Positions 1 to 64,000 of a stretch of 64,000 nucleotides of DNA are shown here, piece by piece (position 1 is the stretch's first letter; each line of letters opens with the position of its first letter). Source of the stretch: Sphingobium sp. (GTDB lineage Bacteria; Pseudomonadota; Alphaproteobacteria; Sphingomonadales; Sphingomonadaceae); NCBI GenBank assembly GCA_020446425.1, contig JAGRES010000008.1:1-64000 (forward strand). The letters run 5' to 3'. The position numbers were made by a program, and so were the translations under genes. Under the pieces are notes generated by a model. It was not told where the DNA came from, searched no databases, and saw only the letters and a program-made list of their open reading frames with translations.

Positions 1-1
1 T

Positions 2-736
<735 letters not shown>

Positions 737-737
737 G

Positions 738-1280
738 ATGAAGCAAAGGCCTGGGATTGAGGATGTCGTTGCAAAAGTAAGCAGGTCAGCTTTTGGCAAA
801 CCGTTGATTACGAATGTTCTTCGTGGTCATCTTGTTGAAGCGATCATTGCACTGGCATTGGAACCAGACTGGCGTTGGTGCTCGGAAGACTATGCGAGTT
901 GGGATTTCGAACGCGCTGATGGAATACGACTTGAAGTCAAACAGTCGGCCGCAAAGCAAACTTGGGCACCTCCCAAGCACGGTCGAATAAATCCGAGTTT
1001 CGATATTAAGCCTCGAACTGGACGCTGGGAAGGCGCAAGGTTCATCAATGAAGCGGGGCGCAACGCCCATCTTTATGTCTTCGCCTACCATGGCCTTTTG
1101 GATGAAACTGCCGACCATAGAAACCCCAATCAATGGTGCTTTTACTGTGTCCGGACCAGTGATCTACCGGGCACGAAGCGCATATCTTTGGCCTCAGTAG
1201 CTAAGCTTGCTAAGCCAATTCCCTATGAACGTTTGATGGATCAGGTGCAGGAATTGTGCACTGACATTTGGGGCCACTAA
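738..1280 (+). CDS. Hypothetical protein with PD-(D/E)XK nuclease-like signature
   Basis: This 180-residue protein is not recognised by name. It starts one base after the ettA stop. The stretch around residues 56-68 reads WDFERADGIRLEVKQ, giving D56, E66 and K68 spaced like the D...(D/E)xK catalytic core of restriction-type nucleases; E34 in an early helix (RGHLVEAIIA) could be the fourth acidic residue. The remainder is rich in Trp, Arg and His, with no signal peptide or membrane segment. The DNA is clearly less GC-rich than ettA or purN on either side, and the codons differ, which suggests later acquisition. No methylase partner lies nearby, so a classical restriction role is not supported. 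Coding status is likely because the reading frame is long and closely spaced. Confidence 0.7.
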   Translation: MKQRPGIEDVVAKVSRSAFGKPLITNVLRGHLVEAIIALALEPDWRWCSEDYASWDFERADGIRLEVKQSAAKQTWAPPKHGRINPSFDIKPRTGRWEGARFINEAGRNAHLYVFAYHGLLDETADHRNPNQWCFYCVRTSDLPGTKRISLASVAKLAKPIPYERLMDQVQELCTDIWGH

Positions 1281-1298
1281 GGGACTTGAGGGCGCTAT

Positions 1299-1877
1299 TT
1301 ATTGCTTCTCATTATTCACCCAGTCCGCCAACACCCGCGAATAGAGCTGGTGCTCGGCGATCAATACCCGCGCGGCGAGATCATCTGGCGTATCGCCGGG
1401 GATGATCGCCACTTCGGTCTGGCCCAGCACCGGGCCGTCGTCCAGCTCTGCCGTCACGATATGCACAGAGCAGCCGCCATGCGTATCGCCCGCCTCAATT
1501 GCGCGCTCATGGGTGTGCAGGCCCTTATATTTGGGCAACAGCGACGGGTGGATGTTGAGCATCCGGTTTTCCCAGCCCGAAACGAACTCGGGTGAGAGCA
1601 GCCGCATATAACCGGCAAGTGCGATATAGTTCGCGCCCGCCTTGCGGATTTCTGCGTCGATGATTGCGTCAAACTCCGCGCGCTTCATGCCCTTGTGACT
1701 GTGCGCGAAAGTCGCAATGCCCTCGGCGCGGGCAAAGTCGAGGCCAGCGGCTTCCGGGTCGTTGGACGCGACCAGCACAACCTCATAGGGGCAATCCGCC
1801 GCCTTGGCGGCATAGACCAGTGCCGCCATGTTCGACCCGCGCCCGGAGATGAGGATAGCGACTTTTGCTTTGCTCAT
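1299..1877 (-). CDS. purN: Phosphoribosylglycinamide formyltransferase
   Basis: PurN transfers a formyl group from 10-formyl-THF to GAR, the third step of de novo purine synthesis. The 192-residue protein shows the N-terminal GAR-binding segment (ISGRGSNM), the folate-site AGYMRLLSP, the catalytic block NIHPSLLPKYKGLHTHERAI containing the Asn/His pair, and the downstream 'DDGPVLGQ' aspartate. The frame is open further upstream, but the ATG at 1877 gives the normal N terminus (MSKAKVAILISG), and upstream codons would run into the preceding gene. It follows the SH3-like gene with 4 bases between them and is probably cotranscribed with purM. Confidence 0.96.
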   Translation of the reverse strand: MSKAKVAILISGRGSNMAALVYAAKAADCPYEVVLVASNDPEAAGLDFARAEGIATFAHSHKGMKRAEFDAIIDAEIRKAGANYIALAGYMRLLSPEFVSGWENRMLNIHPSLLPKYKGLHTHERAIEAGDTHGGCSVHIVTAELDDGPVLGQTEVAIIPGDTPDDLAARVLIAEHQLYSRVLADWVNNEKQ

Positions 1878-1881
1878 CGCC

Positions 1882-2535
1882 TCAGTCCCCCGCCACGAAC
1901 GTAACGATCTTGAGCACGCCATCGACAGGCTGCACGATCAGGCGATAGTCAATCGGGCTGCGCAGCAGGCTTTTGTGGACATAGCCGACATTGTGATTGA
2001 CCGTGCTGGAAACCTTCACCCAATCCTCGCTCGTGGCCTCACCGTCATCGACCTGTGTCATGATATCCCAGTCGAGCCGGGCGACAGCGCGTGCATCGCG
2101 GCTCGGCCCCTCGCGCATCACGATATTGGTGCCTGTAGCGACGAAGCTGGAAAAGGCGTCATATCGGTCCGGCATGTGCGCAAACATATAGGGAAGAGCG
2201 GCATAGCCATCCTTTTTGGCGCACCCCAGCGCGAGAATGCGCTCCAGCTCCAGCCATATGGGCGAGGTCTCTGCCTTGTCGAGCTGCCAACTGGTCCTGA
2301 ATTCCTCGATGCCGTCATCCCCGCCGAAGCTGGACTTTATGCTGGTATCGACGAGCGCGAGCAACTGGGCCGGATTCCTCTCTGCGACGGCTTGTCGTAA
2401 TTGCTGCTCAAAGGCGAAATAGGCCGGGTCGGCGGCACATTCATTGCGTGGAGGCAGGGTTTCGGCATGCAGGGGAGAGGCAGCCAGCATGTATAGGCAG
2501 GCAGCTGGTAATAATGCGGCCTTTATATTGCTCAC
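1882..2535 (-). CDS. Exported protein with bacterial SH3-like domain
   Basis: This is a 217-residue secreted protein of unknown role. The chosen GTG start at 2535 gives a clean signal peptide ending near SPLHA. An in-frame ATG at 2571 would add twelve residues encoded by one arm of a repeat element, so it is rejected. The mature part has a helical region (residues about 20-120) and then an SH3_3-like segment: GTNIVMREGPSRDA, followed by DEDWVKV-type and VGYVHKSLLRSPIDYR strands, typical of periplasmic proteins that bind cell-wall peptides. It sits between purM and purN on the same strand, an unusual insertion into a normally adjacent pair. No catalytic residues are apparent. Confidence 0.8.
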   Translation of the reverse strand: MSNIKAALLPAACLYMLAASPLHAETLPPRNECAADPAYFAFEQQLRQAVAERNPAQLLALVDTSIKSSFGGDDGIEEFRTSWQLDKAETSPIWLELERILALGCAKKDGYAALPYMFAHMPDRYDAFSSFVATGTNIVMREGPSRDARAVARLDWDIMTQVDDGEATSEDWVKVSSTVNHNVGYVHKSLLRSPIDYRLIVQPVDGVLKIVTFVAGD

Positions 2536-2543
2536 AGCTTTTT

Positions 2544-2611
2544 CCGTTCGTGTCGAGCGTAGTCGAGACACGAGCGTCGTTCGGCCTCTCGACTACGCTC
2601 GAGGCGAACGG
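2544..2611. repeat. REP-like inverted repeat pair
   Basis: Two near-identical arms face each other: 2544-2572 and, inverted, 2585-2611, separated by 12 bases. Both share the core TCGAGCGTAGTCGAGA after a CCGTTCG lead. Each arm is itself partly palindromic around CTACGCTCGA. The pair fills the gap between the purM stop and the start of the SH3-like gene. Short repeats with this core are familiar, scattered intergenic elements in sphingomonad genomes (recalled, not searched). It may act as a hairpin in the purM to purN transcript. Confidence 0.85.
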
Positions 2612-2619
2612 CGTTTACT

Positions 2620-3738
2620 TCAGGCATCATGTCCCGCTTCCCATGCCTCGCGGGCGCTCCATGCGCCCGATGCGCTGCGCACGGTGCAGCCCTTGGTCCC
2701 CGCTTCGATATGTCCGACGCGGTGCACGGCTTCGCCAGCAACTTCCAGTTCCTGCGTGACCCGCGCGACATTGGATTCATCGACCACCAGCACCATACCG
2801 ACACCGCAGTTGAAGGTGCGGGCCATTTCACCGGGCTCGATATGGCCTTGCGCCTGCAGGAACGCCATCAGGCGTGGCTGCTCCCACGCATCTGCATCGA
2901 CTATGGCGCGGCAGCCGTCGGGCAGCATGCGCGGGATATTCTCCAGCAGCCCGCCACCTGTGATATGGGCGAGTGCGTGGATATCGCCCTTGCGGATACT
3001 GGGCAGCAGCGATTTTACATAGATGCGCGTCGGCGCGAGCAAGGCGTCGATGAGAAGCACGTCCTGATCGAACAGGGCGGGGCGGTCCAGTTTCCAGCCT
3101 TTGTCCGCAGCCAGCCGCCGCACCAGCGAATAGCCGTTGCTGTGCACGCCGGTTGAAGCCAAACCGAGCAGCACGTCGCCTGCCTTCACTTTATCGCCCA
3201 GCAAAGCCTCGTCGCGCTCCACCGCGCCAACGCAGAAACCGGCGAGGTCATAATCGCCGTCTGAGTACATCCCTGGCATTTCCGCCGTTTCGCCGCCGAT
3301 CAACGCACAACCAGCCTGTTTGCAGCCTTCGGCGATACCGGCCACTACGCGCTCGGCCACGCCATTCTCCAGCTTGCCGGTCGCGAAATAGTCGAGGAAG
3401 AAAAGCGGCTCGGCGCCCTGAACGATCAGGTCATTGACGCACATGGCGACCAGGTCGATACCGACCGTGTCATGCTTGCCGCTGTCGATAGCGAGCTTCA
3501 GCTTGGTGCCCACGCCGTCATTGGCGGCGACCAGCAGCGGGTCTTTATAGCCTGCCGCCTTGGGGTCGAAAAAGCCGCCGAACCCGCCGAGCGAGACGTT
3601 TGCACCGGGGCGGTTCGTCGCCTTGGCGAGCGGCGCTATCGCCTTTACCAGCGCATTGCCGGCTTCGATGCTCACCCCTGCCTGCGCATAGCTGTAGGAT
3701 TGCGGCGTTTCTGTCTCAGAGTCGGTGGGTTGTGTCAT
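2620..3738 (-). CDS. purM: Phosphoribosylformylglycinamidine cyclo-ligase
   Basis: PurM (AIR synthetase) closes the imidazole ring, using ATP and FGAM. The 372-residue protein carries the family opening [16 protein letters not shown], the glycine-rich GGFGGFFD, the ATP-site [10 protein letters not shown] and [10 protein letters not shown], the [11 protein letters not shown] signature and the [13 protein letters not shown] segment. The start is the ATG at 3738, which gives MTQPTDSE before the conserved part; an upstream in-frame ATG at 3789 lies in the divergent intergenic region and adds nothing conserved. It is first in a purM, SH3-like gene, purN series on the minus strand and is divergent from the DUF2066-type gene. 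Confidence 0.97.
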
Positions 3739-3859
3739 GGTCCAAGCGCCTATCGCATTTGCTGATTTTATCAAGGTGCGGGTGGCCATAAATAAATGTG
3801 CTCATGCCAATTGTATGCTTGGAATTCGCGCCATTTGCCGCCAAAAGAGCGCCGTGACG

Positions 3860-5119
3860 ATGATTGCCGCCATGCCTCGCATAGTGCGAATGCCCCAAAT
3901 ACTGCGCCTGCTGGCGATTCCGCTGGCAGCGGCGCTGGGTTTGCTGGCCGCTAACCTTGTCGCACAGATGGAGGGTGAGCGGGGCGTTCCTCCCATTGCC
4001 AGCAGCGGCGATTTCGAGGTCGGCAATATTCAGGTGGATATCTATGCCGACACGGCGGACGCGGCGCGCCTTGCCGGGTGGAAGCAGGCGCAGCGCCTCG
4101 CCTGGAAGAAGCTGTGGGCGAATACCAATGGCGGTGCAGGCGTGGGCCTGTCCGACAGCCAGCTCGATCAGGTCGTTTCCGGTATCGAGGTGGAATCGGA
4201 ACAGATCGGGCCGAAGCGCTATATCGCGACGCTGCGCGTATTGTTCGACCGTGCACGTGCAGGCCAGATCCTTGGCGTGCGCTCAACGGCGATGCGCTCT
4301 CCGCCTTTGCTGGCGGTGCCTATCCTGCGTCAGGGCGGCAGCTCTACCGTCTTTGAAACCGTCAATGAATGGCAGAAGGCATGGGCGCGCTATCGCACCG
4401 GCGACAGCGCCATTGATTATGTCCGCACCACCGGTACGGGCGCGGATGCGCTGCTGCTGACTGCGGGGCAGGCGGGGCGGCGCGGGCGCAACTGGTGGCG
4501 CAATATTCTCGATCAATATGGCGCGGCCGATGTTGTGTTCCCTATCGCGCGGCTGGAGCGGCAATGGCCGGGCGGACCCGTAATCGGGCATTTCGCCGCG
4601 CGATATGGCCCGGACAATTCGCTGCTCGGCAATTTCTCGCTGCGCGCCCCCAATGAGGCGAGCGTGCCCAAGATGCTGGATCAGGCAATCGAGAAGCTCA
4701 ACGGCATTTATACGCAGGCGTTGCTCGATGGCCGTTTGCGGGCGGACCCGTCGCTGATCATCGAGGAACCGTTGAATGCTTCGGATCTGGATCTGGGCAA
4801 TATGAGCGACTTGGGTATAGAGACGACCGGCGTTCCGGCGTTCAATACACCGGGCAGCACCAGCTATCAGATTCAGTTCGATACGCCCGATGTCGCTTCG
4901 GTCAGTCAGGGCGAGGCCTTGTTGCGTAGCATATCGGGCGTGAAATTCGCCGCGACCAGCAGTCTGGCGCTCGGCGGCGTTTCAGTGATGCAGGTCAGCT
5001 ATGACGGATCAGCCGATGCGCTCAAAACCGCGCTGGAGGCGCGGGGCCTGAGCGTGAGTGCGTCGGGCAGTACATTGCGGATCAGCAGGCGTGGGGCGGC
5101 TCCGGCTGCGGAGCAATGA
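3860..5119 (+). CDS. DUF2066-type exported protein
   Basis: This is a protein of about 419 residues with a hydrophobic N-terminal segment (LLAIPLAAALGLLAANLVA), then a conserved 'VGNIQVDIYADTADAARLAGWKQAQRLAWKKLW' type region (only key part quoted: ADAARLAGWKQAQ). I match it to DUF2066, a family often encoded just before hdaA in alphaproteobacteria; the function is unknown. The C-terminal part ends in a short repeat-like fold (SVSQGEALLRSISGV... ALKTALEARGLSV), reminiscent of metal-associated or SPOR-like small domains. The ATG at 3860 is preferred, with ATG 3872 an alternative; the open frame back to 3725 crosses the purM promoter region. Its stop overlaps the hdaA start (ATGA), so the two are translationally coupled. 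Confidence 0.8.
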   Translation: MIAAMPRIVRMPQILRLLAIPLAAALGLLAANLVAQMEGERGVPPIASSGDFEVGNIQVDIYADTADAARLAGWKQAQRLAWKKLWANTNGGAGVGLSDSQLDQVVSGIEVESEQIGPKRYIATLRVLFDRARAGQILGVRSTAMRSPPLLAVPILRQGGSSTVFETVNEWQKAWARYRTGDSAIDYVRTTGTGADALLLTAGQAGRRGRNWWRNILDQYGAADVVFPIARLERQWPGGPVIGHFAARYGPDNSLLGNFSLRAPNEASVPKMLDQAIEKLNGIYTQALLDGRLRADPSLIIEEPLNASDLDLGNMSDLGIETTGVPAFNTPGSTSYQIQFDTPDVASVSQGEALLRSISGVKFAATSSLALGGVSVMQVSYDGSADALKTALEARGLSVSASGSTLRISRRGAAPAAEQ

Positions 5120-5778
5120 GCCAGATAGGCCTGCCGTTCGATTGGGCCGGGCAGGCGCGGCTCGGGCATTTCATCGTCAGCAGTGCCAACCGGTCCGCCG
5201 CGCATCATATCGAGGGATGGCGCGACTGGCCTGTACCGATTTCGGTGCTCAGCGGCCCGCCGCGCAGCGGCAAGAGCCTGCTGGCGGAGCATTTCGCGCA
5301 GATATCGGGCGGCAAGGTAATCGAGGATGTCGAGCACCAGTCCAACACCCAGCTGTTCCATGAATGGAACATGGCGCGTGACAGCCGGCAGCCTTTGCTG
5401 CTTGTGTCGCGTCATGCGCCTTCGCAATGGACGGTGACCCTGCCCGATCTGCGGTCGCGCCTCGCCGCCGCGCCGCATATGCATATAGATGAGCCCGATG
5501 ACGAGCTGGTGCGCGCGCTCATTGAAATGGGCCTGCATAGCGGCGGGTCGGCCTATTCGCCGGATTTGTCCGAATGGCTCACCCGGCGTATAGAGCGCAG
5601 CTACAGCGCCGTTGCCGCCGTGCTGGACGAGCTCAACCGCCTTTCGCTCGCGACATCGCGGAAGATATCCATCGCAACCGCGAAAGAAGCGCTGCAAAAC
5701 ACCGGTTCTTTCCCTATATTGACATCCGAATCCGATACAGCGGACGGCGATGAGAAACACAGCAAGGAGCCAGAATAA
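5116..5778 (+). CDS. hdaA: DnaA inactivator HdaA-like AAA+ protein
   Basis: This is a 220-residue protein of the DnaA/Hda family. Residues 3-8 (QIGLPF) match the N-terminal sliding-clamp-binding motif of Hda; Walker A is at 47-54 (GPPRSGKS). The classical Walker B Asp-Glu is replaced by a weaker VIEDVE. There is no DNA-binding domain IV, as expected for Hda rather than DnaA. In the family, clamp-bound HdaA stimulates ATP hydrolysis by DnaA after initiation. The tail after residue 195 is acidic and poorly conserved. It overlaps the DUF2066 gene by 4 bases, and its stop overlaps the ppk1 start (TAATG), so replication control and polyphosphate synthesis share one transcript. Confidence 0.88.
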
Positions 5779-7916
5779 TGGCTGAGGCCGATCCGGTCAT
5801 GCAGCTGGCCGATGCGGGCGAGCGATATTTCAATCGCGAATTGTCATGGCTCGCGTTCAACCGGCGCGTTCTTGAGGAAGCGACCAATCCGGCGCATCCG
5901 TTGCTGGAGCGGCTGCGGTTCCTGTCGATCAGCGGCAATAACCTCGATGAATTCTTCATGGTTCGTGTTGCGGGCCTGAAAGGGCAGCAGATCGACAATG
6001 TCGACCTGCGTTCCGCTGACGGCCTGACACCCGCGCAGCAGCTCGCGGCCATTGGGGCCGAGGGCGACGCGCTAATGCGCGACCAGCAGATTGTCTGGCA
6101 TGAGTTGCACAAGGAGCTGGCGGATACGGGTGTAGAGGTCATCGGCACAGACCCGCTGAAACCGGATATCGAAAGCTGGCTGGAAGAGCATTTCCTCACG
6201 CAGATATTTCCGATTTTGACGCCGCAGGCGCTTGACCCCGCACATCCATTCCCGTTCATTCCCAATCTTGGCCTGTCCCTGTTGTTCGATCTGATACGCA
6301 AATCGGACAAGGAAAATGTGCGCGAGCTGGTGATGATACCCTCATCATTGCCACGCTTCATCCGCATCCCGGGCCATCCCGCGCGCTATATGGCGCTGGA
6401 ATCGGTCATCCGCCGCTTCAGCCACCGCCTGTTTCCGGGCTATGAGGTTTGCGAAAGTGGCATTTTCCGTGTGATCCGCGACAGCGATATCGAGGTCGAG
6501 GAAGAAGCCGAGGATCTGGTCCGCTATTTCCGCAGCGCGATCAAGCGCCGCCGCCGCGGGCGCATCATCCGGGTCGAGATCGAGGCGGGCCTGCCCGACG
6601 CCATCGACAATATGGTGCAGGATATGTTGCAGGGGCAGGACGCGATGATCGCGGATATCGACGGTTTCGTCGGTATTGGCGACTTGTCCGAAGTGGTCGA
6701 GGAGGACCGCCCGGACCTTAAGTTCGAGCCTTTTGCTGCGCGCTTCCCGGAACGTATCCGCGAATATGGCGGCGATTGCTTTGCCGCGATCCGCGCCAAG
6801 GATATCGTCGTTCATCACCCTTATGAGAGCTTCGACGTCGTTATCGCCTTTCTGAAGCAGGCCGCCGCCGACCCCGATGTCGTTGCGATCAAGCAGACGC
6901 TCTATCGCGCGGGCAAGCAGTCAGCTGTCATCCGCGCGCTGATCGATGCGGCGGAGGCCGGAAAGTCGGTTACCGCTGTGGTTGAGCTCAAGGCGCGGTT
7001 CGATGAAGAGCAGAACCTGCTGTGGGCCAGCGCGCTGGAGCGGGCAGGGGTGCAGGTGGTCTACGGCTTCATCGACTGGAAGACGCATGCCAAGATCTCG
7101 ATGGTCGTCCGGCGCGAGGGCGAGGCATTCCGCACCTATTGCCACTTCGGTACCGGCAATTACCACCCGATAACGGCGCGTATCTATACCGATCTCAGCT
7201 TCTTCACCGCCGACCCGCGCGTGGGGCGCGATGCCGCTGCGGTGTTCAACTATATCACCGGTTATGTCGAACCCAAGGGGCTGGAGCTTCTCACCATGTC
7301 CCCGCATGATCTGCGTCGTCACCTGTGCGAATTGGTGGATGACGAGATTGCCCATGCGCGCGCGGGCCGCCCGGCGGCAATATGGGCGAAGATGAACAGT
7401 CTCGTGGACCCGGCGATCATCGAAAAGCTCTATTCCGCCAGCAATGCGGGCGTTCAGGTCGACTTGGTGGTGCGCGGCATCTGCTGCCTGCGGCCCGGGG
7501 TTCCCGGCATGTCGGAAAATATCCGCGTCAAGTCGATTGTCGGCCGCTTTCTGGAGCACAGCCGTATCTGGGCGTTCGGTAATGGTGCGGAATTCCCGCA
7601 CAATGGCGCAAAGGTTTTCATCAGCTCCGCCGACTGGATGCCGCGCAATTTTGACCGGCGCGTGGAATATATGCTGCCCATCGAAAATCCGACCGTTCAT
7701 GACCAGATTCTCGATCAGGTCATGGTCGCGAACCTGATTGATACGGAGCAAAGCTGGGTTTTGAATGCCGACGGCAGCTATACGCGGCTGGAACCGGGCG
7801 AAAAGCCGTTCAACCTGCATCGCTATTTCATGACCAACCCGTCGCTGTCCGGGCGTGGCGCGGCCCAGACCCATGGCGATGCCGCGCCCAAGCTCAGCCT
7901 GCGGTACAAGGTGTGA
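5778..7916 (+). CDS. ppk1: Polyphosphate kinase 1
   Basis: PPK1 polymerises the gamma phosphate of ATP into long polyphosphate. The 712-residue length is standard. The N domain opens with [19 protein letters not shown] and includes the [14 protein letters not shown] block. The autophosphorylated histidine lies in [18 protein letters not shown] (H456), and the second conserved histidine is in [15 protein letters not shown]. The two C-terminal phospholipase-D-like domains are complete. It starts inside the stop of hdaA, and ppx follows after 7 bases, so synthesis and breakdown enzymes are co-encoded. No Pho box is visible immediately upstream. Confidence 0.97.
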
Positions 7917-7923
7917 GCACGCT

Positions 7924-9456
7924 GTGACGCTGCTGCAGGACATGCTTCATCGACAGTCTCAGGCAAGCGTCAAACGGCAGGACGCTCTGGCGTCGCGTCG
8001 CCGGGGCATTGTTGACATAGGATCGAACAGCATCCGCCTCGTCGTGTATGATGGCCCAGAACGCTCGCCGTTCCTGCTGTTCAATGAGAAGGTATCCGCC
8101 GGGCTGGGTGCGGGGTTGAGCGAAACCGGGCGTATCGACGACACTGCGATGGAACGGGGCATAACCGCTCTTGTGCGTTTTTCCTGCCTGGCTGCCGAGA
8201 TGGAGGTGGAAGAACTGAGCTGCATCGCAACAGCGGCGGTACGCGAAGCGGAAAACGGTTCCGAATTTGTTGCACGGGCAAAGCGCGACGCCGCAATGGA
8301 TATAGAGATATTCACGGGTGAGCAGGAAGCGCAGGCGGCAGGCTATGGTGTTCTCTCCGCGATTCCCGATGCCGACGGTATTGTCGCCGACCTGGGTGGT
8401 GGTAGTCTTGAACTGGCGCGAGTGCGTGATGGCGATGTGTATGAGACTGTATCGCTTCCTTTGGGTGTGCTCCGCCTGCCCGCAATTCGCGAGCGCGGCA
8501 AGGATGCCTTGCCCAAATATATGGCCAAGGCGCTCAAACAGTCAGGATGGGATGTGGGTGAGTCCGGGCTGCCGCTCTATCTAGTGGGGGGCTCGTGGCG
8601 CGCGCTGGCGCATCTCGACATGCAGCTTTCGCATTTTCCGCTGCCGATCATCCATAACTACAGGATGAATATCGACCGTGCGGCCTATCTGGTCCGGGTG
8701 ACGGCGCAAATGTCGAAATCCAGCCTGAAAAAGGTCCCGGCTATTCCATCGTCCCGCGCCGCGACACTACGGCATGCCTCGGCATTGCTTGCGGCGCTGG
8801 TGAGACAGCTTTCCTCGTCTGAGCTGGTGGTGTCCGCGCATGGCCTGCGCGAAGGCATATTATTTTCGCAGCTGGGCCGTGACGCTCGCTCGCTCGATCC
8901 GTTACTCGTTGCGGCGGAAGCCGAGGGAGAGGCTCAGGGGCGTTTCAAGGGGCACGGCGCACTGATCGACAGGTGGATCGAGCCATTATTCTCCTCCGAT
9001 CCGGAGAGCTGGGCGCGCATTCGCCGGGCAGCATGCCTGCTGGGCGATGTGGGCTGGCGCGCCAACCCGGATTTTCGCGCGGAACGCGGCCTGGAGATAG
9101 CGCTCCACGGCAACTGGGTGGGCATCAACGCATTTGAGCGGGCGATGCTGGCGCAGGCGCTATACAGCAATTTCGGCGGCGGCGCGGCCATTGCTCCGGG
9201 GCTGCATGCGATAGCTGAGGAGACCGCGCTGGCGCGCGCTGTGCAATGGGGGTTGGCGATTCGGTTGGCGCAGAGGCTGTCCGGCGGCGTTGCGCCGCCG
9301 CTGGAGAATGCGCGATTGGCTCTGGACGATACGGGCGCGATCGAGCTGATGCTGCCCCACAGCCATGCCTGTCTGCGTGGCGAAACCGTCAATCGCCGGC
9401 TCAAGCATCTGGGACAGGCCATGGGCGCTGAATGGAACGTCAGGCTGGCCGATTGA
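7924..9456 (+). CDS. ppx: Exopolyphosphatase / Ppx-GppA family phosphatase
   Basis: This 510-residue protein hydrolyses polyphosphate ends or pppGpp; the two activities cannot be told apart from sequence alone, but adjacency to ppk1 favours exopolyphosphatase. The ASKHA fold is shown by the first phosphate loop IVDIGSNSIRLVVYDG and the second loop VADLGGGSLELARV. The C-terminal part (from about residue 320) resembles the HD-like extension of long PPX proteins. The GTG at 7924, seven bases after ppk1, is chosen; ATG 7942 is an alternative, and the frame open back to 7855 lies inside ppk1. Confidence 0.93.
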   Translation: MTLLQDMLHRQSQASVKRQDALASRRRGIVDIGSNSIRLVVYDGPERSPFLLFNEKVSAGLGAGLSETGRIDDTAMERGITALVRFSCLAAEMEVEELSCIATAAVREAENGSEFVARAKRDAAMDIEIFTGEQEAQAAGYGVLSAIPDADGIVADLGGGSLELARVRDGDVYETVSLPLGVLRLPAIRERGKDALPKYMAKALKQSGWDVGESGLPLYLVGGSWRALAHLDMQLSHFPLPIIHNYRMNIDRAAYLVRVTAQMSKSSLKKVPAIPSSRAATLRHASALLAALVRQLSSSELVVSAHGLREGILFSQLGRDARSLDPLLVAAEAEGEAQGRFKGHGALIDRWIEPLFSSDPESWARIRRAACLLGDVGWRANPDFRAERGLEIALHGNWVGINAFERAMLAQALYSNFGGGAAIAPGLHAIAEETALARAVQWGLAIRLAQRLSGGVAPPLENARLALDDTGAIELMLPHSHACLRGETVNRRLKHLGQAMGAEWNVRLAD

Positions 9457-9463
9457 CGGCAGT

Positions 9464-9784
9464 TTATCCGCAGGATGCGCGAATGATCACCATATCGTCA
9501 TCATAGCTGACCGTCAGCCTGTCGGGCCGGTAGTCCATGGTCATTGCACTGCGCGGCGGTGCCCAGCGCAGGGTTTTTGCGCCTGACGCAGCCAACATGG
9601 CGCTGCCCGTTTCGACCGATGCCTTCTGCCCCACGAAAGCGGCCAGCGCGTCATTACTGCATATGGCATCATTATCCGCACGGGTGGCAGGCTCGGATGA
9701 GCTGACTGCGGGTGTGCATGCAGCGAGCCCGGTAGCTGCGCCGAACAAAATCACGGGACGGATGAGATTTGCCGCAAAGGTCAT
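9464..9784 (-). CDS. Peptidase inhibitor I78-family lipoprotein
   Basis: This is a 106-residue predicted lipoprotein: hydrophobic leader with lipobox LAAC near residue 22, then a compact domain with VGQKASVE, a hydrophobic ASGAKTLRW strand, MTMDYRPDRLTVSYD and a terminal VIIRASCG. That pattern (VGQ, DxRPDRL, final R-x-x-CG) is the I78 potato-inhibitor-like family found in proteobacteria, presumed to inhibit serine proteases in the envelope. Its ATG overlaps the rnd stop (ATGA at 9781-9784), so it is probably cotranscribed with rnd, although the two functions have no evident link. Confidence 0.83.
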   Translation of the reverse strand: MTFAANLIRPVILFGAATGLAACTPAVSSSEPATRADNDAICSNDALAAFVGQKASVETGSAMLAASGAKTLRWAPPRSAMTMDYRPDRLTVSYDDDMVIIRASCG

Positions 9785-10974
9785 GATTGATCCTCCTCGT
9801 TGCGCGTCATCCGCAGTCTGCCATCCGATACGGCAAAAGCCAAGCGCCCCTCTACCAGGTCGAGCGCGTCCCGGCCGAATTGCTCATATCGCCACCCCTG
9901 CAATATCATCAGGCCATCGCGCCGCCCGCCTGCCAGCATTTCGAGGTCGTCGCTTCGCGCAATGAGCCGCGCGGCAACGTCGATTTCCTTGGCCCGTATC
10001 TTGAGCAGCAGCTTGAGCAGGTCGGCGACCAGCGCACCGTCTTTGCCGAGGCCCGGTTTGCGCGGTTCGCGTTCCGGCATGTCCTCTGGCCGCATCGGTT
10101 TGGCGTTGCGCACGGCCTCCATCAGGCGTTTGCCGATGTCATTGCCTTTCCATGCCGCCGATAATCCGCGTACCTTGCCAAGGTCTTCCTGAACCTTGGG
10201 CGGGTGAGAAGCGATATCGGCCAGCGTCTCGTCCTTGACGATACGCCCACGGGGCAGGTTTTTGGTTTGCGCTTCATTCTCGCGCCATGCCGCTAGCGCT
10301 TTCAGCCGTCCCAGCACTTCAGGCTTCTTGCTGGAGATGCGGATGCGCCGCCACGCATTCTCCGGCAGATTCTCATAGTTTGACGGGTCGGCGATACGCT
10401 CCATCTCATCGTCCAGCCAGCCACCGCGCCCGGTTTTGCGAAGCCGTTCGAGCATTTTGGGGAAAAGCTGGATCAGGTGGGTAACGTCGCCGATAGCATA
10501 ATCAATCTGACGCTTGTCGAGCGGGCGGCGTCCCCAGTCGGTGAAGCGTGCGCCCTTGTCCAATGTCACGCCCATCCATGCATCGACCAGATTGCCATAG
10601 CCGATCTGCTCGCCCATCCCCAACGCCATCGCCGCAATCTGGGTATCGAACATCGGGTGCGGGGTCTTTCCCGTCATATTGTAGATGATCTCAAGGTCTT
10701 GCCCGCCCGCGTGAAAAACCTTCAGCACGTCCTCATTATTGACCAGCAGGTCGAGCAAGGGGGTGAGGTCCAGCCCTTCCACCTTCGGGTCAATGGCGGC
10801 GGCTTCATGCTCGTCGGCGATCTGCACGAGGCACAGGTCGGGCCAATAGGTATTCTCGCGCATGAATTCGGTATCGACGGCTATCCATGGCGAGCGGGCA
10901 AGGCGTTCGCAGAGCTGGGCGAGGGTTTCACTGTCGGTAATCAGCGGATGAATTTGCATAAGTCGGTCGTTCAC
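9781..10974 (-). CDS. rnd: Ribonuclease D
   Basis: RNase D is a 3'-5' exoribonuclease that trims tRNA and other stable RNA precursors. The 397-residue protein has the DEDD catalytic set: D34 and E36 in AVDTEFMRE, the Exo II block KVFHAGGQDLEII, and Exo III YAIGDVTHL. An HRDC domain (RLKALAAWRENEAQTKNLPR) follows at about residues 210-290, and a second helical domain closes the protein. An internal ATG at 10959 (MQIHPLI) is an equally possible start. It diverges from aspS across 120 bases. Confidence 0.95.
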   Translation of the reverse strand: MNDRLMQIHPLITDSETLAQLCERLARSPWIAVDTEFMRENTYWPDLCLVQIADEHEAAAIDPKVEGLDLTPLLDLLVNNEDVLKVFHAGGQDLEIIYNMTGKTPHPMFDTQIAAMALGMGEQIGYGNLVDAWMGVTLDKGARFTDWGRRPLDKRQIDYAIGDVTHLIQLFPKMLERLRKTGRGGWLDDEMERIADPSNYENLPENAWRRIRISSKKPEVLGRLKALAAWRENEAQTKNLPRGRIVKDETLADIASHPPKVQEDLGKVRGLSAAWKGNDIGKRLMEAVRNAKPMRPEDMPEREPRKPGLGKDGALVADLLKLLLKIRAKEIDVAARLIARSDDLEMLAGGRRDGLMILQGWRYEQFGRDALDLVEGRLAFAVSDGRLRMTRNEEDQS

Positions 10975-11094
10975 ATTATGGGCAGGCGCGCTAGGCTGGC
11001 TTTTCCATTTTCAAAGTCGAAAATCCGGCCATAACGCGCTTACATCAGTTTGTCATTTCCAACCTCGGTTCTGGAAGATCGGTAGAGACTTTTT

Positions 11095-12876
11095 ATGCAC
11101 GCATATCGTACGCACACCTGCGCCCAGTTGCGCGCCACTCATGTCGGAGAAACGGTACGCCTGTCCGGGTGGGTGCACAGAAAGCGCGATCATGGCGATC
11201 TGGTGTTCATCGACCTGCGCGATCATTACGGTATGGTGCAGATCGTCACCGAAGTCGACGGACCAGTGTTCAAGGTCATCGAGGCGTTGAAGCCCGAAAG
11301 CGTTGTGACGGTGACGGGCAAGGTGATCGCGCGTGCGCAAGAGGCCATCAACCCAAAGATGGACACCGGCGAGATCGAGGTGCGCGCCGATGAAGCCGAG
11401 GTGCAATCCGCCGCAGCCGAACTACCCCTGCCGGTTGCGGGTGAGCAGGAATATCCCGAGGATGTCCGCCTGCGCTATCGCTTTCTCGACCTGCGTCGCG
11501 ACACGCTGCACGCCAATATCGTCAAGCGCACGAAGATCATTTCCGACATTCGCCGCCGCATGGAAGATATCGGCTTCACCGAATATTCAACACCGATCCT
11601 GACCGCGAGCAGCCCTGAGGGCGCGCGCGACTTTCTGGTGCCCAGCCGTATTCATGCCGGGAAATTCTACGCGCTGCCGCAGGCGCCGCAGCAGTATAAG
11701 CAGCTGCTGATGGTCGCTGGGTTCGACCGCTATTTCCAGATCGCTCCCTGCTTCCGCGACGAAGATCCGCGCGCAGACCGCTTGCCGGGCGAATTCTATC
11801 AGCTCGATCTGGAGATGAGCTTCGTCACACAGGAAGATGTGTGGAACACGATGGAGCCGGTTATCGCGGGCGTGTTCGAGGCATTTGCCGAGGGCAAGCA
11901 TGTCACGCCCTCGGGCAGCTTCCCGCGCATTCCCTATGCCGAGGCGATGCTGAAATATGGCAGCGACAAGCCGGACCTGCGCAACCCGGTCATCATTCAG
12001 GACGTGACCGGTCATTTCCACGGCTCGGGTTTCGGCATTTTCGCTTCGCTGGTCGAGGGCGGGAGCGTGATCCGTGCCATCCCGGCACCGGGCGCGGGCG
12101 CGGGCAGCCGCAAATTCTTCGATGACATGAACAACTGGGCGCGGGGCGAAGGCTTTGCGGGCCTGGGATATATCAACATCAAGGATGGCGCGCCCGGCGG
12201 ACCGATCGCCAAGAACCATGGCGAGGAAAAGACAGCGAAGCTGATCGAAGCGCTCGGCCTAGGCCCCAATGACGGCGTGTTCTTTGCCGCTGGCAAGCCG
12301 GAACAGGCGGCAAAGCTGGCGGGCCTTGCGCGGGACCGTGTAGGCGAGCAGCTCGATCTCATCGACAAGAACCGGTTTGAGCTTGCCTGGATCGTCGATT
12401 TCCCCTTCTACGAATGGGATGAGGACGAGAAGAAAGTGGATTTCAGTCACAACCCCTTCTCGATGCCGCAGGGTGGTCTGGACGCGTTGCAGGGGCAGGA
12501 CCCACTGACGATCAATGCCTATCAGTATGACCTTGTCTGCAACGGTTATGAAATTGCGTCGGGGTCTATCCGTAATCACAAGCCGGACGTGATGGTCGCC
12601 GCGTTTGAGAAGGTGGGCCTGAGCCAGGCCGATGTCGAAGAGAAGTTCGGCGGCCTCTATCGCGCCTTCCAATATGGCGCGCCACCTCACGGCGGCATGG
12701 CCGCGGGCGTCGACCGCATCGTCATGCTGCTGTGCGGGGCGCAGAACCTGCGCGAGATCACGCTATTCCCGATGAATCAGCGCGCAGAGGATCTGCTGAT
12801 GGGCGCGCCGTCTCCCGCCGCACTCAAGCAGCTGCGCGAATTGCACATCCGCGTGGTTGAACCGCAAAAGGGCTGA
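11095..12876 (+). CDS. aspS: Aspartyl-tRNA synthetase (bacterial type)
   Basis: This class II synthetase has 593 residues. The N-terminal OB-fold anticodon domain ([23 protein letters not shown]) is followed by motif 1, motif 2 ([19 protein letters not shown]) and motif 3 ([15 protein letters not shown]). The bacterial GAD insertion lies between motifs 2 and 3, so it is not an archaeal-type enzyme. The C-terminal QLRELHIRV closes the protein. Whether it also charges tRNA-Asn depends on asnS and gatCAB elsewhere, which cannot be seen here. The ATG at 11095 gives the normal N terminus. Confidence 0.97.
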
Positions 12877-12904
12877 CTGTTCGCTTTTGGGGCGGATAGG
12901 GAAA

Positions 12905-12937
12905 ATCGGCGGCTCGACGTTTGTCACGGCCGCCGAT
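12905..12937 (+). promoter_or_regulatory. Hairpin in the leader of ppk2
   Basis: A perfect 9-bp stem, ATCGGCGGC at 12905-12913 pairing with GCCGCCGAT at 12929-12937, has a 15-base loop. It has no following T-run, so it is not an obvious intrinsic terminator for aspS. Its 3' foot abuts the AAGG that probably serves as ribosome-binding site for ppk2, whose ATG is 11 bases further. It could stabilise the aspS 3' end or restrict ribosome access. Confidence 0.45.
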
Positions 12938-12948
12938 AAGGTGCCGCC

Positions 12949-13752
12949 ATGAGCATAAAACTCTCCGATTATGAAAAGGGCGACAAGTTCGAAGGCGACT
13001 TCGACAAAGCGTTAAAAGAGCTTCAGGAGCGCATGCAACGCGTTCAGGTCGCTCATATCGTCCATGGGAAACGCAGCGCCATCGTGTTCGAAGGCTGGGA
13101 TGCGGCGGGCAAGGGCGGTATCATCAAGCGCATGACCAGCCGGCTCGATCCGCGCTATTATGAAGTATGGCCGGTTGGTGCACCGACAGCGGAGGAGAAA
13201 GAACGCCATTTTCTGTGGCGTTTCTGGACGAAATTACCCGCCGCACAGGACATCGCCGTGTTTGACCGCAGCTGGTATGGCCGCGTGCTGGTCGAGCGCG
13301 TCGAGGGGTTCTGCACCGAGCGCGATTGGAAGCGCGGCTATGACGAAATCAACGAGTTTGAGGCGCAGCAAATCGACGCAGGGATGAATATCGTCAAGCT
13401 GTTCGTGCATGTGACGCAGGAAGAGCAGGACCGGCAGCTGGCCCAGAGAATCGACGATCCCTGGAAGCGCTGGAAAACGGGCCTGGAGGACTATCGCAAC
13501 CGTAACAGGCGTGACGATTATCTCACAGCTATGCACGACATGTTTGATCATACCGACACGCGCTGGGCGCCATGGCTGGTAATTGACGGCAATGATCGCA
13601 AGGCCGGGCGCATCGCTGCCCTCACGGCTATTGTGGACAGGCTGGAAAGCCTTGTGCCGATGGAAATGCCTGATCCCGACCCCGCCGTTATAGAGCTGGC
13701 GCGGCAGGCTTACGGCTATGAACCTGCGGACAAAAAAGCGGGCAAGGATTAG
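12949..13752 (+). CDS. ppk2: Polyphosphate kinase 2 family protein
   Basis: PPK2 enzymes use polyphosphate to phosphorylate nucleoside mono- or diphosphates. The 267-residue, single-domain protein has Walker A in [11 protein letters not shown] (about residues 47-57), the lid-type Walker B FDRSWYGR, and the following [11 protein letters not shown]. The length and single domain fit class I/III rather than the duplicated class II. The substrate (ADP, GDP or AMP) cannot be assigned by eye. It stands 72 bases downstream of aspS and 3.5 kb from the ppk1-ppx pair, so the same neighbourhood encodes both polyphosphate kinase types. Confidence 0.92.
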
Positions 13753-13825
13753 CCCGGATAATCCATCTCTGGAAAAACCGGCGCATCAATCATATATTGG
13801 GCGCTGGAATGATAAGGAACAGGGC

Positions 13826-14536
13826 ATGGCCGGATCGCTGATTGCATATCTGGACTCGATAAAGGAACGCGACCCTGCGCCGCGTTCACGGATGGAAATT
13901 CTGCTGTATCCGGGGGTCTGGGCACTGTTCTGGCACCGTATCGCCCACCGCCTGTATAAGGTGCGGCTGTATTTTCTGGCGCGTGCGATCAATCATCTTT
14001 CCCGCTTCCTCACCGGCAACGACATTCACCCCGGCGCGAAGATCGGGCGTAATTTCTTCATCGACCATGGCTTTACCGTCATTGGTGAAACGGCCGAGAT
14101 CGGCGATAATGTTACGCTGTACCAACATGTGACGCTGGGTGGGACGGACCCTGCCAACGGCATCGGCGGCAAGCGCCACCCCACGATTTGCGACGGTGCG
14201 ATTATCGGTTCCGGGGCGCAGGTACTTGGGCCGGTTACGGTCGGCGCGCGTGCGCGTGTGGGTGCCAATGCCGTTGTGACCAAGGACGTCCCTGAAGCAG
14301 CGACAATGGTAGGCATTCCGGCCCGCCAGATGCTCGTCGACGTCACCGCCTATCAGCGCGAATTCGTGCCATATGGCACTCCGTGCAGCGAAGTGTTCGA
14401 TCCCGCGACGCAAAAGCTGGAAATATTGCAGTGTGAGGTCGAGCGGCTGACGAAACAGATTGCGGAACTCAAGGAGGAACGCGACAGCAGCGGATCAACC
14501 GGTACGAAGCCGGGTAAGGAGCGCGGTTGCGCCTGA
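13826..14536 (+). CDS. cysE: Serine O-acetyltransferase
   Basis: CysE acetylates L-serine with acetyl-CoA as the first step of cysteine synthesis. The 236-residue protein has the short N-terminal helical part ([18 protein letters not shown]) and the left-handed beta-helix of hexapeptide repeats ([45 protein letters not shown]), including the catalytic DHG histidine. The C-terminal coiled coil ([19 protein letters not shown]) is longer than in E. coli. The ATG at 13826 is preferred because GGAACAGGGC precedes it; the open frame back to 13718 overlaps ppk2. Confidence 0.95.
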
Positions 14537-14877
14537 TGGGGGAGATCGCTCCATTTCCCCAGCACAGGCAGCCGGGACAAACCGGTTTTGATCGTGGGGA
14601 ACTCTCTCGCATCATGGACCTATATGGCCGGATGGTGTCGGCTGGGCACTGGCGCGACTATGCGATAGATTTCAACAGGGAAGTCGCCATATTCTCGGCT
14701 TTTCGGCGCGCCGCCGAGCGTCCCGAATATCGCATAGAAAAGCGCCCTTCCTTGCGCCATCGCCAGGGTATGTGGGCATTGATCGGCGAAGCGGGTGCCG
14801 TGTTGAAACGCGGGCAGGAGCTTGCAGGCGTGCTCGCTCCTGTCGAGCGCAAACTCGTGCGTTTGATCGAAAAATAG
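14536..14877 (+). CDS. DUF2794 family protein
   Basis: This is a small cytosolic protein of 113 residues with the conserved core FDRGELSRIMDLYGRMVSAG, HWRDYAIDF and FRRAAERPEYRIEKRPSL, which I recognise as DUF2794, a family restricted mainly to alphaproteobacteria and without known function. The ATG at 14536 overlaps the cysE stop (TGATG), so it is translationally coupled to cysE; a TTG at 14527 is possible but unnecessary. The protein is basic and carries no signal peptide. Confidence 0.87.
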   Translation: MGEIAPFPQHRQPGQTGFDRGELSRIMDLYGRMVSAGHWRDYAIDFNREVAIFSAFRRAAERPEYRIEKRPSLRHRQGMWALIGEAGAVLKRGQELAGVLAPVERKLVRLIEK

Positions 14878-15003
14878 CTGCGCTGCATATTCGACAACCT
14901 TTGGCCGCTGACCAAAGGCATATCGGCGCAAATCATCAGTACCATCATATAATTATAGTGTTGCCGGCGCATGGCGCGATGCGATGCTGCAGCAGACAAG
15001 CGC

Positions 15004-15054
15004 GTGTCATATTTATGAAATTTATATGTCATCGAACTGTCATCAAATGGTCAT
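15004..15054 (+). promoter_or_regulatory. Pho box array upstream of the OprP-like porin
   Basis: Direct repeats sit on an 11-base period: ATGTCAT at 15026-15032, CTGTCAT at 15037-15043 and TGGTCAT at 15048-15054, with GTGTCAT at 15004-15010 exactly two periods earlier and a degenerate ATGAAAT at 15015 between. The known PhoB box is two CTGTCAT half-sites separated by 4 bases. The array ends 40 bases before the porin start. This strongly predicts activation by phosphorylated PhoB during phosphate limitation. Confidence 0.88.
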
Positions 15055-15093
15055 ACGGGCGTCACGACATCATCGCTTGAAAGGAAATATTCC

Positions 15094-16461
15094 GTGTCAT
15101 CGAAATTCGTTTTGCGTGCTGTTTTGCTGGCAGGCTGCGCACTGTCACCCATCACTGCGCAAGCCCAAAACTTAAGTGCAGAAGAGGCCGCCGCGCTGCG
15201 CGCGGAAATTCAGGCGCTGCGTGCTCAGGTCGAAGCGCTTGAGGCGCGTGTGGGCAAGGCCGAAACCAGTTCTGCCGCTGCGGCAGAGACGGCTCAGAAA
15301 GCCACTGAAATGGCAGCCAAGGCCGACGATGGCGTTACCATCAAGTTCAAGGGCGCACCGCAAATCAGCGATGAGAAAAAGGGCTGGTCCTTCAAACCGC
15401 GTGGCCGCTTGCTCTATGATTTCGCGAGCGTGAATGCGCCCGATGGCGTTGTCGCCACCGGTATGGGTTTTTCCAATGAGCTGCGCCGTGCGCGCCTTGG
15501 CGTCGAAGGCACCGTACCGGGTGGCTTCGGTTACAAGTTCGAGATTGATTTCGCCGGTGGCGATGCCGAGCTGACCGACGCGTTCCTGACCTACAAGACA
15601 GGTGGATTGACGCTGACCGCCGGACAGCACAACAACTTTCAGAGCCTGGAAGAGCTGAGCAGCTCCAACGACACCAGCTTCATGGAACGTGCCGCCTTCA
15701 CCGATGCATTCGGTTTTGAGCGTCGCGTGGGTATCTCCGCACAATATCATGCTGGTGACTTGCTGGCGCAGGCCGGCCTGTTCACCGATAATGTCGATGA
15801 TCTGTCGAGCGATGAGAATGACAGCATCGGCGGCGATGTGCGTATCGTTTATGCACCGAAAATGGGCGAAACCCAGCTTCATTTCGGTGGGTCCGGCCAT
15901 TGGCGCAGCCTTGGCGATTCGGTCAATTCGGTACGCTATCGTCAGCGTCCGCTGGTGCACTCCACCGATACGCGTTTCGTCAACACCGGTACGCTGGGCG
16001 GCGTCAACAGCGAAACCGCATATGGCCTTGAGGCCGCCGTCATATCCGGCCGCTTCCACGCGGCGGGCGAAGCCTATTGGCAGACAGTGGAACTGGCCAG
16101 TGCGTCGGACCCGACATTCTTCGGCGGATCAATGGAAGCCGGTTTCTTCCTGACCGACGATAGCCGCAGCTACAAGGGTGGCGTCTTCAAGGGGGTGAAG
16201 GTCAAGAACCCGGTCGGCTCGGGCGGCATCGGCGCTGTGCAGTTCAACGTGCGCTATGACCGCCTTGATCTCAACGATGCGGGCATCGTTGGCGGCACGC
16301 AGGACGGCTATATGGCGTCGCTCATCTGGACGCCGGTCGATTATGTGCGCTTCATGCTCAACTATGCGCGCATGGAATATAAGGATGCGGCTATCGTTGC
16401 CGGGACAGACCGTTCCTATGGCGTCGACGTGTTCGGTGCGCGGACCCAAGTTTCGTTCTGA
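15094..16461 (+). CDS. OprO/OprP-family phosphate-selective porin
   Basis: This is a 455-residue outer-membrane protein that should let phosphate or polyphosphate enter the periplasm. A signal peptide ends near AQA (residue 24), followed by an N-terminal coiled coil (AALRAEIQALRAQVEALEARV) as in trimeric OprP-type porins, then alternating beta strands (GRLLYDFASV, RARLGVEGTVPGGFGYKFEIDF, TLTAGQHNNF) and a terminal strand GVDVFGARTQVSF ending in Phe. The GTG at 15094 follows AAGGA by 8 bases. The Pho box array upstream and convergence on phoB identify it as part of the Pho regulon. OprO versus OprP specificity cannot be decided. Confidence 0.92.
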   Translation: MSSKFVLRAVLLAGCALSPITAQAQNLSAEEAAALRAEIQALRAQVEALEARVGKAETSSAAAAETAQKATEMAAKADDGVTIKFKGAPQISDEKKGWSFKPRGRLLYDFASVNAPDGVVATGMGFSNELRRARLGVEGTVPGGFGYKFEIDFAGGDAELTDAFLTYKTGGLTLTAGQHNNFQSLEELSSSNDTSFMERAAFTDAFGFERRVGISAQYHAGDLLAQAGLFTDNVDDLSSDENDSIGGDVRIVYAPKMGETQLHFGGSGHWRSLGDSVNSVRYRQRPLVHSTDTRFVNTGTLGGVNSETAYGLEAAVISGRFHAAGEAYWQTVELASASDPTFFGGSMEAGFFLTDDSRSYKGGVFKGVKVKNPVGSGGIGAVQFNVRYDRLDLNDAGIVGGTQDGYMASLIWTPVDYVRFMLNYARMEYKDAAIVAGTDRSYGVDVFGARTQVSF

Positions 16462-16479
16462 CGCTCTAGCAAATCAAAC

Positions 16480-16515
16480 AAAAAGGCCGCGGAGAGTGAT
16501 CTTCGCGGCCTTTTT
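16480..16515. terminator. Bidirectional rho-independent terminator between porin and phoB
   Basis: An inverted repeat of about 13 bp, AAAAAGGCCGCGGA on the left and its near-complement TTCGCGGCCTTTTT on the right, has a short loop. The T-run works for the porin transcript, and the A-run becomes a T-run for the phoB transcript. It lies between the two convergent stops, as expected for a shared terminator. Confidence 0.9.
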
Positions 16516-16538
16516 GGTATTTATAATGGGTTAGAGCC

Positions 16539-17237
16539 CTAATGCACCGCCTCGGCATCCAGCGCGTAACCGGCAGAACGCACCGTGCGGATGATGTCGC
16601 TTTTGCCACCGGTGTTGATCGCTTTGCGCAGGCGGCGGATATGCACATCGACCGTGCGTAGTTCTATGTCGCTGTCGCGGCCCCAGACGCTGTCGAGCAG
16701 GCGTTCGCGGGAAAACACCCAGCCGGGGTGCTCCAGAAAATGCTTGAGCAGGCGATATTCCGTCGGACCGAGAGAGACGGACTGACCGCCGCGTTTCACC
16801 TTATGGCCGACCGTATCCATTTCGATGTCGGCAAAGCTCAGTGTTTCACCGGCAAGGGCAGGGCGTACACGCCGCAGAACCGCGCCGACACGTGCGACCA
16901 ACTCGCGGGGTGAGAAGGGCTTGGTGACATAATCGTCCGCGCCGGTTTCCAGGCCGCGCACCCGGTCCTCTTCCTCGCCGCGTGCTGTCAGCATGATGAT
17001 CGGCACATTGGCGGTGTTGGCATTGCGGCGCAGGCGGCGGCACACTTCGATTCCGGACAGGCTTTCGACCATCCAGTCGAGCAATACAATGTCGGGCGTC
17101 TGTTCCTGTGACAGGATCAGGGCTTCTTCGCCGTCAACAGTATGGGCAACGTCGAAATCTTCCTTGCGGAAATGCCAGATCAGCAGCTCGGCGAGAGCGG
17201 CGTCATCCTCGACAAGAAGCATATGGGCGCGGCTCAT
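16539..17237 (-). CDS. phoB: Phosphate regulon response regulator PhoB
   Basis: This OmpR-type regulator has 232 residues. The receiver domain has the acidic pair (LVEDDAALAE), the phosphoacceptor in DIVLLDWMV, the switch Thr in IIMLTARGEE and the Lys in DDYVTKPFSP. The winged-helix DNA-binding domain includes LGPTEYRLLKHFLEHPGWVFSRERLLD and VDVHIRRLRKAI. The ATG at 17237 is chosen for its AAGGAG box; an ATG 15 bases upstream would destroy that box. It is the last gene of the operon, 11 bases after phoU, and should bind the Pho boxes found here. Confidence 0.96.
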   Translation of the reverse strand: MSRAHMLLVEDDAALAELLIWHFRKEDFDVAHTVDGEEALILSQEQTPDIVLLDWMVESLSGIEVCRRLRRNANTANVPIIMLTARGEEEDRVRGLETGADDYVTKPFSPRELVARVGAVLRRVRPALAGETLSFADIEMDTVGHKVKRGGQSVSLGPTEYRLLKHFLEHPGWVFSRERLLDSVWGRDSDIELRTVDVHIRRLRKAINTGGKSDIIRTVRSAGYALDAEAVH

Positions 17238-17248
17238 ATCAAACTCCT

Positions 17249-17938
17249 TCACTCATTTTCAGTAGCGCTGCGGTCGCGTTCGGGCAGGTAATTGCCGGTC
17301 GCGGCATAATAGACCATTTCGGCGACGTTCGTGGCGTGGTCGCCGATCCTCTCGATATTCTTCGCAACGAACAGCAGGTGCGCGCACTCGCTGATCGTCT
17401 TGGGGTTCTCGACCATGTAGGTGACCAGCGTGCGGAAGATGCTGTTGTAGAAGCTATCCACAACGGCGTCGCGCTCTATCACGGCTTCTGCCAGCATTGC
17501 GTTGCGTGCGGCGAAGGCGTTCAGTGCGTCGGCGACCATTTCGCCCGCTATCTGCGCCATGGCTGGCAACAGGGAAATAGGCTCGATTGTGCGATGATCG
17601 CCGATCTTCGGCACGCGCTTGGCGATGTTCTTGGCGTAATCGCCGATGCGTTCCACCACGCCAACAATCTTGAGCGCGGCGATGACTTCACGCAGGTCGT
17701 CGGCCATTGGTGCGCGCAAGGCGATGGTTTCCACCACCAGCTTCTCGACTTCGGCTTCCAGCGCATCGACCTTGTGGTCATCCAGAACGACCTTCTTGGC
17801 CTTGGCCAGGTTCTGATGAACCAGAGCGTCCATCGCTTCTTCCAGCGCGGTTTCCACGCGTCCGCCCATTTCCGCGACCAAGCCGCGCAGGCGATTAATG
17901 TCTTCGTCAAATGCCGTCACAGTATGTTGTTCGGACAT
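17249..17938 (-). CDS. phoU: Phosphate signalling protein PhoU
   Basis: This is a 229-residue all-helical protein of two PhoU repeats; each contains the metal-binding type motif E-R-I-G-D (VVERIGDYAKNIAK and NIERIGDHATNVAEM). In the family PhoU links the Pst transporter to PhoR and keeps PhoR in the off state when phosphate is abundant. It is encoded between pstB and phoB with short gaps on each side, consistent with one transcript. Confidence 0.96.
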   Translation of the reverse strand: MSEQHTVTAFDEDINRLRGLVAEMGGRVETALEEAMDALVHQNLAKAKKVVLDDHKVDALEAEVEKLVVETIALRAPMADDLREVIAALKIVGVVERIGDYAKNIAKRVPKIGDHRTIEPISLLPAMAQIAGEMVADALNAFAARNAMLAEAVIERDAVVDSFYNSIFRTLVTYMVENPKTISECAHLLFVAKNIERIGDHATNVAEMVYYAATGNYLPERDRSATENE

Positions 17939-17966
17939 AGTCTGTCTCCTTCGGTGCCCTCAGCGG

Positions 17967-18740
17967 TCAGCCATAGCGACCCGTAATATAGTCTTTAGTC
18001 TTTTCTTCGCGCGGATTGGTAAAGATCTCGGAAGTTACGCCATATTCGACAAGATTACCGAGGTGGAAAAAGGCGGTGCGCTGTGACACGCGGGCGGCCT
18101 GCTGCATATTGTGCGTAACGATCACAATGGCATAGCGGCCGCGCAGTTCGTGGATCAGTTCCTCGATCTTCGCCGTTGCGATCGGGTCGAGCGCTGAGCA
18201 GGGTTCGTCCATCAATATGACTTCGGGCTCCACGGCAATGGCGCGGCCAATGCAAAGGCGCTGCTGCTGGCCGCCTGACAGGGCTGTGCCGCTGTCCTTC
18301 AGCCGGTCCTTGACCTCTTCCCACAGGCCAGCGCGGCGCAGCGAGGATTCGACGATTGTGTCGAGATCCGCCTTGCTGCTGGCGAGGCCATGAATACGCG
18401 GGCCATAGGCGATATTGTCATAGATTGATTTCGGGAACGGGTTCGGCTTCTGGAACACCATACCCACCCGCGCGCGCAGCTGGACCACGTCCATGCCGGA
18501 GGAATAGATATTCTCGCCGTCCAGCGTGATCTCACCCTCGACCCGGGCGCTGGGCACCGTATCGTTCATACGGTTGAGCGTGCGCAGGAAAGTCGATTTG
18601 CCACAGCCTGACGGCCCGATGAATGCGGTAACATTGTCGGTATCGACGTCGATCGACACCTCCTTGATCGCCTGCTTTTCGCCATAATAGACGTTGACGT
18701 TGCGAGCGCTCATCTTGGTGGGTGAAGAAGTTTGGGACAT
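17967..18740 (-). CDS. pstB: Phosphate ABC transporter ATP-binding protein PstB
   Basis: The ATPase of the high-affinity phosphate importer has 257 residues. Walker A is GPSGCGKST, the Q-loop segment is [18 protein letters not shown], the signature is [16 protein letters not shown] and Walker B is [13 protein letters not shown], with H-loop [10 protein letters not shown]. The KPNPFP sequence is characteristic of PstB. It follows pstA after 7 bases. Confidence 0.97.
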
Positions 18741-18747
18741 CAGGGAA

Positions 18748-20034
18748 TTACCACCGCTTTTCGAATTTGTTGCGTAGATAGATCGCGATGCTGTTCATCC
18801 CCAGCAGGAACATGAGCAGCACAATGATCGCGGCTGAGGTTTTCTCGACAAAGCCTTTGCTGACTTCGTCGGACCACAGGAAGATTTGCACCGGAAGCAC
18901 GGTCGCCGGGGCGGTAATGCCATCGGGCGGGCTGGCGATGAACGCGCGCATGCCGATCATCAGCAGCGGCGCGGTTTCGCCCAGCGCGCGGGCCATGCCG
19001 ATGATGGTGCCGGTCATGATACCGGGCAGCGCGAGCGGCAGCACATGATGGAACACCACCTGCACCGGCGATGCGCCAATGCCCAGCGCCGCGTCCCGGA
19101 TGGACGGCGGCACCGCCTTGATCGCGTTGCGCCCGGCGATAACGATCACGGGCATGGTCATCAGCGCCAGCGTCATGCCGCCAACCAGCGCGGCGGAACG
19201 GGGCAGGTGCAGCAGGTTGAGAAATATGGCGAGGCCGAGCAGGCCGAAGATGATCGAGGGAACCGCCGCCAGATTGTTGATCGACACCTCGATCATGTCG
19301 GTCCAGCGATTGCGCGGCGCATATTCCTCCAGATACAGTGCCGCGAGCACGCCGATCGGGAAGCTGAGCAGCAATGTTACCGCCATGGTGAGTAGCGACC
19401 CCTTGAGAGCGCCCCAGATGCCGACCTGAGACGGATCGGTAGCGTCGCTCGACGTCAGGAAGCCTCCGTTGAAACTGCGCGACACCAGCCCGGCTTCGTC
19501 CAGACGGGCATAAGCCTGCTCTGCGGCGGCCGGGGCATTCCCCTTGGCGGCAAGGTCGATGTCCGCCGAGGCTGGCAGAGAGAGGATTTCGCTGCGCCCC
19601 AATATTGCCGGGTCGTCCTTGATGATATCGCGCACCTCGACCCAGGCGCTGGGGGAGAGCAGTTCGTCGCCTCCCTTGCCCAGCGTATCTATCGCCGCCT
19701 GCGCCGTCGCTGCGGGCAGGTTGGCATTGGACAAGGCCTGATCGGCGTTGACCCCGTGCAGCATGGCCGGATCGACCATGATCGCCGCCTTGGGGAAGTC
19801 GAATTTCACGGCGATCTCGGTTCGCGTGAAGCCGCCCAGACCGCTGCTGAGCATGGAAATCAGCAGGAAAGCGAGGAACCCTGCGGACATCGCTATGGCG
19901 GCCAGCCCGATGAGACGGAAGCGGCGTTCCGATGCATAGCGCGCGGAAATGCGCTTTTGCATCGCGTTGCTCTTCCAGTCTGTGGGGAGGCGTCTTTTCA
20001 TATCGTGATCGGTCTCAGCCATAGGTGCGGTCAT
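18748..20034 (-). CDS. pstA: Phosphate ABC transporter permease PstA
   Basis: This inner-membrane permease has 428 residues, longer than E. coli PstA because of a cytosolic N-terminal arm and a periplasmic insertion of roughly 150 residues between the first membrane span ([19 protein letters not shown]) and the transport domain. The BPD-type domain starts near [20 protein letters not shown]; the EAA loop region includes [21 protein letters not shown]. Its start overlaps the pstC stop (ATGA). Confidence 0.94.
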
Positions 20035-21440
20035 TCATAAGCCTCGCGGTACCGTTTCACGACCTGCAGCGCGACGATGTTGAGCAGCAGCGTGACGATG
20101 AACAGAACAAGCCCCAGTGCGAAGGCAGCCAGTGTCTTGGCGCTGTCGAACTCCTGATCGCCGGTCAGCAGCTGCACGATCTGCGTCGTGACCGTGGTGA
20201 CACTGGCAAAGGGGTTGAGGGTCATGTTGGCGGCAAGGCCGGCGGCCATCACCACGATCATGGTTTCACCGATAGCACGGCTGACGGCCAGCAATACGCC
20301 GCCAACGACGCCGGGAAGGGCGGCGGGAATGAGCACCTGACGGATCGTCTCGCTGGTGGTCGCGCCCATGGCGAGGCTGCCGTCGCGCATGGATTGCGGC
20401 ACGGAGGCAATGCTGTCGTCCGCCATCGACGATACGAACGGGATGATCATCACGCCCATCACCAGACCGGCGGCGAGTGCGCTTTCCGAGGATGCGCCGG
20501 AAATGCCGACCCAGGCCGCGAAGTCGCGCATATTGGGCGCGATGGTGAGCGCGGCGAAATATCCGTAAACGACGGTCGGTACGCCAGCCAGCACCTCGAG
20601 AATGGGTTTCAGCCATGCGCGCGCGGCGGGCTTGGCATATTGTGTGAGGTAGACCGCGCTCATCAGGCCGAGCGGTATGGCGACGGCCATGGCGATGATC
20701 GCGCCGATGAAAATCGTGCCCCAGAATAACGGGATCGCGCCGAATGCATCGTCATTGCCGTAACCGAGCGCTGCCGATTGCGGCGACCATTTGGTGCCGA
20801 ACAGAAAATCGAGCGGATTGACCATCGAGAAAAAGCGTAGCGATTCCCACAGCAGCGAGGCGACGATGCCGACCGTGGTAATGATCGCGATCAGCGATGC
20901 GCACAGCAGCGTCATCATCACGATGCGCTCCACGCGCGTTCTCGCGCGGAAATCGGGGCGAATGCGGGTGAAAGCGAAGGCCGCTCCGGCCAGCGCGAGC
21001 ATCACTGCCGCAAGGGCCCCGCCGATGGAATAGAAACGGTGCGCTTCGCGATAGGGTTCTACAAGGGCCTGCGACCGCTGGTCGAAAGCAATCGCGCCCG
21101 GGTTCTTGGCGAGATTGCGCGCTTCACCCAATATCGCGCCGCGTGCAAAACCGTCTTCCGGCAGGGATGCCGCCGCTGGCGATTCCAGAACGCGCTCGGT
21201 CACCAGTCCCGGCATGATATTCGCCCATATGCTCAGGAATGCCAGCGCGGGCAGAGCGACCCAAAGCGCGGCATACCAGCCATGATAGCCGGGCCGGGAA
21301 TGCAGGAGAGAACGTGGCGGTGCGCCATCGCCCGATCTGCGGGGAGAGGCGGCGCCCAGTCGCGCCGCTTTTGCCCGCGCACTGAGCCAGGCAATAACGC
21401 CCAGCCCAATGATGATAGTAACGATGGCTACACCGCTCAC
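20031..21440 (-). CDS. pstC: Phosphate ABC transporter permease PstC
   Basis: This partner permease has 469 residues, again with an enlarged N-terminal region: two or three additional hydrophobic segments (MSGVAIVTIIIGLGVIAWLS; YAALWVALPALAFLSIWA) before the six-helix transport domain. The transport domain carries WSPQSAALGYGND-type family sequence, GLMSAVYLTQYAKP and the EAA loop SLAMGATTSETIRQVLIPAALPG. Large PstC and PstA forms are known in alphaproteobacteria. It sits 24 bases after pstS. Confidence 0.93.
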   Translation of the reverse strand: MSGVAIVTIIIGLGVIAWLSARAKAARLGAASPRRSGDGAPPRSLLHSRPGYHGWYAALWVALPALAFLSIWANIMPGLVTERVLESPAAASLPEDGFARGAILGEARNLAKNPGAIAFDQRSQALVEPYREAHRFYSIGGALAAVMLALAGAAFAFTRIRPDFRARTRVERIVMMTLLCASLIAIITTVGIVASLLWESLRFFSMVNPLDFLFGTKWSPQSAALGYGNDDAFGAIPLFWGTIFIGAIIAMAVAIPLGLMSAVYLTQYAKPAARAWLKPILEVLAGVPTVVYGYFAALTIAPNMRDFAAWVGISGASSESALAAGLVMGVMIIPFVSSMADDSIASVPQSMRDGSLAMGATTSETIRQVLIPAALPGVVGGVLLAVSRAIGETMIVVMAAGLAANMTLNPFASVTTVTTQIVQLLTGDQEFDSAKTLAAFALGLVLFIVTLLLNIVALQVVKRYREAYE

Positions 21441-21464
21441 GTCGAAAACCCTCCCAATGATGGA

Positions 21465-22526
21465 TTATTTAAGGTCAGAACCATCTATCACCGCGAGCGT
21501 GGTAACGGTGGCCGCGCTCTTTGCCCGTACGTCTTCCGAGCTGGCGACCATGCCGCGCTTGGCGAGATAGCCGTCCGGGCCCCAGCCTTTTGCGAACTCT
21601 TCCATATAGGCCTTCAGGCCGGGAATGACGTTCACGTGCGCCTTCTTGACGTAGATGTAGAGCGGACGGGCGCCGGGATAGGTGCCGCTGGCGACATTGT
21701 CATAGGTCGCTTCCACGCCGTTAAGCGGAATGTCGCGCAGCGTGTCGCGATTTTCCTCGAGGAAGCTGTATCCGAACACGCCGACGCTGTTCGGGTTGGC
21801 GCCCAGCTTCTGCACGATCAGATTGTCGTTCTCGCCTGAGTCGACATATTTTCCGTCTTCACGGATCTTGGTGCAGGTCGCCTTGAACTCGTCCTCGTTC
21901 TTTTCCTTCAGTTCCTTCATGGCCGGATCGCTCTTGCAGCCAACCTCAAGGACCAGCTCAGCAAGCGAATCGCGCGTGCCGGATGTCGAAGGCGGGCCGA
22001 ATACGGAAATCGCGATATCCGGCAGGCTCGGGTCGATGTCCGACCATTTTTCGGCTGTGTTCTCGGTTGCGCCGAACGGGTTGGCGGCCAGAGCCTTGTA
22101 TATGATTTCGGGAGTCAGGCTCATTGCCGGACCTTCATTCGACTGGGCGAAAGCCAGTCCGTCGACACCAACCTGAATTTCGATGATCTCGGTGACGCCG
22201 TTCGCCTGACACTGATCGAACTCGCTTTTTTTCATGCGGCGCGATGCGTCTTCAATATCGGGGTGCTGGGCGCCTACGCCTGCGCAGAACAGCTTCATGC
22301 CGCCGCCGGTGCCGGTCGATTCGATGATCGGCGATTTCATGCCGGGGTTGTTCTGAACGAACTGTTCAGCGACCGCGGTGGCGAAAGGATAGACAGTGGA
22401 CGAGCCTACGGCGCGAATCTGGTCGCGTGCGCCAGCGGAAGAGCCGCCTCCGGCCTGATCCTGGCACCCGGCCAGTGTGGCCGCGAGCGCGAACGCCGAA
22501 AGTGCGAATAGAGCATTATGCTTCAC
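21465..22526 (-). CDS. pstS: Phosphate-binding lipoprotein PstS
   Basis: This periplasmic phosphate-binding component has 353 residues. The GTG start at 22526 is fixed by a perfect AGGAGG at 22532-22537, five bases upstream, and yields a lipoprotein leader (ALSAFALAATLAGC). The binding-site segments are RAVGSSTVYPFA near the N terminus, the ESTGTGGGMKLFC loop, and FGPPSTSGTRDSLAEL. The later VFGYSFLEENRD stretch is typical of the PBP-like family. A Pho box lies directly upstream, inside the end of phoR. Confidence 0.95.
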   Translation of the reverse strand: MKHNALFALSAFALAATLAGCQDQAGGGSSAGARDQIRAVGSSTVYPFATAVAEQFVQNNPGMKSPIIESTGTGGGMKLFCAGVGAQHPDIEDASRRMKKSEFDQCQANGVTEIIEIQVGVDGLAFAQSNEGPAMSLTPEIIYKALAANPFGATENTAEKWSDIDPSLPDIAISVFGPPSTSGTRDSLAELVLEVGCKSDPAMKELKEKNEDEFKATCTKIREDGKYVDSGENDNLIVQKLGANPNSVGVFGYSFLEENRDTLRDIPLNGVEATYDNVASGTYPGARPLYIYVKKAHVNVIPGLKAYMEEFAKGWGPDGYLAKRGMVASSEDVRAKSAATVTTLAVIDGSDLK

Positions 22527-22631
22527 AAAAACCTCCTGAAATTTCGGCCGAAAACGATGTTCGGCCACGATACTGCTGATAAGCTGTCCGTCTTGTCTCG
22601 TTGCCCCTTAGCGGACGCTGGAGCCGCCATT

Positions 22632-22660
22632 GTGACAGTTTGATTTCAGTTTTATGACAG
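22632..22660 (-). promoter_or_regulatory. Pho box for pstS, overlapping the 3' end of phoR
   Basis: Read on the minus strand, three half-sites are spaced every 11 bases: CTGTCAT, CTGAAAT, CTGTCAC, separated by AAAA and CAAA. The first half-site is formed by the last phoR codons, CTG TCA and the TAA stop (22652-22660). It lies about 105 bases before the pstS start, leaving room for a PhoB-dependent promoter. This predicts stronger phosphate-controlled expression of pstS onward than of phoR. Confidence 0.88.
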
Positions 22661-23947
22661 TGGACCCTGTCCCGCTTTGGGAAGGCTGCTGGTGACGGGT
22701 GCAACTTGCTCAGATGTGGGCAGCAAGATCGTGATTACAGTGCCTTTTCCCACAGCACTGGCGATATCGAGGCGCCCGCGATGCCGTTCCACAATATGTT
22801 TTACGATGGCGAGGCCAAGCCCGGTTCCGCCCATGGCGCGGCTGCGTCCCGAATCGACGCGGTAGAAACGTTCTGTCAGTCTGGGCAGGTGGTCTTCCGC
22901 TATGCCTTCGCCTTCATCGGCAACTTCCAGACGAAGCATGGAGGGCGGAGCAGGTGCGACGCGCACCGTGATCGGCGTTCCGGTACGGCCATATTTGGCG
23001 CTGTTGCCTATCAAATTATGGAGAAGCTGGGCTATCTGGGTCTGGTCCCCCTGGATGAAAGGTATGTCATCCGCCAGTTCGGTGACGATATCCCGTCCGC
23101 GCGCGCCCAGATTCTGGCGGCACAGGCTCACGACTTCTTCCACCGTTTCACGCGTGTCCACCTGTGCCGTGGGGAGCCGGTATTTGTCGGCCTCGATTCG
23201 CGACAGCGACATGAGGTCGTCGACCAGCCTCTGCATTCGGCGCGCTTCTTTCTCCAATATCGAAAGAAACCGCTCGCGTGTTTCGCTGTCACCGCCCGCA
23301 TGCGGGTCCTGCAGGGTTTCGACAAAGCCGAGGATTGCGGCCAACGGCGTACGCAGCTCGTGGCTAGCGTTGGCGACGAAATCGCCACGCTGGCGTTCGG
23401 CGGCATAGGTGTGGCTCTCATCGGAGAGGTGAACGAACAGCCTCGACCTGTCGCCGGGCTGGGTGATCGGAATGATCTGCATGGCCCAGCGCAGATTACG
23501 CGCACCCAGGCCGACGATGTCGATGCAGACCGCTTTGTCCACGCTGTCCGCACTGGCCAGCCGTTGCGCCGCTGCGGGATGGCGTATGGCGATGCGGACG
23601 TCCTGACCCACAATATGTTGCCCCAGCAGCTTGAGCGCGCCGGGGTTGGCGAGCGTCACCTTACCCCGGTCTACCACCAGAACGGGGTCGCTCAGATGCT
23701 CAACGATTTCGCGAAAAGCATGATCCGCAATCAGGTCATGATTGTCTGATGGAATTTCCGCAACCGGTGCGGGGGCAAGCGATATTTCCTCAACATGCCG
23801 GTCCCACATCACTGCGATCAGGAGTATGCCAGTGACCAGCGTGATGCCCATATGGACGGAATCGCCACCGATCATGGCAACGGCCACCATACCGACCGCA
23901 ATTACGGTCAGGGCGGTAATGAGCTGCAGGAATCGGTTGTCGTTCAT
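22652..23947 (-). CDS. phoR: Phosphate regulon sensor histidine kinase PhoR
   Basis: This membrane kinase has 431 residues. Two N-terminal membrane segments (LITALTVIAVGMVAVAMIG and ITLVTGILLIAVMW) enclose only a few periplasmic residues, as in other PhoR proteins that sense through PstSCAB-PhoU. A PAS domain follows (HLSDPVLVVDRG), then the H-box NASHELRTPLAAILGFVETL, the N-box LIGNSAKYGRTG, and the G-boxes DEGEGIAEDHLPRLTERFYR and GGTGLGLAIVKHIVERH. It is the first gene of the pho-pst operon, and its last codons form part of the Pho box for pstS. Confidence 0.95.
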   Translation of the reverse strand: MNDNRFLQLITALTVIAVGMVAVAMIGGDSVHMGITLVTGILLIAVMWDRHVEEISLAPAPVAEIPSDNHDLIADHAFREIVEHLSDPVLVVDRGKVTLANPGALKLLGQHIVGQDVRIAIRHPAAAQRLASADSVDKAVCIDIVGLGARNLRWAMQIIPITQPGDRSRLFVHLSDESHTYAAERQRGDFVANASHELRTPLAAILGFVETLQDPHAGGDSETRERFLSILEKEARRMQRLVDDLMSLSRIEADKYRLPTAQVDTRETVEEVVSLCRQNLGARGRDIVTELADDIPFIQGDQTQIAQLLHNLIGNSAKYGRTGTPITVRVAPAPPSMLRLEVADEGEGIAEDHLPRLTERFYRVDSGRSRAMGGTGLGLAIVKHIVERHRGRLDIASAVGKGTVITILLPTSEQVAPVTSSLPKAGQGPLS

Positions 23948-23981
23948 GGTTAGCGGTCTAGATTATTCGCGCAAATGTTGC

Positions 23982-23995
23982 GATGACATGTCATC
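23982..23995. promoter_or_regulatory. 14-bp perfect palindrome between phoR and the Tat-signal gene
   Basis: GATGACATGTCATC is a perfect palindrome in the 83-base divergent region, 35 bases from the phoR start and 36 bases from the ATG at 24031. It embeds two opposed, overlapping Pho-type half-sites (ATGTCAT on each strand). It could be an operator for either direction, bound by PhoB or by a dimeric regulator. No known regulator is assigned. Confidence 0.5.
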
Positions 23996-24030
23996 CGACA
24001 TATTCCCATTATCCGCAAACGGGAAATGGA

Positions 24031-24459
24031 ATGACTGACAAAACTCCAGATTCGAGCGAAAAGCGCGATTTGACCGACGATAACAGCGGCGTAGCGCGGC
24101 GCAGGCTGTTGCTGGGCGGCGGCATGGCGGCGGCTTCTGCCGTGGTTTCGATTCGCCCCGCTCTGGCGCAAACCGCTGCATCGGTGCTGCATTGCCAGAT
24201 TCCTGTGCCCGACCCCTCGCGGGCGGGACAGCATATCGCTGCGGACGGCAGTCTGGTTGCCCCCGGAACGGAAGGCGCTTTCCCGGGCAGCGGGCGTGCT
24301 TTCACCGGTGAGGAAGTGCGCACCGCAATGCGCGGCGGGCGGACATTGCCCGGCACGAGCTACGAACAGAATCGCGCCTATATCAATTATATCCGGCGGT
24401 TGCAGAGCGGGACGAGCGGATTTACCTGCTACGCATCGCTGCAGATGCCACGCCGCTAG
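24031..24459 (+). CDS. Small Tat-signal exported protein, first gene of the HprK-related cassette
   Basis: This 142-residue protein has no recognised family. An acidic 21-residue N terminus is followed by a twin-arginine leader (ARRRLLLGGGMAAASA) and a likely cleavage after PALA (residue 46). The mature part is about 96 residues, rich in Gly, Arg and Ser, with just two cysteines (C55 in VLHCQIP and one in GFTCYAS near the end), which might form a disulfide. The ATG at 24031 is favoured over the ATG at 23983, which lies within the palindrome. Its TAG stop overlaps the GTG of the PqqD-like gene, so it belongs to that operon and is a natural candidate for the modified substrate. That role is inference only. 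Confidence 0.75.
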   Translation: MTDKTPDSSEKRDLTDDNSGVARRRLLLGGGMAAASAVVSIRPALAQTAASVLHCQIPVPDPSRAGQHIAADGSLVAPGTEGAFPGSGRAFTGEEVRTAMRGGRTLPGTSYEQNRAYINYIRRLQSGTSGFTCYASLQMPRR

Positions 24460-24770
24460 TGCAGCAAGGCGAGGCGGACAGCAGCGGCAGTGCACGCCAC
24501 TATTATCGCGATGCTCCTGAAACTCTGATCGAACATGATCTCGATGGTCTGACGCTGCTTTTTCACCGTCCGTCCGGGCAGACACATATTATCGACAGCC
24601 CCATGCCGGAGATATTGGCTGCGCTGAGCTGCGAGCCCCAGGAACTGAGGGCGTTGTTGGGCGTTCTGGCCGACCGTTATGACCTCGCCGTCGATGGTGA
24701 TGCTATGCAGGAGCTCAAGGCGCATCTCGATGCATTGGTGTCCTTGGGTCTGGCAAGAACGGCGCCATGA
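24459..24770 (+). CDS. PqqD-family protein of the HPr-rel-A type system
   Basis: This 103-residue protein has the PqqD-like winged fold pattern: YYRDAPETLIEHDLDGLTLLFHRPSG, then THIIDSPMPEILAALS and a helical C terminus. PqqD-family domains bind leader peptides and deliver them to modifying enzymes. I match it to the group named HPr-rel-A system PqqD family peptide chaperone (from memory). It starts with GTG within the stop of the Tat-signal gene and overlaps the kinase gene by 4 bases. Confidence 0.82.
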   Translation: MQQGEADSSGSARHYYRDAPETLIEHDLDGLTLLFHRPSGQTHIIDSPMPEILAALSCEPQELRALLGVLADRYDLAVDGDAMQELKAHLDALVSLGLARTAP

Positions 24771-25633
24771 AATATCAGTGCATGCTCCGCATTGGCCCTG
24801 CGGCTTTCCGCATCGGCTCGGCATGGGCGGAGCCGATTGAGGCATTGCGCAGGCTGTATGCCCTATATCCGCAGCCTCAGGACGCAATCGCCGATTATAC
24901 TGTCAGGCTGGAACCTGCGGGCGTCGGGCGGCGCTGCTGGCGGCCCTCGGTGCGGATTGCGGGGGATCATATGCTGCCCGACGCCGCGCCCATGGCGCTG
25001 CGTCATGGCTTGCTGGCGGTGGAAATGGGCATGAACCTGCAAATGGCGCTGGGGTGGCGGCGGCATCTGCTAATCCACGCCAGCAGTGTCGAGAAAAATG
25101 GCCGCGCACTGGTGATGACCGGCGAGTCCGGTTCCGGCAAATCGACGCTGGCGGCGATGCTGGGCGAGCGCGGCTGGCGCTTCATGGGCGATGAATTCGC
25201 GCTGATAGACTGTGCAACCGGCATGGTGCATCCGTTTCCGCGTCTCGTGTCGCTCAAAAATCGGGCTATCGAGGCCATGCGCGATGAGGTTGCGAACGCC
25301 GACCGGTTCGGGCCGTTGATGGAGGCGACGCCCAAAGGTGACATCGTCCATCTTGTCCCTCCTGAAAGCGCAATCGCCCGGATGGTGGAGCCAGCCAAGC
25401 CGGTAATGCTGCTATTCCCGCGCTATGGTTTTCCGCTGGATCAGCGACCCGTGGGGCAGGGCGAGGCTTTCATGCGCCTGACACAGGCGTCGACCAACTA
25501 TGTTGCGCTGGGCGAGCAGGGGTTTCAGGCATTGCACCGCTTTGTCAGCGGTGTTCCGGCGTTGGCGGTCGATTATGAGGATGGTGAGCAGGCGATTTCC
25601 GCCATCGACGCATTATGGGAGGCGCTGCCATGA
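24767..25633 (+). CDS. HprK-related kinase A
   Basis: This 288-residue protein resembles the catalytic domain of HPr kinase/phosphorylase. Walker A is at about residues 119-127 (GESGSGKST), followed by RGWRFMGDEFALID, which corresponds to the second metal and phosphate site, and by a HPr-kinase-like FPRLVSLKN segment. No PTS genes such as ptsH lie nearby, so the target is probably not HPr; related kinases in lasso-peptide clusters phosphorylate peptide serine residues. It overlaps the PqqD-like gene (ATGA), and its last bases overlap the start of the nucleotidyltransferase gene. Confidence 0.86.
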   Translation: MKYQCMLRIGPAAFRIGSAWAEPIEALRRLYALYPQPQDAIADYTVRLEPAGVGRRCWRPSVRIAGDHMLPDAAPMALRHGLLAVEMGMNLQMALGWRRHLLIHASSVEKNGRALVMTGESGSGKSTLAAMLGERGWRFMGDEFALIDCATGMVHPFPRLVSLKNRAIEAMRDEVANADRFGPLMEATPKGDIVHLVPPESAIARMVEPAKPVMLLFPRYGFPLDQRPVGQGEAFMRLTQASTNYVALGEQGFQALHRFVSGVPALAVDYEDGEQAISAIDALWEALP

Positions 25634-26625
25634 GTGCGCGCCTGCTTGTCGAAGCGCTACGCGACCCCTCCAGCGTGCGCCTCTGGAACGCCAAGGCGTG
25701 GAATGGCGTCATCAGTGCCGCGCGGGCAGAGCGCCTGTTGGCGACTTTGGCGCACAGGCTTGATGGCGCGGATGTCCCGGAACCGGTCGCGCGCATATTG
25801 GCCGATGCCTGCCTCGACGCGGAACGGGATAAGCAGATTGCCTTGTGGGAAGCGGATCGAGCCATGGCGGTGCTGGCTCCGCTCGGTATCAGGGTCATTT
25901 TGCTGAAAGGGGCGGCTTATGCGGCTGCTGGCCTGAAAGCGGGTGAGGGCCGTATGATCGGCGATCTCGATATTCTCGTGCCGCGAGCACGCATGGACGA
26001 GGTTGAAGCGGCGCTGTTCGGCGCAGGCTGGGAATGGGTGAAGCCCGATCCCTATGACGATGCCTATTACCGGCAATGGATGCATGAGCTGCCGCCGATG
26101 ATCCACCGCGAGCGGGATCGCATGATTGACGTGCATCATACGATCCTGCCCCTGACCGCACGCCGGACACCCGATGCGGAGGCGTTGATCGTGGATGCAG
26201 TTGAGTTGCTCGGCGGATTATATGTACTGTCGCCGGAAGATCGCGTGTGCCATGCCGTGGCGCATATGCTGGCCGATGGCGATCTGGCTGGTGGATTAAG
26301 AAATCTATGGGATATTAAATATTTGATTGAAGATATTGATAATATATTTGAACTTAAATCTCGCGCTGCCCTGCATGGTCTTTCTTCCCACCTGAACATG
26401 GCCCGGCGCCTTGCAGCACATATATATGAGGGCAGCGAGCGGCCTCTAAGTTTACGCGAACAGCTGATACGGGATCGCCTGCTTGGCCGGGATGGTTGGG
26501 GTAAAGAAAGCAATAAACTATTGGGTCTGGGCTTCTATATCCGATCGCACTGGCTGCGCATGCCGCCACTGATGCTCATGCGCCATCTCTGGACCAAATG
26601 GCGCAAAGGCCACAGGCCGGTCTAA
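25630..26625 (+). CDS. Nucleotidyltransferase family protein (NTP_transf_5 type)
   Basis: This 331-residue protein belongs to the family of large uncharacterised nucleotidyltransferases found with HPr-kinase-like and lasso-peptide genes. The N-terminal helical part leads to VILLKGAAYAAAG and the metal-binding GDLDILVPR motif; a third acidic position is in RMIDVHHTI. The ATG at 25630 overlaps the kinase stop. Around 26285-26350 the coding DNA becomes strikingly AT-rich, unlike the upstream genes, suggesting different ancestry or mosaicism. Its stop overlaps the convergent gph stop by a few bases. Confidence 0.84.
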   Translation: MSARLLVEALRDPSSVRLWNAKAWNGVISAARAERLLATLAHRLDGADVPEPVARILADACLDAERDKQIALWEADRAMAVLAPLGIRVILLKGAAYAAAGLKAGEGRMIGDLDILVPRARMDEVEAALFGAGWEWVKPDPYDDAYYRQWMHELPPMIHRERDRMIDVHHTILPLTARRTPDAEALIVDAVELLGGLYVLSPEDRVCHAVAHMLADGDLAGGLRNLWDIKYLIEDIDNIFELKSRAALHGLSSHLNMARRLAAHIYEGSERPLSLREQLIRDRLLGRDGWGKESNKLLGLGFYIRSHWLRMPPLMLMRHLWTKWRKGHRPV

Positions 26626-27287
26626 CACAGCCAATTCTCCAGCATCGGCACCAGATTGTCGAAATGATCGAGGATCGCATCCGCGCCCAGTTCGGCGCTG
26701 GCGTCGACAAAGCCGAAACTGACGGCAATGCTTGCAATTCCCGCATTGCGCGCGCCGTCGATATCGTTGGATGTATCGCCCAGAAACACGCAGTTTCCGC
26801 CGCCAGAGCGTTCAACCATGGCATGCAGCGGTTCCGGCTTTGGTTTCGCTTTGCCGACCGTATCGCCGCAGATGATGGTTTCGAACAGGTCGCCGATGCC
26901 GAGTTGCTCGATCATCGGGAAGGTGAAGCGCTCGAACTTGTTGGTGCAGATGGCGAGGCGCATACCGCGCGCCCGTAGCGTTTCCATGGCCTCCAGCGCG
27001 CCGGGATAGGGCAGGGTGTGATCGCACAGATGCCGGTCATAATAGTCCATCAACACCGGCGTCAGCGCGTCGAGCCGCTCATCGCTATAATCGCCCGATG
27101 CCTTCATCGCGCGCGCCAGCATGACCCGTGTGCCCTTGCCGACATAGCGCTTGATCTCGTCCACACTGTGCGGGGGCAGGCCGATGGTCGAAAGCGCATG
27201 ATTGACCGCATTGGCAAGATCAATGCTGCTGTCCACCAGTGTTCCGTCGAGGTCGAAGCCAACAATATCGAAAGCATTTTGTGTCAT
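26622..27287 (-). CDS. gph: Phosphoglycolate phosphatase (HAD family)
   Basis: This is a HAD hydrolase of 221 residues. Motif I is VGFDLDGTLVDSS, motif II is CTNKFERFT, motif III includes GKAKPKPEPLH, and motif IV is FLGDTSNDIDGARNAG. The cap domain and the VGKGTRVMLARA segment fit phosphoglycolate phosphatase, which clears 2-phosphoglycolate from DNA repair or oxygenation; other small phosphomonoesters are possible substrates. ATG 27287 is preferred; ATG 27299 is also possible. The frame is open far upstream only as an antisense shadow of glmU. Confidence 0.88.
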   Translation of the reverse strand: MTQNAFDIVGFDLDGTLVDSSIDLANAVNHALSTIGLPPHSVDEIKRYVGKGTRVMLARAMKASGDYSDERLDALTPVLMDYYDRHLCDHTLPYPGALEAMETLRARGMRLAICTNKFERFTFPMIEQLGIGDLFETIICGDTVGKAKPKPEPLHAMVERSGGGNCVFLGDTSNDIDGARNAGIASIAVSFGFVDASAELGADAILDHFDNLVPMLENWLC

Positions 27288-27377
27288 GAGGCCGCCCATG
27301 CCCTCAGCATGGTGGCAATGGCAAGCCAAACATGGCAGAGGGGCGGAAATGGCCTCATATTCAGGGAATCGGCACAG

Positions 27378-28739
27378 GTGAGCAGCGCACAGCCCAAAAG
27401 ACCACTGGCGGTGATCATATTGGCGGCGGGGCAGGGCACGCGCATGAAATCGGCGCTGCACAAGGTGCTGCATCCCATCGCCGGGCGGCCCATGCTGCTG
27501 CACTTGCTGGCCAGCGTCGAGGCCTTGTCACCGGAGCGTAAGGTCGTCGTCGTCGGTGCAGGGCGTGAACAGGTCGAGGCGGCTGTGGCGGGGCATAGCG
27601 TTTCCATCGCGGTGCAGGAGCAGCAGCTTGGCACCGGGCACGCGGTGGCGCAGGCGCATGATGCGCTGGCCGGTTTCGCGGGCGATGTGCTGATCCTCTA
27701 TGGTGATGTGCCGCTGGTTAGCACTGAAACCATGCAGTCGATGATTGACCGGCTTAATCGCGGCGACGAACCGCGCGCTGTTATACTCGGCTTCCGGCCG
27801 GATGACCCGCTCGCCTATGGCCGGATCATCGCCGACAGCCAGGGCGTGATCGCCAAAATGGTCGAATATAAGGACGCGACAGCGGAGGAACGTGCGGTCA
27901 CCCTGTGCAACAGCGGCCTTATGGCGGTTCGTTCGACAGACTTGTTCGTGCTGCTTGACAGCATCCACGACAACAACGCCGCCGGCGAATATTATCTGCC
28001 CGACATCGTGATGCTGCCCGGTGCGACCAGTGCGGTGATCGAAACCGACGCAGCTCAGGTTGCCGGCGTCAACAGCCGGATCGAGCTGGCGGCGGTGGAG
28101 GCCGCGTGGCAAGTGCAGCGTCGCACGCAGGCGATGGCCGATGGCGCTACGCTGGCCGCACCGGAAACCGTGTTTTTCAGCTATGATACGGTTCTGGGCC
28201 GCGATGTGGTGGTGGAGCCTAATGTGGTGTTTGGTCCCGGCGTTACGGTCGAAGACGACGTGACCATTCACGCCTTCTCGCATCTGGAGGGTGCGACCGT
28301 GCGCAAGGGTGCGGAAATCGGTCCCTATGCGCGTTTGCGTCCCGGTGCGGATATTGGCCCGAAAGCCAAGGTTGGCAATTTTGTCGAGATCAAGAAGGCG
28401 ACACTCGGCGAGGGCGCGAAGGCCAATCATCTCAGCTATATCGGCGATGCGTCAGTGGGCGCAGGTGCCAATATCGGCGCGGGCACGATCACCTGTAATT
28501 ATGACGGCTTCTTCAAATATCAGACCGAAATCGGCGCGGGTGCTTTCATTGGCTCGAACAGTGCGCTGGTCGCGCCGGTGAAGGTGGGCGATGGCGCCAT
28601 TGTTGGCGCGGGCAGCGTATTGACGCAGGATGTGTCCGGCGATGCGCTGGCGCTGGTGCGCGCGCCGCAACAGGAAAAAGCAGGCTGGGCGAAGCGCTTC
28701 CGCGAAATCATGACGGCAAAGAAAAAGGCGGCGAAATAA
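27378..28739 (+). CDS. glmU: Bifunctional GlmU: glucosamine-1-phosphate acetyltransferase / GlcNAc-1-phosphate uridylyltransferase
   Basis: GlmU makes UDP-GlcNAc for peptidoglycan and LPS. The 453-residue protein has the N-terminal uridylyltransferase signature ILAAGQGTRMKSALHKVLH, the LYGDVPLV metal site and the C-terminal left-handed beta-helix (VEPNVVFGPGVTVEDDVTIH; GPYARLRPGADIGPKAKVGNF) with the acetyltransferase histidine in ANHLSYIGDA. The GTG at 27378 gives the standard N terminus and length; ATG codons farther upstream (frame open to 27018) lie opposite gph. glmS follows after one base. Confidence 0.95.
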   Translation: MSSAQPKRPLAVIILAAGQGTRMKSALHKVLHPIAGRPMLLHLLASVEALSPERKVVVVGAGREQVEAAVAGHSVSIAVQEQQLGTGHAVAQAHDALAGFAGDVLILYGDVPLVSTETMQSMIDRLNRGDEPRAVILGFRPDDPLAYGRIIADSQGVIAKMVEYKDATAEERAVTLCNSGLMAVRSTDLFVLLDSIHDNNAAGEYYLPDIVMLPGATSAVIETDAAQVAGVNSRIELAAVEAAWQVQRRTQAMADGATLAAPETVFFSYDTVLGRDVVVEPNVVFGPGVTVEDDVTIHAFSHLEGATVRKGAEIGPYARLRPGADIGPKAKVGNFVEIKKATLGEGAKANHLSYIGDASVGAGANIGAGTITCNYDGFFKYQTEIGAGAFIGSNSALVAPVKVGDGAIVGAGSVLTQDVSGDALALVRAPQQEKAGWAKRFREIMTAKKKAAK

Positions 28740-28740
28740 G

Positions 28741-30564
28741 ATGTGCGGCATTATCGGCATTGTGGGCAAGGAAGATGTCGCGGAGCGCCTGCTCGATGGC
28801 CTGAAGCGCCTCGAATATCGCGGATATGACAGCGCGGGCATAGCCACCATCCATGACGGCGCAATCGAGCGCCGTCGCGCAGAGGGCAAGCTCATCAACC
28901 TATCCAGAGAGCTGCGCGATGAGCCGTTGCCCGGAATGACTGGAATCGCCCATACCCGCTGGGCTACCCACGGCGCGCCAACCACCAGCAATGCGCATCC
29001 GCATGCGACTGAGGAAGTGGCGCTGGTCCACAATGGCATTATCGAGAATTTCAAGCCACTGCGTGAAGAGCTGCTCGCCAAGGGGCGGCATTTCGACAGC
29101 GAGACCGATACCGAGGTCGTTGCTCATATGGTCAGCGACCTGGTGGAGCAGGGCGCATCGCCGCAGGATGCGGTGGCCAAGGTGCTGCCACGGCTGCACG
29201 GCGCCTTTGCGCTGGCCATATTGTTTCGCAAGCATCCCGGCTTATTGATCGGTGCACGGCTCGGTTCGCCGCTGGTTGTCGGCTATGGTGACCGGGAGAC
29301 CTATCTGGGGTCCGATGCGCTTGCGCTTGCGCCGCTGACACAGCGCATTGCCTATCTGGAGGAGGGCGATTGGGTCGTCATCACGCGGGATGGCGCACAA
29401 ATCTATGACAGCGATAATAACCCCGTCGAGCGGCCGATCACCATTTCAGGCGTATCCGGCGCGCTGATCGACAAGGGCAATCATCGCCACTTCATGCAGA
29501 AGGAAATATACGAGCAGCCGGTCGTGGTCGCTCAGACGCTGCGTTCCTATCTGCGCCGGATTGAAAATCAGGTGTCCCTGCCCGACATGAATTTCGATCT
29601 TGGCGGTGTGAAGCGCGTTACCATCGTCGCTTGTGGCACCAGCTATTATGCCGGGCTTGTCGCGAAATACTGGTTCGAGAAATTCGCGCGCATCCCGGTC
29701 GATATAGATGTCGCCAGCGAGTTCCGCTATCGCGACCCTGTGCTGGAAGAGGGTGGACTGGCGCTGTTCATCAGCCAGTCGGGCGAGACCGCCGATACGC
29801 TGGCAGCGCTGCGCCATGCGCGCGAGCAAAAGCAGATCATTGCCGTTGTCGTCAATGTGCCGACCAGCTCGATGGCGCGCGAGGCGGACCTGCTGCTCCC
29901 CACCCATGCTGGGCCGGAGATAGGGGTGGCGTCGACCAAGGCGTTCACCTGCCAGCTGGCGGTGCTGGCGGCGCTGGCGGCCAATCTGGCGCGTGCCAAT
30001 GGGCGTCTCAGTCCCGAAGAAGAAGCGGAGATCGTGTGGCACCTCTCCGAAGCGCCTGCCGCCATGAACCAGGCGCTGGCGCATGATGCCGAGATTGAGG
30101 CGATGGCGCACTTGATCGCGCCCGCCCGCGATGTGCTTTATCTGGGACGCGGTCCGGATTATCCGATGGCGCTGGAAGGCGCGCTCAAGCTCAAGGAAAT
30201 CAGTTATATTCATGCCGAAGGCTATGCCGCTGGCGAGATGAAGCATGGCCCCATTGCCCTGATCGACGATGCAGTGCCGGTGATCGTCATCGCGCCGTCC
30301 GGCCCGCTGTTCGAGAAAACAGTCTCCAACATGCAGGAAGTGCAGGCGCGCGGCGGCAAGGTCGTGCTGATCTCGGACGCGGAGGGCATTGCCCAGGCGG
30401 GCGAGGGATGCATGGCGACTATCGAGATGCCAAAAGTCCATCCGCTCATCGCGCCGCTGGTCTATGCCGTTCCGGTGCAATTGCTCGCATACCATGTCGC
30501 GGTGGCGAAGGGCACGGACGTCGACCAGCCGCGCAACCTCGCCAAGTCGGTGACGGTGGAATGA
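28741..30564 (+). CDS. glmS: Glutamine-fructose-6-phosphate aminotransferase
   Basis: GlmS forms glucosamine-6-phosphate, the entry to UDP-GlcNAc synthesis. The 607-residue enzyme begins MCGIIGIVG, with the nucleophilic Cys2 of the glutaminase domain, and includes HTRWATHGAPTTSNAHPH. Two SIS isomerase domains follow (VACGTSYYAGL; FISQSGETADTLAALR; DVLYLGRG), with the C-terminal DQPRNLAKSVTVE. It is adjacent to glmU, so both halves of the pathway are co-expressed. Confidence 0.97.
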   Translation: MCGIIGIVGKEDVAERLLDGLKRLEYRGYDSAGIATIHDGAIERRRAEGKLINLSRELRDEPLPGMTGIAHTRWATHGAPTTSNAHPHATEEVALVHNGIIENFKPLREELLAKGRHFDSETDTEVVAHMVSDLVEQGASPQDAVAKVLPRLHGAFALAILFRKHPGLLIGARLGSPLVVGYGDRETYLGSDALALAPLTQRIAYLEEGDWVVITRDGAQIYDSDNNPVERPITISGVSGALIDKGNHRHFMQKEIYEQPVVVAQTLRSYLRRIENQVSLPDMNFDLGGVKRVTIVACGTSYYAGLVAKYWFEKFARIPVDIDVASEFRYRDPVLEEGGLALFISQSGETADTLAALRHAREQKQIIAVVVNVPTSSMAREADLLLPTHAGPEIGVASTKAFTCQLAVLAALAANLARANGRLSPEEEAEIVWHLSEAPAAMNQALAHDAEIEAMAHLIAPARDVLYLGRGPDYPMALEGALKLKEISYIHAEGYAAGEMKHGPIALIDDAVPVIVIAPSGPLFEKTVSNMQEVQARGGKVVLISDAEGIAQAGEGCMATIEMPKVHPLIAPLVYAVPVQLLAYHVAVAKGTDVDQPRNLAKSVTVE

Positions 30565-30605
30565 CCGGCTTTTGTTACAGGCAGGAATTAGCCGGGTAGT
30601 TGGGA

Positions 30606-31580
30606 ATGAGCGAAAGCATCAGGGATGAAATCGAATCTCACAAATGGTTTCACGCCATTGAGTTGGGAGAGGGGTTATCTACACAGGGGCGTTTCCCACC
30701 GTCGCGGCCATCCAACTATACATTATATGGCTCTCTTGCCTTTTTAGAGCATATGGACACGTCCCGAGCCGTATGCATGGACATGGGTACGATGGATGGG
30801 CTGATCGCTTTTACTTTGGACAGGAAGGGAAGCGCTAAAGTTGTTGCTACGGATATCGCACCACGCGCTTCATTCGAGCTGGCCAATAATGTGCTGAAAT
30901 CCCGGGTCGAGTATCGCGTTCCTGTGAATGTTGCGGAACTACATAAAAATGAAATGCCTGAATTTGACCTGATCGTTTTTAGCGGGATTCTCTATCATAT
31001 ATTCGATCCGCTCTCGGCCCTTGTCGCCCTACGCAAGAACATCAAGAATAATGGCTATCTTCTGCTGGAGACCCAATATTTTTATGATGAGAATAAGGCG
31101 GTGCTTTCATACAGCCCGATGGACCCGAAGCGTGGCAGCATCCATGCAAATACATTTTTCCAGCCAAGCTTCAGCGCACTGACCGGTATGCTGGAAACCG
31201 CTTGTTTTCAGGTGATTTCCACAATTTCTATCGATAGTCGCATCACCGTCCTCGCTCAGGCCAAGAGACCAAAAGACATTAAGCCGAGCAGTGCAATGGT
31301 GAAGGCTGTGTTGTCACGGTACAGAAGGTACGAAAATTACAAAGAAAGCATCGACTATCAAAGGCTTGATCGCTCCAGTGTCGATACGGATATCAGCTAT
31401 GTTGGGCCTGGTGGGCATTTCTATATTTTCAGCGGGATGTTCAAGACGCCCAATACCTTGCAACCTGTCTGGCGTGGTTCGTTTCGTCAGAAAACCAGAG
31501 AGTTCGTGAAAAACCTCAGCTTCTATCTGAAAACCTGTATTTGCCGTAGAGGGGTGGTCCCGGTCTGGAAAAATAGGTAA
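30606..31580 (+). CDS. SAM-dependent methyltransferase, CmoB/DUF1698-like
   Basis: This is a 324-residue class I methyltransferase. The SAM site begins VCMDMGTMDGLIAF with the acidic VVATDIAP after it, and the FDLIVFSGILYHIFDP motif is like the DUF1698/CmoB group. The C-terminal third is basic and unconserved to my eye. It is clearly less GC-rich than its neighbours, with many AT-ending codons, which suggests transfer. The ATG at 30606 is preferred over a TTG at 30600; no strong ribosome site is visible. The substrate is unknown; CmoB identity (carboxymethylation of tRNA) is not claimed because the gene context differs. Confidence 0.75.
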   Translation: MSESIRDEIESHKWFHAIELGEGLSTQGRFPPSRPSNYTLYGSLAFLEHMDTSRAVCMDMGTMDGLIAFTLDRKGSAKVVATDIAPRASFELANNVLKSRVEYRVPVNVAELHKNEMPEFDLIVFSGILYHIFDPLSALVALRKNIKNNGYLLLETQYFYDENKAVLSYSPMDPKRGSIHANTFFQPSFSALTGMLETACFQVISTISIDSRITVLAQAKRPKDIKPSSAMVKAVLSRYRRYENYKESIDYQRLDRSSVDTDISYVGPGGHFYIFSGMFKTPNTLQPVWRGSFRQKTREFVKNLSFYLKTCICRRGVVPVWKNR

Positions 31581-31726
31581 AACCGGCGAAGCGAACAGTT
31601 GCAATTCGCTGGCGCCATCGGAACTTGGTGAACGCGTGTACGTTAGATGATCGCTAGCCCGGCATGGGATGATGATTATCGCTGCATTGCAAAATTGTGC
31701 TTGCAATGGACAGCCGATGCGGCACT

Positions 31727-33181
31727 ATGTTGCAACGCACAAATTGCGTAGGGGAAGGAGCTAGGTCAGGCTTGCCGTTCTACGAAATGCTGGATGCGGA
31801 CGGTTCGATCCGCGATTGCTATGCCCAGGTTCAACGCTGGGTGGATGACACCGGTATTGCAGGTCTCAACCGCCGCCTTGAGGAAGCCGAGGCGATTTTC
31901 CGCAGAATTGGCATCACGTTCGCTGTGTACGGCGAGGGTGGTGATCCCGAGAGGCTCATACCGTTCGATTTGCTGCCGCGTATTTTTACCGCGGCGGAGT
32001 GGCGGACGCTGGACAAGGGCATCAAGCAGCGCGCTCAGGCGTTGAACGCCTTCTTGCACGATGTGTATCATCGCGGTGAGATTATTCGCGCAGGCATCAT
32101 GCCGGGCGAAATCGTCTACCGGAACAGTGCTTACAAGCCGGAGATGGCGAATTTTACACCGCCGGGCCGGGTATACAGCCATATCGTTGGCATCGACATT
32201 GTACGTACGGGGCCTCGCAGCTTTGAGGTTCTGGAGGATAATTGCCGCACGCCGTCCGGCGTATCCTATATGCTCGAAAACCGCGAAATCATGACACGCA
32301 TGTTCCCGGAGCTGTTTGCACAAGGGTTGGTTGCGCCGGTCGACGATTATCCCGACCAGTTGCTGGCTACGCTAAAAGAAGTGGCGCCGCCCGCCTGCAA
32401 AGGTGATCCGGTCGTGGTGGTGCTAACCCCCGGTTCGCTTAACAGCGCTTATTACGAACACAGTTTCCTGGCGGATCTGATGGGTGTGGAACTGGTCGAA
32501 CCCGTTGACCTTTTCGTGGATGAAGGCCGGGTCTGGATGAAAACGACCTTTGGCCCCAAGGTTGTCGACGTCATCTACCGCCGGATCGACGATGAATATA
32601 TCGACCCGCTTGCCTTTCGGCCTGACAGTTTGCTCGGCGTACCGGGCCTGTTTCATGCATATCGCAGTGGCGGTGTGACGCTCTGTTCGGCACCGGGCGC
32701 GGGCATCGCCGATGACAAGGCGGTGTATACCTATGTTCCGGACATGATCCGCTTCTATCTCAACGAAACGCCCATATTGTCGAACATCGAGACCTGGCAA
32801 TGCGCGAAGCCGGATGACTGCGCTTATGTTCTGGACAACTTGTCCGAGCTGGTGGTGAAGGAAGTTCACGGGTCAGGCGGCTATGGCATGTTGATCGGGC
32901 CCAAGTCGACCAAGGAGCAGATAGACGCCTATGCCGCGCGTATTCGCGCCGCGCCTGATGAGTTCATTGCCCAGCCGACGCTTGACCTGTCGACGGTGCC
33001 TACGCTTGGCCCCAGCAATGTCGTTGGACGTCACGCCGATTTCCGTCCTTTCTGCCTCGTCGGCAAGCAAATACGACTTGCTCCGGGCGGGCTGACACGT
33101 GTGGCGTTGACGGAAGGGTCTCTCGTGGTCAATTCAAGTCAGGGCGGCGGGGTCAAGGATAGCTGGGTGTTGCAGGAATGA
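31727..33181 (+). CDS. Circularly permuted ATP-grasp protein
   Basis: This is a 484-residue protein of the circularly permuted ATP-grasp family (a predicted amidoligase or peptide synthetase). Typical segments are EMLDADGSIRDCYAQVQRW, DNCRTPSGVSYMLENREIM, PGSLNSAYYEHSFLADLMG, DVIYRRIDDEYIDPLAF and the glycine-rich ATP loop VKEVHGSGGYGMLIGP. The start is uncertain: ATG 31727 is reported, but GGAAGGAG at 31753-31760 would suit a TTG at 31772, giving LPFYEML. It heads a four-gene cluster with alpha-E, transglutaminase and proteasome-like genes, a set noted for conserved co-occurrence but without a known product. Confidence 0.9.
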   Translation: MLQRTNCVGEGARSGLPFYEMLDADGSIRDCYAQVQRWVDDTGIAGLNRRLEEAEAIFRRIGITFAVYGEGGDPERLIPFDLLPRIFTAAEWRTLDKGIKQRAQALNAFLHDVYHRGEIIRAGIMPGEIVYRNSAYKPEMANFTPPGRVYSHIVGIDIVRTGPRSFEVLEDNCRTPSGVSYMLENREIMTRMFPELFAQGLVAPVDDYPDQLLATLKEVAPPACKGDPVVVVLTPGSLNSAYYEHSFLADLMGVELVEPVDLFVDEGRVWMKTTFGPKVVDVIYRRIDDEYIDPLAFRPDSLLGVPGLFHAYRSGGVTLCSAPGAGIADDKAVYTYVPDMIRFYLNETPILSNIETWQCAKPDDCAYVLDNLSELVVKEVHGSGGYGMLIGPKSTKEQIDAYAARIRAAPDEFIAQPTLDLSTVPTLGPSNVVGRHADFRPFCLVGKQIRLAPGGLTRVALTEGSLVVNSSQGGGVKDSWVLQE

Positions 33182-33185
33182 CGTC

Positions 33186-34121
33186 ATGCTGAGCCGGACC
33201 GCTGAAAATCTGTTCTGGATGGCGCGCTATATGGAGCGGGCGGAAGCCACTGCGCGCCTCATTTCCATGGGCCAGCGAATGGCGATCCTGCCCGGTGCCC
33301 ACAACCGTGACGAATGGCGTTCGGTCGTGCGCGTGACCGGATGCGAAGGGTTGTTCCCCAGCGATGCATTCATACGCGAAACCGATGTTGTCGAATGCCT
33401 GCTGCTGGATACGAACAATCCGTCATCGGTGCGGTCCTGCCTGTCCCGCGCCAGGGAGAATGGCAAATCGGTTCGAACGGCGCTGACGCAGGACATGTGG
33501 GAAGCCCTGAACGAGGGATGGCGCAAACTCGATAGCTATGATGTTGCCGATGCGCGGGCGCAGCTGCCCAGCCTGATCGACTGGGTGAAGACGCGTGCGA
33601 TGACTTTCCGGGGCGCGGCAGATGCCGGTCAATTGCGCAACGAGGGGCACGATTTTCTGCGAATTGGCGGCTCGCTGGAACGGGCGGAAATGACGCTGCG
33701 GTTGCTCGATGTGAAATATTATGTGCTGCTGCCGGAAACCGAGGTGGTTGGCGGTACACGCGATCATTATCAATGGGCGTCCGTGCTTTATGCCCTGTCG
33801 GGTAACCGAGCCTATCACCGTGTCTATGGGGGCGGCTATACGCCCTGGCAAATCACTGATTTCCTGATGCTTTCACCTTTATTTCCCCGCTCGGTCGGTT
33901 ATTGCTGGCGTCAGATTGCATATCGGCTGGTGCGATTGGGACTGGTCCACGACAATCGGGATACCGATTGCCATTCTACGATAACAACGATGGTACGCCG
34001 GTTGGAGGAAGTGGATAGCGGGGAGATATTCAGGATAGGACTGCATGAGATGGTGACCGAATGCCTGGCCCAGAACGCATTGTTGGGCAGCCAGATTGCG
34101 ACGGCATACCATTTCGATTGA
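33186..34121 (+). CDS. Alpha-E domain protein
   Basis: This 311-residue all-helical protein opens with MLSRTAENLFWMARYMERAEATARLI, the hallmark of the alpha-E family, and contains a second conserved block, DFLRIGGSLERAEMTLRLLDVKYY. Alpha-E proteins are encoded almost always next to circularly permuted ATP-grasp genes and are thought to act as their partner. It starts 4 bases after the ATP-grasp stop, which implies coupled expression. Active residues are not known. Confidence 0.92.
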   Translation: MLSRTAENLFWMARYMERAEATARLISMGQRMAILPGAHNRDEWRSVVRVTGCEGLFPSDAFIRETDVVECLLLDTNNPSSVRSCLSRARENGKSVRTALTQDMWEALNEGWRKLDSYDVADARAQLPSLIDWVKTRAMTFRGAADAGQLRNEGHDFLRIGGSLERAEMTLRLLDVKYYVLLPETEVVGGTRDHYQWASVLYALSGNRAYHRVYGGGYTPWQITDFLMLSPLFPRSVGYCWRQIAYRLVRLGLVHDNRDTDCHSTITTMVRRLEEVDSGEIFRIGLHEMVTECLAQNALLGSQIATAYHFD

Positions 34122-34132
34122 AGGCAAATGTT

Positions 34133-34990
34133 ATGAAACTCGTTGTTCGTCACCAGACGCTATATCGCTACGAAAGCGGTGGCAGCCGTGTGGCCATGCT
34201 TCTCAAGCTTATGCCCTCCGACAATGCTGGGCAGAAAATCATAGATTGGCAACTCACGGTCAACGATGAACCCGTGACGGATTTTGTCCGCAACGGGCAT
34301 GGCGATATGGAAAGCCTATGGGTGCGTCACGATCAGCTGGACAGCGCCACGATTATAGCCAGCGGCGTTGTTGAAACACGCGATAATGCCGGTGTTATCG
34401 CGGGCATGAAGTTTCAGCCCGACCCCAGGGTATATTTACGCGAGACACCGTTGACTAACGCATCAGATGCCATGTGCGAATTGGCTGACGACTTGGATGG
34501 AGACACCATGCTCGCGCGGTTGCACAATCTCTCGCAGGCCATCCGGGACAAGGTCGCATACCGGTCCGGCGCGACACAGGCCGAAACCCCTGCCGCAGAA
34601 GCATATGTTCAAGGCGCGGGTGTGTGCCAGGACCATGCCCAGATTTTTATCGCAATGGCACGGCACATTGGTGTGCCCTCACGCTATGTCAGCGGCTATC
34701 TGATGGCTGACTCGGAGGAGGGAGCCTTGCATGAGACACATGCCTGGGCCGAGAGCTGGCTCGATAATCTCGGTTGGGTGGGGTTCGATGTTTCCAACGG
34801 TGTGTGTGTCACGGATCATTATATTCGCCTGGCCTGTGGGCTGGACGCTCATGACGCCGCGCCGGTCAGAGGAACGGCGCTGGCCAGTGGTTCTGTCACT
34901 GTCGATGCCGATGTACGTATAGACATGCTTGAGGACGATTCCGGTGAGAGTGGAATTGTTGAATTGCGCCAACAGCAACAACAGCAATGA
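34133..34990 (+). CDS. Transglutaminase-like protease family protein
   Basis: This 285-residue protein has the bacterial transglutaminase N-terminal domain (MKLVVRHQTLYRYESGG) and the catalytic triad: C165 in GAGVCQDHAQIF, His in HETHAWAESWL, and Asp in VGFDVSNGV. Such enzymes in bacteria usually cleave or exchange peptide bonds. The C terminus is a run of glutamines. It follows the alpha-E gene by 11 bases; an upstream open frame overlapping alpha-E is ignored because ATG 34133 gives the conserved N terminus. Confidence 0.92.
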   Translation: MKLVVRHQTLYRYESGGSRVAMLLKLMPSDNAGQKIIDWQLTVNDEPVTDFVRNGHGDMESLWVRHDQLDSATIIASGVVETRDNAGVIAGMKFQPDPRVYLRETPLTNASDAMCELADDLDGDTMLARLHNLSQAIRDKVAYRSGATQAETPAAEAYVQGAGVCQDHAQIFIAMARHIGVPSRYVSGYLMADSEEGALHETHAWAESWLDNLGWVGFDVSNGVCVTDHYIRLACGLDAHDAAPVRGTALASGSVTVDADVRIDMLEDDSGESGIVELRQQQQQQ

Positions 34991-35065
34991 GATTGCGCGC
35001 CGGAGGAAACTGGTGAATAGAGATCAGGCGTTTGGGGGCATGGTCCTGACATTGAAAGAAAAACA

Positions 35066-35803
35066 ATGACATATTGCGTGGCTGTACGGGTCGATAGGGG
35101 ACTCGTTCTGCTTTCTGATACGCGGACTAGCGCCGGGGTCGATAATATCGGGCGTTTCCGCAAAACCTTTACATATGAAAACCCCGGTGACCGGGCGATT
35201 GCCCTGATGTGTTCGGGCAATCTTTCCATTACCCAGGAAGTGCGCACGTCGCTGTCGCGGGCAATCAAGGAGAGCCAGGCCGATCCTGAAATCGAGACAT
35301 TGCTGAATTGCGCAACGATGCACCGCGCCGCGCAAATTGTGGGCGATGCCATGGCCTCAGTGCAGCAACGCTATCGCTCGACGATAGAGATGCAGGGCTC
35401 GGCCGCGGATGCTACCCTGTTGCTTGCCGGTCAGCGCAAGGGTGGCAAGCCGCGCTTATATATGATCTATTCCGCCGGTAATTTTATTGAGGCTACCGCC
35501 GACAATCCCTTCTTCCAGATCGGTGAGCATAAATATGGCAAGCCGATATTGGACCGCATCATTACTCCAGAGACTACGCTCGAGCGCGCGGCGAAGGCAG
35601 CATGTGTTTCCATGGACTCGACGATTCGCTCGAATCTCTCGGTCGGCATGCCACTGGACCTGACCGTCATTGAAAAAGATGCATATAGTTTCCGTATGCG
35701 CCGCCGTATCGAGGCTGATGACGATGAGTTTTTGAGCATATCGGAAAGCTGGTCGGCGGCGCTCAGGCGCGGTTTCGAGGATCTGCCTACCATCCTCGAT
35801 TGA
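35066..35803 (+). CDS. Proteasome-type protease (Anbu family)
   Basis: This 245-residue protein starts MTYCVAVRVDRGLVLLSDTRTSAGVDN, the beta-subunit-like Anbu family, with Thr2 (after Met removal) as candidate N-terminal nucleophile and D18, R20 and a later Lys (FRKTFTYEN) near the active site. Anbu proteins assemble into open helical or ring-like particles. It is the fourth gene of the ATP-grasp, alpha-E, transglutaminase cluster, 75 bases after the third. The substrate is unknown; peptides made by the ATP-grasp enzyme are plausible. Confidence 0.9.
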   Translation: MTYCVAVRVDRGLVLLSDTRTSAGVDNIGRFRKTFTYENPGDRAIALMCSGNLSITQEVRTSLSRAIKESQADPEIETLLNCATMHRAAQIVGDAMASVQQRYRSTIEMQGSAADATLLLAGQRKGGKPRLYMIYSAGNFIEATADNPFFQIGEHKYGKPILDRIITPETTLERAAKAACVSMDSTIRSNLSVGMPLDLTVIEKDAYSFRMRRRIEADDDEFLSISESWSAALRRGFEDLPTILD

Positions 35804-35915
35804 TCAACCTTTCAAAGGCCAAACAATTTCTTGAACCCATAGCCTCTTGCTTCGGGCGGATGGCGGCTTATGTGCATCGGGTGAAAATGATGACCGATTT
35901 TGCAAAGGCACAGAT

Positions 35916-36881
35916 ATGACCAGCCCGAAACACACTCGCATGCTGATACTCGGTTCGGGGCCAGCGGGGCTTTCCGCCGCGATCTACGGCGCACGGGCTG
36001 GATTGAAGCCTGTTGTCGTGCAAGGCATGCAACCGGGCGGGCAGCTCACCATTACCACCGATGTCGAAAATTACCCCGGCTTCCGCGATGTGATTCAGGG
36101 GCCATGGCTGATGCAGGAAATGCAGGCGCAGGCGGAACATGTCGGTGCCGAGATGATATGGGACCAGATTGTCGATGTGGACCTTTCCCAACGGCCCTTC
36201 CGCCTCACGGGTGATGGTGGGAGCCAATATACCGCAGATACGGTGGTGATCTGCACTGGCGCGCAGGCCAAATGGCTCGGCACTGAAGGCGAACAAGAGT
36301 TATCGGGCAAGGGGGTTTCCGCCTGTGCCACCTGCGATGGATTCTTCTATCGCGGCAAGAAGGTGGTCGTGATCGGCGGGGGCAATACCGCCGTTGAAGA
36401 GGCGCTCTATCTCACCAACCATAGTGATGACGTCACCCTTATTCACCGCCGTGACTCGCTGCGCTCGGAAAAGATTTTGCAGGATCGCCTGCTCTCTCAC
36501 CCCAAAATCAAGGTGCTCTGGAACAAGCAGGTGGAGCGCTTTGTCGGCGGTGGAGACCCTGAAGGGCTGGTAGGCGTCGATCTGGTCGATACCGTGACCG
36601 GCGATAAATCGCATGAACCTACCGATGGCGCTTTCGTTGCGATCGGCCACAAACCATCGACCGAATTGTTCGATGGCAAGATGACGCTTGATGGCGGATA
36701 TCTTGTTGTCGAGAAGGGGACGTCGAAAACCGAGATACCCGGCGTGTTCGCTGCTGGTGACGTGACCGACAAGGTCTATCGTCAGGCGGTGACGGCGGCG
36801 GGCATGGGGTGCATGGCCGCGCTCGATGTCGAAAAATTTCTCGCTGACAGCGATTACGAAGCGTCGAAAGCCGCTTATTGA
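35916..36881 (+). CDS. trxB: Thioredoxin reductase
   Basis: TrxB is a 321-residue FAD/NADPH disulfide reductase that reduces thioredoxin. The FAD site is LILGSGPAGLSAAIYGARAG, the redox pair is C137/C140 in SACATCDGFFYRG, the NADPH site is VVIGGGNTAVEEALYL, and the C-terminal FAD contact is GVFAAGDVTDKVYRQAVTAAGMG. The ATG at 35916 gives the usual N terminus; the open frame from 35847 is longer but unconserved. It converges on the ACP gene with 10 bases between stops. Confidence 0.96.
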   Translation: MTSPKHTRMLILGSGPAGLSAAIYGARAGLKPVVVQGMQPGGQLTITTDVENYPGFRDVIQGPWLMQEMQAQAEHVGAEMIWDQIVDVDLSQRPFRLTGDGGSQYTADTVVICTGAQAKWLGTEGEQELSGKGVSACATCDGFFYRGKKVVVIGGGNTAVEEALYLTNHSDDVTLIHRRDSLRSEKILQDRLLSHPKIKVLWNKQVERFVGGGDPEGLVGVDLVDTVTGDKSHEPTDGAFVAIGHKPSTELFDGKMTLDGGYLVVEKGTSKTEIPGVFAAGDVTDKVYRQAVTAAGMGCMAALDVEKFLADSDYEASKAAY

Positions 36882-36891
36882 ACCGCGCGTC

Positions 36892-37188
36892 TCAGCGCGT
36901 AGCGGCTATCTTGCCCTCGATGAAGGCGAGTAGCGTTCCATAGGTCTCAAAGGTTTCGCCGTCGATGTCATCATCGTCGATGATGATTGACAGGCTGTCT
37001 TCGACCTCTGTCAGCAGAGTGGCGACAGCCATTGAGTCCAACTCCGGCAGCGCGCCGAACAATTCGGTGTTGTCATCGAAGGTCGCGACCAGTTCCGGTT
37101 CCAGCCCCAATATATCCTGAAGGATAATACGAAGTTGCTGATCCGTCGTCGGAGCCTTGCTTTCCTGTGCCGCCGATCGTGCTCTCAT
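36892..37188 (-). CDS. Acyl carrier protein of the exosortase-linked locus
   Basis: This is a 98-residue acidic helical protein with the phosphopantetheine attachment serine S52 in LPELDSMAVATLL; the usual DSL is DSM here. The acidic cluster IIIDDDDIDGETF follows as in ACPs. The ATG at 37188 is chosen; an upstream open frame overlaps the next gene. It lies 16 bases after the GNAT/FemAB-like gene and near an AMP-forming acyl ligase, so it may carry an acyl or amino-acyl group used in polysaccharide decoration rather than fatty acid synthesis. Confidence 0.85.
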   Translation of the reverse strand: MRARSAAQESKAPTTDQQLRIILQDILGLEPELVATFDDNTELFGALPELDSMAVATLLTEVEDSLSIIIDDDDIDGETFETYGTLLAFIEGKIAATR

Positions 37189-37204
37189 TCCTATGGCTCT
37201 AGCT

Positions 37205-38239
37205 TCAACTTGGGCGGCGGACAAGCTGAGAAATGCGCGTTTTGAGCGCCGGTAGCCACATCTTCGCCTTGCGAGGGTCAAAGCAGTCCAGCCGCAACAT
37301 GGCCCGTTCACGCTCCATCCAGTCGCGCTTGTAGCTGTTGCCACCCGTGCCATAGTCGATATGGGCGACTCTCTCTACGTCGATCATGTGCGCGAACATA
37401 TGCTGGCTCAACAGGGTTCCCGGCGACCCTTTGTCATGCGCGGTGTCGTGCGCGATCTTGTGAATGCAGCCGGTATCGCCTTCGATGGTCCATAATTGCG
37501 TGGCGACGGGCGTGCCGCCATGGCCATAGGCCATGCCCAGCCTTAGAGCGCCGCGCGATGCGGCCTCGTCGGCGATGGCGCGGACCATATCGGGATAGGG
37601 TTCCGCATTCTTCCAGCTTGCGGAATATACCGCGCGATACTCGTCCCATATGTTCTGCGTCACGTGGTCATAGATACGGAAACGATAGGGACTGTTCTTG
37701 CCTTTGCGCCGTACGCTGGAGCGCAATGCGCCCGGACGTGTTGCCCAGTAGGCGGCAAAATCGCGTTTGGCCACATCGAGGGTATGATTGCTGTTCTGGT
37801 CGGTCAGAAGGGCAATCCAGCCTGCCTTTGCGAAGGCGCGGCGCATGATTTCGACGATGCCGTCCTCATTCTCGATCAGTGGGTAGAAGCTGACGCGCCT
37901 GTATTTCCGGCGTAGCTCGACGGCGATCTGACGCAGCAGCTCCAGCTTGAGGCCGTCATCATCGGCCCCGGTAAAGATCGGGCCATAGGCAAAGCTGTAA
38001 TAATTGGCGAGGGCGATGGCGTGATCGCCCTCATCGACGACAGGCAAAACGGCTTTGGCGTCCTTGATCTGTGCTTGCATATACAGGACGGATTTTCCAG
38101 CGAAGCAGTGCGCACCCAGCATCGCAAACCATGTGGAGCGCACAAAGCCGTGATCGCCGGGCTCATTCTCGCTCAGGCGCGCACAGGAATGCTGGCTGCG
38201 TACTTCCCTGGGAAACAATATGTCTCTATCGCTGGACAT
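37205..38239 (-). CDS. GNAT/FemAB-like acyltransferase
   Basis: This 344-residue protein has a C-terminal CelD/BcsL-like GNAT domain (Acetyltransf_6 type): YRAVYSASWKNAEPYPDM, GGTPVATQLWTIEGDTGCIHKIAHD and HIDYGTGGNSYKRDW. Such proteins are frequent in exopolysaccharide loci and transfer acyl or aminoacyl groups. The ATG at 38239 starts 28 bases from the divergent acyl ligase, so promoters must overlap coding DNA. With the ACP downstream it forms a two-gene operon, suggesting an ACP-borne donor (inference). Confidence 0.82.
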   Translation of the reverse strand: MSSDRDILFPREVRSQHSCARLSENEPGDHGFVRSTWFAMLGAHCFAGKSVLYMQAQIKDAKAVLPVVDEGDHAIALANYYSFAYGPIFTGADDDGLKLELLRQIAVELRRKYRRVSFYPLIENEDGIVEIMRRAFAKAGWIALLTDQNSNHTLDVAKRDFAAYWATRPGALRSSVRRKGKNSPYRFRIYDHVTQNIWDEYRAVYSASWKNAEPYPDMVRAIADEAASRGALRLGMAYGHGGTPVATQLWTIEGDTGCIHKIAHDTAHDKGSPGTLLSQHMFAHMIDVERVAHIDYGTGGNSYKRDWMERERAMLRLDCFDPRKAKMWLPALKTRISQLVRRPS

Positions 38240-38267
38240 TGCCGCCTTATAGCAGGAACCTGTGGAA

Positions 38268-39812
38268 ATGAAGTTAAGCGAATTGCCGGTTCGTCCCATC
38301 GACCATCTACCCTTATTGGGGGATGAGGAGGCTCAGGCTGTTGGCGGCAAGGCGGGCGCGCTGAGCTATGCCGAGCTGGAAGCGGAAACCGGGCGGCTGG
38401 CGGCATGGCTGAAGGGGTTTGATTTCGCGCCGGGCAGCCGTGTTGCAAGCTGGGTTGCGAAGGGGCAGGTGGCATGCCTGATGCCATTGGCGGCGGTGCG
38501 CGCTGGCTATGTGCATGTTCCGGTCAACCCGCTGCTCAAGCATGCGCAGGTTGCGCATATTATGGGCGATAGCGGTGCGGCGCTGCTTGTCGCCTCGCAG
38601 AGCCGGTTGCGAACCTTGCAGGAAGGTGATGTGCCTGCGGCCTGTCACCTCAATGCCGAGGGCGATGTCGCCGCCGCGATGACGGGCGGAGCGCCTATGC
38701 CGCCTTCCGCGGGTCAACCGGACGATCTGGCGGCGATTTTATATACCAGTGGATCGACCGGGCGGCCCAAGGGCGTGATGCTGTCCAACGCCAATCTCTG
38801 GCTCGGCGCGGTTTCGGTCGCCGACTATCTGCGCATTACGCCGCAGGACCGTGTGCTGGGCGTGCTGCCGCTCAGCTTCGATTATGGGCAAAACCAGTTG
38901 CTCTCGACATGGGCGGCGGGCGGTGCGGTCGTCCCGCTCGATTATCTGACGGCGCGTGACGTCATAAAGGCTGTCGAGCGTGAGGAAATCACCACGATAG
39001 CCGGGGTGCCGCCGCTCTGGGTACAATTGGTCGAGGCAGATTGGCCGCCTAAAACTGCGGCGCGTATCCGGCGCATCACCAACAGCGGCGGGGCCTTGTC
39101 GACTACCTTAGTGGGCAAGCTGCGCGCATTATTCCCCAATGCCGATATCTACCCGATGTATGGCCTGACTGAAGCTTTCCGTTCGACCTATCTGCCGCCT
39201 GAGATGGTAGCCAGCCACCCGGAAAGCATGGGCCGGGCCATTCCGCATGCCGAGATATTGGTGTGCCGCACCGATGGCAGCATTACCGATGATGACGAGC
39301 CGGGAGAGCTGGTGCATTGCGGGCCGCTGGTGGCGCAAGGATATTGGAATGATCCGGAGCGTACGGCGGAGCGTTTCCGCCCTGCGCCTGCGGCATCGCG
39401 CTACGGCGGCACAGCGGTGTGGTCTGGCGATACGGTGCAGCGGGACGCGGAAGGCCTGCTCTATTTTATCGGGCGTGAGGATGCGATGATAAAGTCCGCA
39501 GGCAATCGCATCAGCTCGAGCGAGCTGGAGGAAGAGGCGCAGGCCGTGTCCGGCGTGGCCGAGGCGGTGGCGCTGGGTGTGCCTGACGAAAGATTGGGGC
39601 AGGCGGTGTTGTTGCTGGTCCGGCTGGTGGCAGGCGATGATGAAACCGATACGCTGCAGGCGCTGCAGGCACATTTGAAAGCGGAATTGCCCAATTTCAT
39701 GATGCCGCAAGAGATCAAGCTGGTTGACGCCTTTCCCCGTAACCCCAATGGCAAGATTGATCGCGTAGCCCTTGCGCGCGAGCATGTGGAAACGAAAGAG
39801 GCAGTGGCATGA
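38268..39812 (+). CDS. Acyl-CoA ligase (AMP-forming), exosortase A system-associated
   Basis: This 514-residue adenylate-forming enzyme has the core motif LYTSGSTGRPKGVMLSN, the A5-type YGLTEAFRSTYLP, the A7 YGGTAVWSGDTV and GREDAMIKSAGNRISSSELE hinge, and the terminal FPRNPNGKIDR with the catalytic lysine. I assign it to the exosortase A-associated ligase family from context and sequence. ATG 38268 has AGGAA at the right distance; GTG 38262 is too close. Its stop overlaps the decarboxylase start (ATGA). It may load the neighbouring ACP, but the substrate is unknown. Confidence 0.92.
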   Translation: MKLSELPVRPIDHLPLLGDEEAQAVGGKAGALSYAELEAETGRLAAWLKGFDFAPGSRVASWVAKGQVACLMPLAAVRAGYVHVPVNPLLKHAQVAHIMGDSGAALLVASQSRLRTLQEGDVPAACHLNAEGDVAAAMTGGAPMPPSAGQPDDLAAILYTSGSTGRPKGVMLSNANLWLGAVSVADYLRITPQDRVLGVLPLSFDYGQNQLLSTWAAGGAVVPLDYLTARDVIKAVEREEITTIAGVPPLWVQLVEADWPPKTAARIRRITNSGGALSTTLVGKLRALFPNADIYPMYGLTEAFRSTYLPPEMVASHPESMGRAIPHAEILVCRTDGSITDDDEPGELVHCGPLVAQGYWNDPERTAERFRPAPAASRYGGTAVWSGDTVQRDAEGLLYFIGREDAMIKSAGNRISSSELEEEAQAVSGVAEAVALGVPDERLGQAVLLLVRLVAGDDETDTLQALQAHLKAELPNFMMPQEIKLVDAFPRNPNGKIDRVALAREHVETKEAVA

Positions 39813-41044
39813 AGCCGATGGGTCCCATACCGCGCTGGTTCACGGCGGAAGGCGGCATGCTGCTGCTGGGCGGGTGCGGTGCGGCTTCGCTGGTTGACGA
39901 AGCGGGCGATACGCCGCTGTTCGTGTATGACCTCGATATCGTGCGGGCGACGATAGCGGGATTGCGTGCGGCCATGCCGGATGTGTTGCACCTCCATTAT
40001 GCGATCAAGGCAAACCCCTATGCGCCCTTGCTGGAGGCTATGGCCGGGCTGACCGATGGCTTCGATATTGCATCGAAAGGCGAGCTGGGCGCCGCTTTGG
40101 CTGCGGGAATGGCGCCCGATGCCATCAGCTTCGCCGGTCCCGGCAAGCGCGATGACGAATTACGCGCGGCCATACAGGCGGGGGTGACGCTGAATCTGGA
40201 ATCGGACGGCGAAGCGGATCGTGCGCTTGCCATTGCCGAAGCCGTCGGCGTTCGGCCCCGGCTGGCCGTCCGGGTCAATCCCGACTTCGATCTCAAGGGT
40301 TCGGGCATGAAAATGGGGGGAGGGGCCAAGCCCTTCGGCGTCGATGCCGATCGTGCCGCTGCGCTGGCATCCCGCATCATAGCCGCAGGTGCCGATTGGC
40401 AGGGATGGCATATTTTCGCCGGGTCGCAGGCGCTGGATGCCGGAGCGATTATCGAAACCCAGCGCGAGACTCTGGCTCTGGCGGCGCGGCTTTCCGATGC
40501 GGTCGGACAATGCCCGCCGTTGGTCAATATCGGCGGCGGGCTGGGCGTGCCCTATTTTCCCGGTGACGAACCGCTCGATCCGCGTCCTATCGGCCTTGCG
40601 CTGGAGGAAGCCATAACCATGGCGCCGGATATATTGGAGGAAAGCGCGTTCGCGATGGAGCTGGGGCGCTATCTGGTGGCGGAGGCGGGCGTCTATCTGA
40701 CCCGTGTTGTCGACGTGAAGGAAAGCCATGGCGAGCGTTTTGCCGTCGTGGACGGCGGCTTGCATCATCAACTCGCGGCCAGCGGCAATTTCGGTACGGT
40801 CGTGCGCCGCAATTATCCGGTCGCCGTCACCAATAGGTTCGGCGCGGAAACTGTCCCGGAACCGGTCACTATCGTCGGGTGCCTGTGTACGCCGCTTGAT
40901 CGTCTCGCGGACAAGGTTATGTTGCCTGAGGTCGCGCCTGGTGATTTGATAGCGGTGTTCATGGCGGGGGCATATGGAGCAACAGCTTCGCCGTCCGCCT
41001 TTCTGGGACATGCTCCGGCACTGGAGATGCTGGTAGAAGCCTAG
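39809..41044 (+). CDS. PLP-dependent decarboxylase, exosortase A system-associated
   Basis: This 411-residue protein is of the fold-III diaminopimelate/ornithine decarboxylase family. The PLP lysine is in HYAIKANPYAPLLE, the phosphate-binding glycine loop is NIGGGLGVPYFP, and the second-subunit residues include CLCTPLDRLADK with the conserved Cys. It probably supplies an amine or amino acid to the polysaccharide pathway, overlapping the ligase by 4 bases. It is distinguished from lysA by its pairing with the ligase and by TIGR03099-type sequence (recalled). Confidence 0.9.
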   Translation: MKPMGPIPRWFTAEGGMLLLGGCGAASLVDEAGDTPLFVYDLDIVRATIAGLRAAMPDVLHLHYAIKANPYAPLLEAMAGLTDGFDIASKGELGAALAAGMAPDAISFAGPGKRDDELRAAIQAGVTLNLESDGEADRALAIAEAVGVRPRLAVRVNPDFDLKGSGMKMGGGAKPFGVDADRAAALASRIIAAGADWQGWHIFAGSQALDAGAIIETQRETLALAARLSDAVGQCPPLVNIGGGLGVPYFPGDEPLDPRPIGLALEEAITMAPDILEESAFAMELGRYLVAEAGVYLTRVVDVKESHGERFAVVDGGLHHQLAASGNFGTVVRRNYPVAVTNRFGAETVPEPVTIVGCLCTPLDRLADKVMLPEVAPGDLIAVFMAGAYGATASPSAFLGHAPALEMLVEA

Positions 41045-41203
41045 GAAAACCGCGCGCCGGGTCATAAAATTTACAATATCACTAATAGTATTTTCACCCT
41101 TCTGCGCGATAGGGATTGAGGATTGGCATCATTGCGCCTGCTTTTTCCTGCTCGGGAAAAGGGGTGTGGACGCCATGAAACCTATAGGGATGGCACGGGA
41201 ATT

Positions 41204-41848
41204 ATGAGAATATCGACGCTTTTCAGGCTAATGCTCGCCTTGCTGATGCCCGGGCTGTTGCTGTCGGCCTGCGCCGGAGGTTCCAGAGGGCCGGAATTGC
41301 CGCCCGCATCCTTTGTTTCGACTCAGGAAGGGCCGGGTGAACAATATGTCATCGGGCCGCTCGATGAGCTGACCATTTTCGTGTGGCGCAACCCGGAGCT
41401 GGGCGCAAAAGTGCAGGTTCGCCCCGATGGACGCATCACCACCCCGCTGATCAGCGATATGCCCGCCGTCGGCAAGACACCGAAGATGCTGGCGGACGAC
41501 CTGAAACTCGCTCTGTCGCAATATATTGAAGACCCGCGTGTTTCGGTGATCGTAGATAAATTCTCCGGCACCTTCTCGCAGCAGATCCGCGTGGTTGGCG
41601 CGACCGAAAAGCCGGCCTCCATTCCGTATCGTGCCAATATGACCCTGCTTGACGCCATGATCGCTGTCGGCGGGCTGGGCGAATATGCCGCTGGCAACAA
41701 GGCGCGCCTCGTGCGTTTCGACAAGGAAAGCGGCAAGCAGAAGGAATATGCGCTGCGCATCAACGATCTGATCAAGCGCGGCGACACCAAGGCCAATGTG
41801 CTGCTGGCGCCGGGCGATGTCATCATCATTCCGGAAAGCATGTTCTAA
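41204..41848 (+). CDS. Polysaccharide export lipoprotein (XrtA system)
   Basis: This is a 214-residue Wza-like lipoprotein. A signal peptide ends at lipobox LSAC (residue about 19), then the Poly_export domain YVIGPLDELTIFVWRNPELG and SLBB-like IRVVGATEKPASIPYRANMTLLDAM follow, with APGDVIIIPESMF at the end. It forms the outer-membrane channel for polymer release. ATG 41204 is chosen; the reading frame is open from 41123. The 159 bases before it probably hold the operon promoter; no clear promoter motif was recognised. Confidence 0.93.
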   Translation: MRISTLFRLMLALLMPGLLLSACAGGSRGPELPPASFVSTQEGPGEQYVIGPLDELTIFVWRNPELGAKVQVRPDGRITTPLISDMPAVGKTPKMLADDLKLALSQYIEDPRVSVIVDKFSGTFSQQIRVVGATEKPASIPYRANMTLLDAMIAVGGLGEYAAGNKARLVRFDKESGKQKEYALRINDLIKRGDTKANVLLAPGDVIIIPESMF

Positions 41849-41886
41849 AAGCCATATCGGGCGCGACAGGGAGCGAGTAGACGATA

Positions 41887-43389
41887 ATGCCGAGCCTTTA
41901 TGACGAATTGCTGGTGGCGCTACATGGCGTATGGAACCGGCGCTGGCTGGCGCTGGGCGTGGCCTGGGCGGTCAGCGCGCTGGGCTGGCTCGCGGTTTCG
42001 CTGATCCCTAATTCCTATGAATCCAAGGCGCGCGTGTTTGTCGCCACCCAGTCGATTATTCAGGACAAGGTCGGCATTTCCCCGATTGAGCAGCAGAAAA
42101 ATCTCGACGGCCTGCGCCAGACGCTGGCCAGTGCGGTCAACCTGGAAAAGGTCGTGCGCGGTACGGATCTGGCCGGAACCGTATCGAACGACGCAGATGT
42201 ATCGGCGCGTGCGGCAGGTTTGCGCGACAAGATTTCGGTCGTCGCCGCGCAGGACAATCTGTTCGAAATCACAACGACCATGTCGGACAGCTCCATGTCG
42301 GACAAGGCGAATGCCAAGCTCGCGACCCAGATCACGCAGAAACTGATCGACATATTCCAGCAGGAAAATATCGTCGGCAACCGTGACGAGACGCAGCAGG
42401 GGCTGGCTTTTCTCGACGAGCAGATTGCCGAAACCGGCAAGGCGCTCGCTGAAGCGGAAAAGCGCCGCGTCGAGTTCGAGCAGAAGAATGGCATTCTGCC
42501 CGGTGTAGGCTCTATCGCGGATCGCATGCGCGCTGCCCGCACGGAGCTTGACCAGATAGACTCGCAGCTTATGGGCGCACAGAGCGCGCTTGCAGCGATG
42601 AACGGGCAGCTTGCGGCCACCCCCGCTACTATTGGCGGCGGGCCGACCGGCAATTCGGCGTTGGCCAAGGCGCAGGGCGAACTCGCCTCGGCCAAGGCAC
42701 GCGGCTGGACCGACGACCATCCTGATGTTGTCGCCCTGAAACGCCAGATCGGGGCTTTGAAAGCACAGGGTGGTGGCGGTTATGCAGGTGGAACGCCCAA
42801 TCCCGCCTATATGTCGATCAAGTCGATGCAGGCCGAACGGGCCGCGACTGTGCAAGCGCTCAATGCCCGCCGTACGCAAATCCAGGCCGATATCAACGCC
42901 ATGACGGCGCAGCAGGTTTCTGACCCCGGCTTTGCGGCGGAGCAGGAAAAGCTGGAGCGTGACTATGAAGTGCTCAAGAAGCAGTATGATAAACTATTGT
43001 CCGACCGTGGCGATGTGCGTCTTCAGGGTGACGTCCAGAGTGGAACAAAAAGCGCCACTTTCCGCGTGATAGACCCGCCGAGCGTGCCGACTTCGCCGGT
43101 GTCGCCCAATCGTCCGCTTCTGCTGTTTGGCGTGATGATCGTCGGCATCGGTGCCGGGATTGGCGCTGCCTTCGCAATGGATCAGGTGCGCCGCACATTC
43201 CCGACGGCGCAGCGCTTGTCTAAAGCAGCCGGGTTGCCGGTCATCGGTTCGATTACCGAAACGCTCAACCCATCGCAGATAGCAGACCGCAAGCACAAGC
43301 TGAAGCTGTTCGCCGGAGCGAGCGCAGGGCTGGGCGCGGCATGCGTGCTGCTCATCGTCGTCGAATTCATCCAGCGAAGCATGGCCTGA
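41887..43389 (+). CDS. XrtA-system polysaccharide chain-length determinant (Wzz-type)
   Basis: This 500-residue protein has two flanking membrane segments: an N-terminal one (LALGVAWAVSALGWLAVSLIP) and a C-terminal one (LLLFGVMIVGIGAGIGAAFA), with a third hydrophobic stretch at the end (AGASAGLGAACVLLIVVEF). The long periplasmic part is coiled-coil (EQIAETGKALAEAEKRRVEFE) with a Gly/Ala-rich middle. It sets polymer length together with the autokinase that follows. Its start is 38 bases after the export gene. Confidence 0.92.
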   Translation: MPSLYDELLVALHGVWNRRWLALGVAWAVSALGWLAVSLIPNSYESKARVFVATQSIIQDKVGISPIEQQKNLDGLRQTLASAVNLEKVVRGTDLAGTVSNDADVSARAAGLRDKISVVAAQDNLFEITTTMSDSSMSDKANAKLATQITQKLIDIFQQENIVGNRDETQQGLAFLDEQIAETGKALAEAEKRRVEFEQKNGILPGVGSIADRMRAARTELDQIDSQLMGAQSALAAMNGQLAATPATIGGGPTGNSALAKAQGELASAKARGWTDDHPDVVALKRQIGALKAQGGGGYAGGTPNPAYMSIKSMQAERAATVQALNARRTQIQADINAMTAQQVSDPGFAAEQEKLERDYEVLKKQYDKLLSDRGDVRLQGDVQSGTKSATFRVIDPPSVPTSPVSPNRPLLLFGVMIVGIGAGIGAAFAMDQVRRTFPTAQRLSKAAGLPVIGSITETLNPSQIADRKHKLKLFAGASAGLGAACVLLIVVEFIQRSMA

Positions 43390-43400
43390 GGGAGGACATC

Positions 43401-44429
43401 ATGGGCAAGGAAGATTTTCCCGGCCGTAAGCCGGAGCCAAACCCCAAGGGCCTGCTGGAACGCGCCGCCGAGGTGTTCGATTTCGATCGCGCGCTCAAAG
43501 GGGGCTCTTTGCCACCGCTTGATATTCCCGCCGATCTGATTCCGCCCGCCCCGGAGCCGAAAGCGGAACCGGCCCCTGCTCCTGCGGAATTTGCGCCCGT
43601 ACCGGAGCCTGTATCTTTCAAGCCGGCTACCGCCGCGCCAGAACCCGTGGCCGCGCCTGCTGCTCCGCGTGCGCGCGATTGGGCCGGTCCGGTGCATACT
43701 ATCGACCGCGACGCCATGGCGGAGGCGGGCCATCTTGTTCCTGGCGGCCCGGTTAGCGGGCTTGGTGAGGAATTCCGCATCATCAAGCGCGAAATATTAG
43801 CTCGTATCCGCGGCGCGCATAACAAGCAGGCGATCCCGAACGGCAATGTTATTCTGGTCAGCTCAACCCATTCGGGCGACGGCAAGACTTATTGTGCGGT
43901 CAATCTGGCGGTGTCGCTGGCGGCCGAGAGCGATGTCGAAGTGCTGCTGGTAGACGCCGATTTCGCCCAACCTGGTGTCATGTCCGCGCTTGGCATCGAG
44001 AACGGCAAGGGCCTGATGGACGCGCTTGTCGACCCTTCGATCCGTGTCGAGGATCTGGTGATGCGTACTGATGTACCGTCGCTGTTCCTACTTCCGGCGG
44101 GCGACGCGAGCCATAATGATGCCGAATATCTGGCCTCGTCCCGTACCGAAGCGCTGATCGCTTCGCTGGTATCGGGCCGCCCGGATCGTATCGTAATCTT
44201 CGATTCCCCGCCGTTGCTCGAGGCGTCGGTTGCGTCTGTGCTGGCCAGCCATGTCGGACAGACGGTGCTGGTGGTGCGCGCAGATCGTACGACCGAAACC
44301 GCGCTGCGCGATGCCGCCGAGCTGCTCAATGGCTGCGCCAATATCCAGCTATTGCTCAACGGAGTCAAATTCTCGGCCAGTGGCCGCCGGTTCGGCACCT
44401 ATTACGGCAAGGAGGACGGAGCGGCGTGA
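43401..44429 (+). CDS. XrtA-associated tyrosine autokinase (BY-kinase type)
   Basis: This 342-residue cytosolic kinase has an N-terminal Pro/Ala/Glu-rich linker (about residues 40-95), then Walker A (SSTHSGDGKTYCAVNLA), Walker A' (VLLVDADFAQPGVMSALG) and Walker B (IVIFDSPPLLEA). The usual C-terminal tyrosine cluster is reduced to GTYYGKEDGAA. ATG 43401 follows a GAGGGAGG ribosome site. It controls polymerisation with the chain-length protein and shares a GTGA overlap with the next gene. Confidence 0.91.
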   Translation: MGKEDFPGRKPEPNPKGLLERAAEVFDFDRALKGGSLPPLDIPADLIPPAPEPKAEPAPAPAEFAPVPEPVSFKPATAAPEPVAAPAAPRARDWAGPVHTIDRDAMAEAGHLVPGGPVSGLGEEFRIIKREILARIRGAHNKQAIPNGNVILVSSTHSGDGKTYCAVNLAVSLAAESDVEVLLVDADFAQPGVMSALGIENGKGLMDALVDPSIRVEDLVMRTDVPSLFLLPAGDASHNDAEYLASSRTEALIASLVSGRPDRIVIFDSPPLLEASVASVLASHVGQTVLVVRADRTTETALRDAAELLNGCANIQLLLNGVKFSASGRRFGTYYGKEDGAA

Positions 44430-46033
44430 TCAAGGCTGTACGCCTTTTCTGCCTGAATGGCTTGGGCCTGGCGGTCGCCGCCATGGCTTCGTCCGCTTAT
44501 GCGCGCACCGAAGTCGCGCCCTATATTGAGCTTGATCAGACCTTTATCGCCAATCTGAAAGGCGGTAGCGACGATGTGCTGACATACACATCGGCGGCTA
44601 TCGGCGTTGACGCGACGATGGAAACGGCGCGCAGCGAGGGGCAACTCAGCCTGCGCTACGAGCATCAGTTCGGGTGGAACCGCGCATCGGCGGACTCTGA
44701 TATTCTCTCCGGCCTTGCCCGTGCGCGTTACAGCGTCATGCCCGAAACGCTCAGCATTGAGGGCGGCGCGCTGGCGACGCATGTACGCACGGATGGTTTT
44801 TCCAGCGCCAATGGCTCGCTCGCCGTCGCGGGTGACGCGAAAACCAATGTCTATTCGCTCTATGCGGGGCCGACTCTCTCGACGCGGGTCGATGAGGTAG
44901 ACGTCGAGGCGTCCTATCGCATCGGCTACACACGCGTCGAAGATGACGTCAGCCTCAGCGTACCGGGGCAGGTCGAGCTGGGCCGCTTCGATGAGAGCGT
45001 TTATCACAGCGCGACTGCGTCTGTCGGTCAGCAGCCGGGTGGATATCTGCCCATAGGTTGGGCCATCGGCGCGGGCTATGACCGCGAAGACGCGACCGAG
45101 CTTGATCAGCGCTATGTCAGCAAATGGATACGCGGCGATGTGACCGTGCCGATCACCTATAGTTTGGCATTTGTCGGCGGCATTGGCTATGAGGATATCA
45201 GGATAAGCCAGCGCTCCGTGCTGCTGGACGGTAATGGCAATCCGGTGGTCGGCTCCAATGGCCGACTCGTCACCGATCCTGCCAGCTCGCGCCAGATCGC
45301 CTATGATATTGACGGCCTCATCCGGGATGCCGGTGTGTTGTGGCGGCCCAGCCACCGTACCTCGCTCGAGGCGCGGGCGGGCGAGCGCTACGACAGCATG
45401 CATTATGTCGGTAATTTCTCGTGGCGCGCATCGCCGAACAGCATGCTGCAAATCGCCTATTTCGACACAATCGACAGCTTTGGCCGTGCGATGAACAACA
45501 GCCTGATCGCAGTACCGAGCTCCGGCTTTGTTGTACGCCGTAATCCGTTCAGCAGCGATATCACCGGTTGCGTCGGCGGTCAGGACGGCGGCACATGCTT
45601 CAACGACGCCCTGGCGGCGATCAGCGCCTCCAACTATCGCCATCGCGGCATCGAAGGCCAGTATAGCTGGGCGCGTGGGCGCTGGAACTGGGGTGCGGGC
45701 TTTGGCTGGTCACAGCGCAAGTTCATTGCGCCGGACAACAGCGTGCTCGCCTCGATCAACGGCGAGAAAGACTATTATTATTTCGGCGAGCTGTTCGGTG
45801 GTGTGAAGCTGAACGAAGTCTCGAATCTTGGCGCCACGCTCTATGGCAGCCATCTCGATGCGGGGCTGAGCAGCGTCGATGTCACCAATTATGGCACCTA
45901 TGTCAGCTATAGCCGTTTGTTTGGAAGGCGCTTGAGCGCGCAGGCCTCGCTGGGGCTCGATGCGCTCGATACGTCGGATCTGGAAACGATCATCAGTTTG
46001 CTTGGGCAAGTGGGTGTGCGCTACCAGTTTTGA
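44426..46033 (+). CDS. XrtA-associated outer-membrane beta-barrel protein
   Basis: This 535-residue protein has a signal peptide (LGLAVAAMASSAYA) and then alternating hydrophobic/aromatic strands (LSLRYEHQFGWNRA, SYRIGYTRVEDDVSL, RWNWGAGFGWSQRKF), ending in VGVRYQF, the classical barrel C-terminal Phe. It matches the TIGR03016-type PEP-CTERM-associated outer-membrane family by position and fold. The GTG start overlaps the autokinase stop, with AAGGAGG upstream. It probably provides or helps the outer-membrane polymer exit. Confidence 0.88.
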   Translation: MIKAVRLFCLNGLGLAVAAMASSAYARTEVAPYIELDQTFIANLKGGSDDVLTYTSAAIGVDATMETARSEGQLSLRYEHQFGWNRASADSDILSGLARARYSVMPETLSIEGGALATHVRTDGFSSANGSLAVAGDAKTNVYSLYAGPTLSTRVDEVDVEASYRIGYTRVEDDVSLSVPGQVELGRFDESVYHSATASVGQQPGGYLPIGWAIGAGYDREDATELDQRYVSKWIRGDVTVPITYSLAFVGGIGYEDIRISQRSVLLDGNGNPVVGSNGRLVTDPASSRQIAYDIDGLIRDAGVLWRPSHRTSLEARAGERYDSMHYVGNFSWRASPNSMLQIAYFDTIDSFGRAMNNSLIAVPSSGFVVRRNPFSSDITGCVGGQDGGTCFNDALAAISASNYRHRGIEGQYSWARGRWNWGAGFGWSQRKFIAPDNSVLASINGEKDYYYFGELFGGVKLNEVSNLGATLYGSHLDAGLSSVDVTNYGTYVSYSRLFGRRLSAQASLGLDALDTSDLETIISLLGQVGVRYQF

Positions 46034-46082
46034 GAAAGGATAAGGCGGCGGGTTGCTACCGGCGTCAGGGAGAAGCAAGGCG

Positions 46083-47294
46083 ATGTACGATCAATATTAT
46101 GAGCTGAAGGGGCGCCCGTTCCAGCTTACGCCTGATCCGCATTTCTATTTTGAGAGCGCGACCCATCGCAAGGCGCTGTCCTATCTTGGCTATGGTCTGG
46201 CGCAGGGTGAGGGCTTTATCGTCATCACCGGCGATATCGGCGCGGGTAAGACGACGCTGGTCGGCCATGTGATGTCGACTATCGACCCGCAGCGCCTGAC
46301 CGCCGTCAAGATCGTCTCGACCCAGGTCGAAGGCGACGATCTGCTTCGTCTGGTCGCGCAGAGCTTCGGTATTACCGAGGAAGCGTTGCCCAAGGCGCAG
46401 CTGTTGCAGCGGATCGAGGCGTTCCTGCATTCGCAGGCGCGCAAAGGGCTGCGTACGCTGCTGATCGTCGACGAGGCGCAGGGGCTGGGCGTTTCCGCGG
46501 TTGAGGAACTGCGCATGCTCAGCAATTTTCAGCTGGGCGGGCAGGCGCTCTTGCAGATTTTCCTGCTGGGTCAGCCGGAGTTTCGCGATCTTATGAAATC
46601 GCCGGAGCTGGAGCAGTTGCAACAGCGGGTGATCGCCACGCATCATCTGGAACCGATGCTCGCCAACGAGGTCGAACCCTATATCAAGCACCGCCTCGCG
46701 CTCGTTGGCTGGCATGATAATCCGCGCATCACGCAGGACGCCTACGCCGCCATTTATGCGGCGACCGATGGCGTTCCGCGCCGTGTCAATGCGCTGATGA
46801 GCCGCGTATTATTGCTGGGCGCTATCGACCGCCTCGGCGAGATTGACGCGCAGGTGGTCAATGCTGTCGCTGCCGATATGGGATTGGACAATGATCGTGA
46901 TTCCACGTCGATGGCGGCGTCTCCGCTGGACGAGGTAACCGAAGAGACGGACGCCGAAATGGTTATCGAGCCCGAGGAGCCATCCGAAGAGCTTGTCGAG
47001 GATGTACCGTTCGTTGAAGCCGAAGAAGTGGAAGTCGCCAGTAATGAAGGCGGTGCTGATGCGTTCGAGCTGCACCGTATCCGCGATGAGCTGGAGGATC
47101 TGCGCCGTGCGATCAGCCTGACGGGTGGCGCGAGCGGAAACCAGAACGCGCTGATCGACAAGCTGAATATGCTGGAAGTGCGTCTGACGGCTGCGGAAGC
47201 GCGTACGGACGATCATGAAAGCGCATTGCGCCGGGTTTTGACGCTTCTTGTCGAATGGGTTGAAAACGACGAGAACGGGTCTCGCGCGGCCTGA
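46083..47294 (+). CDS. XrtA-associated ATPase (ExeA/GspA-like AAA)
   Basis: This 403-residue ATPase begins MYDQYYELKGRPFQLTPDPHF as ExeA-type proteins do. Walker A is TGDIGAGKTTLVGHV and Walker B is TLLIVDEAQGLG. After residue about 285 a Glu-rich linker and a coiled coil (ELHRIRDELEDLRRAIS) follow, and the typical ExeA membrane span and peptidoglycan-binding domain appear to be missing. It may energise assembly or export. ATG 46083 is chosen over the frame's earlier codon at 46053. Confidence 0.9.
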   Translation: MYDQYYELKGRPFQLTPDPHFYFESATHRKALSYLGYGLAQGEGFIVITGDIGAGKTTLVGHVMSTIDPQRLTAVKIVSTQVEGDDLLRLVAQSFGITEEALPKAQLLQRIEAFLHSQARKGLRTLLIVDEAQGLGVSAVEELRMLSNFQLGGQALLQIFLLGQPEFRDLMKSPELEQLQQRVIATHHLEPMLANEVEPYIKHRLALVGWHDNPRITQDAYAAIYAATDGVPRRVNALMSRVLLLGAIDRLGEIDAQVVNAVAADMGLDNDRDSTSMAASPLDEVTEETDAEMVIEPEEPSEELVEDVPFVEAEEVEVASNEGGADAFELHRIRDELEDLRRAISLTGGASGNQNALIDKLNMLEVRLTAAEARTDDHESALRRVLTLLVEWVENDENGSRAA

Positions 47295-47329
47295 TGGGCT
47301 GAAGCGTTATCCGCTGAAGGATTTTCATA

Positions 47330-48199
47330 ATGTCCTCAATTATCAATGCAATATCTGTTGATATTGAGGATTGGTTTCAGGTTGGGGCCTTTGAAACCAC
47401 TATCTCCAAAGCCGATTGGGATAGTCTGTCACCGCGGGTCGAGCGCAACACGGACGCGGTTCTCGCGCTGTTCGCGGAATCTGGCGTTAAAGGCACTTTC
47501 TTCACATTGGGATGGGTAGCAGAGCGCTTTCCGGCGCTGATCCGGCGCATTGTCGATGCCGGGCATGAGCTGGCCAGTCATGGCTACAACCATCAGCGCG
47601 TCTTCACCTTTACGCCCGACCAATTTCGCGCGGACCTGAAGAAATCGCGCGATCTGCTGGAGCAGGCGGGCGGGGTGAAGGTCAATGGATATCGCGCGCC
47701 CAGCTTTTCCATAGATGCACGCACGCCCTGGGCACACGCCATATTGGTCGAGGAAGGCTATCGCTATTCCAGTAGCGTCGCGCCTGTGGTGCATGATCAT
47801 TATGGCTGGCCGCAGGCCCCGCGTTTCGCTTTTCGGCCGCTGGCTGACAGTGGATTGACGGAATTGCCGGTTACGACCGCGCGTCTTGGCGGCAGAACAT
47901 TGGCAGCTGGCGGTGGCGGGTTTTTTCGCCTGCTGCCCTATGCATTCTCGCGCTGGGCCGTGCGGCAGGTGAACGGGCAGGACAAGCGCCCGGCGATCCT
48001 CTATTTTCATCCGTGGGAGATCGACCCGGACCAACCGCGCGTAGCGGGTGCCCCGCTCAAATCGCGCCTGCGTCATTATACCAATCTGGGCGTCATGGCG
48101 CCGAAGCTACGCCGCCTGATCGCGGATTTCGAGTGGGGCCGGGTCGACGCGCTGGTTGAAGCCCAGGCAAAGGATGCGCCATGCTGGCCCGTGCAATGA
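47330..48199 (+). CDS. Polysaccharide deacetylase, XrtA type
   Basis: This 289-residue NodB-fold deacetylase has the metal Asp/Asp pair in SVDIEDWFQVG, the two metal histidines in ELASHGYNHQRVF, the YRAPSFSID substrate motif, and a C-terminal PAILYFHPWEID. It likely removes acetyl groups from the polymer. No signal peptide is visible, so it may act on the cytoplasmic side or be exported by another route. Its stop overlaps the next ATG. Confidence 0.93.
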   Translation: MSSIINAISVDIEDWFQVGAFETTISKADWDSLSPRVERNTDAVLALFAESGVKGTFFTLGWVAERFPALIRRIVDAGHELASHGYNHQRVFTFTPDQFRADLKKSRDLLEQAGGVKVNGYRAPSFSIDARTPWAHAILVEEGYRYSSSVAPVVHDHYGWPQAPRFAFRPLADSGLTELPVTTARLGGRTLAAGGGGFFRLLPYAFSRWAVRQVNGQDKRPAILYFHPWEIDPDQPRVAGAPLKSRLRHYTNLGVMAPKLRRLIADFEWGRVDALVEAQAKDAPCWPVQ

Positions 48200-49239
48200 C
48201 TGTTTCTTTCGCCAATCTTGACGATGCAATCCAGTATCAGGAGCTGGAGCAGTGGGTATGCGCCCATCCGGCTTCCACACCCTTTCACCGCCCGGCATGG
48301 ATTAGCGCGGCGGCGCGCGGAACCGGGCAGCAGGCAATGATGCTGGTGTGCCGGCATGGTGGCAGCATCCGGGGCGTATTGCCGCTCAATCTTATTCATT
48401 CACCCCTATTCGGGAGGGCGCTGGTTTCCAGCGGTTTCGCGGTCGATGGCGGGATATTGGCGGAGGACGCCGAAGCCGTTGAGGCGCTGGCACAGGCATG
48501 CTGGAATCTGGCGGAAGCCAATAGCGCGCCGACGGCGGAACTGCGTGGCGGCATGATGCCGCAAAAGGACTGGAAGCTGAAAAGCGATGCCTATCTGGGT
48601 TTCGCCAAGCCTCTGGAAGCCGATGACGAAGCGCAATTGCTCGCCGTTCCCAAGCGTCACCGCGCCGAAATCCGCAAAGGGCTTGGCAACGACTTGACGA
48701 TTGAGACTGGCAACAGCCGCCGGTTGCTCGAAATTCATTACCGGCTCTATGCCGAGAATGTGCACAGGCTGGGTACGCCGGTATTCCCTAAAGCGCTGTT
48801 TTCGCGCGTGATGGATGCGTTCGGCGATGATGCCGATATTTTGATGGTGTCCAAAGACGGTGCGCCGCACACGACGGTTGTCAGCCTCTATCATCGCGGT
48901 GCCTGCATACCCTATTGGCATGGTGCGACCTGGGATGCGCGGTCGTTGCGGGCCAATGAGGCCGGCTATTACCGGCTGATGGGCCATGCGCGTGAGCGTG
49001 GTTGTACCGTTTTCGATTTCGGACGTTCCAAGGTAGGCACCGGTCCGGCGCTATGGAAGAAAACCTGGGGTTGGGAGGGGGAGCCGCTCACCTATGCTAC
49101 GCGCGCTGCGCCGGGTATGGAGCCGCGCGATATCAATCCGCTGTCCCCGCAATATCAGCGCAAGGTTGCGCTGTGGAAGAAGCTGCCTTTGCCGCTGGCC
49201 AATCGTATCGGCCCGTTCATTGCGCGCGGTCTGGGTTGA
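48196..49239 (+). CDS. FemAB-family protein, PEP-CTERM system-associated
   Basis: This 347-residue tandem GNAT protein resembles the FemAB family that adds amino acids to cell-wall or polymer precursors. Key stretches are FHRPAWISAAARGTGQQAMM, KRHRAEIRKGLGNDLT, HTTVVSLYHRGACIPYWHGA and FDFGRSKVGTGPALWKKTWG. The ATG at 48196 overlaps the deacetylase stop (ATGA); an ATG 15 bases upstream is possible. It would cooperate with the amidotransferase further on to decorate the polymer (inference). Confidence 0.9.
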   Translation: MTVSFANLDDAIQYQELEQWVCAHPASTPFHRPAWISAAARGTGQQAMMLVCRHGGSIRGVLPLNLIHSPLFGRALVSSGFAVDGGILAEDAEAVEALAQACWNLAEANSAPTAELRGGMMPQKDWKLKSDAYLGFAKPLEADDEAQLLAVPKRHRAEIRKGLGNDLTIETGNSRRLLEIHYRLYAENVHRLGTPVFPKALFSRVMDAFGDDADILMVSKDGAPHTTVVSLYHRGACIPYWHGATWDARSLRANEAGYYRLMGHARERGCTVFDFGRSKVGTGPALWKKTWGWEGEPLTYATRAAPGMEPRDINPLSPQYQRKVALWKKLPLPLANRIGPFIARGLG

Positions 49240-49245
49240 TCTGTC

Positions 49246-50454
49246 ATGACGGCAGGCGGCGATATTCTCTTTCTGGTGCATCGCATCCCCTTTCCGCCGG
49301 ACCGGGGGGATAAAATCCGTTCTTATCATATGCTCAAGGCGTTCGCGGAGATGGCGCCGGTACATGTCGGCTGTTTTGCCGACGATGATCGCGATATGGG
49401 CTTTGCCACGGATCTGGCGCGTGTTGCAGCCAGCCAATGCGTTGTAAGGCGTGATCGGTCGAAGGCCATGGCTGGCCTTGCCGGTTTGTTCAGTCATCGT
49501 TCCATACTGGTTTCGATATATGAGAACCCGGAGCTTCATCGCTGGGTGAGTGAGATACTGGCGACGCGGCCTATCCGGGCGATTGTCGCTTATTCCGTTC
49601 AGATGGCGACCTATGTGCCCCTCGATTTGCCGCCCGGTTGCCGGTTCATGATGGATTTTGTCGATTTCGACAGCGCCAAATATGCCGCTTATGGTTCGGA
49701 GCAGGACGGTTTCATGGGTTGGGTCAACCGGCGCGAAGGGCGCGTGCTGCTGGATTTCGAGCGGGAAGTGGCGCGGCGTGCCACTATATCCACCTTTGTC
49801 AGCGCCGCCGAAGCGCAATTATTCGCACAAACCGCTGACGTTCAGGATCGTGATGTGCAGGCCCTTGATAACGGGGTAAATCTGAATTATTTCAACATAG
49901 AAGAAGATATATCTCCAATTGAAAATGAAGAAAATCCGTTGCTCGTTTTTACAGGGCAAATGGATTACCGGCCCAATATCGAGGCGGTGGAGAGCTTTGC
50001 GCGCGAAGCCCTGCCCATTGTACGCGCCAAATATCCCACTGCGACCTTCGTCATCGTAGGCCGCAATCCCACGCCGCAGGTTCAGGCATTGGCGTTGCAG
50101 CCCGGCGTGATCGTGACAGGGGGCGTGCCAGATATACGCGGGTGGCTCATGGCAGCGGATGTCGTGGTCGCGCCGTTGCGGATCGCACGTGGTATCCAGA
50201 ACAAGGTGCTCGAAGCCATGGCGATGGGGCGGCCTGTCGTCGCCAGCCCGCAGGCGGCGGAAGGTATTGATGCAGTCAATGGCGAGCATTTCGTCGTCGC
50301 CGCTGACCCGCAGGCGGAAGCCGAGGCTGTGCGTGCCTTGCTCGCTGATCCGCAGCAGGCTGCGTTGCTGGGCAAGGCGGCGCGGGCGCGGATGGAACAG
50401 CGTTATGACTGGGCGGCGACACTTGCGCCGCTGCGCGAAATGGTGCTGGGGTGA
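49246..50454 (+). CDS. Glycosyltransferase, XrtA/PEP-CTERM system-associated
   Basis: This 402-residue GT-B enzyme (GT4 type) has the opening FLVHRIPFPPDRGDKIRSYHML that fits the TIGR03087-type family, the middle DNGVNLNYFN, and the donor-site block PLRIARGIQNKVLEAMAMGRPVVASP. The E-x7-E-like motif EAMAMGRP is present. At about residues 215-230 a short acidic stretch (NIEEDISPIENEENP) is coded by unusually AT-rich DNA and interrupts the normal linker between domains. Sugar donor is unknown. Confidence 0.9.
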   Translation: MTAGGDILFLVHRIPFPPDRGDKIRSYHMLKAFAEMAPVHVGCFADDDRDMGFATDLARVAASQCVVRRDRSKAMAGLAGLFSHRSILVSIYENPELHRWVSEILATRPIRAIVAYSVQMATYVPLDLPPGCRFMMDFVDFDSAKYAAYGSEQDGFMGWVNRREGRVLLDFEREVARRATISTFVSAAEAQLFAQTADVQDRDVQALDNGVNLNYFNIEEDISPIENEENPLLVFTGQMDYRPNIEAVESFAREALPIVRAKYPTATFVIVGRNPTPQVQALALQPGVIVTGGVPDIRGWLMAADVVVAPLRIARGIQNKVLEAMAMGRPVVASPQAAEGIDAVNGEHFVVAADPQAEAEAVRALLADPQQAALLGKAARARMEQRYDWAATLAPLREMVLG

Positions 50455-50458
50455 AGCC

Positions 50459-52000
50459 ATGGCGCCGGCGATCCGCCTGACTCCTGCGACCTTGCGAGGC
50501 TATGCCGCGACGCCGGGCTGGCTGCGCCAATTGCTGGGGTTGACCGGGCTGGCCGTAGCGATCCTGCTGATATTCTGGCGCGACGCAGCCGACATGATAC
50601 GTATCTGGTGGACTAGCTCCACCTACGGGCATTGCCTGTTTATACCCATGCTGATCGGCTGGCTGGTGCATCAGCGCAAGGATGGCCTGGCCCGATTGCA
50701 CCCGTCAGCATGGCCATGGGCGCTGCTGTGGCCGGCGGCGGGCGCTTTTGGCTGGTTGCTGGGCGATGCGGCGGGGTTGGCGGTGTTGCGCCATGGCGGG
50801 CTTGTCGTGATGCTCCAGGGCGCGGTTGCCGCCATGTTGGGGCCGGTCGTAACCCGCGCCTTGCTGTTTCCGCTATTCTACGCCTTCTTCATGGTGCCGG
50901 TGGGCAGCGAGCTGGAGCCCGCGCTTCAGCTGCTGACCGCCAAGCTTTCCATGATCATGCTGGGTTGGGCGAATGTACCCGCGCATATCGAGGGCATATT
51001 CATCACCATTCCCAACGGCTATTTCGAAGTGGCCGAGGCCTGCTCCGGCGCGAAATTCCTGATCGCGATGACGGCTTATGGCGTGCTGGTATGCAATGTC
51101 TGCTTCCGTTCATGGCTGAGGCGCACCATTTTCCTCACGGGCGCGCTTGCCACATGCATTGTGGCGAATGGTGTGCGCGCGTTCGCCACCATCTATGTGG
51201 CGCACAAGACCAGCGTCGATGCCGCCGTCGGGTTCGATCATGTCATGTATGGCTGGCTGTTCTTCGCGCTGGTGATGATTGTCGTCATGCTGGTGGCCTG
51301 GCCCTTTTTCGACCGCAAACCGGGAGACCCGGTGTTTGACCCCGCAAAATTACAGTCCATGACGTCATCCCGGCACTCATTGACGGGTGTATTGGCGATT
51401 GCGCTCGCCGTTATAGTTGCCGGGCCTGTGTGGAGCCATATATCCGTCATCCGCGCGGAGACTCAGCTTGCGCCGCCTGCCTTGCCTTCTGTATCTGGCT
51501 GGCGTTTGAGCGACGCGCCAATGGCCTATCCCTGGGCACCGCGTTTCGATGGCGCGGATCATAAGGTGCAGGCTCGCTATGAGGATGGGCAGGGGCATGT
51601 CGTCGATCTGGCGATTGTGTCCTTCGCTCGCCAATCCGAAGGGCGCGAACTGATCGGGTTCGGTCAGGGTGCAGCCGATCCCGATAGCGAATGGGTGTGG
51701 TCTGATCACGCGGCTTCGCCGGATGTGGCTCGGGCCGAGATCATCACTGCGCCCGGTCCGGTCGAACGCTATGTCCTCAGCTGGTACCGCGTCGGCGACG
51801 CCGGGCTGACTGGCGCAGCAAACAGGGTAAAGCTCGACACCATGAAGGCGCGTTTGCTGGGCCGTAACCAGAGAGCCGTGGCTATCCTCGTTTCCATCGA
51901 GAATCCGCGACTGAACGGCGGCAAAGAGACCGTTCATGCGTTCCTGAAATCGCTTGATCCGATAGAGGATTTGGCTGACGGGGCCACGCGAAGCCGCTAG
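50459..52000 (+). CDS. xrtA: Exosortase A fused to EpsI-like domain
   Basis: This 513-residue membrane protein. The exosortase part has about eight hydrophobic spans and the catalytic triad C195 (EVAEACSGAKFL), R240 (ANGVRAFATIY) and H261 (FDHVMYGWLFF). In the family it cleaves PEP-CTERM proteins before export. After residue about 290 comes a further membrane anchor and an EpsI-type (DUF3485) soluble domain, including SWYRVGDAGLTGAANRVKLDTM, so the two functions are fused. The ATG at 50459 lies just past the glycosyltransferase stop. No substrate with a PEP-CTERM tail is seen nearby. Confidence 0.95.
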   Translation: MAPAIRLTPATLRGYAATPGWLRQLLGLTGLAVAILLIFWRDAADMIRIWWTSSTYGHCLFIPMLIGWLVHQRKDGLARLHPSAWPWALLWPAAGAFGWLLGDAAGLAVLRHGGLVVMLQGAVAAMLGPVVTRALLFPLFYAFFMVPVGSELEPALQLLTAKLSMIMLGWANVPAHIEGIFITIPNGYFEVAEACSGAKFLIAMTAYGVLVCNVCFRSWLRRTIFLTGALATCIVANGVRAFATIYVAHKTSVDAAVGFDHVMYGWLFFALVMIVVMLVAWPFFDRKPGDPVFDPAKLQSMTSSRHSLTGVLAIALAVIVAGPVWSHISVIRAETQLAPPALPSVSGWRLSDAPMAYPWAPRFDGADHKVQARYEDGQGHVVDLAIVSFARQSEGRELIGFGQGAADPDSEWVWSDHAASPDVARAEIITAPGPVERYVLSWYRVGDAGLTGAANRVKLDTMKARLLGRNQRAVAILVSIENPRLNGGKETVHAFLKSLDPIEDLADGATRSR

Positions 52001-52011
52001 AGCACATTCCC

Positions 52012-53904
52012 ATGTGCGGAATCGCGGGCATTTTTCACCTTGAAACGGCAAAGCCTGTCGATCCGGCGCGGATGCAGCGCATGATTGATGTCATGCCGCA
52101 TCGCGGGCCAGACGGGGAAGGCGTGTGGACCGCGCCGGGCATAGGGCTGGGCCACCGCCGTCTGTCGATCATCGACCTGCATGGCGGGGCGCAGCCGATG
52201 GCGAGCGAGGACGCGCGCCTGATCGTCACGTTCAACGGAGAAATATATAATTTCAACGATATAAAGTTCGAACTTGAGAGAAAAGGTCATCATTTCCATA
52301 CGCATAGCGATACGGAAGTGATTCTGCATGCCTATCGTGAATGGGGCGAGGCCTGCGTCGAGCGTTTCAACGGCATGTTCGCCTTTGCACTCTATGACCA
52401 GAGTACGCAGTCACTATGGCTGGTGCGCGACCGGCTGGGCGTCAAACCGCTCTATTATGCGCAGGTTTCGGACGGCAGCGTCATTTTCGGGTCCGAGTTG
52501 AAGGTATTGCTCGCGCATCCGCTGCTGCGCCGCGAGCCGTCGCTGACCGCCATCGAGGATTATCTCGCGCTCGGCTATGTGCCGGACGATGCCTGTATCG
52601 TCGCGGGCGTCAGGAAGCTGGGCGCGGGCATGCACCTCAAGCTTGTGCGGGGCAGGGGTTTGCCTGAGCCCCAAACCTATTGGGATGTGAGTTTTGCCGA
52701 TCGGTCCAAGGCGAAGGCGCCCGAACTGATCGAAGAGCTGACCGCCCTGATGCGCGATGCGGTCAAACTGCGCATGATTTCGGATGTGCCGCTAGGAGCT
52801 TTCCTTTCTGGCGGCGTCGACAGCAGCAGCGTCGTGGCCATGATGGCCGAAAACTCCCGCGCTGCGGTCAAGACATGCACGATTGGCTTCGATGTCGAGA
52901 GCCTGGATGAGCGCGCCTATGCAGACCGCGTGGCGCGGCGCTTTGCGACCGATCACCGCACGCGGATTGTCTCACCCGATGATTATGGCCTGCTCGATAC
53001 GCTGGTCACACATTTCGACGAGCCTTTCGCCGATGCGTCAGCATTACCCACCTATCGCGTATGCGAACTGGCGCGTGACGAGGTCACCGTTGCGCTATCC
53101 GGCGATGGCGCGGACGAGGCGTTTGCCGGATACAGGCGGCATTTGTTCCAGCATCGCGGCGAACGGGCGCGCTCGTTGATGCCAGCAGCCATCAGGCAAC
53201 CCCTTTTTAGCGCATTGGGCCGGATATATCCCAAAATGGACTGGGCGCCGCGTTTTCTGCGCGCCAAATCGACCTTTCAGGAGCTGGCGGTTAGCGGCGG
53301 AGAAGCCTATGCGCGGTCGGTCGGTTTTACGCCGCCGGAGCTGCGCGCGCGGCTTTATACTCATAGTTTCACGCAAAAAATCGACGGTCACCGAGCGGAG
53401 GATCGCATCATCACAGCGATGGAAAACGCGCCCGCCCGCGATGCGATCGACCGCGCGCAATATGCCGACCTCAAAATATGGCTGCCCGGCGATATCCTGA
53501 CCAAAACCGACCGGATGAGCATGGCCGTCAGCCTGGAGGCGCGCGAGCCGCTGCTCGATTACCGGTTGGTGGAATTCGCCGCGAAGCTTCCCGTAGGTCA
53601 GCGCATTCATGGCAAGAGCGGCAAATATCTGATGAAGCGGGCGATGGAGCCGCATTTGCCGCACGATATCCTCTATCGCGATAAAATGGGCTTTGTGACG
53701 CCGATCAGCCAGTGGTTCCGCGATGCTCTGGCGGGTGAGGCGGCGGCTGTTGCCAGCGGGTCGACGCTGGCGCGCACGGGCTGGCTCGATCCGAAGGCCA
53801 TGCGCAAACTCGCCGCCGATCACAAGGCGGGCAGGGCGGATCATGGCCGCCTGCTCTGGCAATTATTGGTGCTGGACAAGAGTCTGGCGCGACTGTTCGC
53901 CTGA
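52012..53904 (+). CDS. XrtA/PEP-CTERM system amidotransferase (asparagine synthase family)
   Basis: This 630-residue glutamine-dependent amidotransferase starts MCGIAGIFHLE, with Cys2 as glutaminase nucleophile, then RHRLSIIDLHGG-type and TFNGEIYNF. The synthetase domain has the PP-loop FLSGGVDSSSVVAMM and the ALSGDGADEAFAGYRRH motif. It is the exosortase-linked family (TIGR03108 as recalled), thought to amidate uronic acids or peptide groups on the polymer rather than make free asparagine. It begins 11 bases after xrtA. Confidence 0.94.
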   Translation: MCGIAGIFHLETAKPVDPARMQRMIDVMPHRGPDGEGVWTAPGIGLGHRRLSIIDLHGGAQPMASEDARLIVTFNGEIYNFNDIKFELERKGHHFHTHSDTEVILHAYREWGEACVERFNGMFAFALYDQSTQSLWLVRDRLGVKPLYYAQVSDGSVIFGSELKVLLAHPLLRREPSLTAIEDYLALGYVPDDACIVAGVRKLGAGMHLKLVRGRGLPEPQTYWDVSFADRSKAKAPELIEELTALMRDAVKLRMISDVPLGAFLSGGVDSSSVVAMMAENSRAAVKTCTIGFDVESLDERAYADRVARRFATDHRTRIVSPDDYGLLDTLVTHFDEPFADASALPTYRVCELARDEVTVALSGDGADEAFAGYRRHLFQHRGERARSLMPAAIRQPLFSALGRIYPKMDWAPRFLRAKSTFQELAVSGGEAYARSVGFTPPELRARLYTHSFTQKIDGHRAEDRIITAMENAPARDAIDRAQYADLKIWLPGDILTKTDRMSMAVSLEAREPLLDYRLVEFAAKLPVGQRIHGKSGKYLMKRAMEPHLPHDILYRDKMGFVTPISQWFRDALAGEAAAVASGSTLARTGWLDPKAMRKLAADHKAGRADHGRLLWQLLVLDKSLARLFA

Positions 53905-53991
53905 CTCCCGGTAGGGCGAAAACACACCAAATTAAGCCTTTGGCAAGCCTGAGGCGGTATTCGGTAAAGCCGGACGCCGGGAGCCTGCCCC

Positions 53992-54951
53992 ATGATGAAA
54001 TCCTCTTCGATAGACGCGCTGAAGGGCGCTCTTATCCTGTGGGTGATTGGCGGGCATATGGCCGAGGTGCTGCACCTGGAGCACATCGCCTTCTGGATCG
54101 GTTCCGGATTTCGCATGCCGCTAATGGTCGCGGTGTCCGGCTATCTGCTCAATCTGGAGCGGGTCAGACAGGCGCCTTTTGGCGATATCGGTTATCGCTA
54201 CTGGAAGCGCATGATATTGCCCTGGCTGGTGGCGTCATGCGTCTATCTGCTCCCTCGCGGCGATGCAGTGAGCTGGATGACGCCGCTCGATATCGTGCTG
54301 CGCCCATCCTACCATCTCTGGTACATCCCTGTCCTGTGCCTGCTCATCCTGTCGGCGCGTTATGCCCGCTTTTCGCCGGCCCTGCTGGTGATGCTTTCCG
54401 CGCCACTGAGCGTGGGCATGATGATCGGCTACGGCCTGTATCATGAAGTAATCGGAACCGGCATATGGGCGTTCGACAGCCGTTTCCTGAGTTACCCGCT
54501 CTATTTCTTCTTCGGCGTGCTGATGGCGCGTCTTGAGCCCTCAATGGCACATCGCACAGCCGGTGTGGCGGTAGCGATATTGGGGTTAGCGGGTTGGATC
54601 TATCTATATGAGAGCAGCGATCTCGGCTTGCAGGTTTCGGCCCGGCTGGCGATGAACCTTGGCCTGATCGCGCTGCTGCCGGTATTTGCCCGCCTGCCGA
54701 TCCGGATTGCCCCGGTCAATGCAATCGGTCGGGCGAGCCTGTTCTATTATCTCTGGCATCCGCTGCTGATCGGGCTGTTGCTGGCACAGGGGCTCGATCC
54801 ATGGACGGCACTGCTGCTGACGATTACGTTGCTGGCCGCTGTGCACCGCCTGATGGCGGATATGCCTGTGCTGCCTACCCTGCTGGGTACCCCGCCCGTG
54901 CGCCGCACAGATACCGACGGCAAACCAGCTCTCGCAGTTTCAGCTATATAG
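53992..54951 (+). CDS. Acyltransferase family membrane protein
   Basis: This 319-residue protein has about ten hydrophobic segments in the Acyltransferase_3 pattern, with the N-terminal [22 protein letters not shown] (the conserved His/Arg region), [14 protein letters not shown] and the terminal [16 protein letters not shown]. It probably O-acylates the sugar repeat. It is the last gene of the exosortase locus, and its stop overlaps the convergent truA by 12 bases. Confidence 0.88.
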
Positions 54952-55680
54952 TGCCCGCACGAAATACAGCCCGTCGGGCGGTGCATTGAGGCCGAGCGCA
55001 TTCCGGTCTGTAGCCTTCAAAGCGGCGCCCATATCCTCAACGCTCCAGCGGCCCATACCGACCAGCGCGAGGCAGCCGACCATCGAACGCACCTGATGAT
55101 GGAGAAAGCTGCGTGCGGCGGCGTGAATGTTGATCCGGTCCTCCTCCCGCACAACGTCGAGCCGGTCGAGCGACTTGACCGGGCTTTCCGCCTGACAATG
55201 GACGGAGCGGAAGGTGGTGAAATCATGCTTGCCCACCAGCAGGGCGGCCGCTTGCGCCATGGCTTCTGCGTTCAGCTCCTGTGGGATCTGCCACGCCAGC
55301 CCTTTCTCGAAGGTCAGCGGCGCGCGCCGATTGACGATACGATAGACATATTCGCGACCCACGCAGGAAAATCGCGCGTGCCAGTCGTCCGCCACGACCT
55401 CGCATGCCAATATTGCCACCGGATTGGGCCGCAAATGGGCATTCAATGCCTCCATCAAGCGGAAAGTCGTCATGTCCTTGTCGATATCCGCATGGGCCCG
55501 CATCGCATAACCATGCACGCCTGCGTCCGTGCGCCCGGCGCAATGCAGTACCGCCTGCTCGCCGGTTACGCCCGCGATGGCCTCCTCAATGGCCTGTTGC
55601 ACACTTGGGCCATGGGCCTGCCGCTGCCAGCCCATGAACGGGCGGCCGTCAAACTCCACGGTGAAGGCGTAGCGGGTCAT
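54940..55680 (-). CDS. truA: tRNA pseudouridine synthase A
   Basis: TruA isomerises uridines 38-40 of tRNA. The 246-residue protein has the N-terminal [16 protein letters not shown], the catalytic aspartate in [14 protein letters not shown], and the C-terminal [19 protein letters not shown]. The ATG at 55680 lies in the fmt stop (ATGA), so it is coupled to fmt. The frame stays open upstream only within fmt. Confidence 0.96.
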
Positions 55681-56582
55681 CCCAGCTTCGTGCCCTTCGG
55701 AATGGCATATCCGCGCAGCAGTTCGTCCACGCGCATGGCGCCTTTGCCTGCGCGCTGCACGTGCAGGGGGCGCAAGGAATTCGCGCCACATCCGATCAGC
55801 AATGCATCATCCAATACCATGCCCGGTTCTCCGGGCTGACCCTCAATGCGCGCGGCCAGTATCTTGAAGCGCTCGTCGCCAATCATGAAAAACGCCCCGG
55901 GCGCAGGATTGAACGCGCGCACCTGCCGTTCGGCCTGCACGGCACCAGCGGCAAAATCGAGCAGCGCTTCTTCCTTGGCGATCTTGGCGGCATAGGTGAC
56001 GCCCTCTTCCAGCTGCGGGTGGGCAGGGTGAGCTGACAGGTCGGACAACACCTCTACCATCAGGTTCGCACCGGAATGCGCCAGTTCGTTGGTCAGTTCG
56101 CCCACGGTCTTTGCGTCGATGACGGTGCGTACTTCCGCCAGCATGGGGCCAGTATCGAGGCCAGCCTCCATCTGCATGATCGTGACGCCGGTTTCCGCAT
56201 CGCCCGCCAATATGGCACGATGAATGGGCGCGGCACCCCGCCAGCGTGGCAGCAGTGAGGCGTGGATATTGACGCAGCCTAGCTTCGGCGCATCCAAAAT
56301 GGCGCGCGGCAATATCAGGCCATAGGCGGCGACCACGGCAATATCGGCATTGAGAGCGGCAAAAGCGGCCTGTTCGTCTGCATCCTTGAGCGAATCCGGT
56401 GTGCGTATCTCCAGCCTCAGTTCTTCGGCACGCGCATGCACGGGCGTTGGACGCAACCCCTTACCCCGTCCAGCGCGGCGCGGCGGCTGGCTGTATACCG
56501 CTACGACTTCATGTCCGGCCTCGATCAGCGCGTCGAGTGCGGGCACCGCGAAATCGGGCGTTCCCATATAGACTATCTTCAT
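55677..56582 (-). CDS. fmt: Methionyl-tRNA formyltransferase
   Basis: Fmt formylates initiator Met-tRNA using 10-formyl-THF. The 301-residue protein opens [18 protein letters not shown], has the folate/catalytic segment [21 protein letters not shown] with the Asn and His, and the ITIMQM-type DTGPML block, then the C-terminal OB-like domain. ATG 56582 is the family start; an extended frame up to 56639 overlaps the divergent recR and is rejected. It is divergent from recR by 55 bases. Confidence 0.96.
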
Positions 56583-56637
56583 AGCAGACCTCTCAACCTC
56601 TTGTGCACTCATGATGCAAGCCCCTATGTGCACATTC

Positions 56638-57234
56638 ATGGCGTCACCCGAGATCGAAGCGCTGGCTCAAGCCCTGTCGCGGCTGCCCGGATTGGGGCCG
56701 CGTTCGGCGCGGCGCGCAGTGCTGTACCTCTTGAAGAAGCGTGAAACAGCGCTGGGGCCGCTGCTCGAAGCGCTGGAACGCGTCAACGAACGCCTTTCGA
56801 CCTGCTCGACCTGCGGCAATGTCGATACCACCGACCCCTGCGGTATTTGCGCCGATCCGCGCCGCGACGATCGGTCGCTCTGTGTGGTGGAGGATGTGCC
56901 AGACCTATGGGCGCTCGATAAATCACGGCTGTTTCCTGGACGGTTTCATGTGCTGGGCGGGCGCCTGTCGGCGCTGGAGGGTGTGCGGCCGGAGGATCTG
57001 GGTATAGACACATTGATTGCGCGCGTGGCGTCAGGCGGCATTGATGAGGTGGTGCTGGCGATGAACGCCACGCTGGAGGGGCAAACGACGGCGCATTATA
57101 TTGCCGAGCGGCTGGAGGAATATCCGGTTCGCCTCACGCAATTGGCGCATGGCCTGCCGGTGGGTGGCGAGCTCGATTATCTCGATGAAGGTACGCTGGC
57201 GCAGGCGTTGCGGGCCCGCAGGCCAGTGGCATAA
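56638..57234 (+). CDS. recR: Recombination mediator RecR
   Basis: This 198-residue DNA-binding protein acts with RecF/RecO to load RecA at gaps. The helix-hairpin-helix is in [20 protein letters not shown], the zinc finger [18 protein letters not shown] has four cysteines, and the Toprim domain contains [15 protein letters not shown] and [22 protein letters not shown] 56638 is used; an ATG at 56611 is open but unconserved. Def follows 54 bases later. Confidence 0.96.
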
Positions 57235-57288
57235 AATGCACCTCTCACCCCCTTGATATTGCCTCTTTGTTCTCATATCTGAATCCTA

Positions 57289-57819
57289 ATGGCTATCTTA
57301 CCGATCCTTGAAGCGCCCGATCCGCGCCTGCGCACCATTTCGACGCCGGTCGAGGCGATCGACGATGAGTTGCAGACGCTGATCGACGACATGTTCGAGA
57401 CCATGTATGAGGCGCCCGGCATCGGTCTGGCCGCGATACAGGTCGGCGTGCCCAAGCGCATATTGGTGATCGACCTGCAGGAACGCGAGTCGGACGAAGA
57501 GGATGCGCCGGTGGTGCGCAACCCGATGGTGTTCATCAATCCGCAGATACTCGAAGGGTCGGAGCAGCTTTCAATCTATAATGAGGGCTGCCTCTCGGTG
57601 CCTGAGCAATATGCCGAGGTGGAGCGTCCTGCGACCATCCGCGCCAGCTGGATGGACCGGGAAGGGCGCATTCATGAGCAGACGCTTGATGGCTTGCTCG
57701 CTACCTGTTTGCAGCATGAGATGGATCATCTCGAAGGCATACTCTTCATCGACCACCTCTCGCGCCTGAAGCGGGAAATGGTGCTCAAGAAGCTGCAAAA
57801 GGCGCGCCGAGCGGCTTGA
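57289..57819 (+). CDS. def: Peptide deformylase
   Basis: Def removes the formyl group from nascent proteins, complementing Fmt encoded 1 kb away. The 176-residue metalloprotein shows motif 1 [14 protein letters not shown], motif 2 [13 protein letters not shown] (Cys metal ligand) and motif 3 [13 protein letters not shown] (two His ligands and the catalytic Glu). The ATG at 57289 matches the usual N terminus. Confidence 0.96.
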
Positions 57820-57893
57820 GCCGATCTCCCCTTGCCAGCGGCATGGGTTGAAGCTACGTTCTCATTTCGTTCTCGGATTAGGGACTCGGCTTC

Positions 57894-59336
57894 TTGGAAC
57901 CTCTGATATTCGCTTTCCTGTGTATCGCACTGTTGATTGGCCTTGGCGTTGGCTGGCTCATTGGCGGGCGGCCGGTAGCGCAGTTGCGCAGGCGCGAGCG
58001 TGAGGCGGCGGACGGGCTTTTGCGCGCCGAGGAGCAGCGTAATGCGGCGCTGCGCGACATTGATGAGGAACAGAAGCGCTCAGAAGAATTGCGGCAGGCG
58101 CTTGAGGCGGTTCGAACGGAACGCGAAGAGGCGCGGTCCCGGCTGGCTGGGCTGGAGGCCGAAGCGCAGGCTCGCGCCGAGGGCTTTGAAGCGCAACTCA
58201 AATCGTTGACAGAAGCCAAGGAAGCGCTCTCTGCCCAGTTCAGCGAGATTGGCGGCAAGCTGCTGGGTGAGGCGCAAAAGGCATTTCTCGACCGCGCCGA
58301 CCAGCGGTTCCATCAGGCACATGAGAAGAGCGAGGCGCAATTGAAGGCGCTGCTTCATCCGATCGGTGAGAGTATCAAGAGCCATGAAGGCAAGATTGGC
58401 GAGATTGAGCGCGCCCGCACCGAAGCCTATGGCGAGCTTAAAGGTCTGATGGACTCGATGCGCGTGGGGCAGGAAAAGGTACAGAGCGAGGCGCAGAAGC
58501 TTGTTAATTCGTTGCGTGCAGCGCCCAAGGCGCGTGGTCGCTGGGGTGAGCAGTCGTTGCGTAATGTCTTGGAGCAGGCGGGGCTGAGTCCCTATGCCGA
58601 TTTTCGACAAGAGGTTTCTATCGAATCCGAAGAAGGCCGATTGCGACCTGATGTAATCGTGCATTTGCCCGGCGATAGAGAACTCATCATTGACGCTAAA
58701 TGTTCGCTCAATGCTTATCTTGACGCTGCTGATGCGGATACCGATGTAGTTCGCAAGGAGCATCTCAAAGCGCATGCCTCTTCAATTCGTACGCATGTTC
58801 AGCAGCTTGGAGCTAAGGAATACTGGACGAAGTTCGGTAAGGCTGCCGATTATGTTGTTATGTATATTCCCGGCGAGCATTTTCTTATGGCTGCGTTGGA
58901 GGAAGACGATGACCTATGGCAATGGGCCTTGGAAAGGCGTGTGTTGTTGGCGACGCCAACTAACCTTGTTGCCATTGCCCGCACCGTTGCCGCTGTCTGG
59001 CGGCAGGAGAAACTGGCGGACGAAACGAAGCTGGTCGCCAAGCTTGGCAAGGATATATACGAACGCTTAGCGGTTGCAGCAGACCGGCTCGGGAAGATGG
59101 GCCGTAGCCTTAATGCGACTGTAAAAGATTATAACGACTTCACGTCGAGCTTTGAAAGCCGTGTGCTGGTGACAGGCAGGAAGTTTCGTGATCTGAATAT
59201 CGAGACCGGTCGCGAAATCGAAGAACTGAAACAACTCGATACCAATGCCCGTGATCCCGCTGCGCCGGAAGCGGTCAAAGGACTAAGCGGCCCTTCCGCT
59301 GAACCCGAAGTACAGGGGCGTGAAGCGGCTGAATAG
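57894..59336 (+). CDS. rmuC: DNA recombination protein RmuC
   Basis: This 480-residue protein has an N-terminal membrane anchor (FAFLCIALLIGLGVGWLIGG), a long coiled coil to about residue 210 (EEARSRLAGLEAEAQARAEG), and the RmuC nuclease-like domain (KARGRWGEQSLRNVLEQAGL; DVIVHLPGDRELIIDAKCSLNAY; EDDDLWQWALERRVLLATPTNLVAIA). The start is TTG at 57894. Family members limit inversions or act in phage defence. From about 58560 to 59110 the coding DNA is visibly less GC-rich than before or after, suggesting a recombined segment. Confidence 0.93.
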   Translation: MEPLIFAFLCIALLIGLGVGWLIGGRPVAQLRRREREAADGLLRAEEQRNAALRDIDEEQKRSEELRQALEAVRTEREEARSRLAGLEAEAQARAEGFEAQLKSLTEAKEALSAQFSEIGGKLLGEAQKAFLDRADQRFHQAHEKSEAQLKALLHPIGESIKSHEGKIGEIERARTEAYGELKGLMDSMRVGQEKVQSEAQKLVNSLRAAPKARGRWGEQSLRNVLEQAGLSPYADFRQEVSIESEEGRLRPDVIVHLPGDRELIIDAKCSLNAYLDAADADTDVVRKEHLKAHASSIRTHVQQLGAKEYWTKFGKAADYVVMYIPGEHFLMAALEEDDDLWQWALERRVLLATPTNLVAIARTVAAVWRQEKLADETKLVAKLGKDIYERLAVAADRLGKMGRSLNATVKDYNDFTSSFESRVLVTGRKFRDLNIETGREIEELKQLDTNARDPAAPEAVKGLSGPSAEPEVQGREAAE

Positions 59337-59504
59337 GCTCAATGCACCAAGTCGACGTTGAGCGGACATCTTCCTTCATCTGAATAATCTCATAAAATCA
59401 GACGCATGAAACGATACTATCAGATGTGGTTTCGTTTTCGTCGGAGAGTGCAAGAACTGTGGTATAAATGGTTAATGCTCGAGTCGGACGGAGAGGAGCC
59501 AGTC

Positions 59505-60296
59505 ATGACTGTCAGCTTATCCAGGAAAATTTGCATCTTCACTCTCGCAACCATCATGTCGGCTGCGCCGGTCATGGCGCGCACTGCGAGTCATTTATCG
59601 GATCTGGTCGGTGCGCGCGGCAGCTCCGGCGAGATGGCGCTTCAACGCCAGGGCTTCACCTATGTCGATGGCCATAGCGGGAAGAAATATGTTCACAGCT
59701 ATTGGTGGCATCACAAGGACAAGAACTGTGTCGAGGTGAAAACCGCCAATGGCCGCTACGCCGCCATCGTCGATGCGCCGAACAGCGATTGCCACCATAA
59801 AAATAGCGGCGGCAGCGGCGCGGCGGTTGCAGGGGCCGCGGTTGGTGCTGTCCTGTTGGCAGCGCTCCTGACCCACAAGTCCAGCCATCACGAAGATGGC
59901 AAGCATCATTCGGATTCATTTCAGGACGAGCAGTTCGAGCGCGGCTATAATGACGGGCTGCACCATGTCGCCTATCATAATTACGACAAGACGGACTATT
60001 ATTCGAGCGGATATGAAGCAGGCGTTGCACAACGCAGCCGCAACACCGGCTATCATAGCGGGAATGGCGGCTATGCCGCCCATAGCAGCCTGTCGGGCAT
60101 AAAGGGCGGCGATTCCATTTGGGCGATCGACGAAATGCATGCCCGCAAGTTTCACGATGTCGATAGTTTCAGCTCCGGCAGCACGACCTATGGCATCTAT
60201 TACAACAAGCATACGGGCCAGTGCGTCCAGGTCACCAATGCCGATGGCATGGTGTATGACATCAGGGATATTGGCTCCCACCCTGGTTGCACTTAG
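59505..60296 (+). CDS. Exported protein of unknown function with internal duplication
   Basis: This 263-residue protein has a signal peptide (IFTLATIMSAAPVMA) and start ATG 59505 after GAGAGGAG; an upstream ATG at 59406 would extend a basic, unconserved leader. Two similar modules lie at residues about 31-93 (LSDLVGARG, CVEVKTANGRYAAIVDAPNSDC) and about 199-262 (LSGIKGGDS, CVQVTNADGMVYDIRDIGSHPGC), each with two cysteines. Between them are a glycine-rich hydrophobic stretch (AAVAGAAVGAVLLAALL), a His-rich patch, and GY-x-DG / GYEAG repeats. It may be anchored in the membrane. Function is unknown; it shares its direction with the next lipoprotein 18 bases on. Confidence 0.75.
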   Translation: MTVSLSRKICIFTLATIMSAAPVMARTASHLSDLVGARGSSGEMALQRQGFTYVDGHSGKKYVHSYWWHHKDKNCVEVKTANGRYAAIVDAPNSDCHHKNSGGSGAAVAGAAVGAVLLAALLTHKSSHHEDGKHHSDSFQDEQFERGYNDGLHHVAYHNYDKTDYYSSGYEAGVAQRSRNTGYHSGNGGYAAHSSLSGIKGGDSIWAIDEMHARKFHDVDSFSSGSTTYGIYYNKHTGQCVQVTNADGMVYDIRDIGSHPGCT

Positions 60297-60314
60297 ACCA
60301 GAGAGGAGATCGCC

Positions 60315-60809
60315 ATGACTCCGATGCATGCGCTGATGATTGCGGGTGTGGGGGCCTGTTCTTTCGCGCTTGGCTCCTGCTCTGGCGATGAGCCTATGAC
60401 TGCGGACAATGTTGCATCCGCTCTCGAAAACACGGCCGAGGACACCGATGATGCGGCCAATGCGAGTGATGGTGCATCGGCTCAAGAAGATGCATTGGTG
60501 CCTGGCACTCCATATCATGCCACCACCGACATAGACTGCGTCTTTGGCGAGATGCCGCGTACCACCTGTCCCGCTGGCGTGATCCGTCAATGGGGTGAGG
60601 ATGGCACGACATTAGTGGAGGTGACCAAGCCGGACGGATTCAAACGCGCCCTGTTCTTCAAGGATGGCACTGCCTATGGCGCGGACAGTGCCGAATCCGA
60701 TAGCTCAGCCGGGTTTGAGTTCAGGGTGGAAAGGCAGGGGGATGACAGCGTCATAACCTTTGGCCCTGAGCAATATGTCATCCCGGATGCCCTTGTACTG
60801 GGCGGCTGA
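60315..60809 (+). CDS. Hypothetical lipoprotein
   Basis: This 164-residue protein has a leader ending in lipobox LGSC (residue about 22), then an acidic linker rich in Asp, Ala and Ser (residues 25-60) and a compact C-terminal domain with two cysteines (DIDCVFG and RTTCPAGV) and several hydrophobic strands (TLVEVTKPDGFKRALFF). It follows the duplicated exported protein by 18 bases with GAGAGGAG in front of its ATG. I do not recognise the family. Confidence 0.72.
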   Translation: MTPMHALMIAGVGACSFALGSCSGDEPMTADNVASALENTAEDTDDAANASDGASAQEDALVPGTPYHATTDIDCVFGEMPRTTCPAGVIRQWGEDGTTLVEVTKPDGFKRALFFKDGTAYGADSAESDSSAGFEFRVERQGDDSVITFGPEQYVIPDALVLGG

Positions 60810-60840
60810 CTGGAACCAATCGCCGCCCCGTAACTGATCG

Positions 60841-61254
60841 CTATTTATCTACGCCCTTCGCTTTGCCCCATGCGCGCGCGGCGGTATAGCCGAGATAGCC
60901 GGTTCCGAACAGCGCGTAGAGCGGCTCTGGAATTCCGGCGAGATAGGCGTTCATGCCATGGGCGATGGCGCGCGCCATATCCGGCTGAGCGGCTGCGATC
61001 AGGCCCATCGGAATCGACCAGAGCAACAGCGCGTACATCACATAGAGAAAGCTGGGCCGCGCCCGGCTCGTCCACGGGTCGGGCGATTGTGCTTCGGCCA
61101 TGATGGCGGACAATTGCGTGCGGATCGCTTCCATCTCCTGCGCACCCTGCAGCTTGAGCAGTTCCAGCTTGGCGGCGTCGCGCGCCTGCGGGTCGGGAAT
61201 AATCTTGTCGATCAGGCGCGCGATCGGCCCGACCAGTCCTTCGAGTAACGACAT
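60841..61254 (-). CDS. Holin family protein (3TM type)
   Basis: This 137-residue protein has an amphipathic N terminus (LVGPIARLIDKIIPDPQARDAAKLEL) and two clear hydrophobic stretches (FLYVMYALLLWSIPMGLIAA and a terminal one around LYALFGTGYLGYTAARAWG). It fits the three-membrane-segment holin family that releases phage endolysin. The ATG at 61254 is chosen. The muramidase gene precedes it by 11 bases, forming a lysis pair with no other phage genes in view. Confidence 0.82.
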   Translation of the reverse strand: MSLLEGLVGPIARLIDKIIPDPQARDAAKLELLKLQGAQEMEAIRTQLSAIMAEAQSPDPWTSRARPSFLYVMYALLLWSIPMGLIAAAQPDMARAIAHGMNAYLAGIPEPLYALFGTGYLGYTAARAWGKAKGVDK

Positions 61255-61265
61255 GGTTCCTCCGT

Positions 61266-61808
61266 TCAGCCAACGCGGTTGGCGATCCATCCATAGAGAA
61301 AGGCTTCATTGGCGGGGCGGGCTTCGGCGAGCGCGATATATCTTTCACCTTGCAGCGCTTCCATGGCCCTGAGCAGCACGGCCTCGCCCTTGTGCCCGCG
61401 TGCGAGGATATAATGCTCCAGCGCGGCGAGCGTGACCGGACCCAATTGGCGATCCACTGCGATATCGGCATAATCCCGGCCATTGCGATTGAGCGCATTG
61501 AGGGCGCGTTGCAGAAACCCGGTGGCGACGGGCGGGCCCATATTCACGCCCGTGTCGAACAGCTCGGCGGCGATGGAGGACGCAATTTTCGCAGCCTTGT
61601 CGAATCCCGGCTGCTCCCAATATTTCATCCGGTAGATATAGGCGGCGAGGGAACGGGGCAGGGCGCGCATCTCGCCGCGATAGCCATGGGTACGCGCGAC
61701 CTGCTCGGTAATGCCCCAGTTGGTCGGTCCGCCACGGTCCGCCGGGTGGTCGATATACCCGCCTTCGCGCTCGATCAGTTCATTCAACAAATGCTGTATG
61801 TCGGCCAT
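61266..61808 (-). CDS. GH108 glycoside hydrolase (holin-associated N-acetylmuramidase)
   Basis: This 180-residue peptidoglycan hydrolase has the catalytic glutamate E15 in [19 protein letters not shown], then [12 protein letters not shown] and a C-terminal peptidoglycan-binding type segment ([16 protein letters not shown]). It lacks a signal peptide, as expected if the downstream holin releases it. Similar pairs occur in prophages, gene transfer agents and as isolated lysis modules. It lies 110 bases from tRNA-Pro. Confidence 0.9.
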
Positions 61809-61918
61809 GCCCGTCTCCTTTGCAGGCAGGGCGGATAACCTATTTGGTACGCTGTAGGACAGCGCAAAGCCGCGCTAAGCCGCAGGCAGCCGTATTCTTG
61901 TGCGGATTTCTTGAAATT

Positions 61919-61995
61919 TGGTCGGGACGAGAGGATTCGAACCTCCGACCCCCACACCCCCAGTGTGATGCGCTACCAGGCTGCGCTACGTCCCG
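61919..61995 (-). tRNA. tRNA-Pro (GGG)
   Basis: Read on the minus strand, CGGGACG at the 5' end pairs with CGTCCCG near the 3' end. The D arm is GCGC...GCGC, the anticodon stem is TCACA/TGTGG with loop CTGGGGG (anticodon GGG), and the T loop is GGTTCGAATCC. The 3' ACCA is encoded. It is 77 bases long. It is transcribed toward the muramidase-holin pair. Confidence 0.95.
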
Positions 61996-62180
61996 ACCGA
62001 GGCGGCGCGTTTAGGCTGAATGCTGACAAGTTGCAACCCTGTTTGCGCGTCCGGGCGCGATGTTTCCCGCTTCCAACAATATGCCATCCTGTGTCTTGCC
62101 CGTTGCGCTTATGATCCTATCTATGGTAGCCGCGCGCCTGTTCGCATCGCGTTGTCACAGAATAATGAAAGTCACGCATC

Positions 62181-62516
62181 ATGATTATCTCTCCCGCCTA
62201 TGCCCAAGCCGCAGGCGCAGCCTCCGCCGGAGGTCCCGGTTTCCTGGTGCAGATATTGCCGCTGGTCCTTATCTTCGGCGTATTTTACCTGCTCATCATC
62301 CGGCCGCAGAGCAAAAGGATGAAAGAGCATAAGGCGAAGATCGAAGCCGTGCAGAAGGGCAATCAGGTTGTCACCGGCGGCGGTCTTGTCGGTAAAGTGA
62401 CGAAGGTAGAGCCTGAGTTCGTCGAAGTAGAGCTTGGCCCGAACATGAAGGTGAAGGCTGTCAAATCGACGCTGACCGATGTGATCGACCCCGTCGCCAA
62501 GCCTGCGAACGACTGA
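62181..62516 (+). CDS. yajC: Preprotein translocase subunit YajC
   Basis: This 111-residue Sec accessory protein has a single membrane span (QILPLVLIFGVFYLLII) followed by the conserved RPQSKRMKEHKAKIEAVQKG and GNQVVTGGGLVGKV. It binds SecDF. secD follows after 7 bases. The 185 bases between the tRNA and this gene probably contain its promoter; I saw no distinct motif. Confidence 0.95.
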   Translation: MIISPAYAQAAGAASAGGPGFLVQILPLVLIFGVFYLLIIRPQSKRMKEHKAKIEAVQKGNQVVTGGGLVGKVTKVEPEFVEVELGPNMKVKAVKSTLTDVIDPVAKPAND

Positions 62517-62523
62517 TCCTTTC

Positions 62524-64000
62524 ATGCTCGGCTTTACACGCGCGAAGGTCTGGCTGGTCGCGGCTGTGCTGCTGTTCGGCGCCGTTTTCGCGGTGCCGAC
62601 CTTCCTTCCCGCCCCTGTCTTCAACCAGCTACCGTCCTTTTTGCAGGCCAAGGTCAATCTCGGTCTCGACCTTTCCGGCGGCAGCCACATATTGCTGGAA
62701 GCCGACCCCGCCGACGTCGCCAAACAGCGGCTGGAAAATATGGAAGAGCAGGTGCGCACCGAGTTGCGCCGGGGCGATCCGCGCATTTCCATCGGCGATA
62801 TCTCGCGCAAAGGCGGCAGGCTCAGCTTCATGGTTCGCGACCCGAGCCAGGTGGATGCAGCGGTGGAGCGCATTCGCCCGCTGACGCAAGGTGCGGGCCT
62901 CACCGGGCAGCGCGATTTCAACGTCGAAGTCGTAGACAGCTCGACCATTGTGATGACGCCCACTCAGGCGGGCATCAACAATGCGCTCGATCAGGCGATG
63001 GACGTCGCCAAGGAAGTGATCGACCGGCGTATCAACGAGCTGGGCACCCGCGAACCGACGATTATTCGTCAGGGTTCGAACCGCATTGTTGTTCAGGTGC
63101 CGGGACTGCAAGACCCCGGTGAACTTAAGGACCTGCTGGGCCAGACCGCCAAGCTGGAATTCAAGCTGGTCGACTATACCGCCGATCCGGCCGAGGTGGC
63201 GGCAGGCCGCGCACCGATCGGCAGCGAGATATTGCCCTATCCCGAAAATCCGTCCGGCTCGCCGATGATTGCTGTCAAGCGTCAGGTCATGGTGTCGGGT
63301 GAGGAACTGATCGACGCACAGCAGGGCTATGACCAGCAGAATAACCAGCCGGTCGTCAACATCCGTTTTAACGGCGCAGGCGGCAAGAAATTCGGCCGCG
63401 TCACCAGCGAGAACGTCAACCGCCCCTTTGCGATCATATTGGATGGCACAGTGCTTTCCGCGCCCAATATCAATGAACCGATCCTAGGTGGAAGCGCTCA
63501 GATATCAGGCAGTTTCACGGTGCAGAGCGCCAACCAGCTCGCTATAGCGCTGCGTTCGGGCAAATTGCCTGTGGCGCTGACGGTCGTGGAGGAACGTACG
63601 GTTGGCCCGGATCTGGGCGCGGACTCGATCCGCAAGGGCGTGATCGCCTGTGCAATCGCCACGGCAGCGGTTCTGGCGTTCATGCTGGTCAGCTATGGGC
63701 GGTTCGGCGTCTATGCCAATCTGGCGCTGGCGGCGAATATCATCCTCATCATTGGCGTTATGGCGGTTCTCAATGCCACGTTGACATTGCCCGGTATCGC
63801 TGGCTTTGTGCTGACAATCGGCGCGGCGGTTGACGCGAACGTGCTGATCAACGAACGCATTCGCGAGGAACAGCGGCGCGGGCGCCCGATCATCCAGACT
63901 ATCGAGACCGGCTATCGCGAGGCGACACGTGCGATTCTGGACGCTAATATCACCAACGTCATTGCTGCGGCCCTGATGTTCTATTTCGGGTCGGGCCCGA
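62524..64000 (+). CDS. secD: Protein translocase subunit SecD, 3' end cut by window
   Basis: The first 492 codons of SecD, which drives the late, proton-powered step of protein secretion with SecF. An N-terminal membrane span (VWLVAAVLLFGAVFAVP) is followed by the family signature VNLGLDLSGGSHILLEAD, the periplasmic P1 domain (VIDRRINELGTREP; VQVPGLQDPGEL) and later spans (FGVYANLALAANIILIIGV) including the conserved GAAVDANVLINERIREE. The gene runs past the right edge; secF would be expected next. Confidence 0.96.
   Translation, partial: MLGFTRAKVWLVAAVLLFGAVFAVPTFLPAPVFNQLPSFLQAKVNLGLDLSGGSHILLEADPADVAKQRLENMEEQVRTELRRGDPRISIGDISRKGGRLSFMVRDPSQVDAAVERIRPLTQGAGLTGQRDFNVEVVDSSTIVMTPTQAGINNALDQAMDVAKEVIDRRINELGTREPTIIRQGSNRIVVQVPGLQDPGELKDLLGQTAKLEFKLVDYTADPAEVAAGRAPIGSEILPYPENPSGSPMIAVKRQVMVSGEELIDAQQGYDQQNNQPVVNIRFNGAGGKKFGRVTSENVNRPFAIILDGTVLSAPNINEPILGGSAQISGSFTVQSANQLAIALRSGKLPVALTVVEERTVGPDLGADSIRKGVIACAIATAAVLAFMLVSYGRFGVYANLALAANIILIIGVMAVLNATLTLPGIAGFVLTIGAAVDANVLINERIREEQRRGRPIIQTIETGYREATRAILDANITNVIAAALMFYFGSGP

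Follow-up and report, generated by a model that had tools for sequence, protein, structure and literature searches.

Four overlapping genes of a Sphingobium sp. contig raise the question of what a kinase, a nucleotidyltransferase and a putative leader-binding protein could be modifying together. The window, that is the whole stretch of 64,000 nucleotides analysed here, carries this cassette at positions 24031-26625. A first-pass annotation had seen in it a leader-guided protein modification system acting on a target outside the phosphotransferase system (PTS), with uncharacterised chemistry. The kinase and the PqqD-family chaperone are in fact already named in NCBIfam (TIGR04352, TIGR04353), though without a target, and our search of the published literature on HPr-rel-A or HprK-related kinase A brought up neither a publication on this system nor a name for what it modifies. 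We argue below that the target is very probably the product of the cassette's own first gene, and that the three helper proteins probably add a phosphate, perhaps also a sugar or nucleotide, to its tail before export. The partner family with its tail motif, the co-retention of partner and kinase and the association with exosortase-A loci are new here.

The cassette and its enzymes

The four genes are real and intact, as read straight off the window, and the overlapping operon described at first pass is confirmed in its TAGTG and ATGA junctions. All lie on the forward strand. The first (24031..24459, ATG start, TAG stop) encodes a protein of 142 aa with a twin-arginine leader, the presumed substrate, hereafter the partner; an alternative in-frame ATG lies upstream at 23983. 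A TAGTG overlap joins it to the gene of a PqqD-like peptide chaperone of 103 aa (24459..24770, GTG start; TIGR04353, 57.7 bits for a cut-off of 35). Through an ATGA overlap follows HprK-related kinase A, of 288 aa (24767..25633; TIGR04352, 231.1 bits, cut-off 200), and then a nucleotidyltransferase family protein of 331 aa (25630..26625, ATG start; PF14907, 168.5 bits, cut-off 31.2). This last overlap also reads ATGA, and not the TGAGT type initially reported. Promoter and terminator scans were uninformative. A sigma-54-like site ahead of it was discarded, since such sites number 103 over the window and 86 +/- 10 in shuffles, not clearly above chance.

Custom profiles recover the kinase, nucleotidyltransferase and PqqD-like genes as a set in 61 of 63 sphingomonad loci and in 42 of 57 other loci; among the 15 that fall short are cut contigs and 10 loci with no PqqD-like protein detected. 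The gene set is therefore not a chance assembly. Those 10 loci, L165-L170 among them, imply that the PqqD-like protein is either not universal or too divergent there for the custom profile. The generic PqqD model PF05402 has no match in the whole genome at E<=0.001. Two further genes, each typed once, were noted beside the set: a TPR-sulfotransferase directly 3' of the kinase in 6 loci and a GT4 glycosyltransferase ahead of the PqqD-like gene in 7 Sphingobium loci.

Both enzymes retain their catalytic residues. In the kinase, H104, K125-S126-T127 and D142-E143 are invariant in 24/24 aligned rows; in solved HPr kinases, the residues aligned with H104, K125 and D142-E143 are H, K and D-D, Glu being the second acid here. 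In the nucleotidyltransferase, K93, R108, D112xD114 and D167 are invariant in 39/39 aligned rows. The loss of Walker A and GD-x-D residues, which would have spoken against a modification system, is thus not observed in these rows. The nucleotidyltransferase is modelled by AlphaFold with a pLDDT of 94.6 as a pol-beta-type fold resembling that of nucleotidyltransferases for small molecules, for example ANT(2'')-Ia. Against the canonical HPr kinase model TIGR00679, the cassette kinase scores 22.6 bits for a cut-off of 240, and we reject its identification as the HPr kinase of a PTS.

A conserved, putatively exported partner

The first gene of the cassette defines a conserved family. In the window protein, the leader spans residues 23-46 (RRRLLLGGGMAAASAVVSIRPALA; 24097..24168, forward strand); a twin-arginine RRR followed by an ALA (AxA) site can be read directly and constitutes a putative Tat signal, for which Tat models gave weak matches below cut-off, or none, with the partners tested. 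A leader profile, built iteratively from the cassette loci themselves, detects such a partner in 155 of 181 loci, counted with duplicates; in these, the leader-bearing gene ends no more than 3.5 kb upstream of the kinase gene. The conserved co-encoded protein that the first-pass annotation proposed to look for thus exists. No leader protein lies nearby in the other 26 loci, only some of which are accounted for by contig ends or relocation.

The partner is retained even when unlinked, being far from the kinase in 5 of 7 genomes of group g6. Leader and tail are present in the four of these copies that were read, and likewise in that of genome G053; the fifth, L189, was missed by the filter. Across the 113 genomes of the window's family, with at most 20 candidates scored per genome, a strong partner match (E<1e-50) occurs in 31 of 32 kinase-positive genomes and in none of 81 kinase-negative ones; genome G194 has a weak match (E 3.8e-4).

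For the window partner, neither Pfam (at E<=1) nor NCBIfam (over cut-off) yields a family, none of ten partners tested attains an NCBIfam cut-off, no PDB entry matches the fold at E<=0.001, and both annotated plasmid records examined list a 'hypothetical protein'. In the AlphaFold model, residues 1-47 have a pLDDT below 50.

A C-terminal tail motif

Near its C-terminus the window partner carries T132-C133-Y-A-S136-L (TCYASL; 24424..24441, forward strand), of which S136 is our proposed acceptor. A tail of the form [S/T]-C-hydrophobic-x-S-hydrophobic occurs in 105 of 129 non-identical partners and spans 10 of 22 otherwise unrelated families of mature part. Among 1870 other ORFs it is found in 2 for the fuller motif and 7 for the less full form, and shuffling yields at most 2/129. 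T132, C133 and S136 are invariant in 49 aligned rows, and the Ser, within a CxxS motif, stands 2-7 residues from the C-terminal end in 84 of 108 cases. Tail-bearing partners fall on both sides of one supported split in a kinase tree of the 42 intended rows that passed a P-loop filter. Leader-bearing proteins encoded elsewhere in four genomes also carry a [ST]CxxS-type tail. The last three blocks of the AlphaFold model (pLDDT 76, 57 and 64, versus 90-96 for the core) predict a flexible tail adjoining a folded core.

Four partners without the Cys retain the Ser (AAYTSL, GAYASL, AGTSI and AAYTSI), a pattern defined only after these four had been inspected. The invariant Cys could equally be the modified residue or form a disulfide. 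The tail is absent from the last 35 residues in 24/129 partners and from the last 60 in 21/129, and the class without it is mostly betaproteobacterial. In nine loci, of which two are duplicates of each other, an N-proximal SG(N/K)x(S/T) takes its place; hence either there is a second type of site, or modification does not occur at the tail.

Polysaccharide loci and other neighbours

The cassette recurs in many bacteria, often in or near surface polysaccharide gene clusters. The window itself contains, 12 kb downstream of the cassette, an exosortase A (XrtA)/PEP-CTERM exopolysaccharide locus (38262..53904, forward strand) that was overlooked at first pass and that comparative genomics ties to the cassette. 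It scores over cut-off for TIGR03098, 03099, 03027, 03007, 03015, 03006, 03019, 03087, XrtA TIGR03109 and TIGR03108, and below cut-off for TIGR03018 and TIGR03016. Distances between kinase and XrtA were counted in all 74 genomes with both proteins over cut-off. In the order's other families, 33 of 42 such genomes have the cassette no more than 15 kb from XrtA. In the window's own family, XrtA is present in 32/32 cassette genomes and near the cassette in one, the present genome; it is farther away on the same contig in 16 and on other contigs in 15. Of the 36 genomes without XrtA, 22 have TIGR03108 no more than 5 kb from the cassette. By its NCBI name, TIGR03108 is also an ordinary component of XrtA loci; it occurs there without the cassette too.

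The cassette is absent from 53 of the 127 genomes with XrtA in the order sample. In the phylum sample, 61 genomes have the kinase and 36 of them lack XrtA over cut-off, 29 of these 36 having no exosortase at E<=1e-5. We therefore reject a strict dependence of the cassette on XrtA. The Fisher p-values computed for co-occurrence are uncorrected for kinship, and we do not count them as proof.

This setting could suggest that the substrates of kinase and nucleotidyltransferase are sugars, lipids or carriers used in making polysaccharide, the Tat protein being a separate periplasmic component, and the ANT(2'')-Ia-like fold would suit such substrates. We consider this improbable: it leaves unexplained the PqqD-family member of the set, a tail motif common to otherwise unrelated families and the co-retention of unlinked partner and kinase.

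In sphingomonads of the window's family, the cassette also adjoins pho/pst genes (labels assigned by us; a plasmid record annotates the same order). Because this is shared sphingomonad synteny and was not made out in the mapped non-sphingomonad stretches, we give it little weight as a functional clue. It might favour a signalling switch in which the kinase reversibly phosphorylates HPr or the PqqD-like protein according to phosphate or energy state, as might the kinase's homology to HPr kinase and the presence of an HPr gene in the genome. The claim that no PTS is present holds only locally, since the contig also carries that HPr gene, at a distance of about 119 kb. This distance, a score far under that of true HPr kinases and the polysaccharide neighbours in many other families make the switch very unlikely.

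A proposed maturation pathway

On balance we lean towards the cassette being a dedicated maturation line for one exported protein, in some genomes two; the conserved partner and the invariant catalytic residues support the kind of system initially proposed, a leader-guided one with a non-PTS target. The PqqD-like protein would capture the partner in the cytoplasm via its leader, although the leader might serve Tat export alone and not be a PqqD-binding element. The HPr-kinase-like enzyme would then phosphorylate the conserved tail Ser, and the pol-beta-fold enzyme would add to the Ser phosphate a nucleotide or, as with its lasso-peptide counterpart, a sugar. Tat would export the modified, folded partner, which would act at the cell surface with polysaccharide from exosortase-A-type loci.

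If this is right, a named but unexplained system gains a concrete candidate target, down to the residue, together with a cellular context. Machinery of the RiPP type (leader binder, kinase, nucleotidyltransferase) would mature a folded Tat-exported protein, and protein phosphorylation or phospho-glycosylation would be tied to exosortase-type exopolysaccharide loci, which floc-forming and environmental bacteria need. A bolder and rather doubtful extension is that, through the phosphorylated, sugar-bearing Ser, the partner anchors, primes or caps the polysaccharide. With such a protein-polysaccharide linkage, these loci would have a second system of C-terminal tagging, which could substitute for exosortase in genomes that lack it.

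Comparison with known systems

A close parallel is the tailoring of lasso peptides by PadeK/ThcoK/PsmK and PsmN. Two reports describe phosphorylation of lasso precursors at the C-terminal Ser by HPr-kinase homologues, and a nucleotidyltransferase homologue that is required for a hexose on that phosphate (PMC9266682, PMC8498205). Compared by these descriptions, both systems combine an HPr-kinase-like enzyme, a nucleotidyltransferase-type enzyme and a PqqD-type leader binder, putative in the present case, with a Ser near the C-terminus of the known or presumed substrate and a sulfotransferase in some clusters. Unlike lasso precursors, the presumed substrate here is folded and bears a twin-arginine leader, and the presumed acceptor lies inside a CxxS tail motif.

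These shared enzymes, with a sulfotransferase in some loci, would also fit a RiPP-like pathway in which the partner serves as a precursor and its C-terminal segment, once modified, is cleaved off and released as a small product. TIGR03108, the nearby protein of loci lacking XrtA, weakly resembles lasso cyclases: the asparagine-synthase-like protein at 52012 belongs to it and reaches 266.5 bits with NF033535, for a cut-off of 525. TIGR03108 is, however, normal in XrtA loci, and no cyclase exceeds that cut-off among the subset of window proteins scanned; we reject a lasso cluster identity for the cassette. Four ORFs at 31697-35803 have no NCBIfam match at E<=1e-5. No protease is seen within the cassette, in a search run without B2 models, and the partner's predicted well-folded conserved domain and leader with AxA site better fit an exported protein. 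We hold release of a small product to be unlikely.

The XrtA/PEP-CTERM system often shares loci with the cassette, and both involve C-terminally tagged proteins that are, or in the partner's case would be, exported. The partner tail is not of the PEP-CTERM type and has no membrane helix, and the cassette also occurs in loci without XrtA. Our search found no literature linking exosortase with PqqD or with HPr kinase, and the accessible parts of two PEP-CTERM papers (PMC1569441, PMC9850573) make no mention of HPr or nucleotidyltransferase.

For the kinase, the next-best named family is the HprK-like ScmC of the SynChlorMet system (TIGR04249), at 32.6 bits far under its cut-off of 125. The cassette consists of the same genes as the HPr-rel-A system of NCBIfam, with TIGR04352, TIGR04353 and PF14907 all over curated cut-offs; we take NCBI's definition to count the adjacent NTP_transf_5 nucleotidyltransferase as well. 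HPr-rel-A covers enzyme names only, and to these the present analysis adds a partner family, a tail motif and a polysaccharide-locus context.

The cassette and its enzymes

The cassette comprises four genes on the + strand (24031-26625), neighbours sharing a few bases, as read directly from the sequence. The first encodes a twin-arginine-leader protein of 142 aa, hereafter the partner, and is followed by those of a PqqD-like protein of 103 aa (TIGR04353, 57.7 bits against a cut-off of 35), a kinase of 288 aa (TIGR04352, 231.1 bits, cut-off 200) and a nucleotidyltransferase or NTase of 331 aa (PF14907, 168.5 bits, cut-off 31.2). These last three family matches identify the cassette as one already named HPr-rel-A system by NCBI, which names no target for it; a full-text literature search found no paper on this system. 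The partner family, its tail motif and the link to polysaccharides are additions to the NCBI naming and to the first-pass annotation. The latter had suggested a peptide or protein modification system and was right in kind.

Judging from their catalytic residues, both enzymes look active. Kinase residues H104, K125-S126-T127 and D142-E143 are invariant in 24/24 aligned kinases; when solved HPr kinases are aligned to them, these positions hold His, the P-loop Lys and Asp-Asp. A study of lasso-peptide kinases describes a His-Lys-Asp-Asp motif for these enzymes (PMC9266682). In the NTase, K93, R108, D112xD114, D167 and H169-H170 are invariant in 39/39 aligned sequences. Its structure is predicted with high confidence (mean pLDDT 94.6), and the closest solved folds are pol-beta-type nucleotidyltransferases, MenT1 being the best match (E 8.5e-4) and ANT(2'')-Ia the next; FKRP appears as a weak match.

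Across 57 loci (L124-L180), the PqqD-like protein was not detected in 10 and the NTase not in 6, one locus lacking both; some of these loci sit at contig ends. Six loci (L152, L153, L157, L159, L171, L172) carry a gene of ~565-595 aa directly after the kinase, whose one typed member (L152) is a TPR-sulfotransferase, and the NTase comes after this gene in 4/6. Seven Sphingobium loci (L064-L070) have a gene directly before the PqqD-like one, at ~8.3-9.7 kb of each locus, typed in L064 as a GT4-type glycosyltransferase.

Conservation of the partner

The locus set contained 80 loci kept from one contig scan (63 sphingomonad, 17 other), together with 60 loci from a genome search and 40 stretches of at most 20 kb, partly from the same genomes. 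Partners were searched with an iterated leader profile on the same strand, ending at most 3.5 kb upstream of the kinase, and such a leader-bearing protein was found in 155 of 181 loci (window included, duplicates counted). Some of the 26 loci without a nearby leader protein are contig ends or short flanks; four belong to Sphingopyxis (L108, L110, L116) and Sphingomonadaceae (L117) and may represent the same group as genus g6 of the comparative samples, where kinase and partner are widely separated in 5/7 genomes. Leader and tail are present in four of these five distant copies (L187, L188, L191, L192); the fifth, L189, was not recovered by the filter used. The partner of locus L066 appears to have its leader and its mature part in different reading frames.

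In the window's family (113 genomes, at most 20 candidates per genome scored by the partner profile), a strong match (E<1e-50) occurs in 31 of the 32 kinase-positive genomes and in none of the 81 kinase-negative ones, among which G194 gives a weak match (E 3.8e-4). The 32nd kinase-positive genome, G053, has a weak match on another contig (E 4.8e-9), with a leader followed by GLSCLNSFF. Three genomes of genus g11 carry kinase, XrtA (exosortase A) and partner, and three others have none over threshold.

A shared tail on unrelated mature parts

The tail was analyzed in 129 partners distinct in their last 60 residues, whose mature parts form 22 families (BLAST, E<1e-3). The motif [ST]CxxS lies within the last 35 residues of 105 partners spanning 10 of these families, and the count remains 105/129 when hydrophobic residues are also required after Cys and after Ser. 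Shuffled partner tails gave this fuller motif 0.18 times on average and twice at most. Among 1870 other ORFs of the same loci, obtained with a simple gene caller, [ST]CxxS was found in 7 and the fuller motif in 2; control ORFs with an RR-like start had [ST]CxxS in 1/83. Extending the search to the last 60 residues raised the number to 108/129, the serine lying 2-7 residues from the end in 84 of these 108. In four further partners the Cys is missing but the Ser is retained with Leu or Ile after it, a pattern defined after inspection. T132, C133 and S136 are invariant in 49/49 sphingomonad partners. In the predicted structure of the window partner, confidence is high in a core at about residues 61-120 (block means 90-96) and drops along the tail (76, 57, 64); no solved fold matched at E<=0.001.

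The tail is absent from the last 35 residues of 24/129 partners and from the last 60 of 21/129. Partners of nine loci (two being one genome read twice) have an N-proximal SG(N/K)x(S/T), followed in several by a GYWK-like segment, and ten further loci fit neither partner class by the patterns used. A Vibrio alfacsensis plasmid carries a cassette at 31.5% identity whose partner contains SGNAS; the gene table, which is incomplete, lists no polysaccharide genes within 16 kb of it. This stand-alone cassette (L193:14878-17945) consists of a class B partner annotated as hypothetical, kinase and NTase, the first two separated by an unannotated ORF. Four genomes of another family, f5 (L182-L185), also encode leader-bearing proteins with the [ST]CxxS-type tail away from the cassette, and two such proteins stand in tandem at L186 in genome G082; the system may have several substrates.

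Polysaccharide context

An exosortase A locus lies 12 kb beyond the cassette (38262-53904), with TIGR03018 and TIGR03016 proteins below cut-off; genome-wide there are ten PEP-CTERM matches. The XrtA ORF as listed (50159-51997) overlaps the upstream glycosyltransferase gene; since the XrtA match starts only at residue 129, translation probably begins close to 50.5 kb. Four consecutive ORFs between cassette and XrtA locus (31697-35803) matched no NCBIfam family at E<=1e-5, and a second exosortase-like protein is encoded in the same genome outside the window (G000:C27:98644-99417; XrtA model 143.8 bits, cut-off 208).

Among 196 genomes of the order, XrtA exceeds its cut-off in 74 of 88 kinase genomes, and among the 14 that remain, 8 encode an XrtA-like protein scoring 177-205 bits; the kinase is absent from 53 of 127 XrtA genomes. 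Kinase and XrtA are 4.1-14.5 kb apart in 33 of 42 genomes from other families of the order and on separate contigs in the remaining 9. In the window's family, they lie within 30 kb in the window only (25.8 kb), farther apart on one contig in 16/32 genomes and on separate contigs in 15/32, and pho/pst genes adjoin the cassette in most mapped loci. The link in this family is thus one of co-occurrence (32/32), not of neighbourhood, and this recount of distances weakened the physical association in the window's own family.

In a phylum sample of 398 genomes, the kinase occurs in 61, accompanied in 25 by XrtA over cut-off. The remaining 36 genomes lie outside the order, many being incomplete; in 29 of them no exosortase was detected at E<=1e-5. 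Each of the 36 gives some match to TIGR03108, an asparagine-synthase-like protein of exosortase-A-type polysaccharide loci, and 33 pass its cut-off, below-cut-off matches occurring in 4/14 control genomes too. TIGR03108 is on the kinase contig in 24/36 and within 5 kb in 22/36. Genome G201, a single contig with 99% completeness and without an exosortase match, has the order TIGR03006, TIGR03019, TIGR03087, TIGR03088, partner, PqqD, kinase, NTase, TIGR03108, the cassette occupying the position held by XrtA in the window. The neighbours in locus L143 are EpsB_2, PrsK, PrsR and PrsT. Of the 48 kinase genomes outside the order, 32 were sampled as stretches of at most 20 kb (L141-L172). At least one of nine polysaccharide markers, each assigned through clustering with a single typed member, is present in 26/32 stretches and none in 6/32.

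A proposed maturation route

Lasso-peptide kinases homologous to HPr kinase phosphorylate the precursor at its C-terminal Ser, and a nucleotidyltransferase homologue is required for attaching one or two hexoses to this phosphate; the same study leaves room for true nucleotidyl transfer followed by the action of a host glycosyltransferase (PMC9266682). Lasso clusters of this kind may include a PqqD-type B1 protein and a sulfotransferase, according to two other reports (PMC8498205, PMC7533575). Here a lasso-type enzyme set is combined with a partner that carries a leader and, close to the C-terminus, a conserved serine; on this ground we propose a maturation route. The PqqD-like protein would capture the partner through its leader, the tail serine would be phosphorylated, the NTase would add to the serine phosphate, and Tat would then export the partner. 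Tat transports folded proteins, and its use fits a protein needing modification with cytoplasmic ATP before export. The polysaccharide loci suggest that the exported partner may have a role in attachment or assembly of surface polysaccharide. The recount also revealed loci with no detected PqqD-like protein, but our confidence in the proposed chemistry was kept because its basis, the partner and its tail, was upheld. The cassette would work in the manner of lasso-peptide tailoring, although the test applied does not make it a lasso cluster.
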